From the NCBI RefSeq assembly GCF_002067135.1, contig NZ_CP020105.1, positions 992,001-1,056,000 on the forward strand: a stretch of DNA of 64,000 bases, read 5' to 3'. Positions 1 through 64,000 of the stretch are shown piece by piece (the stretch's first letter is position 1; each line of letters opens with the position of its first letter). Below the pieces are notes generated by a model that had not been told where the DNA came from, did no database searches, and was given only the letters and a program-made list of their open reading frames with translations. The DNA is from Spirosoma rigui (GTDB taxonomy: Bacteria; Bacteroidota; Bacteroidia; Cytophagales; Spirosomataceae). The translations under genes were made by a program, and so were the position numbers.

Positions 1-914
1 GCCGATACGGGATCGCAGGCCAGCGCGTTCAGGTACGCTTCTTTAGCCGTGGGTGCCGTAGCAATACCACAGGCATTGGTGTGTTTGATGATGGCAAAAG
101 CAGCCGGGGCTTCGGCATTTTCATCCGAAACCGGGAATTCGTCGATCAGGCTTACGCAGGCATCAACGTCAACTAGGTTATTGTATGACAGCTCTTTCCC
201 GTGCAGCTTGTCGAACATTGCGTCCAGATCACCGTAGAAGGTTGCCTGCTGGTGCGGGTTTTCGCCGTAGCGCAAGTGGTTGGCGGGCAGCGTTTTAAAA
301 TCGGCCAGATTACCGGTGGTATCGGCCAGATCCCCTTCGAAGTACGTCCGGATAGCCGTATCGTAGTGCGACGTGACGGCAAACGCTTCTTTAGCGTACC
401 GACGGCGATCGGCCAGCTCGGGGGCGCCTTTGGTTTCGGTGAGCAACGCAGCCACATCGGCGTACTGACTCCGCGACGACACGATCAGGATGTCGTTGTA
501 GTTTTTGGCAGCGGCCCGAATCAGGGAGATCCCCCCAATGTCGATTTTTTCAATTACGTCCTCATCCGACGCACCCGATGCTACCGTTTCTTCAAACGGG
601 TACAGATCCACAATGACCAGGTCGATGGGCGGAATGGCATGCCGTTCCGCCTGAGCCAGATCCTCCGCGTTATCGCGCCGGTAGAGAATGCCGCCCATCA
701 CAGCAGGATGCAGCGTTTTGACCCGCCCGCCGAAGATGGATGGGTAGCCAGTCAGATCTTCGACAGCCGTTACGGGAATACCGAGTTGCTCGATGAACGA
801 CTGGGTACCGCCGGTCGAGTAGAGTTTTACGTTTTGCTCGTGCAGAAGCCGGACAATTGGTTCGAGGCCGTCTTTATAAAAAACGGAGATCAGCGCAGAT
901 GTAATCTGTTTCAT
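1..914 (-). CDS. purH: Bifunctional AICAR formyltransferase / IMP cyclohydrolase (5' part, cut by window edge)
   Basis: Catalyses the last two steps of de novo IMP synthesis: formylation of AICAR with 10-formyl-THF, then ring closure. The visible 304 residues start with MKQITSALISVFYKDGLEP and carry the N-terminal cyclohydrolase (MGS-like) domain with STGGT near residue 37 and the GGRVKTLHP motif near residue 65. The beginning of the formyltransferase domain follows, including the conserved Lys-His pair (about K277-H278) in IKHTNACGIA. The ATG at 914 gives the start expected for the family. The remaining 3' part, roughly half of the usual 500 to 600 residue protein, lies outside the window. 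Identity is certain from sequence. It is divergent from the flippase gene with about 240 bases between them. Confidence 0.97.
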   Translation of the reverse strand, partial: MKQITSALISVFYKDGLEPIVRLLHEQNVKLYSTGGTQSFIEQLGIPVTAVEDLTGYPSIFGGRVKTLHPAVMGGILYRRDNAEDLAQAERHAIPPIDLVIVDLYPFEETVASGASDEDVIEKIDIGGISLIRAAAKNYNDILIVSSRSQYADVAALLTETKGAPELADRRRYAKEAFAVTSHYDTAIRTYFEGDLADTTGNLADFKTLPANHLRYGENPHQQATFYGDLDAMFDKLHGKELSYNNLVDVDACVSLIDEFPVSDENAEAPAAFAIIKHTNACGIATAPTAKEAYLNALACDPVS

Positions 915-1082
915 TCAAGGATAATGTAGCATGGAAATGACCAATGCGTCGTGGCGGATAACCCGGCTGAACCTTCAGAAACTACGTTGTTCGGTCGTAC
1001 TACCGGTTACGAGGCTCCCGTCGCTTCCTGAGGTTAGTCATTCTACATCAATCATTCAAAAGACAAAGATAACCAAAGGTCT

Positions 1083-1090
1083 TAACTTTG
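1083..1090 (+). promoter_or_regulatory. Candidate -7 box TAACTTTG upstream of the flippase gene
   Basis: TAACTTTG fits the TAnnTTTG -7 consensus of the Bacteroidota housekeeping sigma factor and lies 64 bases before the flippase ATG. I see no clear TTTG -33 element at the expected spacing, so this is a weak call. Confidence 0.3.
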
Positions 1091-1154
1091 TCCGTTAGAG
1101 AGCCGGAGTCTGGACTACATAGCCCCGCCCGGTTGTTTCGTACTTACTGCTTCA

Positions 1155-2687
1155 ATGAGCACATTCAAGAAATTAGCTGGTGATACAGCTCTTTACGGCA
1201 TCAGTACCATTTTGGGGCGTATGCTCAACTTCGTACTGGTTCCGCTCCAGACTTACGTTTTTCCGCAGCCGGGTCAACTGGCTTCCAACGTTGAGTTATA
1301 CAGCTACGTAGCCGTTTTGCTAACCATCTACACCCTGGGACTGGAAACGGCTTTTTTCCGCTTCGCTGCCCGCAAAAAAGGGGAGCAGACCGCCGATGAA
1401 CGGCAGCGTGTATTCAACGATACGCTGAGCATCGTTATGCTGGTGACCGGCGTTTTTACCCTACTGATCATCCTGCTAACGCCCCAGTTAACCGTCTGGC
1501 TCAACTACCCCGGTCAGCAGACATTCATCGTCTGGGTCGCGCTGATCGTTGCGATCGACGCGATCGTAGCCATCCCGTTTGCCCGCCTGCGGGTCGAGAA
1601 TAAAGCCCGGCAGTTTGTGCAGGCCAAAGTGGTCAGCATTGTTCTGGTCGTTTTTTTGAATGTTTTCTTTCTCATCATCTGCCGCGATATCTACGCGGGT
1701 AAGTACCTGAGCGCACTACGTCCAGCGATTGCGTTGTTTTACAACCCCGCCATTGGGCCCGGCTACATCTTTCTGGCCAACCTGCTCGGCAATGCGGCTT
1801 ATTTTGTCATGCTGCGCGATGCATTTCGCGGATTCCGGTTCCGCATCGACCGTGCCGAAACGGGTGTGCTGCTGGCCTACGCGTTTCCCATCATGCTGAC
1901 GGGACTGGCCGCCGTCATCAACAACATGACCGACCGGGCTTTCCTGCGCCACTACCTGCCCGAAGGGTTTTACGAGGGCATTTCCTCGGCCGATGCGCTG
2001 GGTATTTACGGCAATTGCCTGAAGCTATCGGTATTTATGGCGCTGGCGATTCAGTCATTCAAGTTTGCCGCCGACCCGTTTTTCTTCTCGCAGGCCGAAG
2101 ACAAAAACGCGCCTGATCTGCTGGCCCGCGTTACCAAATGGTTTTTGATCGTTTGTCTGTTCATCTGGGTGGGTGTCAGCCTGAACCTCGATGTTATTGG
2201 TCTGCTCGTTTCGAAGCGGTACCGGAGTGGACTGGGCGTAGTACCGTTGCTGCTACTGGCGAACCTCTTCCTGGGTGTTTACTACAACATTGCGTTCTGG
2301 TTCAAGCTCAGCGACAAAACCAGTTTTGGTACCCTGATCACCGTCGTGGGTGCCGTTATTACGGTTGTGGGCAATATCGTGCTCATTCCCCTGCTCGGCT
2401 ATATGGGCTGCGCCGTTGCGTTTCTGGCATCGAGCTTCGTTATGATGGCTATGTGCTACGTTCTGGGCGAAAAATATTACCCCGTTCCGTACGATGTGAA
2501 GTCGGCAGCGGGGTACGTGCTCGGATCAGGGCTGCTAATTTTCCTGACGCTCCGGTTCCCGATCGACAACCTGTGGCTGGCCATTCCCATTCACCTGGCC
2601 CTCTTTGGTCTGTTTACCCTCACGGTTCTCTTTGTGGAGCGTAATACTCTGCGGCCCATCCTGACGCGCTTCCGCAACCGACGATAA
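1155..2687 (+). CDS. Polysaccharide/oligosaccharide flippase (MOP superfamily, Wzx-like)
   Basis: Predicted inner-membrane exporter of the MOP (MATE/Wzx/MurJ) superfamily that would move lipid-linked glycans across the membrane. The 510-residue protein is hydrophobic throughout and has about 12 to 14 membrane segments. Its N-terminus (TALYGISTILGRMLNFVLVP, about residues 12-31) is typical of polysaccharide biosynthesis flippases. Length matches the family (400 to 520). No glycosyltransferase or polymerase genes flank it, so it is not inside a recognisable capsule or O-antigen cluster and its substrate cannot be named. It stands alone between purH (divergent) and the VCBS lipoprotein gene. MurJ is the main alternative, but the sequence looks closer to the Wzx-like branch found in Bacteroidota. 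Confidence 0.85.
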   Translation: MSTFKKLAGDTALYGISTILGRMLNFVLVPLQTYVFPQPGQLASNVELYSYVAVLLTIYTLGLETAFFRFAARKKGEQTADERQRVFNDTLSIVMLVTGVFTLLIILLTPQLTVWLNYPGQQTFIVWVALIVAIDAIVAIPFARLRVENKARQFVQAKVVSIVLVVFLNVFFLIICRDIYAGKYLSALRPAIALFYNPAIGPGYIFLANLLGNAAYFVMLRDAFRGFRFRIDRAETGVLLAYAFPIMLTGLAAVINNMTDRAFLRHYLPEGFYEGISSADALGIYGNCLKLSVFMALAIQSFKFAADPFFFSQAEDKNAPDLLARVTKWFLIVCLFIWVGVSLNLDVIGLLVSKRYRSGLGVVPLLLLANLFLGVYYNIAFWFKLSDKTSFGTLITVVGAVITVVGNIVLIPLLGYMGCAVAFLASSFVMMAMCYVLGEKYYPVPYDVKSAAGYVLGSGLLIFLTLRFPIDNLWLAIPIHLALFGLFTLTVLFVERNTLRPILTRFRNRR

Positions 2688-2750
2688 ACCGGTTTCCCGC
2701 TGATACGTACGCGGTCGCTTTTAATGCATCAACTCTACCGATGCGACGCT

Positions 2751-2764
2751 GTCAGGGCCCTGAC
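2751..2764. repeat. 14-bp perfect palindrome after the flippase gene
   Basis: GTCAGGGCCCTGAC reads the same on both strands. An overlapping GC hairpin (GGCCC, TGAC loop, GGGCC at 2756-2769) lies in the same place. It is 64 bases after the flippase stop codon and could be a weak terminator or a protein-binding site. There is no T tract. Confidence 0.35.
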
Positions 2765-2887
2765 GGGCCATCGATATGCGCAGACCAGACTACCCGCAAC
2801 TGATTATCAGTCAAGCTTATTAACCGTGTGGACTAAAATTTCACGAGTAAAAATACTCTGGCATTTCGCATGAGCATTTTTTATAGA

Positions 2888-2895
2888 TAAATTTG
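2888..2895 (+). promoter_or_regulatory. Candidate -7 box TAAATTTG upstream of the VCBS lipoprotein
   Basis: TAAATTTG matches TAnnTTTG, the Bacteroidota -7 consensus, 43 bases before the ATG at 2939. An imperfect -33 element (TTTC) lies about 20 bases upstream of it. The surrounding sequence is AT-rich compared with neighbouring genes. Confidence 0.4.
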
Positions 2896-2938
2896 AAGAT
2901 TATCTATTTGTGCTCTCCGTAGCCACGTTTGCTTATTC

Positions 2939-5900
2939 ATGAAACGCTGTACCATTTACGGGGCATGGTCCTTTGTGGCCGGACTCGCTTTGCTTCTGAC
3001 TGGCTGTAAAGAAAAACCCCTCTTCGAACGGCTCAGCTCGTCCGATACGGGCATAACCTTCAGTAATACCATTACCGATAGTGACTCGCTCAACATCCTG
3101 AACTACCAGTATATCTACAATGGCGGGGGAGTTGGGGTAGGCGACTTCAACGGCGATCAGAAACCCGACCTGTTCTTCGCTGGAAACCAGGTGCCCAACA
3201 AGCTCTACGTAAACGAAGGCGATATGGCCTTTCGGGACGTTTCCCAATCGGCCGGTGTGGGCGGTGGCGGCCGGTGGTGTTCAGGCGTATCGGTCGTTGA
3301 CGTCAACGCCGACGGTAAGCTGGACGTTTACGTATCGACAACCCTTCACAAGTCGGCCGCCCGGCGCGCCAACCTGCTTTACGTAAATCAGGGCAACGAT
3401 GCTGACGGTGCCCCCCGCTTCCGGGAGATGGCCGCCGACTACGGCATTGCCGACACCACCTACTCAACGCATTCGACCTTCTTCGATTATGACAACGACG
3501 GTGACCTGGACTTGTACGTACTGGTCGACCAGATTTTCAGCGACCGTATTCCCACGAACCTGAGCCAGCGCGTTGCTGATGGCAGTTCGCCCAATACTGA
3601 CCGGCTGTACCGCAACGATTTCGATCCCAAGCGGGGCCACGCCTACTTTACCGACGTATCAAAACAGGCCGGTATTCTGTACGATGGCTTTGGATTGGGC
3701 GTCAACATCTGCGATATCAACCGCGATGGCTGGAAAGACATTTACGTCACCAATGACTTTGCTACCAACGATCTGCTCTACATCAATAACAAAAACGGCA
3801 CGTTCACCAACCGCGCCCGGAATACGTTCAGGCATACCAGCTACTCGGCCATGGGCAATGATGTTGCCGATATCAACAACGACGGCCTGGCCGACATTGT
3901 GGCGATGGATATGCTGCCCGAAGACAATCTCCGCAAAAAAAGCCTGATGGGTGGCAGCAACTATTTCGTCTATCAGGAATGGGATCGGATGGGTTATGAA
4001 CACCAGTACGCCCGCAATACACTCCAGCTCAACCGGGGTGTCCAGCCCAACGACACGACGGGCGCCAACCTCCCGGTTTTCAGCGAGATCAGCATGCTGG
4101 CCGGTGTGGCCGAAACCGAATGGAGCTGGTCGCCGTTGCTGGTCGACATTGATAATGATGGCTATCGTGATCTGCTGGTTACCAACGGATTTCCGCGCGA
4201 CGTAACCGATCGCGACTTCACCAATTACTACAGCAGTGTCAATAACCTGCTGACGGATGCCATGCGGCTGGAGCTGACCGACAAGATGCCGCAGGTGAAA
4301 GTGAGCAACTACGCCTTTCGTAATACCGGCGATAGTCAGTCCGGTGGTCCGGTATTCGAAAACATGACCGATCGATGGGGCATGACCGAGCCCAGCTTCT
4401 CGAACGGAGCCGCTTATGCCGATTTCGACGGCGACGGTGATCTGGACTACGTTGTTAACAACATCAATGACGAAGCTTTCCTGTACCGCAATACCCTCGC
4501 CGATAACAAACCCGAAAAAGCGCACTACCTGCGCATCCACTTCGTGGGCGATAAAGCTAACCCCATGGGGATTGGTGCCATCGTTGACTTTGAGCGGCCG
4601 GGTGGTGAAAAGGAATTTTATGAGCATACTCCCTACCGCGGCTTTTTGTCCAGCGTCGAACCCGTCGCGCATTTGGGTCTGGGCGCGCTCAGCACCATCG
4701 GTAGTCTGAAAGTTACCTGGCCTGACGGTCGAACACAGACAATCGCCAATGTCAATGCCGATCAGACGATTACCCTCAGGGCATCGGAGGCCCAGCTGAC
4801 GCCAGCCGCCGTACTACCGGTTCCCCAGCGGCTTATCCACGACATCACCGATTCAATCGGCCTTACTTACAGCCATAAAGACCCTGATTTTATCGATTTC
4901 AACCAGCAGAAAACGCTACTTCATAAATTTTCGCAATATGGCCCAGCCCTGGCCGTGGGGGACGTGAATGGCGACGGGCGGGCCGACCTGGTGGTGGGAG
5001 GTAGTTCAAACCAGTCGACCGACATCCTGCTGCAGCAACCGGACGGCCGGTTCATGTCGAAACCCATGCCCGAGAAACTATCCGAAGATGCCGGACTGCT
5101 GCTCTTCGATGCCGACGGCGATGGTGATCTGGATCTTTACGCGGCCAGTGGCAGTACCGAGTTTGCCCCGGCCGATCTGGCCCGGGCCTTGCAACACCGA
5201 CTGTATATTAACGATGGGCAGGGTACTTTCAGCCTGTCACCCAACGCATTGCCGGGTATTAGCGTTAGCGGATCCTGCGTGAAAGCGGCAGACTTCGACA
5301 AAGATGGCGACCTTGACCTGTTCGTTGGCGGGCGTGTGGAGCCGGGTAAATACCCCATGCCCGTCGCCAGTTACATTCTCCGCAACGATAGTAATGGTAA
5401 AAAAGGAGCCAACGTCGTGGGTTCTCCGGCGGCCGCCCATTTCACTAATGTAACGGCCCAAGTAGCTCCTGCCCTTGCCAAAGGCGGCCTGACGTGTGAC
5501 GCGCTCTGGACCGATTTTGATAACGACGGCGACGCCGATCTGATGCTGGCCGGCGAATGGGCTCCTTTGATGGTGCTTCGCAACGACAACGGAAAGCTCG
5601 TTGCGCTTGAAAACAGCGGATTGGCGGGCCAGAGCGGCTTCTGGAATTCACTGACACCCGGCGATTTCGACAACGATGGCGACATCGATTACATAGCGGG
5701 TAATCTTGGTCAGAATAGCCTGCTGCGGGCCAGTACCGAACGCCCCGTCCGGATGTATGCGGGTGATTTCGATAACAACGGCTTTTACGATGCCTTTACG
5801 TCGGTATACTTCAAAAATCCGAAGAACCAGTACGACGAGTACCCCTATTTTGGCTGGGATGATATGGTCAAGCAAATGATCGGGATCAAAAAGCGCTACG

Positions 5901-6517
5901 TTAAGTACGCCCCCTTCGGCCAGGCAACCATGAAAGAAATACTGACCGAAGACGAGCGCAGCCAGGCGCTGAAACTAGCCGTAACCTATTGCCAGAGCAG
6001 CTACATCGAGAACAAAGGAAACGGCCAGTTTGTCATGCGTGCTTTACCCATGGCGGCTCAGCTTGCCCCGGTATTCGGTACGCTGGCGCAGGATGTGGAT
6101 GGCGACGGCAACCTCGATGTTGTGCTGGTTGGCAACGACTACGGCAGCGATCTGGTAGCCGGACAAATGGACGCCTTTGACGGGCTGGTACTCAAAGGCA
6201 ATGGGAAAGGCGGGTTTACGCCCCTGACGATTCAGAAGAGTGGTTTTTACGTACCCGGAAACGGGAAAGCGCTGGTTAGCTGGCCTGATCCGCAGGGACG
6301 GTGCCGCCTGGCCGCGTCACAGAACCGAGGAACACTGCGCGTGTTTGCCGTTCAGCAGCCGCAGACGTTCAAAGCCGTCGATGCGCGCACAATGGCGGTT
6401 AATGTCCGGCTTCGAAACGGGCAGACACGTCGGCAGGAAATTCCCGTGGGTACTTCTTTTTACTCCCAATCGGCGCGGGGGGTATGGTTACTACCGGGCG
6501 AAACGATTACCAGATAA
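2939..6517 (+). CDS. VCBS/FG-GAP repeat lipoprotein with central ASPIC/UnbV domain (CRTAC1-like)
   Basis: Large predicted surface lipoprotein of 1192 residues. The N-terminus is a lipoprotein signal with lipobox LLTGC (Cys about residue 23). I count 14 calcium-loop repeats of the DxDxDGxxD type. Seven lie before residue about 510 (first DFNGDQKPD, last DFDGDGDLD), then an ASPIC/UnbV domain at about 540-610 (GIGAIVDFERPGG to WPDGRTQTI), then seven more (first DVNGDGRAD, last DVDGDGNLD). This suggests two beta-propellers joined by the ASPIC module. Function is unknown; relatives often lie beside SusC/SusD genes, but here the gene stands alone. It is paralogous to the protein at 20321-23698, repeat by repeat. 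It is followed by a 12-bp hairpin. Confidence 0.9.
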   Translation: MKRCTIYGAWSFVAGLALLLTGCKEKPLFERLSSSDTGITFSNTITDSDSLNILNYQYIYNGGGVGVGDFNGDQKPDLFFAGNQVPNKLYVNEGDMAFRDVSQSAGVGGGGRWCSGVSVVDVNADGKLDVYVSTTLHKSAARRANLLYVNQGNDADGAPRFREMAADYGIADTTYSTHSTFFDYDNDGDLDLYVLVDQIFSDRIPTNLSQRVADGSSPNTDRLYRNDFDPKRGHAYFTDVSKQAGILYDGFGLGVNICDINRDGWKDIYVTNDFATNDLLYINNKNGTFTNRARNTFRHTSYSAMGNDVADINNDGLADIVAMDMLPEDNLRKKSLMGGSNYFVYQEWDRMGYEHQYARNTLQLNRGVQPNDTTGANLPVFSEISMLAGVAETEWSWSPLLVDIDNDGYRDLLVTNGFPRDVTDRDFTNYYSSVNNLLTDAMRLELTDKMPQVKVSNYAFRNTGDSQSGGPVFENMTDRWGMTEPSFSNGAAYADFDGDGDLDYVVNNINDEAFLYRNTLADNKPEKAHYLRIHFVGDKANPMGIGAIVDFERPGGEKEFYEHTPYRGFLSSVEPVAHLGLGALSTIGSLKVTWPDGRTQTIANVNADQTITLRASEAQLTPAAVLPVPQRLIHDITDSIGLTYSHKDPDFIDFNQQKTLLHKFSQYGPALAVGDVNGDGRADLVVGGSSNQSTDILLQQPDGRFMSKPMPEKLSEDAGLLLFDADGDGDLDLYAASGSTEFAPADLARALQHRLYINDGQGTFSLSPNALPGISVSGSCVKAADFDKDGDLDLFVGGRVEPGKYPMPVASYILRNDSNGKKGANVVGSPAAAHFTNVTAQVAPALAKGGLTCDALWTDFDNDGDADLMLAGEWAPLMVLRNDNGKLVALENSGLAGQSGFWNSLTPGDFDNDGDIDYIAGNLGQNSLLRASTERPVRMYAGDFDNNGFYDAFTSVYFKNPKNQYDEYPYFGWDDMVKQMIGIKKRYVKYAPFGQATMKEILTEDERSQALKLAVTYCQSSYIENKGNGQFVMRALPMAAQLAPVFGTLAQDVDGDGNLDVVLVGNDYGSDLVAGQMDAFDGLVLKGNGKGGFTPLTIQKSGFYVPGNGKALVSWPDPQGRCRLAASQNRGTLRVFAVQQPQTFKAVDARTMAVNVRLRNGQTRRQEIPVGTSFYSQSARGVWLLPGETITR

Positions 6518-6534
6518 CAGTCATTTTAAACGAA

Positions 6535-6564
6535 CGCCCGGACCACTGCAACGTGGTCCGGGCG
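6535..6564 (+). terminator. Hairpin after the VCBS lipoprotein gene
   Basis: Perfect 12-bp stem (CGCCCGGACCAC at 6535-6546, complement at 6553-6564) with the six-base loop TGCAAC, starting 18 bases after the stop codon. It is GC-rich but no T tract follows, so termination strength is uncertain. Confidence 0.6.
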
Positions 6565-6623
6565 GGGTGTACTACACAAACAAAGATTATTAGCTAGCTA
6601 CCGTTTCAGACTATTCGTTTGCT

Positions 6624-6791
6624 ATGAAGATACTACTACTCGTTGGGAGCTTGTTGCTGGCCTTTCTGCACATTACAACAGCGCTGGTTTTGGCTATTGG
6701 TTTTGTGCTGTTTGTCATACCCGTTATCATTATCCGGCATGCCCTGGGTCTTCACCGAACACTCCCCCAGGAGGCCGGGCGTAGCCACTAG
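6624..6791 (+). CDS. Small hydrophobic membrane protein, 55 residues
   Basis: A short open frame (ATG at 6624, TAG at 6789-6791) encodes a 55-residue protein starting MKILLLVGSLLLAFLHITTA. One long or two short hydrophobic segments cover residues 2-37. A short polar tail (RHALGLHRTLPQEAGRSH) follows. I do not recognise the family. Support comes from the clean membrane-protein composition and the ATG start. The stop codon also fits neatly, 8 bases before the convergent DUF4249 gene ends. Against it are the small size and the lack of a visible ribosome-binding site. It could be a chance frame. Confidence 0.45.
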   Translation: MKILLLVGSLLLAFLHITTALVLAIGFVLFVIPVIIIRHALGLHRTLPQEAGRSH

Positions 6792-6798
6792 CCTAGCC

Positions 6799-7689
6799 TC
6801 ACGGACGCACGTTACCCGGTATTATCTGGGCCGAACGACTGCGCACGGCCGACGTAATGAAGAACCCGGCGGCTGGCCGGCCCTTCGGATTTGTGTTCCG
6901 GATGTTGGTTGGTACGTTGGCGGGGGGCGTGGCAAACAGTCCACCGTTGGTGATCTGTGTGCGCAGTTCCTGCCAGAAGTCGAACGCTTCCGGAGTCAGC
7001 GACATCAATTCAATCCGAACCCGGTCGTTCAGCGCGTACAAGCTATCCGGGTTAGCCGACTGGCGAATGGGTCGGATAAACACCAGCCCATCGGTATCCG
7101 CGCTACCCCGGAATGAACCATCCTGCGAAGTGATAATATCACGGGCCTTGGTTTGCAGCACGTCATTACGGTAATATTTAATTCGGTAGTAATCGGTGGC
7201 TCCGGCCAGATCACGGGCGTAGAACTCGGCCTGATAGCCTTCCTGATTCGACAGGGGATTGATCTTTTCCCGGCGGAAGATGAGCGAATCGATCGTCGGT
7301 ACCCGGTTCATGTTGGAGCTGGCCACATAGGTATCTCCCTGATAGGTAATACTCAGGCTGTAGGTCTGTCCAACCCGCCCCAGCGTATCCCCCACTTTAG
7401 GCTGCCAGACGTAGTAACCGTCATTATCGGAGTCGGTAAAACTAAATACCCGTCCCGTCTTATCCGACACCTGCACCGTAGCACCGGTAGCGGCCGGTGG
7501 CACGCTGCTATTGAAATACGCTGCCGTTTGCGTCAGGTGAATCGTTTGGTTACCCGGCTGGTCGGTCAGGGTAGCTTCCACCGAAAGCTGCGTTGGTCCC
7601 GTGTCGAGCTTGGCGTCGATCACCGTTTCGCAGCTGAACAGCGTAACAGCGCCCAGGATGATGATAAAGAATGGTCGTATCGATTTCAT
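6799..7689 (-). CDS. DUF4249 family lipoprotein
   Basis: Predicted outer-membrane-associated lipoprotein of 296 residues that probably works with the TonB-dependent receptor encoded immediately upstream. The ATG at 7689 starts a lipoprotein signal MKSIRPFFIIILGAVTLFSC, with the lipidated Cys at residue 20. A beta-rich domain typical of DUF4249 follows (LSVEATLTDQPGNQTIHLTQ near residues 34-53). An upstream in-frame start would add nine residues before the signal and is less likely. The gene follows the receptor by 50 bases on the same strand, the standard order for this pair in Bacteroidota. Its ligand is unknown. Confidence 0.85.
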   Translation of the reverse strand: MKSIRPFFIIILGAVTLFSCETVIDAKLDTGPTQLSVEATLTDQPGNQTIHLTQTAAYFNSSVPPAATGATVQVSDKTGRVFSFTDSDNDGYYVWQPKVGDTLGRVGQTYSLSITYQGDTYVASSNMNRVPTIDSLIFRREKINPLSNQEGYQAEFYARDLAGATDYYRIKYYRNDVLQTKARDIITSQDGSFRGSADTDGLVFIRPIRQSANPDSLYALNDRVRIELMSLTPEAFDFWQELRTQITNGGLFATPPANVPTNIRNTNPKGRPAAGFFITSAVRSRSAQIIPGNVRP

Positions 7690-7739
7690 GGTGTTGTGTT
7701 TGTACAGCCTTCTCACCGACGGGTCGATGAGGAAGGGTA

Positions 7740-10187
7740 CTAGAATTTAAAATTATACGTCACCGACGGGATGGCTGTCGCGAAAACCGAGTACCGGATG
7801 GCCTGCGTCACGACGGGATTGTCGGCGTTGGGCTGAAAAAATACCGAGAATGGATTTTTGCGGGCGTAAACGTTGTAGACCGAGAATACCCAGTTATCGT
7901 CTTTGCGTTTACCCGTCCGTTTACGTCCCTGTAATGTTGCGGCCAGGTCGAGCCGGTGGTACGGCGGAATCCGGTAATTGTTACGACCCGCGATGATGGG
8001 AGCCACAAACCCTTCGAACTGGAAGCGGTTGGTTGGAAACGTAGCCGGGGTACCGCTGGCGAGGGTGAACGTAGCCGAGAAATTCCAGCGACTGGTGCGC
8101 CCGTTGTTGCTCCGGGCAGGGGGATCAATCAGTACTACCGTCGTGAGGTTGTGCCGCCGGTCGAAGCGGGCCGCGAACCAATCGCCGTTGTTGATGCCTA
8201 CGACCTGGCGCTCGGTACGGGCCAGCGTGTAGCTGATCCAGCCGTTGACTACGCCCCGGTTACGTTTTACGTAGAACTCGGCGCCGTAGGTTCGGCCCCG
8301 GCCCGAAAGCAAATCGCCTTCCAGGTACTTGTTCAGGATCAGGTTGGCCCCGTCAATGTAATCGATCTGATTTTGAAGCCATTTGTAATATACCTCGACC
8401 GACGCTTCAAATTCACTCCCCCCCCCTAACGACGGGCCGAAGTTTTTGAAATAACCACCAGCAATCTGATCGGCTAGCTGTGGCTTGATGTTATTGGTGG
8501 ATGGGGTCCAGACGTCCAGCGGTGTCGATGCCGTTGTGTTCGAGACCAGGTGAATATACTGAGCCATCCGGTTGTAGCTGAGTTTCAGCGAGCTGTTGTC
8601 GCCCAGTTCATATTTGGCCGCAAACCGGGGTTCCAGATTTCCGTAGGTTTCAATGCTTTTACCTCTGTCATAAGTACGCGTAGCAACGGGAGGCCGGCGG
8701 GTACCGGCTGGTATATCGGTCGCAAAATCATACGCTTCGCCGGGGCCAATGTAGTTGTAGAGCGAGTAACGCAGACCGTATTGAAGCTGTAATTTGGGCG
8801 AAACCTGTTGTTCGTTACCCACATATAGTGCGTTTTCCAATCCGTATTTGCTGCCTAGCCCAAATGTTCGAATGGCACCCGCACTGGCGGCCGTGGCCGT
8901 ACCCGGCTGAAAGTCGTGCAGGATGCTCTGTCCCCCGAATGTAATGGTGCTTTTGCCCAGAAACAGCGTGAAATCGGGTTTGACGCTGTAGTCGACAATG
9001 CGCGAGTTGGTGCGGAAGTAGTCGTTCGCATTCTCCGGCTTTCGCTTCAAATCAGAGTCGAGCGAGTAATCGTAGTTGCTGTAATAGGCCGTAGTATTCA
9101 GAAACAGCTTATCGCTGAACACGTGGTTCCAGCGGGCCGAGGCCGTAGTGTTTCCCCAGTTGAACCCAAAATCAGCGCCAAACACGTCGCGGCCGAAATA
9201 GCCCGACAAATAGACCGTATTCTTGTCGTTGATGCGGTAGTTGGCTTTGGCCGTCAGGTCATAAAAGTAAAACTTCGAGCCTTTCAGATCGGCGTTCAGG
9301 AATGGCTGAGCCAGAATGTCGGCGTAGGACCGGCGACCGGCCACAATGAATGAGCCCTTACCCTTAAACAGGGGACTCTCATACGAAAGCCGACTGAAGA
9401 TCAAACCAATACCCCCGTTCAGTTCCGGCTTCTTGGCGTTGCCTTCTTTCAGCCGCACATCCAGAATCGACGCAATACGTCCACCGTAGTTCGCCGGAAT
9501 ACCGCCTTTGATGAGTTTTACGTCCTTTACCGCATCGGGGTTGAAGACGGAGAAAAAGCCAAACAGGTGCGATGAGTTGTAGACGGGAGCTTCGTCGAGC
9601 AACACCAGGTTCTGGTCAATGCTGCCCCCCCGGACGTTAAAACCCGTAGCCCCCTCACCCACCGTCGATACGCCCGGCAGCAGCTGAATACTGCGGACAA
9701 CGTCAACCTCACCCAGCAGTGCCGGAATCCGCTGCAACGTTTTAACGTCGATACGGTTGACGCTCATCTCAATATTCTTGACATTGTCGTCCTCACGCTT
9801 GGTCGAGACCACAACCTCCTGAAGCTGTTTCCCCTCCTCCTTCAGCTCCAGGTCGAGCCGCACATTCTGGCTGGTCAGGTCGACGGTGCGGGTCAGCTTT
9901 TCGTAGCCCACGTAGGAAACAACCAGATTGTAAGTACCGGGGGGTACCGGAACGGCGTAGAAACCATAGCTATTGGTCACGGCTCCGGTTCCGGTCTCTT
10001 TTACGTAGACCGATACCCCAATGAGTTTCTCCCCGTTGGCCGCATCCTTGATATAACCGCTGATGGTATAGCTGGCCTGACTAGCAGAACGGTTCAGCGT
10101 ATTCTGGTCTGCCTGCGCCCGCGCATCGGGACAGCCAACCATCGTAGCAAACAGGCCAAGCAAGCCAGTGAGTAAGGTGTGTTTCAT
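7740..10187 (-). CDS. TonB-dependent receptor with carboxypeptidase-regulatory-like N-terminal domain
   Basis: Outer-membrane active transporter of 815 residues. A signal peptide (residues 1 to about 25, ending ARAQA) is followed by a CarboxypepD_reg-like domain at about 42-125 (ISGYIKDAANGEKLIGVSVY). Next is the plug domain at about 140-245, with NVRGGSIDQNLVLLDEAPVY, and then a beta-barrel to the C-terminal aromatic ending NFKF. The Val-Gly-Cys at about residue 19 resembles a lipobox but lies inside an ordinary signal peptide. It forms a two-gene unit with the downstream DUF4249 lipoprotein, unlike the SusC/SusD pair elsewhere in the window. Length (about 800) fits the DUF4249-partner class rather than the roughly 1000-residue SusC class. 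Substrate is unknown. Confidence 0.9.
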   Translation of the reverse strand: MKHTLLTGLLGLFATMVGCPDARAQADQNTLNRSASQASYTISGYIKDAANGEKLIGVSVYVKETGTGAVTNSYGFYAVPVPPGTYNLVVSYVGYEKLTRTVDLTSQNVRLDLELKEEGKQLQEVVVSTKREDDNVKNIEMSVNRIDVKTLQRIPALLGEVDVVRSIQLLPGVSTVGEGATGFNVRGGSIDQNLVLLDEAPVYNSSHLFGFFSVFNPDAVKDVKLIKGGIPANYGGRIASILDVRLKEGNAKKPELNGGIGLIFSRLSYESPLFKGKGSFIVAGRRSYADILAQPFLNADLKGSKFYFYDLTAKANYRINDKNTVYLSGYFGRDVFGADFGFNWGNTTASARWNHVFSDKLFLNTTAYYSNYDYSLDSDLKRKPENANDYFRTNSRIVDYSVKPDFTLFLGKSTITFGGQSILHDFQPGTATAASAGAIRTFGLGSKYGLENALYVGNEQQVSPKLQLQYGLRYSLYNYIGPGEAYDFATDIPAGTRRPPVATRTYDRGKSIETYGNLEPRFAAKYELGDNSSLKLSYNRMAQYIHLVSNTTASTPLDVWTPSTNNIKPQLADQIAGGYFKNFGPSLGGGSEFEASVEVYYKWLQNQIDYIDGANLILNKYLEGDLLSGRGRTYGAEFYVKRNRGVVNGWISYTLARTERQVVGINNGDWFAARFDRRHNLTTVVLIDPPARSNNGRTSRWNFSATFTLASGTPATFPTNRFQFEGFVAPIIAGRNNYRIPPYHRLDLAATLQGRKRTGKRKDDNWVFSVYNVYARKNPFSVFFQPNADNPVVTQAIRYSVFATAIPSVTYNFKF

Positions 10188-10248
10188 TGCGTTATCGATG
10201 ACGGCAGCCCTGGTGGCGGGCTACCGTAGTTGGATTCTTTAGACAACG

Positions 10249-10256
10249 CAAAAATA
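10249..10256 (-). promoter_or_regulatory. Candidate -7 box TATTTTTG (minus strand) for the TonB receptor
   Basis: On the minus strand this reads TATTTTTG, matching TAnnTTTG, 62 bases upstream of the receptor start codon. No good -33 TTG is seen at the usual spacing. Confidence 0.35.
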
Positions 10257-10356
10257 CATTCCTAAACGTGCGGCTTTGTGAAGATTTAGATAAAGCCGTG
10301 AAAATTGAGGTCGAACGGCTCGATTTTTTGGATAAAACCGATATAGAAACAGATTA

Positions 10357-11232
10357 TCATTTATCCTGCTTCTCAATTTTGCGAATCAGTTTTTGGGCCT
10401 CCCCGCTGTCGGTTTCCGGGAAAGTCGTTGGTAATGCCTCCAGTAATTCCGTCAGGATATGCGCAATAATCAGTTGCTGGTTGGGGCGGTCGTCGCTCGG
10501 AATGACATACCAGGGGTTCTGTTCTGTGGCCGTAGCATTGATGGTATCCTCATAAGCCCGCAGGTATTCGGGCCAGAACTCGCGCTCTTCGAGGTCACTT
10601 TCGCTGAGCTTCCACTGTTTTTCCGGATCGTTCAGTCGCGCTATCAGTCGCTTTCCCTGCTCCTCTTTGGCTACGTGGAGATAGAGCTTTACAATAGGAA
10701 ACCCGTTGCGATGCAGGTAGTCCTCGAAATGGACAATGTCTCCAAATCGCTGTTTCCAGAGTGTTTCCGTGTCTTTCGGCAGCAATTCTTTGGGAATGTA
10801 CTGCTTTTCCAGGCGTTCGGGGTGAACCCGCATAGCCAGCACTTCTTCGTAATAGGTTCGATTGAAAACACCGATGTAGCCCCGCTCGGGTAACTCCTGC
10901 CAGAAACGCCAGAGGAAATCGTGCTTCTGATCTTCTTCGCTCGGCTTCTTGAACGCGGCCATCTTAAAGCGGGATGGGTTCACTCCCCGGAATACGTGCC
11001 GAATGCTGCTATCCTTGCCACCCGCATCCATCGCCTGGAACAGGACCAGCAGTCCGTAGTGTTCATCAGCATGCATTCGGTTCTGAGCCTGATCCATGCG
11101 GGCCGAGAGTGCATCCATCTGCCGCGTGTGATCGGCGGCATCGGTATAAAGCAATGCGCTCGTAGTAGGCACGTCGGTCTTGAATTTTTTGCGTCCGTCG
11201 AATCTGAATTGCGCGGTGTCGAGTTTTTCCAT
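10357..11232 (-). CDS. Polyphosphate kinase 2 family protein (copy 1)
   Basis: PPK2-type phosphotransferase that moves phosphate between polyphosphate and nucleoside mono- or diphosphates in the cytoplasm. The 291-residue protein has the Walker A motif in AMDAGGKDSS (about residues 67-76). It also has the lid/Walker B region FNRTYYEEV near residue 123, and the conserved EDYLHRNGFPIVKLYLHV and WYVIPSDDRP segments. Length and single-domain structure fit the AMP/ADP-phosphorylating PPK2 branch, but the nucleotide preference cannot be read from sequence alone. It is the second of two tandem PPK2 genes on the minus strand, with 54 bases between them. A TTG-free ATG at 11232 is the obvious start. 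Confidence 0.92.
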   Translation of the reverse strand: MEKLDTAQFRFDGRKKFKTDVPTTSALLYTDAADHTRQMDALSARMDQAQNRMHADEHYGLLVLFQAMDAGGKDSSIRHVFRGVNPSRFKMAAFKKPSEEDQKHDFLWRFWQELPERGYIGVFNRTYYEEVLAMRVHPERLEKQYIPKELLPKDTETLWKQRFGDIVHFEDYLHRNGFPIVKLYLHVAKEEQGKRLIARLNDPEKQWKLSESDLEEREFWPEYLRAYEDTINATATEQNPWYVIPSDDRPNQQLIIAHILTELLEALPTTFPETDSGEAQKLIRKIEKQDK

Positions 11233-11286
11233 TGTGCTGAGGGTCGGCGAGCCACTAGCAGAAGCGCGGCTTGCTGGCCGCGCTCC

Positions 11287-12168
11287 TCACTGTCCTTCTA
11301 TTACCGATATGAGTTTTTGTAGTTTTTTAAATCGCTCTTCGTCCGGTTTCTGGGCGGCTGTGGGCAGCTTTTTCAGTTCGGCAATGATGATTCGGCTCAC
11401 AATCAGCCGCATGTTCTTCTTGTCGTCGGCCGGAATTACGTACCAGGGCGAATTATCGGTTGCGGTTTCGTTAATGGCTTCCTCGTAGGCATCCTGATAA
11501 TCGTCCCAGAACTCCCGCTCGGCGACATCCCCTTCCTCGAATTTCCAGTTTTTATCGGCGTCTTTGATCCGGGCAATCAGCCGGTCGGCCTGTTCTTTCT
11601 TGGAAACGTGCAGGAAGAACTTGATGGTCGGGAATCCATTTCGGTTGAGGTATTTTTCCATATCACGGATAGCCTCGTAGCGGTGTTTGAACAGTTTGTC
11701 CAGATCATCGGTCGCTTTTTCGGGTAGCCGCTGGCTGGTGGTCAGAATGTCGGGATGCACTTTCGTGACCAGCACTTCTTCGTAATATGACCGGTTGAAT
11801 ACGGCGATAGTACCCCGCTCAGGCAGTTCGAGCCAGCTACGCCACAAAAAATCATGTTCGAGTTCTTTTTCCGTTGGCCGCTTGAACGATGATACTTTCA
11901 CCCCGGTGGGATTGGTACCCGTAAAAACGGCCTTGATAGTACCATCCTTACCAGCTGCATCGAGTGCCTGGAAAACGGCTACCAGCCCGAACCGGTTGTG
12001 GGAGAACATCTGCTCCTGCCATATATCCATCTCGATAGCCTGCTGGCGGAGCATCGCTTCGTAATGCGCGTCATCTTCATACAGGTCATCGACTTTGTTG
12101 GGCGCTTTTTTGACCTTGAGGGGCTTGCTGCCGTCGTAGCGGAAGTCGTCGATACTGAAATCTTTCAC
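11287..12168 (-). CDS. Polyphosphate kinase 2 family protein (copy 2)
   Basis: Second PPK2-type polyphosphate:nucleotide phosphotransferase, clearly homologous to copy 1. It has Walker A in ALDAAGKDGT, FNRSYYEEV, EKYLNRNGFPTIKFFLHV and WYVIPADDKK. No ATG precedes the conserved domain. A GTG at 12168 gives a 293-residue protein starting at KDFSIDDFRYDG, which is where family members normally begin. A TTG at 12240 would add 24 residues of unlikely sequence and collide with the divergent msrA region. The start is therefore chosen by homology, not by a visible ribosome-binding site. Copy 1 follows 54 bases downstream, so the two are probably co-transcribed. A pair may cover different substrates (for example AMP and ADP), but this is inference. 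Confidence 0.9.
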   Translation of the reverse strand: MKDFSIDDFRYDGSKPLKVKKAPNKVDDLYEDDAHYEAMLRQQAIEMDIWQEQMFSHNRFGLVAVFQALDAAGKDGTIKAVFTGTNPTGVKVSSFKRPTEKELEHDFLWRSWLELPERGTIAVFNRSYYEEVLVTKVHPDILTTSQRLPEKATDDLDKLFKHRYEAIRDMEKYLNRNGFPTIKFFLHVSKKEQADRLIARIKDADKNWKFEEGDVAEREFWDDYQDAYEEAINETATDNSPWYVIPADDKKNMRLIVSRIIIAELKKLPTAAQKPDEERFKKLQKLISVIEGQ

Positions 12169-12350
12169 GGAATGGGGGGCGTAAACTTTACCCTGTTTAG
12201 TTACGTTCTCATTGTAACTAACAACTACAAACCAACCCAATGGTTGCGTCTACCTTTCGTCAGCAAGCTTCCGCGCTGGCCGCAGTATTCCTGTCGGCCC
12301 TGGGCGTGCCGACGCGGAGACGGCCGATTGGTCAACAGAAATCAACGACT

Positions 12351-12917
12351 ATGACCACAGATCAAGCAGAAAACCTCGAAAAGGCAACCTTTGGTACGGG
12401 CTGCTTTTGGTGTACCGAAGCCCTTTACGAGTCCCTGGACGGTGTTATCGATGCCGTGTCGGGTTACGAAGGCGGCCAAAAGCCAAACCCCACCTATAAC
12501 GAAGTGTGTACCGGTACCACGGGCCACGCGGAGTGCGTTGAGGTGCTATATGACCCCAAAAAAATAACGTATCAGGAGTTGCTGGAAGCATTTTTCCGCA
12601 GCCACGACCCGACTACACTGAACCGCCAGGGCGCCGACGTAGGTACGCAGTACCGTTCGGTGATTTTCTACCACAACGACGAGCAGAAACGGCTGGCCGA
12701 GACGGCCAAACTGGAACTGGATAAAGCGGGTGCTTACACCAATCCGATTGTAACAGAGATCAGCCCCGCCGAAACATTCTACACGGCCGAAGCCTATCAC
12801 CAGAGCTATTTCGCCAAAAACCCCAATCAGGGCTATTGTGCCTTTGTCATTGCCCCGAAGCTGGACAAATTCAAAAAAGTATTTAAAGAGAAATTGAAGT
12901 CCGCTGAGCAAGTGTAA
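12351..12917 (+). CDS. msrA: Peptide-methionine (S)-S-oxide reductase
   Basis: Repairs oxidised methionine (S-epimer of methionine sulfoxide) in proteins, using thioredoxin as reductant. The 188-residue protein carries the MsrA active site GCFWCTEA with catalytic Cys18 and nearby Cys21, the GYEGG motif, GHAECVEV, and a C-terminal GYCAFVIAPKL segment with a possible resolving Cys. The ATG at 12351 gives the normal family length. An in-frame ATG at 12240 would add 37 residues with weak signal-peptide character (SALAAVFLSALGVPTRRRP). A secreted form cannot be excluded, but that extension is low in conservation-like features. It is divergent from the PPK2 pair and ends at a strong bidirectional terminator. 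Confidence 0.95.
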   Translation: MTTDQAENLEKATFGTGCFWCTEALYESLDGVIDAVSGYEGGQKPNPTYNEVCTGTTGHAECVEVLYDPKKITYQELLEAFFRSHDPTTLNRQGADVGTQYRSVIFYHNDEQKRLAETAKLELDKAGAYTNPIVTEISPAETFYTAEAYHQSYFAKNPNQGYCAFVIAPKLDKFKKVFKEKLKSAEQV

Positions 12918-12935
12918 ACTATCATGCGGAAATTA

Positions 12936-12964
12936 TCAAAAAGCCCCTTTCAGGGGCTTTTTGA
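12936..12964. terminator. Bidirectional terminator between msrA and the convergent PD40 gene
   Basis: A 12-bp perfect stem (TCAAAAAGCCCC at 12936-12947, complement at 12953-12964) with loop TTTCA. The GCCCC/GGGGC core is flanked by A and T runs, so it can terminate transcription from both sides. It lies between the ends of msrA (12917) and the convergent gene (12977). Confidence 0.85.
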
Positions 12965-12976
12965 CGTTAAACTGGC

Positions 12977-13852
12977 TCACTCACTGATCACCAAGGCAAT
13001 GCGCTTGCCTTGCACCGAGATACGGGATAATTCTGTACCGGGTAGGGCAGCGGGGAGCACAACGGCTTGCCACTCCTTTGTTTTTCGCGAAAAGGCCCAT
13101 AGTTCAGTTCCCCTGCTTTCGAGTAGTGTATCGCTATTGAGCCAAGCGTTGTAATGATCCTCACCCAAACGGCTGGTAGCAATGTCACTCACCCGGTTGC
13201 CAACCGGGTCGTAAGAGCGAATGATCCATGTATCGCCTACCTTCTGGGTATAGCTGAAGGCCCGCTGCCCCGGAATACGGTGTAGCGAACGCCCAATCTG
13301 GCTCGCAATGACCGTATCACGACCTGTTTTTCGGTTCAGATAGTGCATCGTGTTGGGGGTACCCAGCACAAACACCACGGCTTCATTGGGGTTGAGCCAC
13401 GCCTGATAGCCAATCTTACCCGCCTTTTGCGACTCCCGGATAAATTCCGTTTTTTCCGGGTCGGTCAGGAGATAGCTGACCAAATCCTGATCGCCAGTTG
13501 CTTGCCGCTGCACAATGCATGACAGATGCATCTGGTCAGGCAATACCGTGGGCGAAAACTCCGAGTCAGGGGTGTGGGTTACCGGTGTACGAACCGATTG
13601 CTGAAAGTCATACGACCAGATATCCGTCTGTTTATCCGGCATCATGCTGGCGTAGTACAACAGCGGCTTTGTCGGATGGAAAAACGGTTGATTGTCGTAA
13701 CCCGGCTTGTCCGACACATTACGCGGGTTTGACAATACGATTTTACCGCCTTTTTCGGACAGGTCGAGCAAGTACACCTCTGTACCGCTTTGAGCGTGCA
13801 GGGCCGTTGCAGACAATCCGAGCAGCAGGGCTAAGTGGGTTGTTTTCATCAT
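12977..13852 (-). CDS. Secreted WD40-like beta-propeller (PD40/TolB-like) protein
   Basis: A 291-residue exported protein with a signal peptide (MMKTTHLALLLGLSATALHA, cleavage near AQ). PD40-like strands follow, such as KPGYDNQPFFHPTKPLLYYA, TDIWSYDFQQ and SEFSPTVLPDQ. This pattern resembles the propeller part of TolB and related periplasmic proteins. The protein is too short for TolB itself and lacks its N-terminal domain. It probably forms a six- or seven-bladed propeller in the periplasm. No enzyme motif is visible and neighbours give no hint of its role. A second ATG at 13849 is an equally good start. Confidence 0.7.
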   Translation of the reverse strand: MMKTTHLALLLGLSATALHAQSGTEVYLLDLSEKGGKIVLSNPRNVSDKPGYDNQPFFHPTKPLLYYASMMPDKQTDIWSYDFQQSVRTPVTHTPDSEFSPTVLPDQMHLSCIVQRQATGDQDLVSYLLTDPEKTEFIRESQKAGKIGYQAWLNPNEAVVFVLGTPNTMHYLNRKTGRDTVIASQIGRSLHRIPGQRAFSYTQKVGDTWIIRSYDPVGNRVSDIATSRLGEDHYNAWLNSDTLLESRGTELWAFSRKTKEWQAVVLPAALPGTELSRISVQGKRIALVISE

Positions 13853-14366
13853 AAGATTTAGGTCTATACGGTGGCGATTAGCAGCTGAATCATAGGTTTC
13901 CTACTTTTCCTGACGTTGATCTAGAGAGTATTATGATACCTCCCTTTAATGATGATGTCGTAGGAACGTGACAGGCTCCAACTAGTATTCTCTCTCCTAG
14001 CCTTTGATCACCATAAGGACTGAATCCGTACGAGAAACAGGCCCAATCAGGGTACAGCTAAAGTTTTAGTTGGCTGAACGCTAATGTACTGAAAATTAAA
14101 CACCTATCGATTGGAAATACTAATTGCCGACTGCTACTGGTACGTCTTCTGTATTCAATGGGCCATACAAACACCAGCCTGACCAAAGCAGCCTACACAG
14201 TGTTGGCGATCGGGTACAGCTACTGCCACCATACCGTATCCAGTTCAGGAACAGATAGCGGGAGCAGGGTTTCAGCGCGTACCAGCCAATGGGTTATACG
14301 CTTCTGAGTAGCAGATAACCCATTGGCTGATGCGTACTGATCAAAAAGGAAGGGTTGTGGAAAGGC
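13853..14366. other. Non-coding stretch of about 510 bases
   Basis: No convincing open frame is seen between the PD40-like gene and the small secreted protein gene; both are on the minus strand. The only clear structure is the inverted repeat at 14283-14329 near the right end. The left end should hold the promoter of the PD40-like gene, but I found no good TAnnTTTG box there. Confidence 0.5.
14283..14329 (-). terminator. Inverted repeat downstream of the small secreted protein gene
   Basis: Perfect 15-bp arms at 14283-14297 (CAGCCAATGGGTTAT) and 14315-14329, with a 17-base loop. It begins 38 bases after the stop codon of the minus-strand gene at 14367. It is likely that gene's terminator, although the loop is long and there is no T tract. 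Confidence 0.55.
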
Positions 14367-14765
14367 TTAGTTGAGGGCGACTAACCGTGCCGACATAGCC
14401 ACCGGCTTTGTCGAGATCGTAACAGCATGCGTGGTAACGTCTCTGCCGTTGGAAATTACCAGTTGGTACGCTCCATCGGCCAGTTCGCTCAAGTCGAGCC
14501 GTAAACGAGCCGATGTCTGGTTCTTACCTATCTGTTGATCATAGAGCGATTTCCCCTCCTGATTCAACAGACGTATGTCAATGGTGCCACCAGTTTGTTT
14601 GTCGAGGGCAACGCTGAGTTTCCCTTCGGCGGTTGTATACAGGCCGCTTTGGTACGAGGCAACCTGAGCAGGTTTACGAGCAGGACCGTTTTCAGCCTGG
14701 GTGGCTGAGATGCTGGTTACAGTTAAGGAAGCAGCGATGAACAGGGTGGTGAGGAGCGTTTTCAT
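14367..14765 (-). CDS. Small secreted beta-domain protein resembling a T9SS C-terminal domain
   Basis: A 132-residue exported protein with a signal peptide of about 24 residues (MKTLLTTLFIAASLTVTSIS, then ATQA). The rest is one beta-sandwich-like domain. The stretch GTIDIRLLNQEGKSLYDQ to LDLSELADGAYQLVISNG (residues about 60-110) follows the strand and turn pattern of type A secretion-system-9 sorting domains: a GK turn and an L-x-x-G-x-Y-x-L-x-I motif. There is no cargo domain before it, and the C-terminus continues past the usual end (PVAMSARLVALN). It may be a free-standing version of the fold rather than a sorting signal. I do not know a function. It is single-gene, with its own terminator. 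Confidence 0.65.
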   Translation of the reverse strand: MKTLLTTLFIAASLTVTSISATQAENGPARKPAQVASYQSGLYTTAEGKLSVALDKQTGGTIDIRLLNQEGKSLYDQQIGKNQTSARLRLDLSELADGAYQLVISNGRDVTTHAVTISTKPVAMSARLVALN

Positions 14766-15315
14766 GGTTGAAAGAGTTATCGTGTTTTTGTATCCGTTTT
14801 GGATAGGTCAAAGGTCGCACTGGTCCGCGCGACGGGCTGTCACGATTGAGTCAACTACTAGCATTTTTGAGACTGTGGCCCTCTAGCCTGACCTTGTGTA
14901 TTGCCCCGGTCTTGGAAGCATCAACGATATACCCTCGTGTATCGAGACGGCATCCACCCTACTCTCCCATCCGCACCGCGAATCCGCACGACTTGCTGGT
15001 ACAGGCAGCTTCAGAAAAACAAATTCAACTTAGTATAGTCATACTTTTCTGGTTAATCGACACTATCCACTGATTTACAGCCTGATTGTTGATTTCACTT
15101 CATAAAAACTGACTTTGTTCGTATTTTTACACTACGTCCACCAACTTAATAGGTAATAGTGCTCAGCTATAATCGGCAGTGTTTTAATGAAATTATCTAC
15201 ATAAATCAGTTAAAAATAGCGACCTTTCTCACTTTACCTCCTATTTGTTCGGTGTTTTTGAGTATTTGCCGCACTACATTTTAAAATAATTCAAAAACTT
15301 TATTGCGAAACTATC

Positions 15316-15323
15316 TATATTTG
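15316..15323 (+). promoter_or_regulatory. Candidate distal -7 box TATATTTG upstream of susC
   Basis: TATATTTG matches TAnnTTTG, about 200 bases before the susC ATG. The nearest TTG upstream is only 10 bases away, so the -33 element is not convincing. Confidence 0.25.
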
Positions 15324-15436
15324 GCAGATCAAATACCCTTTGCTCAGTCTGGTTGTCTGATGTCACCAATCGTGTTGAATTAATTATGATTTTAGTACAA
15401 AAACCTCTATAAATCATCATTAATTTGGTTTGCTTT

Positions 15437-15444
15437 TACTTTTG
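15437..15444 (+). promoter_or_regulatory. Candidate proximal -7 box TACTTTTG upstream of susC
   Basis: TACTTTTG matches the Bacteroidota -7 consensus TAnnTTTG and lies 78 bases before the susC ATG. A second near-match, TAGTTTG at 15451-15457, has a TTTG 18 bases upstream (15429-15432), so either could be the real promoter. Confidence 0.4.
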
Positions 15445-15522
15445 CGCGGTTAGTTTGCTACCAACGACCCGCGTTCTGTTCAACAGCATTTGTGCATTTA
15501 ACCTAAAAAAAGTACCAAAACT

Positions 15523-18500
15523 ATGAAACCAAAATTACTTCGGAACCTGCCCAGGTTGCTGTTACTCCTGGGTGCCTGGATCGTATGTGCGTCTTCGCCT
15601 TCGTTTGCCTTCGATAAAGAGGTAACCGGAACGGTCAATGATGAAAAAGGGAATGAACTAGCCGGTGTAACGGTAACCATCAAGGGCACAACCCGGGGTA
15701 CCAATACCGACGCCAACGGACGCTACCGGATCACCGTACCCGAGAACAACGCGGTTCTGGTCTTCTCCTATATTGGTTATTCAGCCCAGGAAATTGCGGT
15801 GGGCGCACGGTCGGTTATCGATGTTAAGCTGAATCCGGGCGATGTAAACCTGAGCGAAGTGGTCGTTACCGCCCTTGGCGTATCCAAAGAAGCCCGTAAA
15901 ATAGGCTACGCGGTCACCACGGTTGATGGTAGCGCCCTGACCAGAGCCCGCGAAACAAACATTGGTAACTCGCTGGTTGGCCGGGTAGCCGGTTTAAACG
16001 TAAAAGGAACGAACAGCGGTCCCGGCGGCACGGCCAAGATCCTGATGCGGGGTATGCCCAGCATGAACTCGGCCGGATCGCCCCTGATCGTTATCAACGG
16101 CGTTCCTATGGACAACACCCAGCGTGGTAGCGCCGGTGAGTGGGGTGGTGCTGATGGTGGCGATGGACTGGGTAACCTCAACCCGGACGATATCGAGACA
16201 ATGACCGTTCTGAAAGGACAGTCGGCATCGGCGCTGTACGGGGCGCGGGCTTCAAACGGGGTTATCCTCGTTACAACCAAACGCGGCAAAAAAGGTGATT
16301 TTGCCGTCGACTACAACATGAACCTCACAACTGATCAGCCCGTTAATTTCACGGATTTTCAGTATGAATACGGCCAGGGTATCAACGGGCAGAAGCCCAC
16401 GACCGTTGCCACGGCTCAGCAAACGGGCCGGATGAGCTGGGGTAGCAAGCTGGATGGTTCCAGCGTTATTCAGTTCGACGGCAAGCAATACCCATACGTA
16501 GCGCAGCGGGACAACATCAAGAATTTCTATAAGATGGGGTCCAACTTCACAAATACCGTAGCGGTAACGCGTGGTGGCGAGAACGGTTCGTTCCGGCTGT
16601 CGCTGTCGAACCTCGACAACAAGGGAATCATCGAAAACACGGGCCTGACCCGCAAGACGATCAACCTGACGGCTGACCAGAACATTACGTCGAAACTAAG
16701 TTTCAGCGTACTGGCCAACTACATCGACGAACGGGTGAAAAACAAGCCTATCCTGAGCGATGGCCCGATGAACGCCAACAACGGCCTGATGCTGGCGACG
16801 AACATTGACCAGCGGATTCTGGCACCGGGTTACAACACCACAACGGGCAGGGAAATCATCTTCAGCGATGACGAATACGTAACCAACCCCTACTTTGTGG
16901 TCAACCAGTTCGTCAACAATGTCAACCGGAAGCGGCTGATCTCGATGGTATCGACCAAGTATCAGTTTGCCGACTGGATTTATGCGCAGGCCCGCGTGGG
17001 ATACGACAACGCCAACGACCGTATTTTCAAGGTAACGCCCTGGGGAACGGCATATTCAAACGGCACCAAAGGCGGACTCGACGAACTGTCCAACGCCCAG
17101 CGTACCGAGCTGAATATCGATGGCTTGCTTGGCGTCAACAAATCTTTCGGTGCTGATTTCTCCGTGAATGCGTTACTGGGTGGTAACATTCGGAAGAACA
17201 ACTACGAGAAGATCGGTATCAACGGTGGCCCCTTCGTTCTGCCTTACCTCTACAGCTGGAACAACGTAGTGAACTACAACCGCAACTACGAAGTAGCGAA
17301 CACCGAAGTGCAGTCGGGCTATTATAACGTCGACCTGGCCTATAAATCATTCCTGACCATCGGTACAACCGGTCGTTATGATACCTACTCGACCCTACCC
17401 AGCGCAAACCGCAGTATTTTCACCCCTTCGGTAACGGGCGCTCTGGTGTTTTCCGACCTGGTTCGGGTGCCAAACCTGAGCTTTGGTAAACTTCGCGCGT
17501 CTTACGCCATGACCAGCGGTGAGCCAACAACGGCCTACGGTACCAGCGTATACTATAGCGTAGGGAATGCCATCAACGGTGTTGCTACGGGTAACTTCAG
17601 CGACCGGCTGCCAAACCTGTTCCTGAAACCCTTCACCAAGACCGAGCTGGAACTGGGTCTGGAACTGCGCTTCTTCGGCAGCCGCTTAGGATTCGACGTA
17701 GCGTACTACACCCAGAAAACCCGCAATGAGATTATGCCAGCCAACTACAGCTGGGCAACAGGCTACTCCAGCGGTGTAGTCGGTACGGGTTCTGTGCAGA
17801 ACAACGGTCTGGAATTGCAGATCACGGGCACCCCGATTCGTAAATCGAACCTGAACTGGAATATCTCGCTGAACATGACCTCGGTTCACAACAAGATTCT
17901 GAAAACGGACGAAAACAACAACCCCATCACCCTTGGCTCAAACCGGGCTACGCTGGGTAATGCGGTTACGGCGTTTGTGGTTGGAGAATCTGGCCCCCAG
18001 ATCCGGGCTTATGACTACAAATATGCCGCTAACGGCCAGATCGTTGTGGATGCCGCTGGCCTGCCCGTTCGGGGTAACCTGATCAACGCGGGTACCGTGC
18101 TGCCCACCCTGTATGGTGGCCTGAACAATGACTTCACATTCGGCGGCTTCAATCTTTCGTTCCTGATCGACTACAACTACGGTAACAAGATTCTGTCGGC
18201 AACGGAGAACTACGCATACCGTCGCGGCCTGCACAAGGCTACGCTGGTTGGTCGGGAAGGTGGCGTGACCACGGGTGTTGGCGAAGGCGGTGCTGCCAAT
18301 ACGGTAGCGGCTACGGCCCAGGCCTATTACACGGCGCTGGCCAACAACGTTACGAAGGTTAGCGTAGTCGATGGTGACTTCATCAAAATGCGTCAGCTTA
18401 CCTTTGGTTACAACCTGCCGGTTCGCCTGCTGGAGAAGATGCCACTGATCCGGGCGGTCAACGTATCGGTCGTTGCCCGGAACCTCTTCTACATCATGAA

Positions 18501-18624
18501 GAAGACGACTAACATCGATCCAGAAGCGTCTTTCGGCTCTAACCTGAACTATTCAGGTATTGAGGGGGCTAACCTGCCCGCTATTCGTAACTATGGTGTA
18601 AACCTGAATATCAAGTTTAAATAA
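15523..18624 (+). CDS. SusC/RagA family TonB-linked outer membrane protein
   Basis: Outer-membrane TonB-dependent importer of 1033 residues that should form a complex with the SusD-like lipoprotein encoded next. Domains in order are a signal peptide (about 1-29, ending PSFAF) and a CarboxypepD_reg-like domain (about 33-110, VTGTVNDEKGNELAGVTVTI). Then comes the SusC signature LSEVVVTALGVSKEARKIGY near residue 114. The plug (about 130-245) contains NPDDIETMTVLKGQSASALY. A 22-strand-type barrel ends in NIKFK. Length is normal for SusC. susD begins 7 bases after its stop codon. The substrate is unknown: no glycoside hydrolase, polysaccharide lyase or protease lies nearby, and the companions are a VCBS protein and a haloperoxidase-like enzyme instead. 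Confidence 0.95.
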   Translation: MKPKLLRNLPRLLLLLGAWIVCASSPSFAFDKEVTGTVNDEKGNELAGVTVTIKGTTRGTNTDANGRYRITVPENNAVLVFSYIGYSAQEIAVGARSVIDVKLNPGDVNLSEVVVTALGVSKEARKIGYAVTTVDGSALTRARETNIGNSLVGRVAGLNVKGTNSGPGGTAKILMRGMPSMNSAGSPLIVINGVPMDNTQRGSAGEWGGADGGDGLGNLNPDDIETMTVLKGQSASALYGARASNGVILVTTKRGKKGDFAVDYNMNLTTDQPVNFTDFQYEYGQGINGQKPTTVATAQQTGRMSWGSKLDGSSVIQFDGKQYPYVAQRDNIKNFYKMGSNFTNTVAVTRGGENGSFRLSLSNLDNKGIIENTGLTRKTINLTADQNITSKLSFSVLANYIDERVKNKPILSDGPMNANNGLMLATNIDQRILAPGYNTTTGREIIFSDDEYVTNPYFVVNQFVNNVNRKRLISMVSTKYQFADWIYAQARVGYDNANDRIFKVTPWGTAYSNGTKGGLDELSNAQRTELNIDGLLGVNKSFGADFSVNALLGGNIRKNNYEKIGINGGPFVLPYLYSWNNVVNYNRNYEVANTEVQSGYYNVDLAYKSFLTIGTTGRYDTYSTLPSANRSIFTPSVTGALVFSDLVRVPNLSFGKLRASYAMTSGEPTTAYGTSVYYSVGNAINGVATGNFSDRLPNLFLKPFTKTELELGLELRFFGSRLGFDVAYYTQKTRNEIMPANYSWATGYSSGVVGTGSVQNNGLELQITGTPIRKSNLNWNISLNMTSVHNKILKTDENNNPITLGSNRATLGNAVTAFVVGESGPQIRAYDYKYAANGQIVVDAAGLPVRGNLINAGTVLPTLYGGLNNDFTFGGFNLSFLIDYNYGNKILSATENYAYRRGLHKATLVGREGGVTTGVGEGGAANTVAATAQAYYTALANNVTKVSVVDGDFIKMRQLTFGYNLPVRLLEKMPLIRAVNVSVVARNLFYIMKKTTNIDPEASFGSNLNYSGIEGANLPAIRNYGVNLNIKFK

Positions 18625-18631
18625 GACAACA

Positions 18632-20233
18632 ATGAAGAAGAGAATCATCGCAATATCCTTCCTCATAGGAGCCCTGCAATTTTCGTGTTCGGATGATTTC
18701 GACGCGCTGAATACAGATCCGACGAAGGCATCGAGCAGCACCTTTGATCCAAACCTGCTGTTGCCTACGTCGCAGTGGACCTACGTCAATGCGTATTCCG
18801 GCTACAACGGTCCCATCCTGTTTCAAAGCATGTGGGCGCAGGTATATGCCTCCACAACATCGGGTGCGGCCAACTATTACACGAACGCTGACAAGTACGT
18901 CATTTCGGGTAACACCAACGATTACCAGGGCCGCACCTGGAACGAAGGGTTCAAAGCCGCCAGCTTCGCTTACGAAATGGAGCAGCTGACCAAGGGCAAT
19001 CCGGCCCAGGTCAACCTGAACAGCATCGCGATCATTATGCAGGCCCAGTGCCTTGCCACGGTCAGTGATATTTACGGCGACATTCCCTACACGCAGGCGT
19101 TGCAGGGAAAAGCAGGTACCAGCCTGCCCGTATACGACACGCAGGAAAGCATCTACAAATCGCTGCTGAGCCGGCTCGAAACAGCCACCGCGGCACTGAG
19201 CACGTCTGCCCTAGTTCCTTCGAATGATGCGTTCGCCTACAAAGGCGACGTTGCCAAGTGGAAAAGGTTTGGCTATTCGCTGATGCTGAAGCTGGCCATG
19301 CGGTTGACCAAAGTCGATGCCGCTACGGCTAAAACTTACGCCGAAAAAGCCGCTGCCGGTGGTGTTTTCAGCAGCGTAGCAGACGACGCCTATGTCGTAG
19401 CCGATAACGCCAACAACTACGGCAACGGCAATGGTGCAGCCCTGTCGACCGCAGCCGACGTGTATCAGGTTCGCTGGAGCAAAACCATGATCGACTACCT
19501 GAAAGCCAACGAAGATCCCCGGTTGAGTGTCGTTGCCGAAGTGCCGGCTAGTGGGCTGGCGGCCAATCAGGATATGACGATTGCCGGTAATACCGCGCCT
19601 GCCGCGCAGCTGGGCCTGCCCAACGGCTATGACCTGAACGGTGGCGCCACGGACATCACCAAGTCGCCGGGCTATCCTGGTGGTACGGGTACCGGTGGCG
19701 ACGTAACACCCATTGGTAAGTACTCGCGGCCTACCCTGCTCTTCAGAAGCCGGAACGCCCCCCTGTTCGTGCTGACCTACGCGGAAACCGAACTGCTGCT
19801 CGCGGAAGCCGCCACGCGGGGATTTGCCGTAACGGGCAGCGCTGCCCAGCACTATAAGAACGGTGTTGCGGCTGGCATCCAGTCGCTGGCCAAATTTGGT
19901 ACGGCGGCCACGATCGACGCAGCAACGGCAACGGCCTATGCTGATGCACACCCGCTGGTAGCAGCCAACGCGCTTAAGCAAATCAACGAGCAGTACTGGG
20001 CCACTACGGGTCTATTACAAAACTTCGGCGAAGCCTGGAACAACTGGAAACGGTCGGGATTCCCGCAGCTGACCCCGGTCAACTACACGGGTAACTTCTC
20101 GAACGGCACGATTCCACGCCGGCAACCGTACCCAACGACGGAAGCAACGCTGAATACGGCGAACTACCAGTCGGCAACGGGTCGTCTGGCCTCGGGCGAC
20201 AACTGGGTGTCGCGCGTTTGGTGGGACAAATAA
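18632..20233 (+). CDS. SusD/RagB-like lipoprotein (SusD_2 type)
   Basis: Surface lipoprotein of 533 residues that caps the SusC pore and helps capture substrate. The signal sequence ends in a lipobox LQFSC (lipidated Cys about residue 19), followed by SDDFDALNTDPTKAS, the usual opening of the SusD_2 branch. TPR-like helical repeats follow, with FGYSLMLKLAMRLTKV near residue 210, and a typical C-terminal part (RNAPLFVLTYAETELLLAEA, WNNWKRSGFP). It is co-transcribed with susC (7-base gap). A strong terminator follows 15 bases after the stop codon. Confidence 0.93.
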   Translation: MKKRIIAISFLIGALQFSCSDDFDALNTDPTKASSSTFDPNLLLPTSQWTYVNAYSGYNGPILFQSMWAQVYASTTSGAANYYTNADKYVISGNTNDYQGRTWNEGFKAASFAYEMEQLTKGNPAQVNLNSIAIIMQAQCLATVSDIYGDIPYTQALQGKAGTSLPVYDTQESIYKSLLSRLETATAALSTSALVPSNDAFAYKGDVAKWKRFGYSLMLKLAMRLTKVDAATAKTYAEKAAAGGVFSSVADDAYVVADNANNYGNGNGAALSTAADVYQVRWSKTMIDYLKANEDPRLSVVAEVPASGLAANQDMTIAGNTAPAAQLGLPNGYDLNGGATDITKSPGYPGGTGTGGDVTPIGKYSRPTLLFRSRNAPLFVLTYAETELLLAEAATRGFAVTGSAAQHYKNGVAAGIQSLAKFGTAATIDAATATAYADAHPLVAANALKQINEQYWATTGLLQNFGEAWNNWKRSGFPQLTPVNYTGNFSNGTIPRRQPYPTTEATLNTANYQSATGRLASGDNWVSRVWWDK

Positions 20234-20247
20234 GCCAATCATGATGT

Positions 20248-20290
20248 AAAATAGCGAAAGGTCTCTTCATGGGACCTTTCGCTATTTTTA
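20248..20290 (+). terminator. Strong terminator between susD and the VCBS gene
   Basis: A 16-bp perfect stem (AAAATAGCGAAAGGTC at 20248-20263, complement at 20273-20288), extended inward by a wobble pair and one more pair, with a T run to 20289. It lies between susD and the VCBS gene at 20321. Expression of the downstream pair should therefore depend on read-through or a separate start. Confidence 0.88.
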
Positions 20291-20320
20291 CCTATTTTTA
20301 GTGTCTATTTTTTGCGCGTT

Positions 20321-23300
20321 ATGTCTTCCCCGACGTCAGTGTCTCACCGGATTTTATGCTTGTACCGAGTCGTTCGCTACGGCTTTTGCCGCCTTGCCCT
20401 GGTTTGCGTTCTGACCAGTAGCGTTGTGGCCCAGCCCCTGTTCACGCTGCTGCCAGCCAGCAAAACGGGGGTTGCCTTCCGGAACGATATCGATGAGAAC
20501 GAGAGCCTGAACGTGCTGTCGTACGAATACTTTTACAACGGAGCCGGTGTTGCTGTCGGGGATTTCAACAACGACGGCTTGCAGGACATCTTTTTTACGG
20601 CCAACCTCAAATCGAACAAACTGTACCTGAACCTTGGCAACCTGACGTTTAAAGATATCACCAAGGATGTTGGAGCCGACGTAGCCGGCCGGAGCGGGGG
20701 CTGGAAAACGGGGGTTAGCCTGGCTGATGTCAACGGCGACGGCTGGCTGGATATCTACGTGTGCTATTCGGGAAAAGTCGACGAAGCCAAACGGCGCAAC
20801 CAGTTGTTCATCAATCAGGGCCTTTCCGGTAGGTCAGGGGGGACTGTCCGATTTGTGGAACAGGCCAAAGAGTATGGCCTCGACGATCCGGGCTACAGCA
20901 CGCAGGCATCCTTTCTGGATTACGATAAGGATGGCGATCTGGATATGTTGCTGCTCAACCACAACGTCAGGAAATTCGACAATATGGAGCTGGCCAAATA
21001 CCGTACAGCGGTTGATCCACTGTCCGGCAACAAGCTCTACGAAAATCAGGATACTCATTTCCGGGATGTCACCCAGAAAGCGGGCATTCACCAGTATCCG
21101 CTCACCTTCGGACTGGGCGTAGCCGTAGCCGACATCAACGGCGACAGTTGGCCCGACATCTACGTCACCAACGATTACAACGAACCCGATTACCTGTATA
21201 TCAATCAAAAAAACGGTACGTTCAGCGACGAAACCCAACAGCACTTCCGGCACCTGCCCCAATTCTCGATGGGTGTCGATATTGCTGACTACAACAACGA
21301 CGGCCTGCCAGACCTGATGTCGCTGGATATGCTGCCCGAAGACAACCGTCGCCAGAAACTGCTGCAGTTGCAGGAAAACTACGAGTCGTTCGAGCTGATG
21401 CAGCAGCAGGGATTGCAGCGCCAGTATATGCGCAACATGCTGCAACTTAACAATGGCGACGGCACCTTCAGCGAAATTGCGCAGACGGCGGGCGTATCCA
21501 ACACCGACTGGAGCTGGTCACCGCTCCTGGCCGACTACGACAATGACGGCTATAAAGACCTGTTCATCACCAACGGCTATCTCCGTGATTATACGAACAA
21601 GGATTTCCTCCGCTACTGGGGCGACTATAAGGTTCAGAAAGCCATAAACCGCGAATCGGTTCAACTGATGGACCTGGTGCGGGCCATGCCTGCCACCAAA
21701 ATCCCGAATTACATTTTCCGCAACAACCACGACCTGACGTTTGCCAACAAGCAGCAGGAATGGGGATTTCAAACCCCGTCCGTATCCAGCGGAGCCGCCT
21801 ATGCCGATCTGGATAATGATGGTGACCTGGAGCTGGTGGTTAACAATATTAATGAAGCCGCCTTCATCTACCAGAATCAGAGCCGGGAGCAGACCCGTAA
21901 CGGCTACGTTCAACTGAAGCTGGTTCCAGCACGCGGCAACAGAAATGCACTGGGTGCGCAAGTAACCCTGTACGCGGGCGGCAACCGACAGTATCAGGAG
22001 ATCAGTCCGGTGCGCGGGTACTTGTCAACACAGCCGCTGGTACTTCATTTCGGTATCGGTACTGCTGATCGGGTTGATTCGGTGGCAGTCACCTGGCCCG
22101 ACCAGACCCGGCAGGTCATTGCGGGCGTACCAATTAACCGGCAAACGATTGTTCAGCAACCCACTACGGGCCTCACGTCTCCCCCGCTTCCGGGTCCCAA
22201 AGCGACGAGTCCTCTCTTCGCCAGAATGGCCCCGGTCGTGGCGCATACGCACGAAGGACTGACCGAAAATGACTTCAAGCGGCAGCCTCTCATGTTGTGG
22301 ATGTACTCGCATACGGGACCGGTGCTGGCCCGGGGCGACGTCAATAAAGACGGGCTGGACGATATCTTCATCAGTGGCGACCCGAACAAGCCCGGCCATG
22401 TCTGGCTGCAGCAGAAGAACGCACCCGCCACGAGTCCGGCTTTCCAGAAAATAGACGCCCTGTCCATCGGCGATGAATCGGTATCGTCGATTTCGGCCGC
22501 CGTTTTTTTCGATGCAAACGGCGATGGCTACGACGATCTATACGTAGCCAGGGGAGGTTATTCCCTGTTCGAGACGAACACGGCCGCGTTGCAGGATGAA
22601 CTATACCTGAACAACGGAGCCGGGATGCTGACCCTGTCGGCAACGGGGCTTCCCAACGTGAGCGCCAGTAGTAAATCGTGCGTACGTCCCTGCGATTTCG
22701 ACGGCGACGGCGACCTTGACCTGTTTGTGGGCGGGCGGGTTGTACCGGGCCGATATCCGGAATCGCCCGTTTCGTACCTGCTTGAGAACAACGGCAGGGG
22801 TCAGTTCAAGCCCCTGGCCATTCCCTTTGCCCGGGCGGGCATGGTGACCGATGCCCAGTGGTCCGATATGGACAACGACGGGCGAGCCGACCTGGTCATC
22901 TGCGGGGAGTTCATGCCCGTAAAGATCTACCTCAACAAAAAGGACGGCTTCGTTGACCGAACAAAAGCCTATTTCCCAACCCCCACGCCCGGCTTCTGGC
23001 TATCGCTGGCGATAGCCGATGTTAACGGCGATGGGCAGAAAGACATCATTGCCGGAAACTTGGGCACTAATTCGCAACTCCATATTTCGGAACGGGAACC
23101 CGCCGATTTGTACTTTACGGATTTCGATCAGAACGGCTCCATCGATCCCTTTTTCAGTTTTTACGTCCAGGGAAAAGCCTACCCGTTCGTCAGCCGTGAT
23201 GAGCTGAATGACCAGATTTACGCGATGCGGAAGAAGTTTGGCTTCTACAAGGATTATGCCGGCGCTACGGTACAGGATATTTTCCCGGCAGATGAACTGG

Positions 23301-23698
23301 CCCGGGCCCAGCGGTTGATCGTGTCCGAATGCCATACCGTCTGTTACCTGGCTAAGAACGGCACGTTCGAAACCCATATTCTACCCATCCAGGCCCAGTT
23401 TTCGCCGGTTACCGCCAGCGTTGTGCGGGATGTAAACCACGACGGACACCCCGACCTGCTGCTATTTGGCAACAAGACAGACAACCGGCTCAAACTGGGC
23501 AGCATGGATGCCAATTACGGCTGTTTGCTGGTGGGTGATGGAACGGGTACGTTTCAGTATGTAAGCCAACCGGCTTCGGGTTTATCGGTAACGGGCGACG
23601 TTAAATCGGTTATCGACCTGACTGTCCAGCAGAAGCAATGCCTGATTATTGGTGCTTTTAACCAACCGCTGCAGGTATACAGCGAGCAAAAAAAATGA
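20321..23698 (+). CDS. Secreted VCBS/FG-GAP repeat protein with ASPIC/UnbV domain
   Basis: Exported protein of 1125 residues. The ATG at 20321 is preferred; a TTG at 20312 would add three residues. A long basic N-terminus leads to a signal peptide ending VCVLTSSVVAQ, with no lipobox, unlike its paralogue at 2939. I count 14 DxDxDGxxD loops. Seven precede the ASPIC/UnbV domain (DFNNDGLQD through DLDNDGDLE), which lies at about 540-610 (ALGAQVTLYAGG, VTWPDQTRQVI). Seven follow it (DVNKDGLDD through DVNHDGHPD). Each loop can be matched in order with one in the paralogue. It probably forms two calcium-bound propellers. The next gene overlaps its end by 4 bases. The molecular role is unknown. Confidence 0.9.
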   Translation: MSSPTSVSHRILCLYRVVRYGFCRLALVCVLTSSVVAQPLFTLLPASKTGVAFRNDIDENESLNVLSYEYFYNGAGVAVGDFNNDGLQDIFFTANLKSNKLYLNLGNLTFKDITKDVGADVAGRSGGWKTGVSLADVNGDGWLDIYVCYSGKVDEAKRRNQLFINQGLSGRSGGTVRFVEQAKEYGLDDPGYSTQASFLDYDKDGDLDMLLLNHNVRKFDNMELAKYRTAVDPLSGNKLYENQDTHFRDVTQKAGIHQYPLTFGLGVAVADINGDSWPDIYVTNDYNEPDYLYINQKNGTFSDETQQHFRHLPQFSMGVDIADYNNDGLPDLMSLDMLPEDNRRQKLLQLQENYESFELMQQQGLQRQYMRNMLQLNNGDGTFSEIAQTAGVSNTDWSWSPLLADYDNDGYKDLFITNGYLRDYTNKDFLRYWGDYKVQKAINRESVQLMDLVRAMPATKIPNYIFRNNHDLTFANKQQEWGFQTPSVSSGAAYADLDNDGDLELVVNNINEAAFIYQNQSREQTRNGYVQLKLVPARGNRNALGAQVTLYAGGNRQYQEISPVRGYLSTQPLVLHFGIGTADRVDSVAVTWPDQTRQVIAGVPINRQTIVQQPTTGLTSPPLPGPKATSPLFARMAPVVAHTHEGLTENDFKRQPLMLWMYSHTGPVLARGDVNKDGLDDIFISGDPNKPGHVWLQQKNAPATSPAFQKIDALSIGDESVSSISAAVFFDANGDGYDDLYVARGGYSLFETNTAALQDELYLNNGAGMLTLSATGLPNVSASSKSCVRPCDFDGDGDLDLFVGGRVVPGRYPESPVSYLLENNGRGQFKPLAIPFARAGMVTDAQWSDMDNDGRADLVICGEFMPVKIYLNKKDGFVDRTKAYFPTPTPGFWLSLAIADVNGDGQKDIIAGNLGTNSQLHISEREPADLYFTDFDQNGSIDPFFSFYVQGKAYPFVSRDELNDQIYAMRKKFGFYKDYAGATVQDIFPADELARAQRLIVSECHTVCYLAKNGTFETHILPIQAQFSPVTASVVRDVNHDGHPDLLLFGNKTDNRLKLGSMDANYGCLLVGDGTGTFQYVSQPASGLSVTGDVKSVIDLTVQQKQCLIIGAFNQPLQVYSEQKK

Positions 23699-25014
23699 GA
23701 TATTTTCTTCTCGGCTGGTTACTGATAAGCCACGCAGCCTGGGCAAAGCCGAAGCCCAAACCCGATCTGGGGACGCATCTTCAGCCTACCCTGTTTGCCG
23801 TAACAATGGTGATGATCCACGATGTCGTGAATCCGCCCGCGGCCAGTCGTTTTTACACCTACTGCCTGCTGGGTGCGCACGAGATTACGGCACAACGCAA
23901 CGCAGGCATTGTGTCGCCATCGTCGTTTGTTCGTGAGTTCAAAGCGCTCGATCTGCCAGCCAGCGAGCCGTATAATTACCAGATAGCGGCCCTCTACTGC
24001 ATCCTCGAAACCGGCCGGCAACTTATCCCATCCGGGCATCTGCTGGAAGCGGAGCAGACAAAGCTGCTTGGCCAGCTCAAAAAGGAAGGATATGGCGACC
24101 CGGTATTACAGGCGTCCGTTGCCGTTGCGCAGGCGGTGGCGCGGCAAATTGTTGGATATGCCGCCAGCGACAATTACCGAAAACTAAGCGCCCGGCTACG
24201 GTATCGGCCCACGAAAAGCGATGGGTCCTGGTATCCAACACCCCCCGCTTACATCGAAGCCATTGAACCCCACTGGCGAACCGTCCGGCCTATGGTCATC
24301 GACTCCTGTACGCAGTTCAAGCCCCTGCCACCGGTGCCGTTCAGCAAAGACAGCAGCAGCGCATTTTTCAAACTGGCCTACGACGTATACCAAACAGGAA
24401 ACACCCTGACCGACGAGCAACGCTTCATAGCCTCGTATTGGGACTGTAACCCGTTTGCCGTAAACACTTCCGGGCACATGGCCATCGGTTTCAAGAAAAT
24501 AAGCCCCGGTGGTCACTGGATGAACATCACCAGTATCGCCACCGCCCGGGCAAAACTGCCGTTTGACAAGACAATTCTGGTGCATTCGCTGGTGGCTATG
24601 ACCCTGCTGGATTCGTTTATCAGCTGCTGGGACGAGAAGTATCGCAGTAACCGCGTCAGGCCCGAAACAGTCATCAACCGGTATATAAATGTTCACTGGC
24701 AGCCACTTCTGCAGACACCGCCGTTCCCGGAGTATACCAGTGGCCACAGCGTTATCTCCACGGCGGTAGCTGAGTTACTGTCTTACCTGATCGGCGATAC
24801 GTTTGCCTTTACCGACAATACCGAGATTCTGTTCGAATTACCGGAACGGGAGTTCAAATCGTTTCGGCAGGCCGCCAGTGAAGCCGCTATTTCACGGCTG
24901 TACGGCGGTATCCACTACCGCGACGCCATCGTTAACGGGCAGGCACAAGGAAAGGCAATCGGTGAATTTGTCGTGGCCCGGCTCAAAAAGCTTGGTGTAG
25001 CGCCTGTATTGTAA
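23695..25014 (+). CDS. Secreted vanadium-haloperoxidase/PAP2-like protein
   Basis: A 439-residue exported enzyme (signal peptide MRYFLLGWLLISHAAWA) of the PAP2/vanadium-haloperoxidase superfamily. The oxyanion-binding residues are visible: K315 with R322-P323 (K-x6-RP), S349-G350-H351 in EYTSGHS, and R401 with H407 in SRLYGGIHYRD. The spacing after the last His (H-x2-D) is one residue shorter than the usual PAP2 pattern. Family chemistry is either halide oxidation with hydrogen peroxide when vanadate is bound, or phosphate ester hydrolysis; sequence alone does not decide. The ATG overlaps the VCBS stop codon (ATGA), so the two are translationally coupled. It is an all-helical periplasmic or secreted protein. 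Confidence 0.88.
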   Translation: MRYFLLGWLLISHAAWAKPKPKPDLGTHLQPTLFAVTMVMIHDVVNPPAASRFYTYCLLGAHEITAQRNAGIVSPSSFVREFKALDLPASEPYNYQIAALYCILETGRQLIPSGHLLEAEQTKLLGQLKKEGYGDPVLQASVAVAQAVARQIVGYAASDNYRKLSARLRYRPTKSDGSWYPTPPAYIEAIEPHWRTVRPMVIDSCTQFKPLPPVPFSKDSSSAFFKLAYDVYQTGNTLTDEQRFIASYWDCNPFAVNTSGHMAIGFKKISPGGHWMNITSIATARAKLPFDKTILVHSLVAMTLLDSFISCWDEKYRSNRVRPETVINRYINVHWQPLLQTPPFPEYTSGHSVISTAVAELLSYLIGDTFAFTDNTEILFELPEREFKSFRQAASEAAISRLYGGIHYRDAIVNGQAQGKAIGEFVVARLKKLGVAPVL

Positions 25015-25279
25015 TCGTTGCGTAACACCAGTCTTCCGCCCGCCTGTTGATGCTTCTGCCAGACTAATATGTCCCCAACAGGACACAAATAGTCCCCAAT
25101 TGACAACAGGCTATTGACTCATAGGACGAGCTTTGCGACCAGTCGTAGGGCTTCTCTACTTCTATCCTGTGGCCCCGATCTTGCCTGAACCAGGCTGGGT
25201 TGGGGCTTCTGAGCATGAGCGGCAGGCATGTACCCCAAACTGCCGGGCCTGCTGCTGAAGCCAGCGGTTGCCGGATTAC

Positions 25280-25885
25280 TTATTTTCGGTAGGTTGTGAT
25301 TGCTTCTTCGTAGATCCGGATACCCGGAATATCCCGCACACCTTTGGCGATATCGTTTTTGATAGCCGCTTCATCAATGACCCAGTAACCGTTAGGAACC
25401 TGATTGCGGTCTATGATTTCAAACGCCCATTTCATCTGCACACCTTTTGGTTTGTCGATCACGGCAATTTCGGGTGTCAGCCAGTTTGTTCCGTCGGCCT
25501 GATTAAGCGTATGTTGCTGAACGGCCTCCGCGAGCTGGTGTTCCCGAACCCGCAATACCTCCCGGTTATAGTGCTCGACGGCATCTTTGAGGGGTTGCAT
25601 GGCTTCCAGAATAGGAGCGGTCATTTCCTTTTCCAGCTCCATCCAGTCGTGTTTTTGCCGGTCGAGTTCGCGGGTGATCTTGAGTCGCTCGGCAGCCACC
25701 AGCTTGATCAACTCGTGCCCCTGCGCAACATGCTTGATCAACTGTTCCTGCTGCTCGGGCGTACCACACACGGCGGGCTGACGGCGTAAGAAAGTAACGT
25801 AATCGGTTAGGGAAGCCTGAAGTTGTTCACGGCCGCTCGAATCGGCCAGCGACAGGCCTGTGGTTTGGGTAGTTTCGGTAGCCAT
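25280..25885 (-). CDS. Phage-like coiled-coil protein of unknown function
   Basis: A 201-residue soluble protein without signal peptide. Residues about 40-130 are strongly helical and charged (EQQEQLIKHVAQGHELIKLV, RELDRQKHDWMELEKEM) and look like a coiled coil. The C-terminal 65 residues (KWAFEIIDRNQVPNGYWVID, KNDIAKGVRDIPGIRIYEE) resemble the end of proteins often found in phage recombination or early regions, where a very similar W-x-F/W-E-I-x-D-x-x-x-V-P and V-R-x-I-P-G-x-R-I-x-x-E pattern occurs. No other phage gene lies nearby. Function is unknown. The start ATG at 25885 is clear. It may be a relic or a domesticated phage gene. Confidence 0.6.
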   Translation of the reverse strand: MATETTQTTGLSLADSSGREQLQASLTDYVTFLRRQPAVCGTPEQQEQLIKHVAQGHELIKLVAAERLKITRELDRQKHDWMELEKEMTAPILEAMQPLKDAVEHYNREVLRVREHQLAEAVQQHTLNQADGTNWLTPEIAVIDKPKGVQMKWAFEIIDRNQVPNGYWVIDEAAIKNDIAKGVRDIPGIRIYEEAITTYRK

Positions 25886-26292
25886 AGCCTTACAAGCGTT
25901 ATGAGGGCATAAATGTTAGTTGAATCATGTAGTCGCCCCGTTCGGATGGAGCAGTGGGTACGCTTCGGCAGCGGTTGCAACGGCAATCGTGAGGGCCACC
26001 AATGTCATGCACCGGAAAAATCACGCAGACTCCCAAAAAAATACGCTATTAGCTGTAATCGTCTTTTAAATACTAAATCTATAGTGTTTATCAATTATTA
26101 ACTTCCTGACTTACAATCAACTAGTTTATGCCATTTGATAAGTTGCTGTTTTTTTTCATTAAATCCTGTTTGCGTTGCTATTAGTGTATACGACAATATA
26201 TGACCGATAAATAAGCCACAAGCGATGGACGCTTGTTGGCGATTACGAATCAACTTTATTTGTCCAAGTTTTACGTAAATCAGCTGTACAAC
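25886..26292. other. Non-coding divergent stretch of about 410 bases
   Basis: Lies between the divergent phage-like gene and the small barrel gene. It is AT-rich from about 26030 onward and has no open frame of note. The sequence TTTATTTG near 26255 misses the TAnnTTTG consensus at one position and could be a poor -7 box for the barrel gene. Confidence 0.4.
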
Positions 26293-26811
26293 ATGAAAAA
26301 GATCAACTTTCTCCTCCTGTTAGCCATTGGCTTGCTAGCGGGTACCCAATCCTTTGCACAAATGGCCGTCGATAAAGGTACTAAGTTTGTAAACCTTGGT
26401 ATTGGCGTTGGGGGCTACAGCTACTTCACCGGTAGTGGATTAGGTTTAAATGCCGCGCTGGACGTTGGCGTTGCCAAAAATATTACGGTAGGTGGTATTC
26501 TCGGCTATCGTGGATACGGTAATGGCGTTACCTCGTTCGACATTGGTGCTCGTGGCTCATACCACTTTAATGAAATCCTGAATCTATCGACCGACAAGGC
26601 TGATTTGTATGCGGGGCTGGGTATTTCTTATTACCGTCTTTCCTACGGTGATACGTACCTCCGTTCGATTGGCATAGCCGATTCTTACGGCACAACGTAT
26701 ATTCCAATTCACATCGGCGGCCGTTATTTCTTCTCGGAAACGTTGGGCGGGTTCGCTGAACTAGGTTCCAGCCTGGCTACGCTCAAACTGGGACTCACCC
26801 TTAAATTGTAA
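26293..26811 (+). CDS. Small outer-membrane beta-barrel protein
   Basis: A 172-residue exported protein. The ATG at 26293 starts a clean signal peptide (MKKINFLLLLAIGLLAGTQS, cleavage near FAQ); an upstream in-frame start would add 20 residues and is unlikely. The mature part is Gly- and aromatic-rich, with alternating hydrophobic strands (FVNLGIGVGGYSYFTGSGLG, ITVGGILGYRGYGNGVTSFD). It ends with a typical terminal strand LATLKLGLTLKL. It probably forms an eight-stranded barrel of the OmpW/OmpA-like size class. No ligand or partner is evident. Its stop codon is inside the large palindrome shared with the convergent prolyl oligopeptidase gene. Confidence 0.75.
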   Translation: MKKINFLLLLAIGLLAGTQSFAQMAVDKGTKFVNLGIGVGGYSYFTGSGLGLNAALDVGVAKNITVGGILGYRGYGNGVTSFDIGARGSYHFNEILNLSTDKADLYAGLGISYYRLSYGDTYLRSIGIADSYGTTYIPIHIGGRYFFSETLGGFAELGSSLATLKLGLTLKL

Positions 26812-26875
26812 ATGAGTTTCACAAAAAAAGCCCCTCATCGCACGATGAGGGGCTTTTTTTGTGAAACTCATTTAC
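26808..26875. terminator. 33-bp perfect palindromic bidirectional terminator containing both stop codons
   Basis: Arms at 26808-26840 and 26843-26875 are perfectly complementary over 33 bp with two bases between. A GCCCCTCATCG core is flanked by runs of seven A and seven T, so it terminates on both strands. The TAA of the upstream barrel gene (26809-26811) and the TGA of the convergent prolyl oligopeptidase (26868-26870) both lie inside the arms. Confidence 0.92.
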
Positions 26876-29006
26876 TCGCCACTTCTTTCAGACTCTTCAC
26901 GCCCATGTTCCAGAGGATGAAGGCGTAAATATCGGCAGTGGTTTCAATGTTCTTTTTGGTGTTGCTGGCACCGTGGCCCGAGTTCACATCGACCCGAATC
27001 AGAACGGGATTAGTCCCTTTGTAAACTTCCTGCAACGTAGCCGCGTACTTGAACGAGTGGGCCGGCACAACCCGATCATCGTGGTCAGCAGTGGTAATCA
27101 TTGTAGCGGGATAGTTAACACCCGGCTTCAGATTCTGAATGGGCGAGTAGGCATACAACGCCTTGAACTCCTCGGCGTTGTCGCTGCTGCCGTAGTCGGC
27201 GATCCAGTTCCAGCCGATGGTGAACTTGTGAAACCGGAGCATGTCCATCACACCTACCTGCGGAATAGCCACCCGGAACAGTTCGGGACGCTGGTTCATA
27301 ACCGCTCCCACCAGCAGCCCACCATTTGAGCCGCCCTGGATGGCCAGTTTAGCCGGACTGGTATACTTTTGGGCAATCAGGTACTCGGCCGCGGCAATGA
27401 AATCGTCGAATACGTTCTGTTTCTTGAGCTTCATGCCCTGTTCGTGCCAGGTTTCGCCGTATTCGCTGCCACCGCGCAGGTTGGCTTGGGCATAAACACC
27501 ACCCTGTTCCAGAAACGGGATCCGTAGCGGGCTAAACGCGGGCGGCAGGCTGATGTTGAAACCACCGTAGCCATAAAGCAGCGTCGGGTTGGTACCGTCG
27601 AGTTTAATGCCTTTGCGGTAGGTCAGGAACATAGGCACTTTGGTGCCGTCCCTGCTGGTGTAAAATACCTGTTTCGTTTCATAATCACCGGGGTTGAAAT
27701 CAACGTCCGGTGCCCGGAAAACGGTACTCTTGCGCGTAGCGATGTCGTAGCGGTAGATGGTTGGCGGGAAAGTGAACGAGGTGAAGGAATAGAATACGAA
27801 CTTATCGTCTTTCTCGCCCCCGAACCCGCCGGCCGACCCAATAGCGGGCAGTTTGATCTCACTCTCCTGCTTACCGGCATAATCGAACACCAGCACCTGT
27901 GAGGTTACGTCTTTCGAATACTCCACGAATAGTTTACCACCGGCTGCGCTCACGCTGTTTTCAGCAATGGGCTGCGGCCTTTCGGGAATGAGTGGCGTAA
28001 ACGCCCGCTTCTTCGTATCAAAGGCAACAACCTTGCTGTTAGGCGCTTTTTCGTTGGTCAGGATCAACAGCCGGTCGCCGTCGTTGTCGACTACGTTATA
28101 GCTGAAGTTGGTAACCTCAGCAACCACCGGTTTAAACGTCTTTTCGGCTGACTTGGCATCGATATAGAACAGGGCGTTACCGTCTTTCCCCTGGCCCCGG
28201 TCGCTGATGGTGAGCAACACAAAACGCTCGTCGTCGGTGGTGCCAACGGTATGAAACCGCTGCGGGCTTTTGGCATCTTCGTAGACCAGCCGGTCGGCCG
28301 ACTGTGGGGTGTTGAGGGTATGAAAAAACACCTGGTGGTTCTCGTTCTTAGCCGCCAGCGCCGAGCCTTCGGGTTTAGGGTACCGGCTGTAGTAAAAGCC
28401 ATTACCCTGCCAGGCGGCCCCGGATACCTTCACCCATTCGATCTTGTCGGACAGGTACTGCTTGGTCGCCAGATCCATCACCTGGTATTCCTGCCAGTCG
28501 GACCCACCTTTCGACAGGCCAACTACGGCATAGTGGCCATCTTTCGACAGAGAAAAGACCCCCAGCCGGGTCGTACCGTCGGCAGAAAGTTTGTTGGGGT
28601 CAATGACCAGCTCGGGTTTGCCATCCAGTCCTTTCTGGCGGTACAGCACCGACTGATTCTGCAGCCCGTCATTTTTCGAGAAGTAGAACCACTCACCTTT
28701 CCGGCTCGGAGCCGAATATTTGGGGTAGTTATAGACCTGCTCCAGCCGGGATTGCAGCTGCGAGCGGTAGGGAATCTGGGCCAGGTAGCCAAACGTAACC
28801 TTGTTCTCGGCTTTTACCCACTCGGCGGTTTCGGCCGACCGATCGTCTTCCAGCCAGCGGTAAGGATCGGCCACTTTTGTGCCGTGGTAATCGTCGGTCT
28901 GATCGGTTTTGCGGGCTTTGGGATACGCCAGCGGGGTGTCGCCCTGACCTACGGCAACAGATGAACTCAGCATGAGCAACAGGTAAATAGGTTTGAACGA
29001 ATACAT
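26868..29006 (-). CDS. Prolyl oligopeptidase, S9A family
   Basis: Serine peptidase of 712 residues that cleaves short peptides after proline. A signal peptide (MYSFKPIYLLLMLSSSVAVG) suggests periplasmic export. The N-terminal helical part (YPKARKTDQTDDYHGTKVAD, DPYRWLED) leads into a seven-bladed propeller (about 75-430). The C-terminal alpha/beta hydrolase follows. Catalytic residues are visible: Ser560 in GGSNGGLL, the Asp in DHDDRVVPAHS near residue 640, and His678 in SGHGAS. The YGYGGFNISLPP segment forms part of the oxyanion region. Length is normal for the family. It is monocistronic and ends in the shared palindrome. Confidence 0.96.
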   Translation of the reverse strand: MYSFKPIYLLLMLSSSVAVGQGDTPLAYPKARKTDQTDDYHGTKVADPYRWLEDDRSAETAEWVKAENKVTFGYLAQIPYRSQLQSRLEQVYNYPKYSAPSRKGEWFYFSKNDGLQNQSVLYRQKGLDGKPELVIDPNKLSADGTTRLGVFSLSKDGHYAVVGLSKGGSDWQEYQVMDLATKQYLSDKIEWVKVSGAAWQGNGFYYSRYPKPEGSALAAKNENHQVFFHTLNTPQSADRLVYEDAKSPQRFHTVGTTDDERFVLLTISDRGQGKDGNALFYIDAKSAEKTFKPVVAEVTNFSYNVVDNDGDRLLILTNEKAPNSKVVAFDTKKRAFTPLIPERPQPIAENSVSAAGGKLFVEYSKDVTSQVLVFDYAGKQESEIKLPAIGSAGGFGGEKDDKFVFYSFTSFTFPPTIYRYDIATRKSTVFRAPDVDFNPGDYETKQVFYTSRDGTKVPMFLTYRKGIKLDGTNPTLLYGYGGFNISLPPAFSPLRIPFLEQGGVYAQANLRGGSEYGETWHEQGMKLKKQNVFDDFIAAAEYLIAQKYTSPAKLAIQGGSNGGLLVGAVMNQRPELFRVAIPQVGVMDMLRFHKFTIGWNWIADYGSSDNAEEFKALYAYSPIQNLKPGVNYPATMITTADHDDRVVPAHSFKYAATLQEVYKGTNPVLIRVDVNSGHGASNTKKNIETTADIYAFILWNMGVKSLKEVASK

Positions 29007-29298
29007 AGGAAACGCTTTATAAACGAGTCGACGAAACCAACAAGTTTACGAATAACGCCCCCCTGCACTGAAAAGGCAAATGGCGCGTCAATCAGGTGCG
29101 TTAGTCACTCAGCCCAACGGCTCGTTTAGACGGTCTTGTTTTTAGACAGGTTTGGAAATACGACAAATAGACACCTCATTTACAATCTTTTACTAATAGC
29201 CTAAACAACCGCCTATACGTCGACGCCCTGTTTTGTTTTTGACGAAGCCAAGCCATTCGTTCACCCTTGTTACCAAACGCCAGCCCTCCCGCCTAGCC

Positions 29299-32200
29299 AT
29301 GAATCTACGTCTACGCAGTATCTGTCTGATTGCCGGCCTGATCATGCTGATTCAGGCCGGCTGGGCGCAGATGGTACCCTCGAACAGCACCGCGTTTCGG
29401 GTTGATCATATCGGGGTCAATGACGGACTGACACAGGGGTCTGTGTATTCTATTCTGAAAGACAGCCGGGGCTTTCTGTGGTTCGGCACCCAGGACGGTC
29501 TCAATCGGTACGACGGTCACCGGTTCCGTACGTTTCTACCGGCCAGCGAGCCGCTACCGTCCACAAAGTCGACGCTATCGGCGGCCGGCCATATTCAGGG
29601 TGTAACCATTCTGGGCATTGTGGAATCGCCCGATGGTAATTTGTGGATCGGAACAGAAGAGGGCCTGAACTGCTACGATCGTCAGCGCGATCGGTTCGAC
29701 TGTTTTCTGCCGGACAGCCCGGCCAACAACCCTCTGTCGAATCGGGTCCTGCCTTTTTACGCCGATCAGCGCGAAGTACTGTACCTGAGCGACGCTGAAG
29801 GACTGGTTCGGTTCGACTACCACACGAAACGCAAAACGGTGCTGACGGCCGGTCTTCACCTCAGCCAGGAATATGACCTGCCCAGTTCAACCACCCGCAC
29901 GGCTTCGGGCAGCGTCTGGCTCCACGCGCCCAGCGGCCTCATCCGCTACGACCTGCAAACGCACACGCTCCACCGATACTTCAGCAACCGGGCCGATAAT
30001 CGCTTCGGGCCACCGCAAACCATCTTTTCGTTTTTCATTGACAGCAACGATATTGCCTGGCTCGGCACCGCTACCGGACTGATCCGGTTCGACTACCGGA
30101 ACAACGCCTATCAGGCCTACAACTGGCTCGGCAAGCAGCCCATCAGCGCCATATACAGCATTGCCCAGGACCAGCGCGGCCGCCTTTGGCTGGGCAGCCA
30201 GCGCGACGGCGTCCTGTATTTCGACAAACGGTCGCGGCTGTTTGGTCAGGTCAATTCATTCACGAACGCCAGCCAGCAACTGAGCGAGTTTGAGATCAGT
30301 AAGGTCTACGTCGATGACCTGGGGATTATCTGGGCCAACGTTGACCCCAATGGACTGGCGCGTATCATCCCCGATGCTTTCCTGTTCAACGGCATGAGCA
30401 AACGCCAGTCGGTGGGGAGCATTTCTCCCGACCAGCGCCTGTCCAATTACACCGTTCGTGGCTTTATGGAAGAGCGATTCGACCGGATCTGGATTGCTAC
30501 GGAAAATGGCATCAACGTTTTCAACCCGCGCACCAACCGGATTGTGGACCGTTACCTGACCGGGCAGCGATCGTCCATGCCGATGCGGAATACGATCAAA
30601 GCCCTCTACCGCGACCCGCAACGGCGTATCTGGGTTGGGTTGCCGGGGGGCGTTCTGGCCTTCGACGCCACAACCAGAACCTTCACCCCCATTCGGTTCA
30701 CGAATTCGAACGCTCAGGTCGCCGACAACTACGTTCGTAATCTGACCAGTATTAATGACTCAACGCTTGTTGCCGCCACCGAAGACGGTCTGTATGCCCT
30801 GAATACCACTCGGCGAAAATGGTCGAAACTACCCGTGCTCACCAATGAGAATATTTTCAGCCTCTGGTACGATACCGCAGCCCGGCAGCTATGGGTTGGC
30901 ACCTACCTGAACGGGTATGTCTGTTACCAATTGCCGGCCATTGCCGGTGATCCCTGGCGGAAGATCAGGTCAGGGCTGGCCGGGTATATGGTGCTGCAGG
31001 TGCGGCCCGATCCTGTTCACCAGCTCATGTGGCTGGCTACCGATCAGGGGCTGATCACCGTGCGCCCCGGCACGGGAAAAATAACAATGTATACCAGCCG
31101 GCAGGGGCTGGCCAACTCATTCGTATACGGCTCGCTACCCGACGTGAACAATGCCATCTGGCTTAGTACTAACCGGGGCCTGTCGCGGCTGGACGTACCA
31201 ACGGGTACCATCAAGAACTTTGACCTCAACGATGGTTTACAGGGGTACGAATTCAACGGAAATGCGTTTTACAAGACAGCATCGGGCGAACTCTATTTTG
31301 GCGGAGTGACGGGTTTTAACCGCTTCCGGCCCGATCAGTTCCGCAGTTCGTCCCTCAGCTCGCCCATTCATATCTACTCGTTCAACGTCAATGATGAACC
31401 CTTCATGACCGACGACTACGTGGGCGAACGCGAAGCCATTGAGTTAACCCACGAGCAGAACACCATTTCACTTGAGTTTGCGGCTCTCGATTACCGGAGC
31501 AATGGCCGCAATACGTACCAGTATCAGCTTACCAACTACGATCCGCAGTGGGTAATGGCCGGCGAACGAAACTACGCCCGTTACGCCAATCTGCCCCCCG
31601 GCGACTACGTGTTTCAGGTGAAGGCGGCCAACAAAGACGGGCACTGGGACCGCCGGAGCCACCAGCTCAAGATCACGATTCAACGCCCTTTCTGGCAAAC
31701 GATCCCGTTCCTGCTGCTCTGTCTGGGACTGATGGTACTCGTCATTGCCGGTTGGGTGCGCCAGCGCGAAAACGCCATTCACCAACAACAGGCCGACCGG
31801 CTACGGCTGGCTTACAGCATCCAGGAACAGGTGAAGAAAGACATTGCGCGTGACCTGCACGACGAAATTGGCACCCGGCTGGCCACCATTAAACTTTACA
31901 CGACCCAGCTTACCCAGCAGGCGGGTGAGACACCGGTTATCCTGTCGCTGAAGACGACTATTTTTGGCCTCATCAACGATACAATCAGTGATGTCCGGAA
32001 CCTGCTTCGTAAGCTAAACCCGCAAACGCTGGAGCAGCACGGTTACGTAGCCGCCGTGGAAGAGCTTTTCTCCCGGGTCAATGCAAGTGGTGTTATCAGC
32101 ACGAAGCTATCGCTGGGTGAGAGTCTGGTTACGCAGCCCGCCAGTCCGGGCGAATTCAACTCGATCGTCACCAACCGCCCGCCCGCCGATACGGAAGTGA

Positions 32201-32541
32201 TGCTCTACCGGATTACGCAGGAGCTGGTCAACAACTCGCTCAAACACGCCAACGCCCGTACCATTGAGCTTCACATTGAGCAACAGGCCGACCGGATGCT
32301 GCTCAACTACCGGGATGATGGACAGGGGTTTGACTACGGCAAAGCCTGGCGCGGAGCATCGGGCCTTGGCCTGGGCGGAATCGACTCGCGAGTCGCCATT
32401 CTGAAGGGGAAAGTCAACTGGCAAACGCAGCCTGGCCTGGGAACGCGGGTCATCATCGACGTACCCATTGGCCTGACCAGCTCGCATCCGCGCCAGCCGT
32501 CGGCCAGTTCAAAAGCTCAGCCAACCGGTTCAGCAGGATAA
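29299..32541 (+). CDS. Reporter-propeller sensor histidine kinase (HisKA_3 type)
   Basis: Membrane sensor kinase of 1080 residues; ATG at 29299 starts a signal peptide (ICLIAGLIMLIQAGWAQ), and an upstream TTG is less likely. The periplasmic part has two-component regulator propeller repeats (DSRGFLWFGTQDGLNRYDG, SPDGNLWIGTEEGLNCYD) covering about 50-700. A Y_Y_Y domain follows (about 710-790, ending DYVFQVKAANKDG), then one membrane helix near 800-825. The cytoplasmic kinase has phospho-acceptor His854 in ARDLHDEIG and an ATP-binding domain with N978/N979 in QELVNNSLKHAN and DDGQGFD. Unlike many Bacteroidota relatives it has no fused response regulator or AraC domain, and no LuxR-type regulator lies next to it. 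Its end overlaps the convergent exonuclease gene by 12 bases. Confidence 0.93.
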   Translation: MNLRLRSICLIAGLIMLIQAGWAQMVPSNSTAFRVDHIGVNDGLTQGSVYSILKDSRGFLWFGTQDGLNRYDGHRFRTFLPASEPLPSTKSTLSAAGHIQGVTILGIVESPDGNLWIGTEEGLNCYDRQRDRFDCFLPDSPANNPLSNRVLPFYADQREVLYLSDAEGLVRFDYHTKRKTVLTAGLHLSQEYDLPSSTTRTASGSVWLHAPSGLIRYDLQTHTLHRYFSNRADNRFGPPQTIFSFFIDSNDIAWLGTATGLIRFDYRNNAYQAYNWLGKQPISAIYSIAQDQRGRLWLGSQRDGVLYFDKRSRLFGQVNSFTNASQQLSEFEISKVYVDDLGIIWANVDPNGLARIIPDAFLFNGMSKRQSVGSISPDQRLSNYTVRGFMEERFDRIWIATENGINVFNPRTNRIVDRYLTGQRSSMPMRNTIKALYRDPQRRIWVGLPGGVLAFDATTRTFTPIRFTNSNAQVADNYVRNLTSINDSTLVAATEDGLYALNTTRRKWSKLPVLTNENIFSLWYDTAARQLWVGTYLNGYVCYQLPAIAGDPWRKIRSGLAGYMVLQVRPDPVHQLMWLATDQGLITVRPGTGKITMYTSRQGLANSFVYGSLPDVNNAIWLSTNRGLSRLDVPTGTIKNFDLNDGLQGYEFNGNAFYKTASGELYFGGVTGFNRFRPDQFRSSSLSSPIHIYSFNVNDEPFMTDDYVGEREAIELTHEQNTISLEFAALDYRSNGRNTYQYQLTNYDPQWVMAGERNYARYANLPPGDYVFQVKAANKDGHWDRRSHQLKITIQRPFWQTIPFLLLCLGLMVLVIAGWVRQRENAIHQQQADRLRLAYSIQEQVKKDIARDLHDEIGTRLATIKLYTTQLTQQAGETPVILSLKTTIFGLINDTISDVRNLLRKLNPQTLEQHGYVAAVEELFSRVNASGVISTKLSLGESLVTQPASPGEFNSIVTNRPPADTEVMLYRITQELVNNSLKHANARTIELHIEQQADRMLLNYRDDGQGFDYGKAWRGASGLGLGGIDSRVAILKGKVNWQTQPGLGTRVIIDVPIGLTSSHPRQPSASSKAQPTGSAG

Positions 32542-33066
32542 AGACGTGTTAATACGGGGAATCAGCCCTTTGTCGTCGTGCCGGAGCAGCATCTCGAACA
32601 GCCGAACCGTAGCTGCGGCATCGCCCTGGGCGCGGTGTCGCCCATTGAGCGGAATATCCAGCGACTGGCAAAGTTTACCCAGGCTGTAGGATGGATAGCC
32701 GGGAATGAGCTTGCGGCTCGTTCGAACGGTACAGAGCGTTTGCCGAAAAAAGTCGTAGCCCAGCCAGCCCAGTTCTTTTTTGATAAAATTGAAGTCGAAC
32801 CCAACGTTATGGGCCACAAAAATGGCGTCTTTGGTTATCTCGAGCACATCGCGGGCCACGTCGGCAAAGACGGGGGCATCGGCCACCATCGTATCAGAAA
32901 TGCCGGTCAGGTGCCGGATAAACGGGGGAATAGGGCATTCAGGATTAAGCAGCGAGTGAAACGAATCGACAACCTGCTGTCCATCATGACGAAAAATAGC
33001 GATTTCAGTCAGTCGGGTTGGGCCATTCACGCCCCCGGTGGTTTCTACGTCAACGATACAATACAC
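32530..33066 (-). CDS. DnaQ-like 3'-5' exonuclease
   Basis: A 178-residue DEDDh exonuclease related to the epsilon proofreading subunit of DNA polymerase III. The Exo I motif is DVETTG at residues 6-11, Exo II is HNVGFDFNFI near residue 90, and Exo III is HRAQGDA near residue 143. The start is GTG at 33066, which matches the usual family start exactly; no upstream ATG is in frame. Many Bacteroidota relatives carry an extra GIY-YIG nuclease domain; this one ends after the exonuclease fold. It may proofread or trim DNA or RNA, so its precise substrate is open. Its 3' end overlaps the kinase gene by 12 bases in convergent orientation. Confidence 0.88.
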   Translation of the reverse strand: MYCIVDVETTGGVNGPTRLTEIAIFRHDGQQVVDSFHSLLNPECPIPPFIRHLTGISDTMVADAPVFADVARDVLEITKDAIFVAHNVGFDFNFIKKELGWLGYDFFRQTLCTVRTSRKLIPGYPSYSLGKLCQSLDIPLNGRHRAQGDAAATVRLFEMLLRHDDKGLIPRINTSLSC

Positions 33067-33287
33067 GAAAGATAGTTTGTGCGGGACGGCTGTGGTCAGG
33101 TCGTCGGCAGGGCCGAGCCGGACTCACGGGCATTCCGGGCAGTTCATAGTTTCTGGTTCAAATGCCTTAGCAGCTACCTGTATCGGTTTAGGACGGGCGA
33201 CGGAGCGGCTGGAACGAGTCAACAACTGCCTATAAACCAGCATCCGGCGTCTTTACTTACTACAACTAAAAACTAAGTATAAAGGTG

Positions 33288-33295
33288 CAAAAGTA
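33288..33295 (-). promoter_or_regulatory. Candidate -7 box TACTTTTG (minus strand) for the exonuclease gene
   Basis: On the minus strand this reads TACTTTTG, the same octamer as the proximal box before susC. It lies 222 bases upstream of the GTG start. A TTG 13 bases further upstream is too close for a standard -33 element. Confidence 0.3.
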
Positions 33296-33336
33296 GTAGG
33301 ACACCCGACAATGCGGCATGTTCGGAGGAAAATTGA

Positions 33337-34866
33337 TTAACGGGATGCCTGCAGCGGGCCGTTCTTGCCATGCCGTTTGTCGGAACCCGGCCAGTCCAGC
33401 CCATGACGAACCACTACACCTTCCCGGATCAGCTTCAGCGTATAGGCCAGTACATAGTCGCGGTTGGTGAGCAGGTCGTCATAACTACGGCTAACGACAA
33501 AATCAGGCTCGACCGTAAATCCATTGGCGCGGTCGGCAACGACGGCATGCGTCAGTTTCTTGAGCGGAATGCGAACGTGAATTCGGGAATTGGGCAGGGT
33601 GACGGTTTTAAAATGTCCCGCAAAATCACCCCAGTAGGCACTGCCGCTGGCTTCACCCACGAACGTACCCATGCCCGCGTTGAGGGTCTTGGCCAGTACC
33701 GAGGTCGTAGCCGAGAACGACGCCCCGTTCATCAGGAAATACAGGTTTCCGGTGAACGCTTTGCGATGGAAAGGCCGGTAGTGATACCGTGCCGACCGGC
33801 TCACGAAACCGCCCGCTCCGGTAGAACGGTATTTCATGCTGAAGTTCAGGGCCGAGAGCGGGTTCCAGCGGGTAACGAGTTCGGCACGGGCCGCCCGCTT
33901 CATTTCTTCGTGCTCCATGATGGAAAACGAGCCGGGCATCCAGTAGCGCAGCAACCGCGCCGAGTTCATGACAATGCCGCCACCGTTGCCCTGCATGTCA
34001 ACGACCAGGTTCTGTATATTCTGGCGTTTTATTTCCCGGAACGCCTGTTTCAGCCGTCGGTTGAAGACCCGCTGAAAGGGGTCCATTTTTTTCATACCCA
34101 TGAACGTCGATACCCGTAGCACCGCCGTTCGGGTGAGGGTGTCGACGACCCGTACGGACAGGTTGGGCCGGTTGTCAATTTCGTACTGGTAGCGCTTATG
34201 CAGGGTCGTTCGAAAGCCGTTGAGCGTTGGGCAACGTAGTCTGGCCTCCCGAATCAGGCTGTCGTTGGGAAAGCGGTACGTAATGGAAATAGAATCGGCC
34301 GAGCCAAACCAGGCTGCGTAGTAATCGGCAAACTGCACCAGACTCCACTGACGGCGACCGGTCAGGTTATCCCCGTCGGAGCCGGAGTGGTCGTGTTCCA
34401 TCAGTTCGCGGTGTATGTCGGCTACGCTACGGTTGTTGATGGTCAGCAGTTCGGTACCCCGCCGAAGAGTCGTATCGGCCGATACGTTATGACTGATGTA
34501 ATACTGTTCACCGACCGGACGAATAAAGAAAGGAATAAACCGTGTATGGCGGTCGATGTAGTTGCGACGATGACTCAGGTTAGTATGTCCGTCCTTAAGG
34601 GCAGTAACGAGTGGGCTCACATGGTGGAAAAAATCCAGGTAATCCATGGGGGCCGTCAGCCGGTTATACAAGGAGTCGTACAGTTGCTCCATGCGCGTCT
34701 GGGGGGTGTAGAAACCCATGCCGGGATGGAGCTGATCAAGTTTTCGTTTCAGGTAGCCAAGGTCCTGGCGGGCCTCATCGGGCGTGAGTGTCTGGGCAAA
34801 GGTTAGCTGCTGATGCAGCCCGATGTACATAGCGACCAACAGAAGGAATCGAGTCAATGTATTCAC
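33337..34866 (-). CDS. Secreted S41 family (tail-specific) peptidase
   Basis: Exported serine protease-like protein of 509 residues with a signal peptide (RFLLLVAMYIGLHQQLTFAQ). An N-terminal helical domain (about 28-130) is followed by a PDZ-like middle (about 130-220, RRGTELLTINNRSVADIHRE). The S41 catalytic core begins near 250 (AVLRVSTFMGMK). The core shows VVDMQGNGGG near residue 300 and the nucleophile region NGASFSATTS (S383/S385), which fits the S41 pattern though not the exact SASAxE form. The start codon is GTG at 34866; no ATG lies nearby. It stands alone on the minus strand. A role in processing or degrading periplasmic proteins is inferred from the family only. Confidence 0.88.
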   Translation of the reverse strand: MNTLTRFLLLVAMYIGLHQQLTFAQTLTPDEARQDLGYLKRKLDQLHPGMGFYTPQTRMEQLYDSLYNRLTAPMDYLDFFHHVSPLVTALKDGHTNLSHRRNYIDRHTRFIPFFIRPVGEQYYISHNVSADTTLRRGTELLTINNRSVADIHRELMEHDHSGSDGDNLTGRRQWSLVQFADYYAAWFGSADSISITYRFPNDSLIREARLRCPTLNGFRTTLHKRYQYEIDNRPNLSVRVVDTLTRTAVLRVSTFMGMKKMDPFQRVFNRRLKQAFREIKRQNIQNLVVDMQGNGGGIVMNSARLLRYWMPGSFSIMEHEEMKRAARAELVTRWNPLSALNFSMKYRSTGAGGFVSRSARYHYRPFHRKAFTGNLYFLMNGASFSATTSVLAKTLNAGMGTFVGEASGSAYWGDFAGHFKTVTLPNSRIHVRIPLKKLTHAVVADRANGFTVEPDFVVSRSYDDLLTNRDYVLAYTLKLIREGVVVRHGLDWPGSDKRHGKNGPLQASR

Positions 34867-34965
34867 CAGAAGTTACGGAGTTAAGCCTACCTATCGGCTT
34901 AGTAGTTAATCCGTGAATATAAAAGTCGCAGTAACTATTGTCAAGCAAATTTGTTCAAAATACCA

Positions 34966-35418
34966 TTAAAATTTCGTTTCACCCCGGTTTGGCAGAACCA
35001 GACGCAGAATTCCGTATGCTAACAGCCCGCTGGGTCCGAGCACGAAACACAGCAGCAGGCAGGGAACGAGCCAGCCGTGATGCACATGCCTCGACTGCCC
35101 ATCGCGCAGCACATAGCTGCCCGCTACCAGATCGAACGACAGGTAATGAATCCAGCCCGCCAGCACGGCCTCTTTGGCACCGGTAAAGAGCGACTGCACG
35201 CCCGCCAGTGTCGAAAACGCCCGAAAATCGATTCCCTGTCCGCTGGTAGTCGGGGGCGCGCTGAACAACCAGTACAGGTACAGGACACCCAGCAGCATGG
35301 GGACAGGCAGCCACTGGGCCAGCAATTGGGTGATGCGCCAGCGCGGGGCCACGATCATCAGAATCCACTGGGGCAGCACCAGCAGATTAGCATACTGGAA
35401 AGCGGTTTCGGGTGTCAT
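34966..35418 (-). CDS. ABA4-like (DUF4281) membrane protein
   Basis: A 150-residue inner-membrane protein with four hydrophobic segments (about residues 8-28, 36-54, 85-105 and 118-140). It shows the ABA4-like pattern: FQYANLLVLPQWILMIVAP at the start, then SLFTGAKEAVLAGWIHYLSF, FDLVAGSYVLRD and GPSGLLAYGILR. Plant ABA4 is needed for neoxanthin formation, but bacterial members have no fixed role. The ATG at 35418 is preferred to a TTG one codon earlier. It is divergent from the photolyase-like gene with under 100 bases between them. This arrangement suggests shared regulation, possibly a light or pigment response, which is inference. Confidence 0.85.
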   Translation of the reverse strand: MTPETAFQYANLLVLPQWILMIVAPRWRITQLLAQWLPVPMLLGVLYLYWLFSAPPTTSGQGIDFRAFSTLAGVQSLFTGAKEAVLAGWIHYLSFDLVAGSYVLRDGQSRHVHHGWLVPCLLLCFVLGPSGLLAYGILRLVLPNRGETKF

Positions 35419-35515
35419 CAAAATTGTCAGTGTAGGGAGCAGTGAAGCTAAACAATTTCTCCTACAAAGGCTTTAATCAGACCTGACCGGTTCCCAACAT
35501 CAGACCGGAATTCCC

Positions 35516-37189
35516 ATGACCAACCGCCCCCGCCTTAACATTCTGTGGTTCAAGCGCGACCTGCGCCTGCGCGATCACGCTCCCCTCCGGGCGGCCATTG
35601 AATCGGGCAAGCCGTTGCTGTTGCTGTACTGTTTTGAACCTTCGGTCATGGCCGATCCCAACTACGACCGGCGTCACTGGCGGTTCGTTCGGGAATGCCT
35701 GGCTGACCTCAACCAGCAGCTTGGTGCCGTTGTACCCTCGTCGGCAGATCGCTCGGGGGTAGACGAGAGGAATAGACAACATGAATGGTTGCCGTTCGAG
35801 TTTGATGATATCCCCCAGCCCGAACCGGAAACGGGACCGGCACAGCTTTGGGTGTTTCACCGGGAGGTGATTGACGTATTGACGATATTGCAGGAGCAGT
35901 TTACCCTCAATGCTATTTTCTCGCACGAAGAAACAGGACTCCGGGTGACCTATGATCGGGACAAGGCCGTTGCGCAGTTTTGCCGCGAACAGGGTATTGG
36001 CTGGCAGGAATTCCAGAGCAACGGCGTAATCCGACGCCTGAAGGACCGCGACGGCTGGGCCGCCAACTGGCAGCAAACTATGCGTGCCCCTCAGCAGCAC
36101 CCGGACCTGGCGCGCTGGTACCCGGCCCGTATTTCAGATCCCTGGTATCAGGCAGCGCGCGGTCCTGACCTGCCCGCTGAGTGGCAAACGCCTGACCCAT
36201 CGTTTCAGCCCGGTGGTGAGCACAACGCCTACCGCTACCTGGCAAGCTTCCTCAACGAACGGATTGCGCTCTATGCGAAGTCCATTTCCAAGCCGCTCGA
36301 CAGTCGGCGGGGGTGCAGCCGGGTTTCGCCCTATATCGCCTGGGGATGCCTGAGCATCCGGCAGGTGTTTCAGGCGCAGCTACAGGCGGCTAAAAATCCC
36401 GTTCTGCCGGGCCTGGGCCGGCAATTTGCGGCCTTTGCCTCCCGACTCCGCTGGCACTGCCACTTCATTCAGAAATTTGAGGGTGAGGACCGGATGGAAT
36501 TCGAGAATGTAAACCGCGCCTTCGATGCCATCGAGAAGAACCACCAGCCCGACCACTACGTTGCCTGGCGCGATGGACGCACTGGCTATCCGCTAGTCGA
36601 CGCCTGTATGCGCTGTTTGGCAGCAACGGGCTATATCAACTTCCGGATGCGGGCTATGCTCACGTCATTTCTGACGCACCACCTGCTCCAGCACTGGCAG
36701 GAAGGCGGCTGGCACCTGGCGCAGCTCTACACCGATTTTGAGCCGGGTATCCACTATGCCCAAATTCAGATGCAGGCGGGCATGACCGGTACCAATACCA
36801 TCCGAATCTACAACCCCGTTAAACAATCGCAGGACCATGACCCGCAGGGTGTGTTCATTAAACAGTGGGTGCCGGAACTAGCCAACTGCCCAACCGCCTA
36901 CATCCACGAGCCGTGGACAATGCCGCCCCTGGAGCAAACCATGTACGGCTTTCACATTGGCGTTGACTACCCCGCTCCCATCGTCGACATTACACTTACC
37001 GCCCGCAACGCCCGCGTGAAACTCCACCAACCGCGCACCACCGAAACGGGCAAAGCGGAACAGGAGCGTATCCTGAAAAAACACGCTATCCCCCACACGG
37101 ATCGGTCGAAAGACGACGGTGGCCCGAAACGGCCCAAAAAATCAGTTACCAAAAAGCCGCCGGTAAAAAAACCAGCGGCTACAAACTAG
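35516..37189 (+). CDS. Photolyase/cryptochrome family flavoprotein, atypical FAD pocket
   Basis: A 557-residue flavoprotein. The N-terminal alpha/beta photolyase domain begins with [16 protein letters not shown]. It contains an extra acidic stretch near residues 75-100. The FAD-binding helical domain starts near 230 and has [13 protein letters not shown] and [14 protein letters not shown]. Where canonical photolyases have the N-N-G-G-W-Q-W segment, this protein has [11 protein letters not shown] (about 412-422). Thus the FAD-N5 Asn and first electron-transfer Trp are apparently replaced. The ending [14 protein letters not shown] and KQWVPEL is normal. A Lys/Pro-rich tail (last 35 residues) may bind nucleic acid. 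It is probably a DNA repair enzyme or light sensor of a divergent bacterial branch. It is divergent from an ABA4-like gene. Confidence 0.88.
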
Positions 37190-37209
37190 CGCATCGTCGC
37201 AGCAGCCGT

Positions 37210-38301
37210 TTAGTTCGTCAGCGCAGCAACCGTTTTTTGGTACCGGTTGGTCTGCACGCAGTTTATGAGAAACGAGTTCAGTTTTTGCTGCAGCATGCCG
37301 GACTCTGCCGGGGTGAGGTTGTTGAAGAAGACGACCAGTTCCGACCGGTTACCATCTTTTGTGGTGGCATACAGAGCGTTGGTGAGCACGAAAGCCGTCG
37401 ATCCTCCTTTCATCCCAATATGCTCATACACCTGCTGATTGCCGGGGTTAACCGCAAACGGCCATTCCATGATCTGATCCAGGTAGGATTGAACAGCCGG
37501 CTTGTAATACGTGCGCTTGTTCAGCTTCTGCATGATCGACGCATACTCCCGAACGGTCGACGCCGTCAGCCGGTCTGACCACAGCTTTTGCAGGTCCATA
37601 TCCGGAAAGATGAACTGTTTTTTGAAGGAACCATCCACGTCCTGTTTCAGCTGCTGATGAATGGCCGCTGCCCGGGCGGCATACGCCTTCGCCGACAGGG
37701 CACGAACCTGCTGTAAGGTAACCTGCTTGGCGGTGGTCGAATACAGCACCAGTCCGGATACCATATACATCAGTCGTTCGTGTTTACGGAGCCCCAGCTC
37801 GCGCAGGTTGGCGTTGATCGCATCCAGCCCCAGCCGATCCATCAGGTACTCGGTATTAGCATTGGAACTGTAGCGGATCATGCCTTTAGCCACCTCCAAT
37901 AAGGGAACACTGTCCTTTTTACTGATCCCTTGGGCGGCCAGATTGGCCTTCCACTGCGGATGCGCCCCGCCATCGGTGTTGGTGATGTAGTAGCGGTCAG
38001 TATCGGTCAGGGGGATTACCTCACCGGCGTTAATTTTACCCGCAGCCGCCTGTTTGGCAAACTCAATAGCCACCATCGTTTTAACGGCGCTGGCCAGCGG
38101 AAACAGCTGATCGGGCCGAAGGCTGACCAGCGTAGTGTCGTTGCGAACCAGGAAAATCGCCGACCGCGCGGGATTATCCCGTAGGAACGTCACGACCGGA
38201 TCGTCGGCACCGGTCACCGCCTGGCCAGATACGGTCAGGGTAGAACCGCTTAGCAGTCCACCCAGCACCGTAAGAAAGGAAACAAGTAGCGATACTTTCA
38301 T
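37210..38301 (-). CDS. Class A beta-lactamase-fold serine hydrolase
   Basis: Exported hydrolase of 363 residues with a signal peptide (MKVSLLVSFLTVLGGLLSGS). Penicillin-recognising motifs are present: S71-A-V-K74 (S-x-x-K), S145-S-N147 (S-x-N) and K298-G-G (K-T/S-G position with Gly instead of Thr or Ser). The protein is longer than a typical class A beta-lactamase (about 290), with an insert near 180-240. The variant third motif means that beta-lactam hydrolysis should not be assumed; an esterase or peptidase role is possible. The ATG at 38301 is preferred to a TTG three codons upstream. It is convergent with the photolyase gene, 20 bases apart, with no clear terminator between. Confidence 0.82.
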   Translation of the reverse strand: MKVSLLVSFLTVLGGLLSGSTLTVSGQAVTGADDPVVTFLRDNPARSAIFLVRNDTTLVSLRPDQLFPLASAVKTMVAIEFAKQAAAGKINAGEVIPLTDTDRYYITNTDGGAHPQWKANLAAQGISKKDSVPLLEVAKGMIRYSSNANTEYLMDRLGLDAINANLRELGLRKHERLMYMVSGLVLYSTTAKQVTLQQVRALSAKAYAARAAAIHQQLKQDVDGSFKKQFIFPDMDLQKLWSDRLTASTVREYASIMQKLNKRTYYKPAVQSYLDQIMEWPFAVNPGNQQVYEHIGMKGGSTAFVLTNALYATTKDGNRSELVVFFNNLTPAESGMLQQKLNSFLINCVQTNRYQKTVAALTN

Positions 38302-38420
38302 AGCCCGCAAGATAGCCTAAAACGGGTCAATCATATACGACCGCTTTATTACGCAGCATTGAAACGATTGTCGGGAAAGTAAGCCGAACCGGCCTGAAGG
38401 TGAACGAGACAGCAAACCAA

Positions 38421-39083
38421 CTACAACCCAAGGCCAATATAGACTGAAGCCGATAGGGCGAAGCGGTTGGGATGGCTAATGGCGTAAGCAGGTCCAATGG
38501 TCCAGTCGATATACCCTAACCGACCCAGTCTGCGCTGAATACCGAAACCAAGTCCTACCCAGTTATCGGCATTAAGCGGCTGAACGTCGCCGGTTGGCGT
38601 CATTCGTCTACGACTTAGCACGTACTGACTGGTCTGGAGCGTTAGGTATTGATTGGAGAAATTGTTGGCGCTTTTACCGCTGCGCATACGTCGATTCTGC
38701 GCGTAGTACCAGCGACCTGCCAGCATGCCCCGCATTGTTACTTCATCAAACTGGTTTCCCATATGTACGTAGTGAGTGCGTAGAGAAGCCAGTACAGACA
38801 GTGCCGGAACAACTTTATGTTCAACGCCCAGTTCCGTTTGCAGCCCATAGGCCGGTCCAACGTAGCCCGCGTACCCCAACTGAGGTACGGCACCCAGCTT
38901 AAACAGAGTTTTTTCTTCCACATGCGCCCGGATAAACTTTCGATAGGCCTTCAGAAATCGATGTGTTTGGGTCGGCGGCAGGCCATCCATTTCCTGAGAA
39001 ACCTCTATTGTTACGGAGTCAGGTTGCTGGGCCTGAACGCACGACCCGAAGCAAACGATGGTGATGAACAGAAGCAGCTTCAT
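38421..39083 (-). CDS. Exported protein of unknown function, paralogue A of a tandem pair
   Basis: A 220-residue exported protein (signal peptide MKLLLFITIVCFGSCVQAQ; ATG at 39083 chosen over one eight codons upstream). It shares several segments with the next upstream gene: the HVEEKTLFKLG stretch near residue 50, RRMRSGKSANNFSNQYLTLQ near residue 130, and QRRLGRLGYIDWTIGP near residue 185. The C-terminus ends in a barrel-like strand (ASVYIGLGL). It is therefore probably a small outer-membrane barrel. It is the last gene of a seven-gene unit led by an ECF sigma factor. I do not recognise the family. The signal peptide contains a Cys (FGSC) that could act as a lipobox, which leaves lipoprotein status open. 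Confidence 0.65.
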   Translation of the reverse strand: MKLLLFITIVCFGSCVQAQQPDSVTIEVSQEMDGLPPTQTHRFLKAYRKFIRAHVEEKTLFKLGAVPQLGYAGYVGPAYGLQTELGVEHKVVPALSVLASLRTHYVHMGNQFDEVTMRGMLAGRWYYAQNRRMRSGKSANNFSNQYLTLQTSQYVLSRRRMTPTGDVQPLNADNWVGLGFGIQRRLGRLGYIDWTIGPAYAISHPNRFALSASVYIGLGL

Positions 39084-39123
39084 AAGCGGAAACGATTGAC
39101 GACACATGAAAAAGTAAGTGGCC

Positions 39124-39891
39124 CTACCAGCCCAGGCCGATCATGGCATTCAGCTGTAGCGATAGCTGATAGTTGGCACCTCCTCTGTAGAGCAGTTCGG
39201 GGCCGGCGTTGATATCGATGTAGCCCAACCCTCCGATCCGGCGTTGCACACCATACTGCATCGCGACCCGGAATATACTGTTCCCCAATAATCCGGTGTT
39301 TCTTTTTATACCAACGACACCTCCATCAACCCAGTTAAAAAGCTGCTCTTTTCTGTATTGCTTCAAAGCTTGTGAAGTGGTGAACCCGACATAGTTTCCA
39401 CTAAAATTGTTTGCTGACATTCCGCGTCTCATTCGGCTTGCCATACTGTGGTAGTACCGAAAGCCTCCTTTCCACTCCACGTCAAGTATAGTTAGCTGTA
39501 CAACCGTACGTACTAATGAAGGGTCCAGTCCCGTGGGAAGATCGTATGTCGGCAGGCGGTAATCGGTATAGCGCCAGTAGCCGTTTATACCAGCGAGAAA
39601 GGAGAAGGAAGGGCTGAGTTTTCGTTCGATAGCCACCTCGGCATTCATTCCTACCCGGTGTTTCAGTGCTTCAAATTGATCGTCAACTCCACGACCCATA
39701 CCCGGCCAGATACCCACTTTAATGAGGGTCTTCTCTTCAACATTAGCCCGGGTTATATACCGAATAAATCGCTTCACTTCGTTTTTCGAGATCGATGCAT
39801 CTTCCGTTTGGTACTCCGTCCGGACCGAATCGGATTGGGCCTGTGCCGTCATGGAAAGCATCAGTATGATAGAGGTATAGAGGTAACGCAT
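39124..39891 (-). CDS. Exported protein of unknown function, paralogue B of a tandem pair
   Basis: A 255-residue exported protein (signal peptide MRYLYTSIILMLSMTAQA). Its NVEEKTLIKVG, SRMRRGMSANNFSGNYVGF and QRRIGGLGYIDINAGP segments match paralogue A at the same relative places. It also has a Gly/aromatic strand pattern ending in QLNAMIGLGW, which suggests an outer-membrane barrel. It lies 13 bases after the preceding barrel gene and 40 bases before paralogue A on the same strand. The pair probably arose by duplication and then diverged, since identity outside the shared blocks is low. Function is unknown. Confidence 0.65.
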   Translation of the reverse strand: MRYLYTSIILMLSMTAQAQSDSVRTEYQTEDASISKNEVKRFIRYITRANVEEKTLIKVGIWPGMGRGVDDQFEALKHRVGMNAEVAIERKLSPSFSFLAGINGYWRYTDYRLPTYDLPTGLDPSLVRTVVQLTILDVEWKGGFRYYHSMASRMRRGMSANNFSGNYVGFTTSQALKQYRKEQLFNWVDGGVVGIKRNTGLLGNSIFRVAMQYGVQRRIGGLGYIDINAGPELLYRGGANYQLSLQLNAMIGLGW

Positions 39892-39904
39892 ATGAAACGT
39901 TGGT

Positions 39905-41083
39905 TTAGCGTTTGTTCAGGATGGCATAGTGCAGACCTAGCTGAAAGCCGTGCAGGCCACCGTAGGGCCTATTTGACAGCCGGAGGAGATCCCGCTGATA
40001 ACGCACGTCGATGGCAAGTCGCGTAGTAATGTAATGATCGACCCCGAGCATGAAACCACTGACAGTGTGCGACGCAATGGGAACAGGCTCCCCGTCGCTC
40101 TCAGCGCGGCCGCTCAGTAGAAACGCCAGATAGGGTCCACCATACAGATGCCAATGGTACGCCACTTCATTTCGAAACAACAGCGGTAGTTCGAGGTAGG
40201 CGAGGTTGCCGAACTCCGGTACGTAGCGATTACTACCCTGCCGGATCTCGATGCTTTTGTAGCCGCGCTGGGCGTAGTTGATTTCGCCCCGCAACTGCCA
40301 GGTGAGCGACAGCGGTATCTCCGCCCATATCCCGCCTACCCCATGCCACCCATACACACTCGCTACCGACCGGCCATTGGCAGACGACAGGTTTGCCGCC
40401 AGCCGGACACCCGCCCGTACATCGGAACGATCGATGGCTTTCAGGCCCAGCGAATCAGCGCCGAGGTTAAATCGATACGTTGTTCGCAGGCCAGCCGTTG
40501 TGATGGGCTGACCGCCCCCCCCGAAATAAGCGCTGCCCTGGATTCCCACCGCCCAGTGGCCGGAAAGCCGGTAATCGTAACTGGCCCCGGCAACCGGGGC
40601 TGCCCGCTGGGTACTCGTCTGGCCCAGGGCCACCCGGTAATCAGACCCGCCAGGTTGGTAATAAATAATGCTATCGATCCGGGATGCCTGACTTCTATAT
40701 GCCGATACGCCTACCCGCACAGCGAGCTGGTGGCGCCGGGTAAGTACGGGCAGAAATACGACTGACAAGTCAGTCATGCGATCGGTGCGGGTATAGAATT
40801 GATTTAGCTGGCCCGGATCAGGTCGACCGTATGGGTTTTGGGACGCCTTACTGCGAATAGGGTCCAGATTTGACGAGCCGCCCCAGGTTACCCCAGCCGA
40901 TACACCGAAGCGGGGCCGGATATAAGCAGTCAATTGCTGGCGAACGGCCCAACCGGTACGGCTCACGTCGGGAATAGACATCAAACCGGCCCCTGCTTCG
41001 GCGTCAAATCGGTACGGTGTCTGCGCCAGCATGTCGAAGCCGGTGACGACCGTTAGAAAGAACAGAAAAGTAAATCGTTTCAT
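39905..41083 (-). CDS. Outer-membrane beta-barrel protein (PorT-like)
   Basis: A 392-residue exported protein with a signal peptide (MKRFTFLFFLTVVTGFDMLA, then Q). Many amphipathic strands follow, for example RPRFGVSAGVTWGGSSNLDP and LTWQLRGEINYAQRGYKSIE. The C-terminal half resembles PorT-like outer-membrane barrels: YLELPLLFRNEVAYHWHLYG, GPYLAFLLSGRAE, GVDHYITTRLAIDVRYQRDL. It sits in the ECF sigma operon, 39 bases after the preceding barrel gene and 13 before the paralogue pair. The partner or substrate is unknown, and no secretion-system role is shown by the neighbours. Confidence 0.7.
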   Translation of the reverse strand: MKRFTFLFFLTVVTGFDMLAQTPYRFDAEAGAGLMSIPDVSRTGWAVRQQLTAYIRPRFGVSAGVTWGGSSNLDPIRSKASQNPYGRPDPGQLNQFYTRTDRMTDLSVVFLPVLTRRHQLAVRVGVSAYRSQASRIDSIIYYQPGGSDYRVALGQTSTQRAAPVAGASYDYRLSGHWAVGIQGSAYFGGGGQPITTAGLRTTYRFNLGADSLGLKAIDRSDVRAGVRLAANLSSANGRSVASVYGWHGVGGIWAEIPLSLTWQLRGEINYAQRGYKSIEIRQGSNRYVPEFGNLAYLELPLLFRNEVAYHWHLYGGPYLAFLLSGRAESDGEPVPIASHTVSGFMLGVDHYITTRLAIDVRYQRDLLRLSNRPYGGLHGFQLGLHYAILNKR

Positions 41084-41122
41084 GCGCTATAGTCGCTTGG
41101 ACAGTGTTTTCGGGGGCAATAC

Positions 41123-42409
41123 TTAAAATCGATAACCGGCCTGTACGCCGAAATAGGCATTGTCGGGCGTTACCCGCAGCCAGGGACCCAGAATGACGCG
41201 ATCAGTAGCTGCGCAGTTGTAATCGAGTGTTGCCTGAACCGTTGCCGATAGCTTCCTGACTACTGCTTCCGTAGTCAGGTTAACCGTTTGGACCAACTGG
41301 CCATTTAAGGTCTGCTGACTACCCGAATAAGGCCTGAACCCGGCGGTGTACGTCAGTACAGGCCCCACTGATATCCCGATTGTATGACGACGACTGTAGA
41401 GGGGCAGCACGCGCAGGCCTGTTACCAGTTGAGTCTGGGTAAACTGTTTGGGCAGGAAGCCACTGTCGAACGTTTCGTAGGCCCGCATCAGGTTCAGACC
41501 AGCCGTAAATCCGGTCCGGCGCGTCAGGTACCGGGTATACCGGTTTTCGTAGACGAATGTGCTGCCAATATCTTCCGCCAGCCATCCGCCCGATGCGTGA
41601 AACTCGTTTCGGTAGAACGGAATATCGCGCTGTATTCGCTCGTATGCCCGGTTCCGGCGGGGCGCCAGCAGATGGCTTTTCAGCGGAAACAGCCGGTAGC
41701 CGACACTCATGGACATAAACCCGTAGTGTTGCTGAATTGCGTACGTCTGATTCTGATACGGCACCCCGTCGAATACCGGGTTCAGCGCCGAAGCATACGT
41801 CAGGTCGACGGTTAGCCCGCCAATGTCGATGCCTATCCCCCCCTGCATTTCCAGGTTGTTGCGGCTGAAACGGCGGGATACGGTTTCCATTATGGTATAT
41901 CTTTCCACAAGACGCTGGTACCGCTCCTGCTCTGCCGGATACTGACTGATGTAAGCCTCTGCGTCACGGATGACCCAACTGTGATTTCCGGTTTGCCACT
42001 TGTTGCGCACGCCCGCCAGCCCCACATGCAGGCGCAGCCACGGCAGCGGCTTCAGACCAGCCAGCAACCGGGCGTCGGTTCGCCGGGCACGGGGATAAAA
42101 GGGAGCGCCCCCACCCTCCCCTTCTACACTGACATTAGCCAGTGAATAGGTACCCCGCCCCAGTTCGGTCTGGGCGTACCAGCGCGGCTGGTCATACCGG
42201 GCAAACACGCCAATCGAGGCCCCCACGGCGTCGCCGTAGTCATTGGTGCTGACGGTTGTGGCACCAATCTTCACCTGGTCTCCGGTGGTCCGGTTGCTGC
42301 TGAGACCCAGGTTCACTGTAGGGCCAAACGACCATTCCTGTGCCCGGACGGCACTAGTGACCAGTAACAGCACAACGAGGGTGCTCAGCGAACGTAGTGG
42401 TTGGTTCAT
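41123..42409 (-). CDS. Outer-membrane beta-barrel protein
   Basis: A 428-residue exported protein with a signal peptide (LRSLSTLVVLLLVTSAVRAQ). The remainder is dense in alternating strands with Gly and aromatic residues (GASIGVFARYDQPRWYAQTE, LSATVQATLDYNCAATDRVI) and ends in a terminal strand DNAYFGVQAGYRF, as expected for an outer-membrane barrel. I do not recognise a specific family. It follows the DUF4097-like gene by 15 bases and precedes the next barrel gene by 39 bases, all on the minus strand, inside the ECF sigma operon. Confidence 0.65.
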   Translation of the reverse strand: MNQPLRSLSTLVVLLLVTSAVRAQEWSFGPTVNLGLSSNRTTGDQVKIGATTVSTNDYGDAVGASIGVFARYDQPRWYAQTELGRGTYSLANVSVEGEGGGAPFYPRARRTDARLLAGLKPLPWLRLHVGLAGVRNKWQTGNHSWVIRDAEAYISQYPAEQERYQRLVERYTIMETVSRRFSRNNLEMQGGIGIDIGGLTVDLTYASALNPVFDGVPYQNQTYAIQQHYGFMSMSVGYRLFPLKSHLLAPRRNRAYERIQRDIPFYRNEFHASGGWLAEDIGSTFVYENRYTRYLTRRTGFTAGLNLMRAYETFDSGFLPKQFTQTQLVTGLRVLPLYSRRHTIGISVGPVLTYTAGFRPYSGSQQTLNGQLVQTVNLTTEAVVRKLSATVQATLDYNCAATDRVILGPWLRVTPDNAYFGVQAGYRF

Positions 42410-42424
42410 AACGCGTAAGCAGGT

Positions 42425-43375
42425 TTAGCGATCAACAAGGGGTTTCTCGCCCTGAATGACGACAGGGCTGTAACTGGTTTGAATCTGGATCTCGGGCTTT
42501 CGGGCACCGGGGGGCTGGTAGGTAAAGGTTTGCTTGCTCCCGTAGCGGCCCAGCTCCCCCACTACCGATTCTGGCACGCGGATATCGGCGAAGGTGGTGA
42601 TGACATCGTACCGAAAATCGGCCAGCCGACGGGGAGCAAACAGGATCTCGGTACGGGCAGCTTCAATATGCAGCGCATTCAGCGTAGCCACGTTGGGCAC
42701 AACCGTTAGCTTACCATAACGACTCTGAATACGACTCGACCCACCCAGATCACGCAGGCTTATATCCGCTTTTTCAGCCTTGCAAACCAGCACGGCATTG
42801 ACATTACGGCCTTCAATATCGCCATAGTCCGACGTAATGGTCAGCTTACCGCTTATATCGTCCAGCGACAGCCGACCGAACTCAAACCGCAGCGTCACGT
42901 CGCCCGACAGGTCACTGAGTCGTACGTCACCAAACGAGTTCGTGAGCTGGACAAGGGCTTTAGCCGGTAAGTTAACATCGTAAACGGCCTTCAGCTGGCT
43001 CTGGATTTCACCCGCCCGCTGCGGAATAACTACCCGGTTCGATAGCGTCAGGTCGTTGCCGCTGGCCTGCATTGTATACTGGTGATAAGCCACTTCACGC
43101 TCGGCGATGGCCTTGTCGGGGTGCTTGGCCACGAGTCGCAGCCGGATGGAAACCGTGGGGCGGTTCCAGCCTTTCAGCGTTACATCGGCCTTCTGGGCAG
43201 TTAGCCGGATACGCTGCCCATCAACGTAGGCAAATTCCTTGTCTACCACTTTCGTAACCACCTGTACCGGGGTTTGCCCGCAGACGCTGGTAACCAGCAA
43301 CGCCATAAGCAGCGTTAGTTGGCACCGGCCCAGCCCGCCCGCGAGTTGCTTCGATCCCCAAAAAAACGTGTTCAT
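42425..43375 (-). CDS. Exported DUF4097-like beta-repeat protein
   Basis: A 316-residue exported protein. A long basic N-terminus is followed by a signal segment (LTLLMALLVTSVCGQ). The mature part consists of short repeated beta-strands typical of DUF4097-like putative adhesins, with a right-handed helix look: LTNSFGDVRLSDLSGDVTLR, FGRLSLDDISGKLTITSDYG, IQSRYGKLTVVPNVATLNAL. Genes of this type often lie beside ECF sigma/anti-sigma pairs in Bacteroidota. The start ATG overlaps the end of the anti-sigma gene by 4 bases, so expression is coupled. Its location is probably periplasm or cell surface; function is unknown. Confidence 0.75.
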   Translation of the reverse strand: MNTFFWGSKQLAGGLGRCQLTLLMALLVTSVCGQTPVQVVTKVVDKEFAYVDGQRIRLTAQKADVTLKGWNRPTVSIRLRLVAKHPDKAIAEREVAYHQYTMQASGNDLTLSNRVVIPQRAGEIQSQLKAVYDVNLPAKALVQLTNSFGDVRLSDLSGDVTLRFEFGRLSLDDISGKLTITSDYGDIEGRNVNAVLVCKAEKADISLRDLGGSSRIQSRYGKLTVVPNVATLNALHIEAARTEILFAPRRLADFRYDVITTFADIRVPESVVGELGRYGSKQTFTYQPPGARKPEIQIQTSYSPVVIQGEKPLVDR

Positions 43376-43989
43376 GAGCGCAGAAGGGTGATAAGTTCTT
43401 TCGTCACTTCAGCCCGCTGATTTTCAACCCTGACCTGCGCCCGCACCAGCGCCGGATCGTCACCAACCGTTTGCCGTTCGGCCTCCAGCCGGTGTTGCTC
43501 GGTCGTCAGCTCAGTAAGTTGATTACGTAGTTCGTGCACTTCGGGGCGCTGGCAGGCCAGTGTCTGTCGGGCACACTGCCGACGAATGAACGCTTCGGCG
43601 CGCTGGCTGGCCTCATCCGCTGACTCAACAGATGGGGAAGGCGCGGGCCACGAATCGCTCATCTCTACGGTGTATTCGATGCGTTCGTGGCTGGCCGCAG
43701 CTGACTGCCAGAACAGCCAAGTACCAATTAGCACAACCACGGCGGCAGCTGCCAGGCCAGCCCAGAGCGGACGAACGACCCACGTAGCGCGGACTTCAGT
43801 TTGTTTTTGGTCGACAGCGCTCAGATTAAAATCGGCGGTATGATCCCACAAGTCGGCCTTGGGTTCATACTGAGGTAGTTCCGTTATGGCCCGAGCCAGC
43901 ACCTCGTCGCTGGCGAGTTCAGCTTCGATCCGGGCCCAGAGATCGGGATGCGGATCGTGTTCGGGTAGTTTATCAATTAAGTCGTTCAT
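43372..43989 (-). CDS. Membrane-bound anti-sigma factor candidate
   Basis: A 205-residue single-span membrane protein encoded just after an ECF sigma factor (4-base ATGA overlap). The cytoplasmic N-terminus (about 1-72) holds two copies of an LPxxxPxxDLW motif: LPEHDPHPDLW at 8-18 and LPQYEPKADLW near 38-48. A membrane helix lies near 76-94 (WAGLAAAAVVVLIGTWLFW). The outer part ends in a coiled coil (about 150-203, ELRNQLTELTTEQHRLEAER). No zinc-binding motif is present. Position, topology and coupling support an anti-sigma role; sequence family is not one I can name with certainty. The coiled coil outside the membrane might receive the envelope signal. Confidence 0.75.
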   Translation of the reverse strand: MNDLIDKLPEHDPHPDLWARIEAELASDEVLARAITELPQYEPKADLWDHTADFNLSAVDQKQTEVRATWVVRPLWAGLAAAAVVVLIGTWLFWQSAAASHERIEYTVEMSDSWPAPSPSVESADEASQRAEAFIRRQCARQTLACQRPEVHELRNQLTELTTEQHRLEAERQTVGDDPALVRAQVRVENQRAEVTKELITLLRS

Positions 43990-44558
43990 GATAGCCGTTG
44001 TCTGAGCAATTTCCTGGCGTAACTAACCTGCGATTTCGAGGTTCCTTCCGAGATGCCAAGCATACCGGCCACTTCTTTATGGGTGTACCCTTCCACTTCG
44101 GCCAGCAGAAAGATCGTTCGCGCCCCATCGGGCAGTGTTCGGATAGCCGCATCCAGTTCGGCTCCGCTCAGCGTATCGAGAAAGGGCGCGGGTTGATCGT
44201 GGAAGGCTTCGTCGAGCGTCAGGAAACGCCCTTCGAGCTGCTGCTTGCGGATCGCCTGCCGTACTACGATCGTTTTGATCCAGCCACCCAGCGCCGACCG
44301 AAACGCAAACTGGCCCAGGCTCCGGAATACATCGACGAAAGCGTCCTGCAGCGCATCGTTCGCATGATCGTAGTCATTAGTAATTCGGTAGGCGGTTGAG
44401 AACATAGCCCGTTTATACCGCTCATACAGTTCCCGCTGAGCCGTTCGGCGAACCAATAGATCGACCGACTGGCAGCGTTCCACCAGGTTGGTTTCGAACG
44501 GATCGTTTCGGAGCGAATCTCGTTCAGCGATGTCGGGTGGTGTTGCCAAGCGGAACAT
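43986..44558 (-). CDS. ECF-type RNA polymerase sigma factor
   Basis: Sigma-70 family protein of the extracytoplasmic-function group, 190 residues. Region 2 lies at about 40-105 (RYKRAMFSTAYRITNDYDHA, NDALQDAFVDVFRSL, GGWIKTIVVRQAIRK). Region 4 lies at about 135-188 (LPDGARTIFLLAEVEGYTHK, EVAGMLGISEGTSKSQVSYA). It leads a minus-strand unit of seven tightly spaced genes. The anti-sigma candidate overlaps it by 4 bases. It probably directs its own operon and other envelope genes when released. No close match to a known ECF promoter was identified upstream. Thioredoxin-like gene transcription is divergent from it. Confidence 0.93.
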   Translation of the reverse strand: MFRLATPPDIAERDSLRNDPFETNLVERCQSVDLLVRRTAQRELYERYKRAMFSTAYRITNDYDHANDALQDAFVDVFRSLGQFAFRSALGGWIKTIVVRQAIRKQQLEGRFLTLDEAFHDQPAPFLDTLSGAELDAAIRTLPDGARTIFLLAEVEGYTHKEVAGMLGISEGTSKSQVSYARKLLRQRLS

Positions 44559-44703
44559 GGGGTTTGCAGATGCTTCCCTACAAAGGGGAGCGAACAGGGC
44601 AAACGGTTGGAATGAATCGAAAATAAACTGTAGTCGTCCTGCCTTAAGCTGTCAACCGAATTATCCGGTAACAAACCCGTTACGGATGCGAATCACCTTT
44701 TAC

Positions 44704-44711
44704 TAAATTTG
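44704..44711 (+). promoter_or_regulatory. Candidate -7 box TAAATTTG upstream of the thioredoxin-like gene
   Basis: TAAATTTG matches TAnnTTTG and lies 82 bases before the ATG at 44793. It is identical to the box upstream of the VCBS lipoprotein gene. No clear -33 TTG is present at the usual distance. Confidence 0.35.
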
Positions 44712-44792
44712 GATACCGACGGAACACCAGCATATAGCCTTTCCGGACATAAGCGCGTAGTTTGACAGCACGAAAAATAAATACATCAACGG

Positions 44793-46145
44793 ATGAAGAA
44801 CAATTATTTATTAGGTATTCTACTTTCCCTGTTGGCGTTGTCCTTCAACTCGTCGGCACAAGGCATTGTCTTTGAGAGCGGGACCTGGGCCGACGCCGTA
44901 AAAAAGGCCCGGAAACAGAAGAAGCTCTTGTTCCTGCATTTCGATCAGCCATCCTGCGGTACCTGTTCCGAGGTGGCTTCGGTAGCCTTCAACAGCCCGC
45001 TTATCAAGGAAAAGTTTATGTTAAACTTTATCAGCTTCCGCATCGATGGCTCAACGGGTATTGGTAAGGAACTGGCTGAGAAAGTAGAAGCAGAATGCAT
45101 TCCCTCATCGGTCTACCTGGACACCGACGAAAATCCGCTTGCCCGCTTCTGCGGTACGAGCAGCCTGGACCGATCATACCTCGAAAAAGCCGAGGAAGCA
45201 ATGACCAAAAACCGTCAACAGCCGCTGAAAGCGCTGGCCGATGCCTACGCCAAAGGAGACCGATCGTCGAAACTGATGCGTACGTACATCGACCGACGGC
45301 GCGAAGCAGGCCTGTCCACAACCGAGTTGCTCGACACCTACGTTCAGCAACTCCCCACCGATTCGCTGCGGTCGGCGGCCGTACTACGCTTTATTTTTGA
45401 ACAGGCACCCATCGTCGGCAGTAAAGCGGATTCTGTTTTCCGGCGCGACTACCCCCGCACAGACAGCCTGTACCGAGCCGTTGGCTGGAACAAAGCCGTC
45501 GAACTCAACAACTATATCGTTAACAATTCCCTCAAAAAAGCGATAAAGGAGAAGAATGAACTACTGGCATTCAAGACAGCGGGATTCCGGCAGCGGACCT
45601 ACCAGAACGATTATAAGAACGGAGTGGCCGCCCGGGAATGGGTTATGCTGCGGTACTTCCGGGGCGTTAACGACACGCTGCAATATCTCGCACGGGCATC
45701 GCGGTACTTTGATAATCAATTTATGACGGCGAAGGTGGACTCGATCCAGAACCTGGATCATCTCGACAACCAACGCCGGATGCGGGGTACCATGCCTATG
45801 TCGGGCACCAACCTGAAACCGGGCCAGTCCAGTATGTCGTTCGTGCTCAATCCTAACACCCAGCGGTTTGTGAGTGCCCTCAACAACGCAGCCTGGGAAT
45901 TTTATAACATGACCCGCGATACGGTTTATCTGAAGAAAGCCCTCGAATGGTCGAAACGCACGCTGGAATACCGTGAAGATGGTACCTCCATGGATACTTA
46001 CGCGCACCTCCTGTACCGGCTGGGCCGAAAGCCCGAAGCGCTGGAGTGGCAGGAAAAAGCCGTCCGGCTCGAGCAGGAACGTCAATCACCCATGCTCTCG
46101 TCGCTCCAGAAATCGCTCGACCAGATGAAAGCCGGTACCCTCTGA
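44793..46145 (+). CDS. Exported thioredoxin-like protein with helical C-terminal region
   Basis: A 450-residue exported protein. The signal peptide (about 1-23, LSLLALSFNSSAQ) is followed by a thioredoxin fold (about 25-140) with the active-site motif C55-G-T-C58 in DQPSCGTCSE and the cis-Pro region ECIPSSVYL. The larger C-terminal part (about 150-450) is helical and TPR-like (NNAAWEFYNMTRDTVYLKKA, YAHLLYRLGRKPEALEWQEK). A periplasmic disulfide reductase or a folding factor acting on a specific partner is likely; the partner is unknown. It is monocistronic, with a 19-bp terminator stem 29 bases after the stop. Confidence 0.85.
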   Translation: MKNNYLLGILLSLLALSFNSSAQGIVFESGTWADAVKKARKQKKLLFLHFDQPSCGTCSEVASVAFNSPLIKEKFMLNFISFRIDGSTGIGKELAEKVEAECIPSSVYLDTDENPLARFCGTSSLDRSYLEKAEEAMTKNRQQPLKALADAYAKGDRSSKLMRTYIDRRREAGLSTTELLDTYVQQLPTDSLRSAAVLRFIFEQAPIVGSKADSVFRRDYPRTDSLYRAVGWNKAVELNNYIVNNSLKKAIKEKNELLAFKTAGFRQRTYQNDYKNGVAAREWVMLRYFRGVNDTLQYLARASRYFDNQFMTAKVDSIQNLDHLDNQRRMRGTMPMSGTNLKPGQSSMSFVLNPNTQRFVSALNNAAWEFYNMTRDTVYLKKALEWSKRTLEYREDGTSMDTYAHLLYRLGRKPEALEWQEKAVRLEQERQSPMLSSLQKSLDQMKAGTL

Positions 46146-46173
46146 CCGGCGCCCTCAGGCCGGCCTGGTACAC

Positions 46174-46213
46174 ACGAAAAAAGGGTAAGCTGACCAGCTT
46201 ACCCTTTTTTCGT
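46174..46213. terminator. Terminator between the thioredoxin-like gene and prmA
   Basis: Perfect 19-bp arms (46174-46192 and 46195-46213) around a GGGTAAGCTG core, with runs of six A and six T. It separates the thioredoxin-like gene (ends 46145) from prmA (starts 46225), only 12 bases before the prmA start codon. The prmA leader must therefore begin inside or just after it. Confidence 0.88.
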
Positions 46214-46224
46214 TACTTTACTGT

Positions 46225-47052
46225 ATGAACTACACAGAAGTACAGCTAACGGTTTTGCCCGACTTTACCGACATTCTTACCGCCGAACTGGGCGAACTGG
46301 GTTTTGAGTCATTCGTAGAAACCGATGAAGGCCTGAACGCCTACATTGTGGAATCTGATTTCGATGAGCCTGCCCTGCAGGAAGTCATTGCCAAATACGC
46401 GGATCAAACCGCAATAGCCTACGAAGTCAATTCGTTAGAAAAGAAGAACTGGAACGCCGAGTGGGAGAAAGAGTATGAGCCGATTGAGGTGGCCGACCAG
46501 GTGCGGGTCCGGGCGTCTTTCCACGAGTCAGACGCCCGGTTTCGCTATGACATCGTCATCAACCCGAAGATGTCATTCGGAACGGGCCATCACGAAACAA
46601 CGGCCATGATGCTGGAACACCAGTTGGGCCTGGATTTTGCGGGCAAAACAGTACTGGACGTTGGATCGGGTACGGGTATACTGGCCGTGCTGGCAGCAAA
46701 GATGGGCGCTGATGCAGTGCTGGCCTTTGATATTGAAGAGTGGGCCGTGGAGAACGCCCGCGAAAACGCCGAACTCAACGAGTGCCCCCAGGTCACGGTA
46801 TTCCAGGGAACGATTGCCGATGTTGATCCGACTAACCGATATGATATTATTCTGGCCAACATTAACCGGAATGTACTGCTGGCCGAAATCCCATTATATA
46901 CATCCCTTTTGATCGAGAACGGCCATTTGCTGGTCAGCGGTTTTTACGAAGCCGACGCGCCGGACATTGCGCAGAAAGCAACGGAATCCGGCCTCACGAC
47001 AAGTAACACATTGGTACGTAATCAATGGACTTCTTTGGTGTTTGACAAATAA
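46225..47052 (+). CDS. prmA: Ribosomal protein L11 methyltransferase
   Basis: SAM-dependent enzyme that trimethylates ribosomal protein L11 in the cytoplasm. The 275-residue protein has an N-terminal L11-recognition domain (about 1-90), a linker with WNAEWEKEYEPI, and a Rossmann-type methyltransferase domain. That domain contains FGTGHHETT, the SAM-binding LDVGSGTGILAVLA near residue 143, and the ILANINRNVL catalytic segment. Length and motifs fit PrmA fully. The start at 46225 has almost no leader after the upstream terminator. Confidence 0.96.
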   Translation: MNYTEVQLTVLPDFTDILTAELGELGFESFVETDEGLNAYIVESDFDEPALQEVIAKYADQTAIAYEVNSLEKKNWNAEWEKEYEPIEVADQVRVRASFHESDARFRYDIVINPKMSFGTGHHETTAMMLEHQLGLDFAGKTVLDVGSGTGILAVLAAKMGADAVLAFDIEEWAVENARENAELNECPQVTVFQGTIADVDPTNRYDIILANINRNVLLAEIPLYTSLLIENGHLLVSGFYEADAPDIAQKATESGLTTSNTLVRNQWTSLVFDK

Positions 47053-47082
47053 ATCCAGGAACCGCCCCGTCGGTCCGCACAC

Positions 47083-50000
47083 ATGAAACGCTTTTTCTAC
47101 CTATTCCTGTTGATAGCTCCGCTGGCGGGGCAGGGTCAGGCCGTTCGGATTTCTGATAAGCCGGATCAGTTTATGGCCGATGTGCAGAAGCTGATGGCCA
47201 CGGGTGGGCCGGTGGCCGTGCGGGCTGGCACGAACCTGCAGACCCTCTGGTCGGAGAACCGGCTGTCGGCCCAGCAGCAGGAGCGGGTGATGGCGCTGAG
47301 CCGTAAAATGAACCAGAAGCGGCTACAACCGGCCGCACAGTTCGCTCCCGTCTATAATGCCCTGTACCTGGCGTTGACGGCCCAGCAGCCCGCCCTCGCG
47401 CCCGCCGACATCGACGGCTTGCTGACGGTAACCGAAAAACTATTCGAGACAACCGATACCCGCACCTTTAGCAAGGGGATGGAAACCGTTCGGCGGTTCC
47501 TGGAACGGCGGGAACTGTATGCCAGCAATTTCAACAGGTTATACGCACTGGGGGGCACGGTCACGTTCCGTTACGTCGACGGAGCACCTGCGGCCAATAA
47601 CCCAGCCGCGCCGGTAGATTCGGCTACAGCCGCCAAAGCTGCGGCCGAACGGTCCCGCTTCGATGGCTGGGATGATCCTGTAGCGGCCGATTCAGGCCAG
47701 CCCGCCCGTACCCTTGGTGTCCAGTTTGTGCCGCAACGACGTCCTATCCCCGCCGTGGCGGGTCCCGTCATTACCCTTGCGGGCACCTCCCTGGCCATGG
47801 TAGCCAACGGCGACTCATCGGTGCTGGCCGGTACGGGTGGCGACCTTATGCTGACGACGGGTACGTTCGTGGGTAAGGGCGGCAAGTTCACCTGGGCCTC
47901 GGTTGAACGGCCCGATATTTTTGTAACCCTGAGCGACTACGCCCTGGCAACCGAAAGCCCGCGACTGGCCGCCGACGATGTAACCCTGACCTACCCACCG
48001 GCTACATCCATCAAGGGTGTTTTTGAGTACGTCAGCAAGAAAAAAGGGGGGCCGGTAACGTATCCACGGTTTATGTCGTGGCAGAACAACGTCAAAATCC
48101 CCGGTCTAGGCACCGACATAGACTACCAGGGCGGTTTAGCTCTGTCGGGAACGCAGATGGTGGGTGCTTCGGCCAGTGGTCAGCCTGCGGTGCTGACGAT
48201 TCGGCAAAAAGGTAAGCCCGCGATCAAAGCCAGCAGCAAAAAATTCGAGTTTCGCGACTCACTCATCACCGCACAGTCGGCCGCTTTTGTGGGCTACGTC
48301 GATACGGATTCGGTCACGCACCCGTCCGTCCAGTTCAAATTTGACAAAGCCCAGCGCATCGCCTGGCTCAACCGGCAGGAACGTACTGATTACGCCCGTG
48401 TCCCTTTTGCCGATTCGTATCATAAGTTTTATATCCTGCCCGAAGTGATTCGCTGGGACTTACCCCGCCGGAAAGTCGACCTGTATCAGGTGGGTGCCAA
48501 ACGTGAGGTACCCGTCCGGTTCGAGTCGTTCGACTATTTCCAGCCCCAGCGCTACGCCGACCTCACCGTAGACTACGGTTTTCACCCGCTGCAAATCGTT
48601 GCCAACTTCGTCTCGACCAAAAAGCAGCAGACCTTTACCGACGATGAGATCACGCGGTCGGTGAAAGTGAGCCCGGTAGCCTTGCGGGGAGCCCTGAACC
48701 GGATGGTGATCGAAGGCTACCTCAACCGCGACCCCAACACAGGCATCATGCGCCTGAGCCGAAAAGGGGTGCTGTACGTACTGGCCTACGCCAACAAAGG
48801 TGATTACGACAACTTCGAAATCCGCTCGCTCTTCGCATCGAACGACAGCACGAAAAATGCAACCATCAACCTGGACGATAACATACTGACCATCCGGGGT
48901 GTCAACCAGTTCACCCTCTCCGATTCGCTCAAAGTCATTGGCATTCCATCCGACAAAACAGTCCGGGTGGGCAAAGGCCGGGCGTTTACCATCAACGGGC
49001 AAATGAAAGCGGGAACGCTGCGCTACGCGGGTCGCGACATGAAGTTTGACTACGACAAGTTCGCCATGAACCTCAACAAGATCGACTCCATCACCTTTGC
49101 ATCGCCCAAGCTGGCGGCTCAGGGCAAGGAGGGCGAAATTGGTGGCGACATCAAGTACGAGAACGCCGGCACCGTTTACATCGGCGCGTCCGACAATAAA
49201 TCGGGCCAGATAAAAGGTAAGAAGACTACCCAGCGCCTGGTGATGCCCGAGGGCATGACGGTGTACTTTAACCAACCCGTCCGCGGTAATCTGACTTACA
49301 ACGAACGGGTTTATTTCAAGATTCCGGCCATCGACAACGACAGTCTGGGCAAGGGCGACATTTCCTTTATCGGCACCTTTTATTCCGACGGCATTTTCCC
49401 GCCCTTCAAAGCCGAGCTGAAAACCATGCCCGACAACACCCTCGGATTTGTGCATAAAGCCCCGGCTGCGGGTTATCCCGTTTACACCAAAAAGGGCGGT
49501 GGTCCTGCGTCGACGGTGAAGCTCACCAGCGAGATCACGATGGACAAGAGCGGTCTACGCGCCGAAGGAATCCTTAATCACCTCACAGCCAGCCTGAATA
49601 CGCAGGGTATCCTTTTCATGACGGATTCGCTGCTGGCGTCGGGTCCAACCGGCGAAATCAAGGAAGGGCTGGTTGGCAAAGCTTATTTTCCACAAGTTCA
49701 GCTCAACAACTACAGCCTGAAGTGGTGGCCCAAAGCCGACAGTATGGTGATTACGACCCAGAAGAACAACTTCAACTTCTACAATGCTACGACCAACCTC
49801 GACGGTAGCCTGGTAATGCGATCGACGGGGCTGTTTGGTAATGGTACGCTGCACCGGAAGGATTCGGAAGCGCTCTCGCGGAGTATCAAGTTCAACAAAG
49901 AAGGCTACCTGGCCAGCCAGGCCCAGTTCAAAATTGTGTCTGATAAGGAGGCTGCCCGCCCTATTTTTCTGGGGAACGGCATCGACGTAGACTTTAACCA

Positions 50001-52122
50001 AACCAAAGGCATCGTTGGCCTGGCCATCACCAATAAGGCTCAGTCGATCGATGACACGCTCCAGGCAAGCATGGAGTTTCCGTTTGCCGCTTACAAAACC
50101 AACATTAACCGGGCGCAATGGAACATCAATGCCAAAACGATCGCGATGAAGGGCGACGTTAAAACCTCGACTTTTACCGCTACCGCTGAAGAACAGGAAG
50201 CGTTGACGTTCCACGGTTCCTCGGCCTTGTATGATGTGGAGAAAATGATGCTCAATATCAGCGGGGTACCGTACGTTACCTCGGCTGATGCCCGGATTTT
50301 CCCCGACAAAGGAGTCGTTACCGTGAAACGGAACGGCGAGATGATGGCGTTCAAAAATGCCCGTCTGGAGCTGGACACGGTGAGCTTGTTCCACCGACTT
50401 CATAATGGCAACATCCAGGTTATTTCCCGGACGAAATTTGCGGGGGATGCTACCTACCAGTTTGCCACCATGAAAGGTGATACAGCCAATATCAAGATGG
50501 GTAGTTTTGAACTGAAAGAAGCACCCGCCGTTGCGTCGACCACCTTAACGGCCGACACCAAAAAGACGCGCCGGTCGGGACGTAACACGACGGGCAAGCC
50601 GCTCACAACCTATTTCACCGTGGCCCGCGCTGACGTCGACGAAAACGACAACCTGCAGTTGGCACCCAAGATGCTGTACAAGGGCACCATCACGATGCAG
50701 GCCCCCGACAAAGATCTGGCGCTGGACGGCTTCATCAAACCCGCGCTGAAGAAACGGGCCGACCTCGTTGGTGGCTGGATTCCGTTTAAAGAGAAAGTGG
50801 AGGAGCGACTTGAAATACGGGTCGACAAAAACCTGAAGAACGAAGGTGGACAGCAGCTGGTGGCCGGTATTCACAACCGGGCAGGCGGTGGCTTGTACCC
50901 TACTTTCCTCTCGCCGAAAGAAGACTCCCGCGACGATGATCTGTTCTCGGCAACGGGTATCATGAGCTACGACGAGAAGAACAAGGTATACCGGATCGTG
51001 TCGAAAGCAGGAGACGCACCCACCGGCGATGCAGCCACGCAACCGGATAGCGTCGAATCGGACGATGTCGAGAACGCTTTTACGTTCAATGATGCGCGGG
51101 GCCTGATGACATTCAAGGGGAAGATGAACCTGCTGTCGGCCAAACCCAACGAGTTTCTCTTATCGGCCGGGTCGGCGCGGGTCAATATCGACAGCACTAC
51201 CTACCGCATTAATTCGCTGCTGGCCTTCACCTTCCCGGTACCCGAGGCTATCAACACGGCCATTGGCGCAAAGATCGTGACGGCTAATCAGGACGAAAAG
51301 AACGACGAAGCCGCCGACGATGACCTCAACCGGTTATCGGACAAGCTGACGCCCCTGATTGGTCAGCCCGCCGTTGACGCTTACCGGCTTAAAGCGCAGA
51401 ACCAGCACGTACCGCTCAACCAGGCATCACCCAAGCTGAATGCCATGCTGGTAATTGCCAATGCCAACCTGCGCTGGTCCGGAAAATACAATGCATTCTA
51501 CAGCACAGGCCGCCTGGGCGTATCGAACATTGCCGCCACAGACGTGAATGCCCAGATGGACGGATTTGTTGAGATCCGCAAGACGGGTAACGGCGACGAA
51601 GCCAGCATCTACCTCGAAGCGTCGCCGGATGTGTGGGCTTTCTACGATTACAAACCGGGGAACGGCCCGGGTTCCATCGGTCAGCTGGCGATCATAACGT
51701 CGGAACAGGACATCAACGACCGCCTGATGGCCGGATCGAAGAACAGCGGTAAAGCCTCCATTGAGGTTGTTCCCGCCACCATCGATGAGAAATCGATCTT
51801 TGTAGACCGGTACCTGGATCAGTACAAGACCCGGGCCAAAACACCCCCGAAACCAAAAGCCAAACCAGCGGCCAGCGCAGCTCCCGTAGCAGCCGCCCCG
51901 GCCAGCGATGACTTTGGCGACGAAACCGATGACACCGAGGCTACCGACGCGCCTAAAGACGCTGCGAAAAAACCCGCTACTAAGGGTAAAGCTGCGAAAA
52001 AGCCCGCCAAGACCACCGGTGTAGCGTCTACTACAGCTACCCCGGCGGGGGCCAAAGTAGTGAAGGAAGAGAAGAAGGAACCCAAGAAAAAAGACAAAGA
52101 GGAAGAAAAGGAAGGCTTCTGA
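47083..52122 (+). CDS. Giant exported protein of unknown function, 1679 residues
   Basis: Very large exported protein with a signal peptide (MKRFFYLFLLIAPLAGQGQA). The first 150 residues look helical. From about 230 to 1560 the sequence is beta-rich with short strands and frequent Asp/Asn/Gly turns (DDNILTIRGVNQFTLSDSLK, IKFNKEGYLASQAQFKIVSD). It resembles a long beta-solenoid or beta-taco scaffold, but no named family can be assigned. A Pro/Ala/Lys linker and an extremely charged Lys/Glu-rich tail (about 1580-1679, EEKKEPKKKDKEEEKEGF) close it. No transmembrane barrel or sorting domain is obvious. It starts 30 bases after prmA, perhaps read through from it. Possible roles include a structural envelope or lipid-bridging scaffold; this is speculation. 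Confidence 0.85.
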   Translation: MKRFFYLFLLIAPLAGQGQAVRISDKPDQFMADVQKLMATGGPVAVRAGTNLQTLWSENRLSAQQQERVMALSRKMNQKRLQPAAQFAPVYNALYLALTAQQPALAPADIDGLLTVTEKLFETTDTRTFSKGMETVRRFLERRELYASNFNRLYALGGTVTFRYVDGAPAANNPAAPVDSATAAKAAAERSRFDGWDDPVAADSGQPARTLGVQFVPQRRPIPAVAGPVITLAGTSLAMVANGDSSVLAGTGGDLMLTTGTFVGKGGKFTWASVERPDIFVTLSDYALATESPRLAADDVTLTYPPATSIKGVFEYVSKKKGGPVTYPRFMSWQNNVKIPGLGTDIDYQGGLALSGTQMVGASASGQPAVLTIRQKGKPAIKASSKKFEFRDSLITAQSAAFVGYVDTDSVTHPSVQFKFDKAQRIAWLNRQERTDYARVPFADSYHKFYILPEVIRWDLPRRKVDLYQVGAKREVPVRFESFDYFQPQRYADLTVDYGFHPLQIVANFVSTKKQQTFTDDEITRSVKVSPVALRGALNRMVIEGYLNRDPNTGIMRLSRKGVLYVLAYANKGDYDNFEIRSLFASNDSTKNATINLDDNILTIRGVNQFTLSDSLKVIGIPSDKTVRVGKGRAFTINGQMKAGTLRYAGRDMKFDYDKFAMNLNKIDSITFASPKLAAQGKEGEIGGDIKYENAGTVYIGASDNKSGQIKGKKTTQRLVMPEGMTVYFNQPVRGNLTYNERVYFKIPAIDNDSLGKGDISFIGTFYSDGIFPPFKAELKTMPDNTLGFVHKAPAAGYPVYTKKGGGPASTVKLTSEITMDKSGLRAEGILNHLTASLNTQGILFMTDSLLASGPTGEIKEGLVGKAYFPQVQLNNYSLKWWPKADSMVITTQKNNFNFYNATTNLDGSLVMRSTGLFGNGTLHRKDSEALSRSIKFNKEGYLASQAQFKIVSDKEAARPIFLGNGIDVDFNQTKGIVGLAITNKAQSIDDTLQASMEFPFAAYKTNINRAQWNINAKTIAMKGDVKTSTFTATAEEQEALTFHGSSALYDVEKMMLNISGVPYVTSADARIFPDKGVVTVKRNGEMMAFKNARLELDTVSLFHRLHNGNIQVISRTKFAGDATYQFATMKGDTANIKMGSFELKEAPAVASTTLTADTKKTRRSGRNTTGKPLTTYFTVARADVDENDNLQLAPKMLYKGTITMQAPDKDLALDGFIKPALKKRADLVGGWIPFKEKVEERLEIRVDKNLKNEGGQQLVAGIHNRAGGGLYPTFLSPKEDSRDDDLFSATGIMSYDEKNKVYRIVSKAGDAPTGDAATQPDSVESDDVENAFTFNDARGLMTFKGKMNLLSAKPNEFLLSAGSARVNIDSTTYRINSLLAFTFPVPEAINTAIGAKIVTANQDEKNDEAADDDLNRLSDKLTPLIGQPAVDAYRLKAQNQHVPLNQASPKLNAMLVIANANLRWSGKYNAFYSTGRLGVSNIAATDVNAQMDGFVEIRKTGNGDEASIYLEASPDVWAFYDYKPGNGPGSIGQLAIITSEQDINDRLMAGSKNSGKASIEVVPATIDEKSIFVDRYLDQYKTRAKTPPKPKAKPAASAAPVAAAPASDDFGDETDDTEATDAPKDAAKKPATKGKAAKKPAKTTGVASTTATPAGAKVVKEEKKEPKKKDKEEEKEGF

Positions 52123-52143
52123 TTTTCTTGCCTGCCGGTTAAT

Positions 52144-52192
52144 GCACTGGTCCCGATTGTTGATACTACGTATCAACAATCGGGACCAGTGC
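52144..52192 (+). terminator. Terminator after the giant exported protein gene
   Basis: Perfect 23-bp arms at 52144-52166 and 52170-52192 with a three-base loop, 22 bases after the stop codon. The arm core is GGTCCCGATTGTTGATAC. A TTTT follows two bases after the stem. Confidence 0.85.
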
Positions 52193-52468
52193 CGTTTTGT
52201 GGTGTTACATTCCAACAACTACTGCGAGGGTCAACATCAGCTGGTAGTGGTTCTAAAGTACCAATCGTTGTATCACCTGTACCGTTTTAACACCTCCCAC
52301 AAGGTCAGGCCAGGCATTCTTTCTCTGCTTTGTTATTATTGCAGGTTCAGACGGTTTCGCCTACTTCACGCAGCAGGTAACGGGCTTTTCTTTTACACGG
52401 AAGCTTGTGCTCCCTGACGACGAACTAGGTGGACCAGAAAGCGGTGAAATGACGCATGCTTAAAATGA

Positions 52469-52515
52469 ATCGGGATCGAATGCCATTACTTGGCGTAATG
52501 GCATTCGATCCCGAT
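52469..52515 (-). terminator. Terminator after the PfkB kinase gene
   Basis: Perfect 21-bp arms at 52469-52489 and 52495-52515 with loop TTGGC, 17 bases from the 3' end of the minus-strand kinase gene. An AAAATG stretch lies beside the left arm, which reads as T-rich on the minus strand. Confidence 0.82.
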
Positions 52516-52531
52516 ATCAACCAAGGGGTAT

Positions 52532-53449
52532 TTACTCCAGGCCAAAGGCCGACAGCTTCACGAATTCACTCACGCGCGCCTGAATTTCATCCTGGGTCAG
52601 GTTCATGATCCGTTCGGCCCCGAATCGTTCGACGCAGAATGACGCCATAGCCGATCCATAAATGATGGCCCGTTTCATGTTCTCGAACGACACATCGTCC
52701 GTTTTGGCGAGGTGGCCAATGAAGCCACCCGCAAACGTATCGCCCGCGCCGGTTGGATCGAATACTTCGGCCAGCGGCAGCGCCGGTGCAAAGAAGATCT
52801 GATTCTCGTGGAACAGCAGGGCACCGTGTTCGCCCTTTTTGATGATTACCGTTTTCGGTCCCATCTCGTGAATTTTAGCAGCCGCCGTCACTAGTGCATA
52901 CTGACCGGTTAGCTGACGAGCTTCTTCGTCATTCACGACCAGCACATCGACCATCGGCAGCAATGTTTCCAGATCAGGCCGGGCAATGTCGATCCAGAGA
53001 TTCATCGTGTCCAGCACAATCAGCTTGGGTCGCGTATTGAGCCGTTCGATCACCGTCCGCTGAATGGCCGGACCCGTATTGCCCAGCATCAGGTACTGGC
53101 AATCCTGGTACGACGCGGGAATGATCGGATCGAAGTTTTCCATCACGTTCAGCTGCACCTCCACCGTATCGCGGGTGTTCATGTCGTTGTGGTACTTTCC
53201 CGACCAGAAGAACGTTTTCTCACCCTTCCGGATCTCCAGCCCTTCGGTGTTAACACCGTGCTGATTGAGATCGTCGATCATGGATTGCGGAAAATCATCG
53301 CCAACAACCGCTACGAGGTTATTAGAATCGGTGAAATACGACGCCGAGAGCGTAATGTAGGTGGCGGCACCACCAATGATCTTGTCGGTCTTGCCGAACG
53401 GGGTTTCCAGCGCGTCGAACGCTACGGAACCGATGGTTAGTAAGCTCAT
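52532..53449 (-). CDS. PfkB family carbohydrate/nucleoside kinase
   Basis: Cytoplasmic ribokinase-fold kinase of 305 residues. The N-terminal GG motif is IIGGAATYITLSASYF (near residues 24-39). The second PfkB signature DPTGAGDTFAGGFIGHL (near 236-252) contains the catalytic Asp in GAGD. Length is normal. Substrate cannot be fixed: adenosine, ribose and other sugars are possible, and no sugar transporter or isomerase gene lies nearby. It is monocistronic with its own terminator. Confidence 0.9.
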   Translation of the reverse strand: MSLLTIGSVAFDALETPFGKTDKIIGGAATYITLSASYFTDSNNLVAVVGDDFPQSMIDDLNQHGVNTEGLEIRKGEKTFFWSGKYHNDMNTRDTVEVQLNVMENFDPIIPASYQDCQYLMLGNTGPAIQRTVIERLNTRPKLIVLDTMNLWIDIARPDLETLLPMVDVLVVNDEEARQLTGQYALVTAAAKIHEMGPKTVIIKKGEHGALLFHENQIFFAPALPLAEVFDPTGAGDTFAGGFIGHLAKTDDVSFENMKRAIIYGSAMASFCVERFGAERIMNLTQDEIQARVSEFVKLSAFGLE

Positions 53450-53515
53450 TTTTGACAGAATCTAAGTGTTATTGTCGGGATGGCGTAGCTGCAAGTGTGC
53501 CAACGCCTGTCCCGG

Positions 53516-54715
53516 CTACTTCTTCCGGCCAATGGCCGGACAACGTTTGAACGGTTTTGTCCGATCGAATAAATACCGATAGGTAACATGAGTCTTAACG
53601 ATTGTTGACCCCAACTGGCTGACGAACCGCACCATGATCGGGTTAAAATCGCCCACCCAGTTCATTTCCAGTTCATCATACTGAAAGTCGGGGTTATTGG
53701 CCGCTTCGTGGGGCATCCGTAGCGCAATAGCGGCTTCGAGCCCTTTGCCCTGATGGGCCGGCGATACGCCAAACACCACGCCAAAAGCTTTGTGGTTTGT
53801 TTTACGGATTACGGTATGCCAGATGAATTTCAGCTTACCGATGAAATCGAGCTTGCCGTTTACGTGCTTGAAGATCTGGTTCAGCTCGGGCAGGCAAACG
53901 AAAAATGCAACGGGCTCTTCGCCGTGGTAGGCAAAGTAAATGATTTTCTCGTCGATGACCGGCTTCAGCTTTTTCATGAGCAGCTGCGCTTGTTCGGCCG
54001 ACATTTCCTTGACGCCACTGTGGCCACCCCAGGCTGCGTTATAGATATGCCGGAACTGCTCGGCCGCAACGGGCAGCTGACGTTTGTCGATCGTCCGGAA
54101 GCTATACTCGGGGTTTTCGAAGATGCGCTGGGCCCGGTCTTTCACTGCCTGCGACATATTCGTCAGCTTATCCCAGGTGGTGGGAATACCGAAGGTGTAT
54201 TGTTTGAAATAGTCCTGAAAGCCGTAATTCTCAAAAAGCGATACGTAGTACGGCTTGGTATAGGGCATGCAGTAGTTGGGCTCCCGGTCGAACCCATCAA
54301 CGAGCAGGCCCCACCACCGATCGCGGTCGCCAAAGTTGACGGGACCGTCCATGGCTTCCATACCCCGGCTCTGAAGCCAGGCTTTACCCGCGTCAAAGAG
54401 CCTGAAAGCAGCCGCCTGATCATCAATGCATTCGAAAAAACCCAGCCCTCCCGTGGGCTGGTCGTTATCGAGGGTTGCAATGGCGCGGTCCACAAAAGCG
54501 GCTACGCGGCCAATCGTTTCTCCTTTATCGTTCAGTAACAGGTAACGAACACAGTCGCCGTTTTCAAATCGCTTGTTACGGGCCGGATCAAAAACCTCCT
54601 CAACGTCCGTATCCAGCGGGCGAATCCAGCAGGAATCGTTCCGGTAGAGCCGAACGGGAAACTCAATAAACTCGCTCTGGTATTTAGCGTTAGTGCCAAC
54701 CTCAACTACCTGCAT
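53516..54715 (-). CDS. GNAT-like acyltransferase-fold protein of unknown function
   Basis: A 400-residue cytoplasmic protein starting at ATG 54715 (MQVVEVGTNAKYQSEFIEFP); a TTG twelve codons upstream is not preferred. The C-terminal half resembles a GNAT acetyltransferase: IIYFAYHGEEPVAFFVCLPE forms strands near 265-285 and FGVVFGVSPAHQGKGLEAAI near 320-340 contains the acetyl-CoA-binding GxGxG/A-like loop (QGKGLEA). The N-terminal half (FFECIDDQAAAFRLFDAGKA, GPVNFGDRDRWWGLLVDGFD) is conserved in a Bacteroidota group I recall only as hypothetical. No signal peptide. It is divergent from cysS. Substrate unknown. Confidence 0.75.
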   Translation of the reverse strand: MQVVEVGTNAKYQSEFIEFPVRLYRNDSCWIRPLDTDVEEVFDPARNKRFENGDCVRYLLLNDKGETIGRVAAFVDRAIATLDNDQPTGGLGFFECIDDQAAAFRLFDAGKAWLQSRGMEAMDGPVNFGDRDRWWGLLVDGFDREPNYCMPYTKPYYVSLFENYGFQDYFKQYTFGIPTTWDKLTNMSQAVKDRAQRIFENPEYSFRTIDKRQLPVAAEQFRHIYNAAWGGHSGVKEMSAEQAQLLMKKLKPVIDEKIIYFAYHGEEPVAFFVCLPELNQIFKHVNGKLDFIGKLKFIWHTVIRKTNHKAFGVVFGVSPAHQGKGLEAAIALRMPHEAANNPDFQYDELEMNWVGDFNPIMVRFVSQLGSTIVKTHVTYRYLFDRTKPFKRCPAIGRKK

Positions 54716-54954
54716 TCGATGATTACATAAATTGGGGGCGAATATAGCCAAAAGCAGTGGGGTGTTTGCCGGTCGGGGCGGTTTGCCAGTTGAACTTCAC
54801 TAAATCGAATTACCAACCGGATGCAGACGCTGGCAAAGTTCGGGGACTGGCCCGGGGTAAACATCACCATTTTCCGTCGTACAATCCGTAACTTGCACCC
54901 ACAGAATTCATAACGTTCCGCCGATCTGATTCGGCACCCTGTCTGCCGCCTGCA

Positions 54955-56445
54955 ATGACACAACCGCTTAAGTTATACAACACACTCTCTCGCAAAAAAG
55001 AACTGTTCGAACCGCTCAGCCCACCCTACGTAGGCATGTACGTGTGCGGACCAACCGTTTACAACTACGTTCACCTCGGCAATGTCCGTACGTTTCTAAC
55101 GTTTGACACGCTTTACCGGTATCTGACCTTCATTGGCTACAAGGTACGCTACGTGCGTAACCTGACCGATGTGGGTCACCTCGTTGGCGACGGCGATGAA
55201 GGCGAGGACAAGATCGGGCGCATGGCTAAGCTCGAAAAAGTGGAGCCAATGGAGATCGTTCAACGGTTTACCAACGATTTCCACAATGTGATGGCGCAGT
55301 TCAACGCTATTCCGCCAAGTATCGAACCTACCGCGACGGGTCATATGGTGGAGCAAATCGAAGCTGTACAGACGCTGCTCGACAAAGGGCTGGCTTACGA
55401 ATCCAATGGCTCGGTTTATTTCGATATCGACACCTACAACAAACAGGGCGGCAACTACGGTAAACTATCGGGACGCATCCTGGACGATCTGCTCAATGAA
55501 ACCCGTGACCTCGACGGGCAGTCGGAGAAGCGGAGTCCGCTCGATTTTGCGCTCTGGAAACGGGCCGCACCGGAGCATCTCATGCGCTGGAATTCACCCT
55601 GGGGCGCTGGCTTTCCCGGCTGGCACCTGGAGTGTACCTGTATGAGTACCAAGTACCTCGGCAAGCAATTCGACATTCACGGGGGCGGCATGGACCTGAA
55701 ATTTCCGCACCACGAATGCGAAATTGCGCAGGGCGACGGCCTGACTGGCCACGACCCTGTTCGCTACTGGATGCACTCGAACATGCTCACGGTGAACGGC
55801 CAGAAGATGTCGAAGTCGCTGGGCAACTCGTTCCTGCCATCGGAGCTGTTTGCGGGTAGCCACTACCTGCTGGAGCAGCCCTACAGTCCCATGACGGTCC
55901 GGTTCTTTATGCTCCAGTCGCACTACCGCAGTACGCTCGACTTCTCCAACGATGCGCTGAAAGCCGCCCAGAAAGGCTATCGGCGGCTGGCCAACGGCCT
56001 CCGCGTGGTGAAGCAGATGACGTACCAGACCGACGAAACCGTATCGCCCGACACCACGAAGCAGGAAGACATTCGGAAAGCCGTTCAGCAGTTTCACGAA
56101 GCGCTGAACGACGATTTGAATACCGCCGTTGGTATTGCGCAACTGTTTACGCTGTTAAAATACGTTAATATGCTGTATTTGAACCAGATTCAGCCGGCTA
56201 GTTTGGGTGAGGACGTATTTTCCCTGCTGAAAGATTCGTTTAGTACATTCATGCAGGATGTACTGGGTTTACTGGAAGAAGGCAGTGATAACCAGCCTGT
56301 GCTGGAAGGCTTGCTAACGCTTTACCGCGAGTACAAAGAGCAACGTCAGTATGACAAAGTTGATCAGATTCGCTCGTACTTTAAGGCACAGGGCCTGTCC
56401 ATTAAAGACATGAAACACCAGATAGACTGGGCGTACGAAGAATAA
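54955..56445 (+). CDS. cysS: Cysteinyl-tRNA synthetase
   Basis: Class I aminoacyl-tRNA synthetase of 496 residues that charges tRNA-Cys. The HIGH-type motif is VHLGN near residue 40, and the KMSKS motif is exact at 284-288. Zinc ligands are visible as the Cys in YVCGPT near residue 30, the Cys in WHLECTC near 220, and His/Glu in HHECE near 246. A DALR-like anticodon region ends the protein. Length (about 490) and start ([15 protein letters not shown]) are typical. The gene is monocistronic and is divergent from the GNAT-like gene. Confidence 0.98.
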
Positions 56446-56527
56446 CGTTTATTTCCATCATCACCTGACTATCGGGATCGTCGTTGGCTTTCCTGGCTTC
56501 GGTGACTCACGACACGATTAAGACCCA

Positions 56528-57544
56528 ATGACCAAGTATTTCGTTTCATTGATTACGCTGGCGCTCATGGCGGGCGCCTGCAAGGAAAAGTCGAGCCAGA
56601 GCGAGACGACCCAAACGACCGACCAACCAGCTATGGTGACCGCACCGGCTTTCAACGCCGACTCAGCCTATGCCTTCATCGATCGGCAGGTTAAGTTTGG
56701 ACCACGCGTACCCAATTCACCCGCTCATGTACAGACGGGTAATTACATCGTGGCTAAATTTAAAGAATACGGCTGTCAGGTGACGGAGCAGAATTTTGCC
56801 CCTAAAATCTGGGATGGCCGCAAAGTCAACGCCCGGAATATCATTGCCAGCATTAATCCACAGGCAACCAAGCGCATTTTCATCTCGTCGCACTGGGACT
56901 CGCGTCCTATTGCCGATAATGACAGTGTGCCGGCCAACAAAACAAAACCCGTACCGGGAGCCAACGACGGAGCCAGTGGCGTGGGCGTCATGCTTGAACT
57001 GGCGCGCGTTATTCAGGAGGCCAAAACCAAGCCAACCGTTGGTATTGACTTCATCTGCTTCGACGTAGAGGATCTGGGTGATAGTGAAAAAGCGGCCAAT
57101 GACTTCGAAAAAGAAAGCGGCAACATCGACTACGTTGGTTACGGCCTTGGCTCGCGCTACTGGGCCAAAAACCTGCACAAGCCCGGCTATTCGGCTTTCT
57201 ACGGCATCCTGCTCGATATGGTCGGTGCCAAAGGTGCTACGTTTCCCAAAGAGGGCTACTCCATGCAGATGGCTCCTACGGTTGTTAATAACATCTGGCA
57301 AACCGCCAGCCGCCTGGGATATAGTCAGTATTTTGTCGATTCGCCGGGTGGGCAGATTACTGACGATCACATTGCACCTAACCAGATTGCCAAGATCCCA
57401 ACCGTCGATATTATCCAGTTGAATACGCAAACGGGCGGTTTCTTTGAAGCTCACCATACCGTTGCCGACGATATGCGGTATATTGACCGGGCCACGCTCA
57501 AAGCCGTTGGCCAGACGCTCACACAGGTACTCTACAACGAATGA
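56528..57544 (+). CDS. M28 family metallopeptidase / glutaminyl-cyclase-like lipoprotein
   Basis: A 338-residue lipoprotein with signal and lipobox LMAGAC (lipidated Cys18). The catalytic domain is of the M28 type. Probable zinc ligands and catalytic residues are H122 in SSHWDSRP, D147 in GANDGASG, E181-D182 in FDVEDLGD, D230 or D280 (TDDH), and H309/H310 in EAHHTVADD. This arrangement fits bacterial glutaminyl-peptide cyclotransferase as well as aminopeptidase. It is located at the cell envelope. The downstream small lipoprotein gene overlaps its stop codon by 4 bases, so the two may act together. Bacteroidota glutaminyl cyclases modify the N-terminal Gln of exported proteins, which is one attractive role. 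Confidence 0.88.
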   Translation: MTKYFVSLITLALMAGACKEKSSQSETTQTTDQPAMVTAPAFNADSAYAFIDRQVKFGPRVPNSPAHVQTGNYIVAKFKEYGCQVTEQNFAPKIWDGRKVNARNIIASINPQATKRIFISSHWDSRPIADNDSVPANKTKPVPGANDGASGVGVMLELARVIQEAKTKPTVGIDFICFDVEDLGDSEKAANDFEKESGNIDYVGYGLGSRYWAKNLHKPGYSAFYGILLDMVGAKGATFPKEGYSMQMAPTVVNNIWQTASRLGYSQYFVDSPGGQITDDHIAPNQIAKIPTVDIIQLNTQTGGFFEAHHTVADDMRYIDRATLKAVGQTLTQVLYNE

Positions 57545-57972
57545 AAACCGACCGGGTAAAAGCCTACCGCACGTATGCGTCCTCATTTAAACAACTTCTG
57601 CTGGCCGGGGCGGTGCTGTCCATAAACCTGATGTCGTGTAGTCCGCCACCCGATACATTCGGCAAGCTCGATCTGAAAAAATGGCGGGGTGACCGGGGTG
57701 GTTGCAATGGCATTCGGACTACGCTGATTCCTGCTTTTAAGGCTGAGATCCAGAACCTGAAAGGCAACACAGCCAACACCATCGGCGAACTCCTTGGCCG
57801 ACCGGACATCAACCAGATCGCCGATCGCAACCAGAAGTTCTATATCTATTTCCTGGAGAAAGGCAGTCACTGCGACCGCCCCGGCGAGAAATCGGACAGC
57901 CCATCGGTGGCCATCCGCATGAGCGCCATTGGGCTGGCCACCGAAGTTACGTTCCAGAACGGACTTCCGTAG
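57541..57972 (+). CDS. Small lipoprotein of unknown function coupled to the M28 gene
   Basis: A 143-residue predicted lipoprotein with signal segment LLLAGAVLSINLMSC (lipidated Cys about residue 33). The basic N-terminal stretch before it is long. The mature part has three Cys (one in GDRGGCNGIR, one in KGSHCDRPGE), Asp/Lys-rich segments, and an IGELLGRPDINQIADRNQKF helix-strand unit reminiscent of small SmpA/BamE-like folds. The sequence does not match a family I can name. Its ATG overlaps the stop codon of the M28 peptidase gene (ATGA), so it is almost certainly co-translated. It is convergent with nadD, 22 bases away. Confidence 0.7.
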   Translation: MKTDRVKAYRTYASSFKQLLLAGAVLSINLMSCSPPPDTFGKLDLKKWRGDRGGCNGIRTTLIPAFKAEIQNLKGNTANTIGELLGRPDINQIADRNQKFYIYFLEKGSHCDRPGEKSDSPSVAIRMSAIGLATEVTFQNGLP

Positions 57973-57994
57973 CCCAGCCAGACGGACGTTTTCG

Positions 57995-58567
57995 TTACAC
58001 GTAAAACTTCTTACGCTCGATCATTTCCTCGACTACATCAGGCACCATGTAGCGAATGGACCGGTTGGCCCGGATGCAGTCCCGGATGAACGTAGCCGAT
58101 ATGTCAAGCAGGGGGGCTTCGACCAGACGAACGTTAGGATGCGTGCGGAAGGGGCTTTCCGGCGCTTTCGGGCGTGGATACACATCCAGACCGTAGTATT
58201 CCAAAATCTTCTCGTAGTTTTTCCAGTTGGCAAACTGAGCCAGGTTATCCTCGCCCATGATAAGCCGAAACGTATGCTGCGGGTATTTCTCACTCAGTCG
58301 AACCAGCGTATCGATCGTATAACTGGGCTTGGGCATCGAAAACTCAATATTCGTCGCTTTCAGGCGGCTATTGTCAGCAATGGCCCGCTCTACCATATCG
58401 AGCCGGTCAAACTCGTGCAGCAAACTCTTCGTCTTTTTAAGCGGATTCTGGGGCGACACCACAAACCACACCTGGTCCAGGTCAGAACCGGTGGCCATTG
58501 TATTGGCAATAATCAGATGCCCGACGTGAATTGGATTAAACGATCCAAAGAAAAGTCCTATTTTCAT
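57995..58567 (-). CDS. nadD: Nicotinate-nucleotide adenylyltransferase
   Basis: Joins ATP and nicotinate mononucleotide to make deamido-NAD in NAD synthesis. The 190-residue protein begins at ATG 58567 with MKIGLFFGSFNPIHVGHL, holding the GSFNPxHxGH nucleotidyltransferase signature. The second signature is near DISATFIRD (IS-x-T-x-IR type) near residue 160. A longer start at 58624 is unlikely. Gmk is encoded immediately upstream (79 bases) on the same strand, a common order in Bacteroidota. The pair is probably co-transcribed. Confidence 0.96.
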   Translation of the reverse strand: MKIGLFFGSFNPIHVGHLIIANTMATGSDLDQVWFVVSPQNPLKKTKSLLHEFDRLDMVERAIADNSRLKATNIEFSMPKPSYTIDTLVRLSEKYPQHTFRLIMGEDNLAQFANWKNYEKILEYYGLDVYPRPKAPESPFRTHPNVRLVEAPLLDISATFIRDCIRANRSIRYMVPDVVEEMIERKKFYV

Positions 58568-58645
58568 GGTACGCAGTGAAGGAAATAACGGATAGGTATG
58601 CACGTTCCTACCCGTTGCAGGCAACAGATAGCGAATAACTATCCG

Positions 58646-59245
58646 TTAGATAACCGTAGCCTTGGGGGGTGCAATGCCTGCCTTCACAAAATCATCGACC
58701 AGTTTCTGGGCTTTCTGTAGCGACGTTTCCAGATCGTCATTAACCAGCACAACGTCGAAGCGATCCTGAAAGCTCATTTCGAAATGCACTTTGAAGAGCC
58801 GTTTGGAGAGGCTTTCTTCTGTTTCGGAGCCGCGACCGATTAGGCGCTGGCGAAGCGTTTCCTCGTCGGGCACTTTCACAAAAACGGCCAGTGCTTTATC
58901 GCCGTAATACTCTTTCAGCTTCAGACCACCCTGCACGTCAACGTCGAACAGCACGTGTTTGCCACTGTCCCACAGGCGCTGAATTTCGGTCTTGAGCGTA
59001 CCGTAGAAAGCACCGACATAGACTTCCTCCCATTCTACGAACTCGTCGTTGTCGATCTTTTGCTTGAATTCTTCGGGGGTCAGGAAGTAATAATCCTGAC
59101 CATTTTGCTCACTACGACCCCGGCGGTCGCGGGTGCAGGCCGAAATAGAAAAGCCGAGATTAGCGTTCTCGGCCAGTAAATGCTTAACGATGGTCGTTTT
59201 TCCGGAGCCGGAAGGGGCTGAGAAAATGATGAGTTTACCGTCCAA
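58646..59245 (-). CDS. gmk: Guanylate kinase, TTG start
   Basis: Phosphorylates GMP to GDP with ATP. The 199-residue protein has the P-loop [10 protein letters not shown] at residues 9-18, the GMP-binding STRxxR-like segment [20 protein letters not shown], and the [12 protein letters not shown] motif near residue 96. The start is TTG at 59245. No in-frame ATG exists nearby, and the TTG encodes Met at the position where family members begin. An AGGA lies 8 bases upstream of it on the minus strand, so a Shine-Dalgarno-like site decides the start. It precedes nadD on the same strand. Confidence 0.96.
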
Positions 59246-59344
59246 GGCAGGTCCTGATTTGATGATTGGTATAAAGTAATTGGGGTAACTAAGGGTCGGT
59301 TGTGGCCGGTTCCTTGGTTACCCCAATGGTGATTGCTGATGCTG

Positions 59345-59635
59345 TTACGTAAAACTCAGAATCCGGGATTTGATCGTTGCCACCAGCTCTTCCGGGCAAC
59401 ACCGTTTTTCCATCCGCTTCGTCAATAACTCTTTAACTTCTTTTTCGAGATGATACATCCGAATACAGGGCTGACAACTTTCAAGATTGATTTTCAACTT
59501 GGCAAGTTGTTGGTCAGTAGCTTCCCCATCCAGGATTAACTGAATCATCTTTAAGCAATCCGTCTGATGACTGCAATTCTCTTTCATTGCAGGCTGCGGG
59601 TTGGAGGGAGATGACGATGGCAACGACGTTTGCAT
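59345..59635 (-). CDS. Small Cys-rich anti-sigma factor (zinc type)
   Basis: A 96-residue soluble protein with the zinc-binding anti-sigma pattern: His and Cys in NCSHQTDC, then ESCQPC about 30 residues later (HxxxC and CxxC type), plus further Cys in EKRCCPEE. Helical sequence (MIQLILDGEATDQQLAKLKI) matches redox-type anti-sigma folds. The gene lies 81 bases after the ECF sigma gene on the same strand, so it most likely controls it. Two ATG starts are possible: 59635 gives 96 residues, 59587 gives 80 residues (MKENCSHQ...); the shorter one has the usual start for relatives. Redox or metal sensing is inferred from the Cys pattern. Confidence 0.8.
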   Translation of the reverse strand: MQTSLPSSSPSNPQPAMKENCSHQTDCLKMIQLILDGEATDQQLAKLKINLESCQPCIRMYHLEKEVKELLTKRMEKRCCPEELVATIKSRILSFT

Positions 59636-59716
59636 TGGAAAAGTTTTATTTATTCCAAGAATAATAATACCGTTAAGTTATGAGCAGAACCAATATAGGT
59701 AATAGAAAAGTTCGGT

Positions 59717-60400
59717 TTATTCGTCAGTTTCTTCTTTATATCCCATTGATGATGCGTAATCGCGCAATTTTTCTTTTAACAGGTTTCTTGCGCGGTGCAA
59801 CCGGGAGCGAACCGTACCGATCGGGATGTCCAATATCTTGGCCATCTCTTCATAGGTAAACCCTTCAATGTCGCAGAGAATGATAACCGTCCGAAAATCT
59901 ACTGGCAACGAGTTTAGGGCAGTTGCTACTTCATCACCGATCAGGTCAGAAACGGATTCGGCCCGCAGGTCGACCGTGTGTTCAGTCTCGGCGTCTTCCG
60001 AATTATAGGTCGTTTCCACGTCCTGATAATCGACCTTGGCCGGTTCTTTACTTTTCTTCCGATAATCGTTAATGAAGCTGTTCTTCAGTATCCGAAACAG
60101 CCACGCTTTTGCGTTAGTTCCTTGCTCAAACGACGAAATAAACCGGAAAGCCTTTAGATACGTATCCTGCACGAGGTCGTTGGCATCGTCCTCGTCGGTC
60201 GTTAGTCTAAACGCAAAGTTGTACATGGAGTCAATGTGGGGCATGAACTCCTTGTTAAAGATCCGATACTTCTGCTCATCGGTATAACCGCGAGCGGGGG
60301 CATCAGACTGGGGCTGTTCAACGGGGGTTCCGTCGGTGGGCAGCGTTTGGTCGTCGTCGCGAGTTGGCGTATCTGACATAACTTGGTGTATGGTCGCCAT
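59717..60400 (-). CDS. ECF-type RNA polymerase sigma factor (RpoE/SigH-like)
   Basis: Sigma factor of about 228 residues. A poorly conserved acidic N-terminus (about 1-45) precedes region 2 (FMPHIDSMYNFAFRLTTDED, NDLVQDTYLKAFRFISSFEQ, KAWLFRILKNSFINDYRKK) and region 4 (LPVDFRTVIILCDIEGFTYE, EMAKILDIPIGTVRSRLHRA). ATG at 60400 is used; ATG at 60379 is equally reasonable and would give 221 residues. The zinc-type anti-sigma gene follows on the same strand, 81 bases away, so the pair forms a unit of the SigR-RsrA kind, which often responds to thiol stress. That response is inference here. Confidence 0.93.
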   Translation of the reverse strand: MATIHQVMSDTPTRDDDQTLPTDGTPVEQPQSDAPARGYTDEQKYRIFNKEFMPHIDSMYNFAFRLTTDEDDANDLVQDTYLKAFRFISSFEQGTNAKAWLFRILKNSFINDYRKKSKEPAKVDYQDVETTYNSEDAETEHTVDLRAESVSDLIGDEVATALNSLPVDFRTVIILCDIEGFTYEEMAKILDIPIGTVRSRLHRARNLLKEKLRDYASSMGYKEETDE

Positions 60401-60584
60401 AAAAGTAATAGGTATTTGCCGTTTACCATCGGCAGCTTCCAACGAATTAACGAAGTACGTAGCGCCGAATCGCCGGATAGCGTCTTAAGTGGACTGCAAA
60501 AACCAATCCTTTGTTCAAAAAAAAGGTTTAAAATCAGGCAGATATGACGATTTGGCAGTGAACGATTTGACGAGCATCCATGTT

Positions 60585-60630
60585 AAAGCCGGTCAATTAC
60601 TGCCTAAATGAGCAATAATTGACCGGCTTT
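60585..60630 (-). terminator. Terminator after the small conserved Bacteroidota gene
   Basis: Perfect 15-bp arms (AAAGCCGGTCAATTA at 60585-60599, complement at 60616-60630) with a 16-base loop that can itself form three more pairs. It lies 27 bases after the stop codon of the minus-strand gene at 60657 and about 185 bases upstream of the sigma factor start. The minus strand reads AAAGCC to GGCTTT followed by AACAT. Confidence 0.75.
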
Positions 60631-60656
60631 GGGCTAATACGGCGATAATCAGGCAA

Positions 60657-61154
60657 CTAGGCAATGGCCGATTTGAAGTATCGCTTTAGCCAGGAATCAT
60701 TGGCCCGCAGGTGCCAGTTCGTCATAAGTTCGGCTTTTGTCTTCACCAAGGTATTGAAGACCGGTGTTTCGGGTGTCACAATGCCAGCCGAAACAGCATT
60801 TTTGATAGCGGGCAGTTCAATTGTCTGAACCGATCCGTCCGGCACCTGAATTGCCGCCGACCGGTCGAAGAAGTCGATACCGAGTGACTCGCCCAGTTGC
60901 CGCAGCGTACGTACCGACGAGTCGATGGAGCAGCCACTCGGCAGGTTGTAGCCTTCGTCGACCCCCACAACCACGAATCGGTTCTCCCGTACCTGGGCCG
61001 ATGCCAGTAACGCCTGGCCGTGGGCAGCCCACTGGCCAAGTGCCGGCTGAAGCGCCTGCTCAATGGTAATTCTATCGCCGTCCGTAAGTGGGCGGTTGGC
61101 CTGATACACCCAAACGCGGGCGTTATCGGGCAGCTTGTCAAAATCGATCCACAT
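60657..61154 (-). CDS. Conserved Bacteroidota protein (often mis-named ABC transporter ATPase)
   Basis: A 165-residue cytoplasmic protein starting at ATG 61154 (MWIDFDKLPDNARVWVYQAN); a longer start would add 27 residues without family support. It has a compact alpha/beta composition and a conserved SGCSIDSSVRTLRQLGESLG segment near residue 72. There is no Walker A or ABC signature. From memory, relatives in flavobacteria are automatically called ABC transporter ATPase without evidence and usually follow the two iron-sulfur genes found upstream here. True function is unknown; the invariant Cys in SGCSID could be functional. Confidence 0.8.
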   Translation of the reverse strand: MWIDFDKLPDNARVWVYQANRPLTDGDRITIEQALQPALGQWAAHGQALLASAQVRENRFVVVGVDEGYNLPSGCSIDSSVRTLRQLGESLGIDFFDRSAAIQVPDGSVQTIELPAIKNAVSAGIVTPETPVFNTLVKTKAELMTNWHLRANDSWLKRYFKSAIA

Positions 61155-61235
61155 AATGGTATGTATGATATAGAATGTATGATGCAACGGCGTGATTCGC
61201 GAAAAATACATGCCACATCCTGTAGCCTGCATCAT

Positions 61236-62036
61236 TTACAACCCCTGCCCCTGCGCGATAAGTTCTGAAATGTCATAGACCCGGACGGAGTCTTCCCGGT
61301 TTTTATTTTTGACCCCGTCGGACATCATGGTCATGCAGAATGGGCACGCAACGGCAATCGTATCGGCACCAGTTTGCAACGCTTCCTCCACCCGCTCCAC
61401 ATTGACATCTTTTTTGCCGGGTTCGGGCTCCTTAAAATATTGCCCCCCACCCGCTCCGCAGCACAGACCGTTGGCCTTAACGCGCTTCATCTCAACCAGG
61501 TCAGCGTCCAGCGCTGCCAGTACGTCGCGGGGTGCTTCGTAAACCTTATTGGCGCGACCCAGGTAGCAGGAATCGTGAAAGGTGATCTTACGCCCTTTGA
61601 ACGATTCACCATCTTTCACCTTTACGCGTCCCTCGTTGATGAGGCCCTGCAGAAACTGCGAGTGGTGAATTACTTCGTAATTACCGCCCAGTTCGGGATA
61701 CTCGTTCTTGATGGTATTGAAGCAGTGCGGGCAGGCAGTCACGATTTTCTTAACGTTATAACCGTTCAGCACCTGGATGTTCGACATAGCCTGCATCTGG
61801 AACAGAAACTCGTTCCCCGCCCGACGGGCCGGATCACCGGTGCAGCCTTCTTCGGGACCGAGCACGGCAAATTTGATACCCACGTGGTTCAGGATGCGGA
61901 CAAACGCAATGGTTACGCGTTTGTACCGATCATCGAACGAGCCAGCGCAGCCAACCCAGAACAGAATTTCGGGTTGATCGCCCGACGCGGCCATATCGGC
62001 CATGGTGGGTACGGTGTATGTCTTCGTTGCTTCCAT
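61236..62036 (-). CDS. Iron-sulfur CCG-domain protein (HdrB/GlpC-like)
   Basis: A 266-residue soluble protein with two cysteine-rich modules of the CCG type, as in heterodisulfide reductase subunit B. The first module has WVGCAGSFDDR, EEGCTGDPARRAG and ACPHCFNTI. The second has FHDSCYLGR, GLCCGAGGGQ and ACPFCMTMM. Such modules bind a non-cubane 4Fe-4S cluster. The start at ATG 62036 is chosen; an in-frame start at 62234 would overlap the upstream gene. It should work with the 4Fe-4S dicluster protein encoded at the right edge of the window, but a glycosyltransferase gene lies between them. Electron donor and acceptor are unknown. Confidence 0.9.
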   Translation of the reverse strand: MEATKTYTVPTMADMAASGDQPEILFWVGCAGSFDDRYKRVTIAFVRILNHVGIKFAVLGPEEGCTGDPARRAGNEFLFQMQAMSNIQVLNGYNVKKIVTACPHCFNTIKNEYPELGGNYEVIHHSQFLQGLINEGRVKVKDGESFKGRKITFHDSCYLGRANKVYEAPRDVLAALDADLVEMKRVKANGLCCGAGGGQYFKEPEPGKKDVNVERVEEALQTGADTIAVACPFCMTMMSDGVKNKNREDSVRVYDISELIAQGQGL

Positions 62037-62041
62037 TTGAT

Positions 62042-63322
62042 TTAACTCGAAATAGGTTGTGGTTCCGACCAGCGGCTTGCCGGCACAGACACTTCTTTCA
62101 CTTGACGGAACGCGAGCCAGACAAAATAGCCGACGCTTCCAACGATTATAACCTCGATCAGGTACTCGGCCAGAAAGCTGCCTTTCTTTAACATGGCCGG
62201 ATCGGAATAAATGGGCCAGCCCAGCCGCCACCACAGCGAAGGCTGTACCGATGCCAGTACGTTTAGTACCAACAATACCGCTACGTGCCGAACATTACCC
62301 CAGTTCGGAATGATCAGCATCAGCGGTAAGGCATAGATGAAAATGTAATTCCCGAACGAACTCTTGTGTACGAACATCATGCAGCCATAGCACAAAACCC
62401 ACAGTATGGGTAGTGCCTGCTCGTAAGGCACCTGTTTAAGCCGAAGTTGCCAACCCCCATACGCCGAAAGCGTTACCACAACAAGCAGTCCGGCTGCACT
62501 CAGCCAACCGGCATAGGATGTAAAATCGCCGATGAGTGGGGCCAGCACGGTTGGCAGGTTGGGCGCAAACGGTAGACTGGCAAACTGCAGGGGCGCCAGC
62601 ATCCCATCGCCCGTGAGCACATATAGAATCACCAGCGACGGTAACCCGGCAACCAGCAAACCAGCCATGTACTGCATAGGGCGACGTACCCAGAACAATA
62701 GTGCTGCGGTGATGAGCACAGCCAACGCTTTGGTCACGATCAGCATAGCAGCCATAAGCAGTCCGAGATAAAACGCATTCGGTTTTCTTGCCCACATCCA
62801 CAGACTGACAACCCCAAACAGCCACATCCAAATGTCTTCCTGACCACCCAATACGCAAAACATGAATGGTCCCGGCAGGACCAGATACAGCAAGGCTACC
62901 AGTTGTACTACGGGACCCCGTAGCGGACGGTAAAACCGGTAGGTGAACCACCACGCCAGACCTTCCATAACGATCATGAGCAGCAGAACACTTTTTGCAT
63001 TATGCCAGAGCAACAGGGGTATCGCCGTTACGTACGCGAACAGTGGGCTGTAGGGCGATAGAAAATCCCGGTACACAACTTCACCCCTGAGTGCGTGACT
63101 GGCCGCGTCGTAAAATATCGGTACGTCGGATTGCGTATTCTGGTCAAGTATCAGGTAGATGACCACAAACGGTATGAGCCGGCAAAGTACAAAAGCAGCC
63201 AGCAACAGCCTGTTTGCTAGTGACTCGGGCATATTCATCACCTTTGCTCGGTTCCGGATACCCAGGCCAAACACCACCGCTCCCATGATGGCAATCAGGC
63301 TCTTAATAAAAATAATAGTCAT
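62042..63322 (-). CDS. GT-C type membrane glycosyltransferase (GT87-like)
   Basis: A 426-residue integral membrane protein with about 11 to 12 membrane segments. After the first two segments comes the loop QSDVPIFYDAASHALRGEVV, followed by YRDFLSPYSPLFAY. This is the acidic D-x-x-x-F-Y-x-A-A then PYSP pattern of polyprenol-phosphate-dependent mannosyl or arabinosyl transferases (GT87/DUF2029). ATG at 63322 is preferred to a TTG four codons earlier. It sits between the two iron-sulfur protein genes, 5 bases before the CCG gene and 57 bases after the dicluster gene, on the same strand. No glycan cluster is nearby. An enzyme that adds a sugar to an envelope acceptor is likely. Confidence 0.75.
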   Translation of the reverse strand: MTIIFIKSLIAIMGAVVFGLGIRNRAKVMNMPESLANRLLLAAFVLCRLIPFVVIYLILDQNTQSDVPIFYDAASHALRGEVVYRDFLSPYSPLFAYVTAIPLLLWHNAKSVLLLMIVMEGLAWWFTYRFYRPLRGPVVQLVALLYLVLPGPFMFCVLGGQEDIWMWLFGVVSLWMWARKPNAFYLGLLMAAMLIVTKALAVLITAALLFWVRRPMQYMAGLLVAGLPSLVILYVLTGDGMLAPLQFASLPFAPNLPTVLAPLIGDFTSYAGWLSAAGLLVVVTLSAYGGWQLRLKQVPYEQALPILWVLCYGCMMFVHKSSFGNYIFIYALPLMLIIPNWGNVRHVAVLLVLNVLASVQPSLWWRLGWPIYSDPAMLKKGSFLAEYLIEVIIVGSVGYFVWLAFRQVKEVSVPASRWSEPQPISS

Positions 63323-63379
63323 AGACAGTATCAATCAGGAGCGAAAAGTACGATTGAGCCCCGGCTTTATCAAACCAAC

Positions 63380-64000
63380 CTATTTACTGCCAATGGGTTC
63401 GTTGACCTGATCGGCCCAGTTAAAGCGATCGCTGGGCGAGAATTTCCAGGGAGCCATGTTGTTCTCGATGTTGCTGAACATAGCATTCCAGGAGGCCGGT
63501 GCCTGCGACTCCTCCATCACCCGATAGCGCCGTAGCTGTAGAATAATATCGAGTGGGTTGATGTTAATGGGGCAGGCCATGACGCAAGCCTGGCAGGTGG
63601 TGCAGGCGTTGAGTTCCTCGGCTGTGATGTAATCATTGAGCAGTGATTTGTCGTCGCGGTAGTCTGGACCGTTGGTTTTCCAGCCGTCCTGAATTTCTTC
63701 GAGCCGGTCGCGGGTGTCCATCATGATCTTTCGGGGCGACAACTTCTTACCCGTAATGTTGGCCGGGCAGGCAGCCGTACAGCGACCACACTCGGTGCAG
63801 CTATACGCATTCATGAGGTTGATCCATTTCAGATCCTGCACATCCTTGGCCCCAAACCGACCGACCTCTGCCGGCTGCTCGCCGTTGTCGTTCGTTTGTG
63901 ACCCGTCGGCTTCCGTCGTGAGCGGCAAACCCAGCGCCAGCTGCACTTCCTTTGTAATTTCGGGCATGTTCTGCATCTCGCCCTTAGGCTGCAGATCGGA
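63380..64000 (-). CDS. 4Fe-4S dicluster protein, C-terminal part (5' end outside window)
   Basis: The visible 206 codons run open to the window edge with no stop, so the N-terminus is missing. Two classic ferredoxin-type clusters are present: CTECGRCTAACP and CTTCQACVMACP. This matches the HdrC/GlpC-like partner of CCG-domain proteins. Relatives in Bacteroidota are about 440 residues and carry an N-terminal membrane region, which is likely the missing part. An internal ATG at 63976 could mislead annotation but does not match the family start. It would pass electrons to or from the CCG protein encoded after the inserted glycosyltransferase gene. Confidence 0.9.
   Translation of the reverse strand, partial: SDLQPKGEMQNMPEITKEVQLALGLPLTTEADGSQTNDNGEQPAEVGRFGAKDVQDLKWINLMNAYSCTECGRCTAACPANITGKKLSPRKIMMDTRDRLEEIQDGWKTNGPDYRDDKSLLNDYITAEELNACTTCQACVMACPININPLDIILQLRRYRVMEESQAPASWNAMFSNIENNMAPWKFSPSDRFNWADQVNEPIGSK

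Follow-up and report, generated by a model that had tools for sequence, protein, structure and literature searches.

The closest described relative of the enzyme considered here is the vanadium iodoperoxidase (VIPO) of Zobellia galactanivorans (PDB 4CIT, 4USZ). In the passages accessible to us, discussion of what this crystallised bacterial enzyme does is confined to halogens, iodine and algal defence. The vanadium chloroperoxidase of Curvularia and the NapH-type enzymes of Streptomyces have a fold and catalytic residues in common with our enzyme, but belong to other subfamilies and are just 13-19% identical to it (fold Z about 28). Two further points of reference are CRTAC1 (cartilage acidic protein 1, PDB 9etn) and the SusCD polysaccharide utilisation loci. 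Among the titles and abstracts listed in the open literature, none linked haloperoxidase genes to ASPIC/VCBS genes or to SusCD; the terms 'haloperoxidase' and 'polysaccharide utilization loc' co-occur in two papers, PMC9296495 and PMC12188728.

We analysed a stretch of 64,000 nucleotides from the genome of Spirosoma rigui (NZ_CP020105.1, positions 992,001 to 1,056,000), hereafter the window. An earlier sequence-only reading had placed four genes here in order on one strand, and all four ORFs proved to be open, on the + strand and at the positions that it gave:

15523..18624, + strand: susC, encoding a SusC/RagA TonB-linked outer-membrane protein of 1033 aa (TIGR04056, 588.8 bits)
18632..20233, + strand: susD, encoding a SusD-like_2 protein of 533 aa, a probable lipoprotein (SusD-like_2, E=1e-67)
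20312..23698, + strand: FG-GAP/ASPIC gene, encoding a secreted CRTAC1-like product (FG-GAP_3, E=1e-85; UnbV_ASPIC, E=4e-22)
21947..22144, + strand: UnbV_ASPIC domain of that product, residues 546-611 (E=4e-22)
23695..25014, + strand: PAP2/haloperoxidase gene, encoding a vanadium-iodoperoxidase-family enzyme of 439 aa (PAP2, E=1.5e-10)

The susD product has a lipobox (LQFSC-SDDFD) that was read by eye and missed by our scripted lipobox test. The FG-GAP/ASPIC gene starts with TTG as listed, and its first ATG is at 20321. The 4-base overlap noted between the last two genes is the sequence ATGA at 23695..23698 (+), which holds the stop codon of the ASPIC gene and the start codon of the enzyme gene. 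The block resembles SusCD polysaccharide utilisation loci in having a SusC-SusD tandem followed by secreted proteins, but it lacks both a carbohydrate-active enzyme and any known sensor of sugars, and a haloperoxidase stands in the enzyme's place. The block contains no glycosidase or protease, as had been read from the sequence; an S9 prolyl oligopeptidase gene is found on the opposite strand, 1.85 kb downstream of the block. Here and in the other genomes genes were called as longest ORFs and labelled by BLAST matches to panels built on this genome and on linked loci; divergent SusC or SusD proteins may show as unlabelled, and the panel labels omit other glycosidase families.

The best PDB match of the ASPIC protein is CRTAC1 by both profile (E=3e-28) and fold (E=2e-27), and the features of the CRTAC1-like class, FG-GAP repeats and UnbV_ASPIC, are both above the Pfam cut-off. 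The 14 repeats counted earlier were recovered as 13 calcium motifs found by regular expression and one at residue 274, recognized by eye, in which a glycine is changed. The ASPIC domain has seven of them before it and seven after it. The Pfam repeat count is lower, with nine FG-GAP_3 and two FG-GAP stretches passing individually. The window protein is roughly double the length of CRTAC1 and carries seven extra repeats after the ASPIC domain. Matches to the ASPIC domain number nine in this genome of 5.83 Mb.

The ASPIC-enzyme pair across Bacteroidota

A survey of VHPO-like genes with ASPIC neighbours had been proposed, and it revealed co-occurrence beyond chance. An ASPIC gene lies directly upstream of the enzyme gene in 14/14 tier-1 loci (orthologues, window included), 42/67 tier-2 loci and 0/20 tier-3 loci, where tiers 1 to 3 are classes of BLAST score against the window enzyme (over 500, 295-500 and fewer bits). 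The classified tier-2 loci are 67 of the 97 rows of that strength, namely 66 plus the paralogue L021 from the same genome; tier 3 is a sample of 20 loci among the matches listed; and L070, L210 and L225, which had no anchor, were omitted. These counts rule out chance adjacency of the two genes. Linkage as a general property of VHPO-like genes was also ruled out, since no tier-3 locus had an ASPIC gene on the same strand within six genes upstream. When the best 80 of 591 named loci were considered, ASPIC was directly upstream in 75/79, a figure that describes the clade and not the enzyme class because the search seed was an alignment of 39 members that are all ASPIC-linked. Among 19 hand-chosen loci from a search with 4CIT, ASPIC was directly upstream in 11 and within six genes in 14; the 20 phylum-level loci were hand-picked from 42 genomes. 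One of the genomes represented among the 19 encodes an enzyme with 98% identity to 4CIT, and there the enzyme gene closes a run of three ASPIC genes.

A quick tree of the enzymes recovered a clade of 57 rows (SH-aLRT 97) that comprises the window enzyme, 4CIT, 55 ASPIC-linked rows and one unlinked row. Of the 72 ASPIC-linked rows, 17 fall outside this clade and are intermingled with unlinked ones; over the whole tree the linkage label changes 9 times versus 40.9 when shuffled. Six other VHPO-like genes of this genome (L018, L019, L020, L023, L024 and L027) fall outside the VIPO group. Distances correlate at 0.95 between VHPO and ASPIC and at 0.86 between VHPO and SusD (34 loci, shared ancestry ignored). 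The ASPIC-VIPO pair is thus a strongly conserved two-gene module across the phylum. The neighbourhoods suggest that VIPO-family enzymes do not normally act alone but with a partner, and often in sugar uptake.

The two products also agree in predicted lipid anchoring at 50/55 loci (shared ancestry ignored), as judged by a crude test that flags 26/34 SusD proteins; L021 was left out of this comparison, its adjacent ASPIC ORF being short. The same crude test found no lipobox on the ASPIC protein or the enzyme in the 14 orthologous pairs, and neither window protein has a T9SS tail recognised by Pfam. For this genome, the earlier placement of the two proteins outside the cell is not supported.

Sugar-related neighbours and the proposed role of the locus

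The sequence-only reading had favoured a non-glycan substrate. This is disfavoured by the relatives of the locus, which carry GH29, GH20 and ROK genes. An alpha-fucosidase (GH29), hexosaminidase (GH20) or ROK gene lies within eight genes at 8/14 orthologous loci and 9/45 tier-2 linked loci versus 0/42 unlinked loci, a control that is blind to other glycosidase families because the panel was picked for recurrence near linked loci. GH65 or trehalase genes occur at some phylum-level loci. In the window itself the SusC-SusD tandem is present, and Pfam detected no glycan-active enzyme, ROK or sugar regulator in the block or in the neighbouring ORFs scanned. The glycan context of the window locus is borrowed from its relatives, and the block may be an import locus for a carbohydrate or glycoconjugate. 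VIPO-family genes are very often tied to the gene of a propeller protein, and many such pairs sit in SusCD loci that have sugar-related genes nearby. The survey supplies a concrete partner to purify, together with loci whose known glycosidases and regulators may help find the inducing substrate.

We propose, with a probability of about 0.5 for the whole explanation including scaffold, peroxidase and attenuated operon, that this is a SusCD import locus with an ASPIC-VIPO module. SusC and SusD would import a carbohydrate or glycoconjugate. The ASPIC protein would be a calcium-binding, CRTAC1-like double propeller that serves as partner or scaffold for the enzyme, perhaps in a physical complex. 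Both would be exported to the same compartment, with lipid anchors in some lineages but in soluble form here, the periplasm being the likeliest place. Using hydrogen peroxide, the enzyme would oxidise either iodide or some other small, electron-rich compound near the import pore, and this oxidation might modify or detoxify what enters with the glycan. The four genes would be transcribed from a promoter before susC, with the hairpin after susD cutting the output of the last two.

Alternatively, the pair could be a unit for peroxide or halide defence or for iodine handling that travels with nutrient loci but has no action on what they import. Two papers fit this: a Zobellia vIPO3 gene is reported to be upregulated on a brown alga, in the context of algal halogen defence (PMC9296495), and the iodine accumulator Arenibacter C-21 has at least five homologues (PMC5064120). 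A Zobellia-like locus with three ASPIC genes and the enzyme has no adjacent SusCD, which also fits and indicates that import is not obligatory and SusCD is optional. However, the recurrent GH29, GH20, ROK, GH65 and trehalase neighbours argue against a defence or iodine-handling unit, as does the occurrence of family members in genera such as Dyadobacter, Mucilaginibacter and Pedobacter, which are largely non-marine. We consider it rather unlikely.

A broader form of the import reading seems doubtful: ASPIC proteins would serve in the cell envelope as a general scaffold for oxidising enzymes that are coupled to SusCD import, and VIPO would be their main client. Some of these loci in relatives additionally encode an FAD/Fe-S oxidase or a secreted protein bearing a CxxCH haem motif. 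One haem-motif member has a sub-threshold match to copper monooxygenase, and a search of PDB sequences with an alignment of these haem-motif proteins found nothing at E 0.1. Recurrent companion families were checked with Pfam on one or two members each: companions of 242 aa, 180 aa and 239 aa had no Pfam match and the 197-aa companion matched only DUF4136; the 242-aa and 197-aa companions had no NCBIfam match. Against a general scaffold, a GDPD or McrC gene comes after other ASPIC genes of this genome, and 3/22 tier-2 loci counted as unlinked also have the FAD oxidase nearby. If the broader form were true, the job of the bacterial vanadium iodoperoxidase would be oxidative processing during glycan uptake and not iodine metabolism.

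The enzyme and the vanadium iodoperoxidase family

The suggestion of a haloperoxidase-like enzyme held up well. The window enzyme matches 4cit over its full length by profile (E=3e-178; next families at E about 1e-10), with 44% identity over 410 residues and long identical active-site stretches. A single-chain predicted structure matches the Zobellia iodoperoxidase in Foldseek (E=5e-29) and gives fold Z values of 49.8-50.1 against 4usz/4cit, compared with about 28 for chloroperoxidase and NapH types, 15-17 for bromoperoxidases and at most 14.7 for phosphatases. A signal peptide was identified by eye; the residues concerned are K315, R322, S349-G350-H351, R401, H407, W312 and F344. The vanadate-pocket motif (K-x6-RP, SGH, SR-x5-H; regular expression) is found in 14/14 tier-1 and 67/67 tier-2 proteins, window included, and also in 20/20 tier-3 proteins, making it a marker of the wider class. 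The second-shell W and F, present in 17/20 tier-3 enzymes as well, are no clade marker. Judged by its sequence, the window enzyme is a full-length member of the Zobellia vanadium iodoperoxidase family with an intact vanadate-binding motif, and it may oxidise halide in vivo. It has the same clade and the same ASPIC neighbour as the Zobellia galactanivorans enzyme but, unlike it, sits in a SusCD locus, and it lacks the lipobox with which the 4CIT sequence starts (by eye).

The earlier wording had left the enzyme as either oxidative or a phosphatase. A phosphatase acting on imported phosphorylated sugars or lipid head groups bound by the ASPIC protein, with the peroxidase likeness reflecting ancestry, would fit the PAP2 superfamily and its common K-R-SGH-R-H residues. 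Class A acid phosphatases align over about 195 residues with Z 14.7, only slightly below the algal bromoperoxidases, and an apo-chloroperoxidase with a phosphate intermediate (3bb0) indicates that the fold is able to hydrolyse phosphate esters. At a paralogous SusCD-ASPIC locus of this genome the next gene encodes a GDPD phosphodiesterase, which equally fits phosphate chemistry. Moreover, iodide is scarce on land. Yet the closest solved relatives are 4usz/4cit and not phosphatases, and the full-length identity is to a described vanadium-dependent iodoperoxidase, far nearer than any phosphatase. In PMC11871015 the Zobellia enzyme is grouped with enzymes in which access to the active site is hampered, and this ill suits large phosphate esters. 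A phosphatase is therefore unlikely; the choice has been narrowed, not settled, in favour of an oxidative enzyme.

Transcription of the four genes

Three features bear on transcription, the first of which was overlooked in the sequence-only reading:

20248..20288, + strand: 18-bp terminator-like hairpin with a T-rich tail after it, in the susD-ASPIC gap (83-nt stretch, dG -27.9, z -6.58)
15437..15444, + strand: candidate Bacteroidota -7 element TACTTTTG upstream of susC (pattern TAnnTTTG)
15316-15323: second candidate -7 element TATATTTG upstream of susC (pattern TAnnTTTG)

A hairpin occurs in 13/14 orthologous susD-ASPIC gaps, one of them weak. The pattern TAnnTTTG, which we take to be the consensus of the Bacteroidota -7 element, is found upstream of susC at 9/13 orthologous loci versus about 3 expected from mononucleotide shuffles. 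In the susD-ASPIC gap it is found in 1/14 versus about 1.2 expected, and the window's gap contains no such promoter-like box. A separate promoter in this gap is thus without support. Because hairpins follow most of the susD genes examined and the gap has no promoter-like box, the four genes are likely to form one operon, in which the hairpin may attenuate the last two. Weak internal terminators with leak-through are reported for a Bacteroides PUL operon (PMC4855328). The description of the block as one locus stands in that the genes belong together, their order being kept in 14/14 orthologues, with the hairpin after susD as a caveat. Two transcription units that are neighbours by chance, with susCD stopping at the hairpin and the ASPIC-VIPO pair having its own role, would fit the strong hairpin and T tail here and in the orthologous gaps but are very improbable given the conserved gene order, the near absence of promoter-like boxes from the gaps, the hairpins after SusD genes generally and the leaky terminators of the Bacteroides operon.

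Hairpins scoring 18 or more follow SusD in 33/43 cases where the next gene is ASPIC and in 11/14 where it is unclassified. Elsewhere they were found in 0/630 shuffles, 1/73 after SusC, 2/91 after ASPIC and 14/117 after the enzyme. A locus-specific terminator was ruled out as special, hairpins being general to the SusD 3' ends examined. The hairpin after susD may simply terminate transcription.

The four-gene block and its enzyme

The window (bases 992001-1056000 of one 5.83 Mb contig) contains a susC, a susD, an FG-GAP/ASPIC gene and a PAP2/haloperoxidase-like gene, in the order, on the one strand and in the Pfam or NCBIfam families that a sequence-only reading had given, as plus-strand ORFs at 15523-25014. 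The four-base overlap it reported between the last two genes is present as ATGA.

Features of the four-gene block
15523-18624, plus strand, SusC (NCBIfam TIGR04056, 588.8 bits)
18632-20233, plus strand, SusD-like_2 protein (Pfam, E=1e-67)
20248-20288, terminator-like hairpin of 18 bp with a T-rich tail, between susD and the ASPIC-enzyme pair
20312-23698, plus strand, FG-GAP and UnbV_ASPIC protein (Pfam, E=1e-85 and 4e-22)
23695-25014, plus strand, PAP2, haloperoxidase-like enzyme (Pfam, E=1.5e-10)

Using a profile built from 39 relatives, we found that the enzyme matched the crystallised vanadium iodoperoxidase (VIPO; 4cit/4usz) over its full length at E=3e-178. The next solved enzymes were vanadium haloperoxidases (VHPOs), NapH types included, near 1e-10, and Curvularia chloroperoxidase near 3e-4. 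The 4usz record is titled as the first bacterial vanadium dependent iodoperoxidase, and a passage of PMC5064120 gives its source as Zobellia galactanivorans. Foldseek with a model of the window enzyme (pLDDT 87.5) led to the same family (E=5e-29). The model gave Z=50 against 4usz/4cit, 27-28 against chloroperoxidase and NapH types, 15-17 against bromoperoxidases and 14.7 or less against phosphatases; action as a phosphatase is a possible alternative. Identity with 4CIT is 44% over 410 residues, and common stretches are WDEKYRSN, RPETVIN, LQTPPFPEYTSGHS and SR.YGGIHYR.

The 14 repeats described earlier in the ASPIC protein were recovered as 13 calcium motifs found by regular expression and a further one, with a changed glycine, seen by eye at residue 274; seven lie on either side of the ASPIC domain. 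An AlphaFold model had a pLDDT of 86.3 and a pTM of 0.86. The top solved match, by model comparison and by profile search, was murine CRTAC1 (cartilage acidic protein 1). Motif spacing and this match suggest that the protein is a double propeller.

Linkage of the ASPIC and enzyme genes

Matches to the window enzyme at E<=1e-30 occurred in 58/61 same-family genomes (own genome included). The 101 enzyme loci that we classified fall into three tiers according to their BLAST bit score against the window enzyme: tier 1, above 500 (the orthologues, counting the window itself); tier 2, about 300-440 (67 loci classified out of 97 rows listed); and tier 3, 144-194 (a sample of 20 among the matches listed). 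In tier 1, a same-strand ASPIC gene lay directly upstream in 14/14 loci and SusD was present in 14/14. For tier 2, ASPIC was directly upstream in 42/67, within two genes in 45/67 and together with SusD within six genes in 34/67. No ASPIC gene occurred within six genes of the enzyme in the 20 sampled tier-3 loci. Outside the family, among the best 80 of 591 named loci from a scan seeded with ASPIC-linked sequences, ASPIC was directly upstream in 75/79, with SusD as well in 52/79. Linked loci were found in Dyadobacter (Cytophagales), Niastella (Chitinophagales), Mucilaginibacter (Sphingobacteriales) and Flavobacterium xinjiangense (Flavobacteriales).

A search with the 4CIT sequence matched 42/296 phylum genomes at E<=1e-110. 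Of 20 loci taken from it, 19 had an anchor; ASPIC was directly upstream in 11/19, within six genes in 14/19 and absent in 5/19, and SusD was present in 10/19. One genome, presumably a Zobellia, encodes an enzyme 98% identical to 4CIT in the order ASPIC-ASPIC-ASPIC-VIPO-GyrI-like, with a divergent sodium:solute symporter nearby and no adjoining SusCD.

The K-x6-RP, SGH and SR-x5-H motif, together with a W three positions upstream of the lysine and an F five positions upstream of the serine, was present in 14/14 tier-1 and 67/67 tier-2 proteins. All 20/20 tier-3 proteins also carry the motif and 17/20 carry W and F, which means that these residues do not distinguish the clade. We take W and F to be the counterparts of W350 and F397 in the Curvularia enzyme.

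In a quick tree built from 127 enzymes (4CIT, 72 linked and 54 unlinked), a 57-row clade (SH-aLRT 97) takes in the window enzyme, 4CIT, 55 rows that are linked and one that is not. The remaining 17 linked rows fell outside it, mixed among unlinked clades within a wider 101-row VIPO group. The linkage label changed 9 times on the tree (at least 6 by starred branches) versus 40.9 times when shuffled, and 0/500 shuffles were as low as 9. One unlinked VIPO-group clade (L111-L115) has the order mreB, mreC, 172-aa ORF, ~400-aa gene and VIPO-family gene without ASPIC in all five loci; in L112 the ~400-aa gene is beta-lactamase family by Pfam.

Distance correlations in 34 loci were 0.95 for enzyme-ASPIC, 0.86 for enzyme-SusD and 0.84 for ASPIC-SusD. 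For lipid anchoring, a crude test that flags only 26/34 SusD proteins gave the same prediction for the enzyme and the ASPIC protein in 50/55 loci (20 both, 30 neither; Fisher p=4e-10, which ignores shared ancestry).

The own genome has 18 PAP2 matches (some two per gene), 9 ASPIC-domain hits and 25 SusD-like_2 matches. A second module at about 800-815 kb reads SusC-SusD-ASPIC-ASPIC-ASPIC-VIPO, its SusC cut by the end of the region. There (L021, 796000-815500; 5944-9416, minus strand) the third ASPIC gene is two ORFs (827 and 282 aa) and is probably broken or mis-sequenced. At another locus (L023) a VHPO-like gene comes after SusD without ASPIC. A second FG-GAP/ASPIC protein of 1192 aa is encoded at window 2939-6517; the ORF upstream (1155-2687) has no Pfam match.

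Glycan context, compartment and function

ROK-family proteins recur near linked loci, as a cluster in 16 (two members were checked with Pfam and gave weak helix-turn-helix matches). GH29 alpha-fucosidases lie directly downstream in seven (two Pfam-checked) and GH20 hexosaminidases near four (two checked). Sigma-70/FecR pairs and FAD-Fe-S oxidases of about 990 aa also recur; the oxidase is found close to 3/22 unlinked tier-2 loci too. Some phylum-level loci have GH65 or trehalase genes. By BLAST panel, ROK, GH29 or GH20 lay within eight genes of 8/14 tier-1 and 9/45 tier-2 linked loci and of 0/22 and 0/20 unlinked loci; the count is not blind, since linked loci supplied the panel. The scanned ORFs near the block encode two PPK2 proteins, methionine sulfoxide reductase, peptidases S9 and S41, a sensor kinase, a photolyase, a DUF4249 protein, a TonB plug protein and unknowns. 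None is a glycosidase or ROK protein, and the glycan context is therefore borrowed from relatives. The lack of glycosidases in the block is no argument for the non-glycan substrate proposed earlier, a claim we do not uphold. In this genome one ASPIC gene is followed by a glycerophosphodiester phosphodiesterase gene and another by McrC, which speaks against interpreting the locus through sugars alone.

The evidence best fits a glycan-uptake locus in which a vanadate peroxidase would be held by its propeller partner. We infer halide oxidation in vivo, the enzyme-ASPIC complex and the substrate. A role in halogen defence is another possible reading. Passages of the literature describe vIPO3 as induced on a brown alga (PMC9296495), an iodine accumulator with at least five homologues (PMC5064120) and hampered access to the active site of the Zobellia enzyme (PMC11871015).

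The crude lipid-anchoring test detected no lipobox on the enzyme or ASPIC protein in 14/14 orthologous loci. A periplasmic site is thus more likely here than the cell surface, against the earlier proposal of work outside the cell. Signal peptides were assessed by eye.

A secreted ~450-aa protein with one CxxCH motif occurs in 11 linked loci, with no PDB relative at E 0.1. It lies just upstream of the ASPIC gene (L065-L078, L083, L231) and has weak cytochrome or copper-monooxygenase Pfam matches; the related protein of L231 has a sub-threshold copper-monooxygenase match and comes after an AhpC/TSA-type protein. In the window, a gene at 12240-12917, 2.6 kb upstream of susC, encodes peptide methionine sulfoxide reductase, an enzyme that repairs oxidised methionine. 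Just downstream of the block are a divergent S9 prolyl oligopeptidase (26868-29006) and a Reg_prop/Y_Y_Y sensor histidine kinase (29233-32541).

Transcription and the susD hairpin

A general pattern scan showed no enrichment of terminator-like sites around the hairpin (14 versus 13.6 in shuffles), and the 18-bp susD hairpin was the longest by far among its sites. The susD-ASPIC gap contains a hairpin in 13/14 orthologous loci (one weak). Hairpins occurred within 200 nt after SusD in 33/43 cases where the next gene was ASPIC and 11/14 where it was unclassified, which rules out a feature special to this locus. In the controls, hairpins followed SusC in 1/73 cases, ASPIC in 2/91 and the enzyme in 14/117, and shuffles gave 0/630. 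Position is constant and sequence varies among loci, suggesting a general step-down device of SusCD operons.

TAnnTTTG boxes, which we take to be the Bacteroidota -7 consensus, precede susC in 9/13 loci versus about 3 expected; the susD-ASPIC gap has one in 1/14 versus about 1.2 expected. The four genes thus probably form one attenuated operon. For a PUL of Bacteroides xylanisolvens, a passage of PMC4855328 describes internal terminators that are weak and let some transcription through. In the window (20248-20288) and in L018-L135, most SusD genes have a strong terminator-like hairpin at the 3' end, also where the following gene runs in the same direction.
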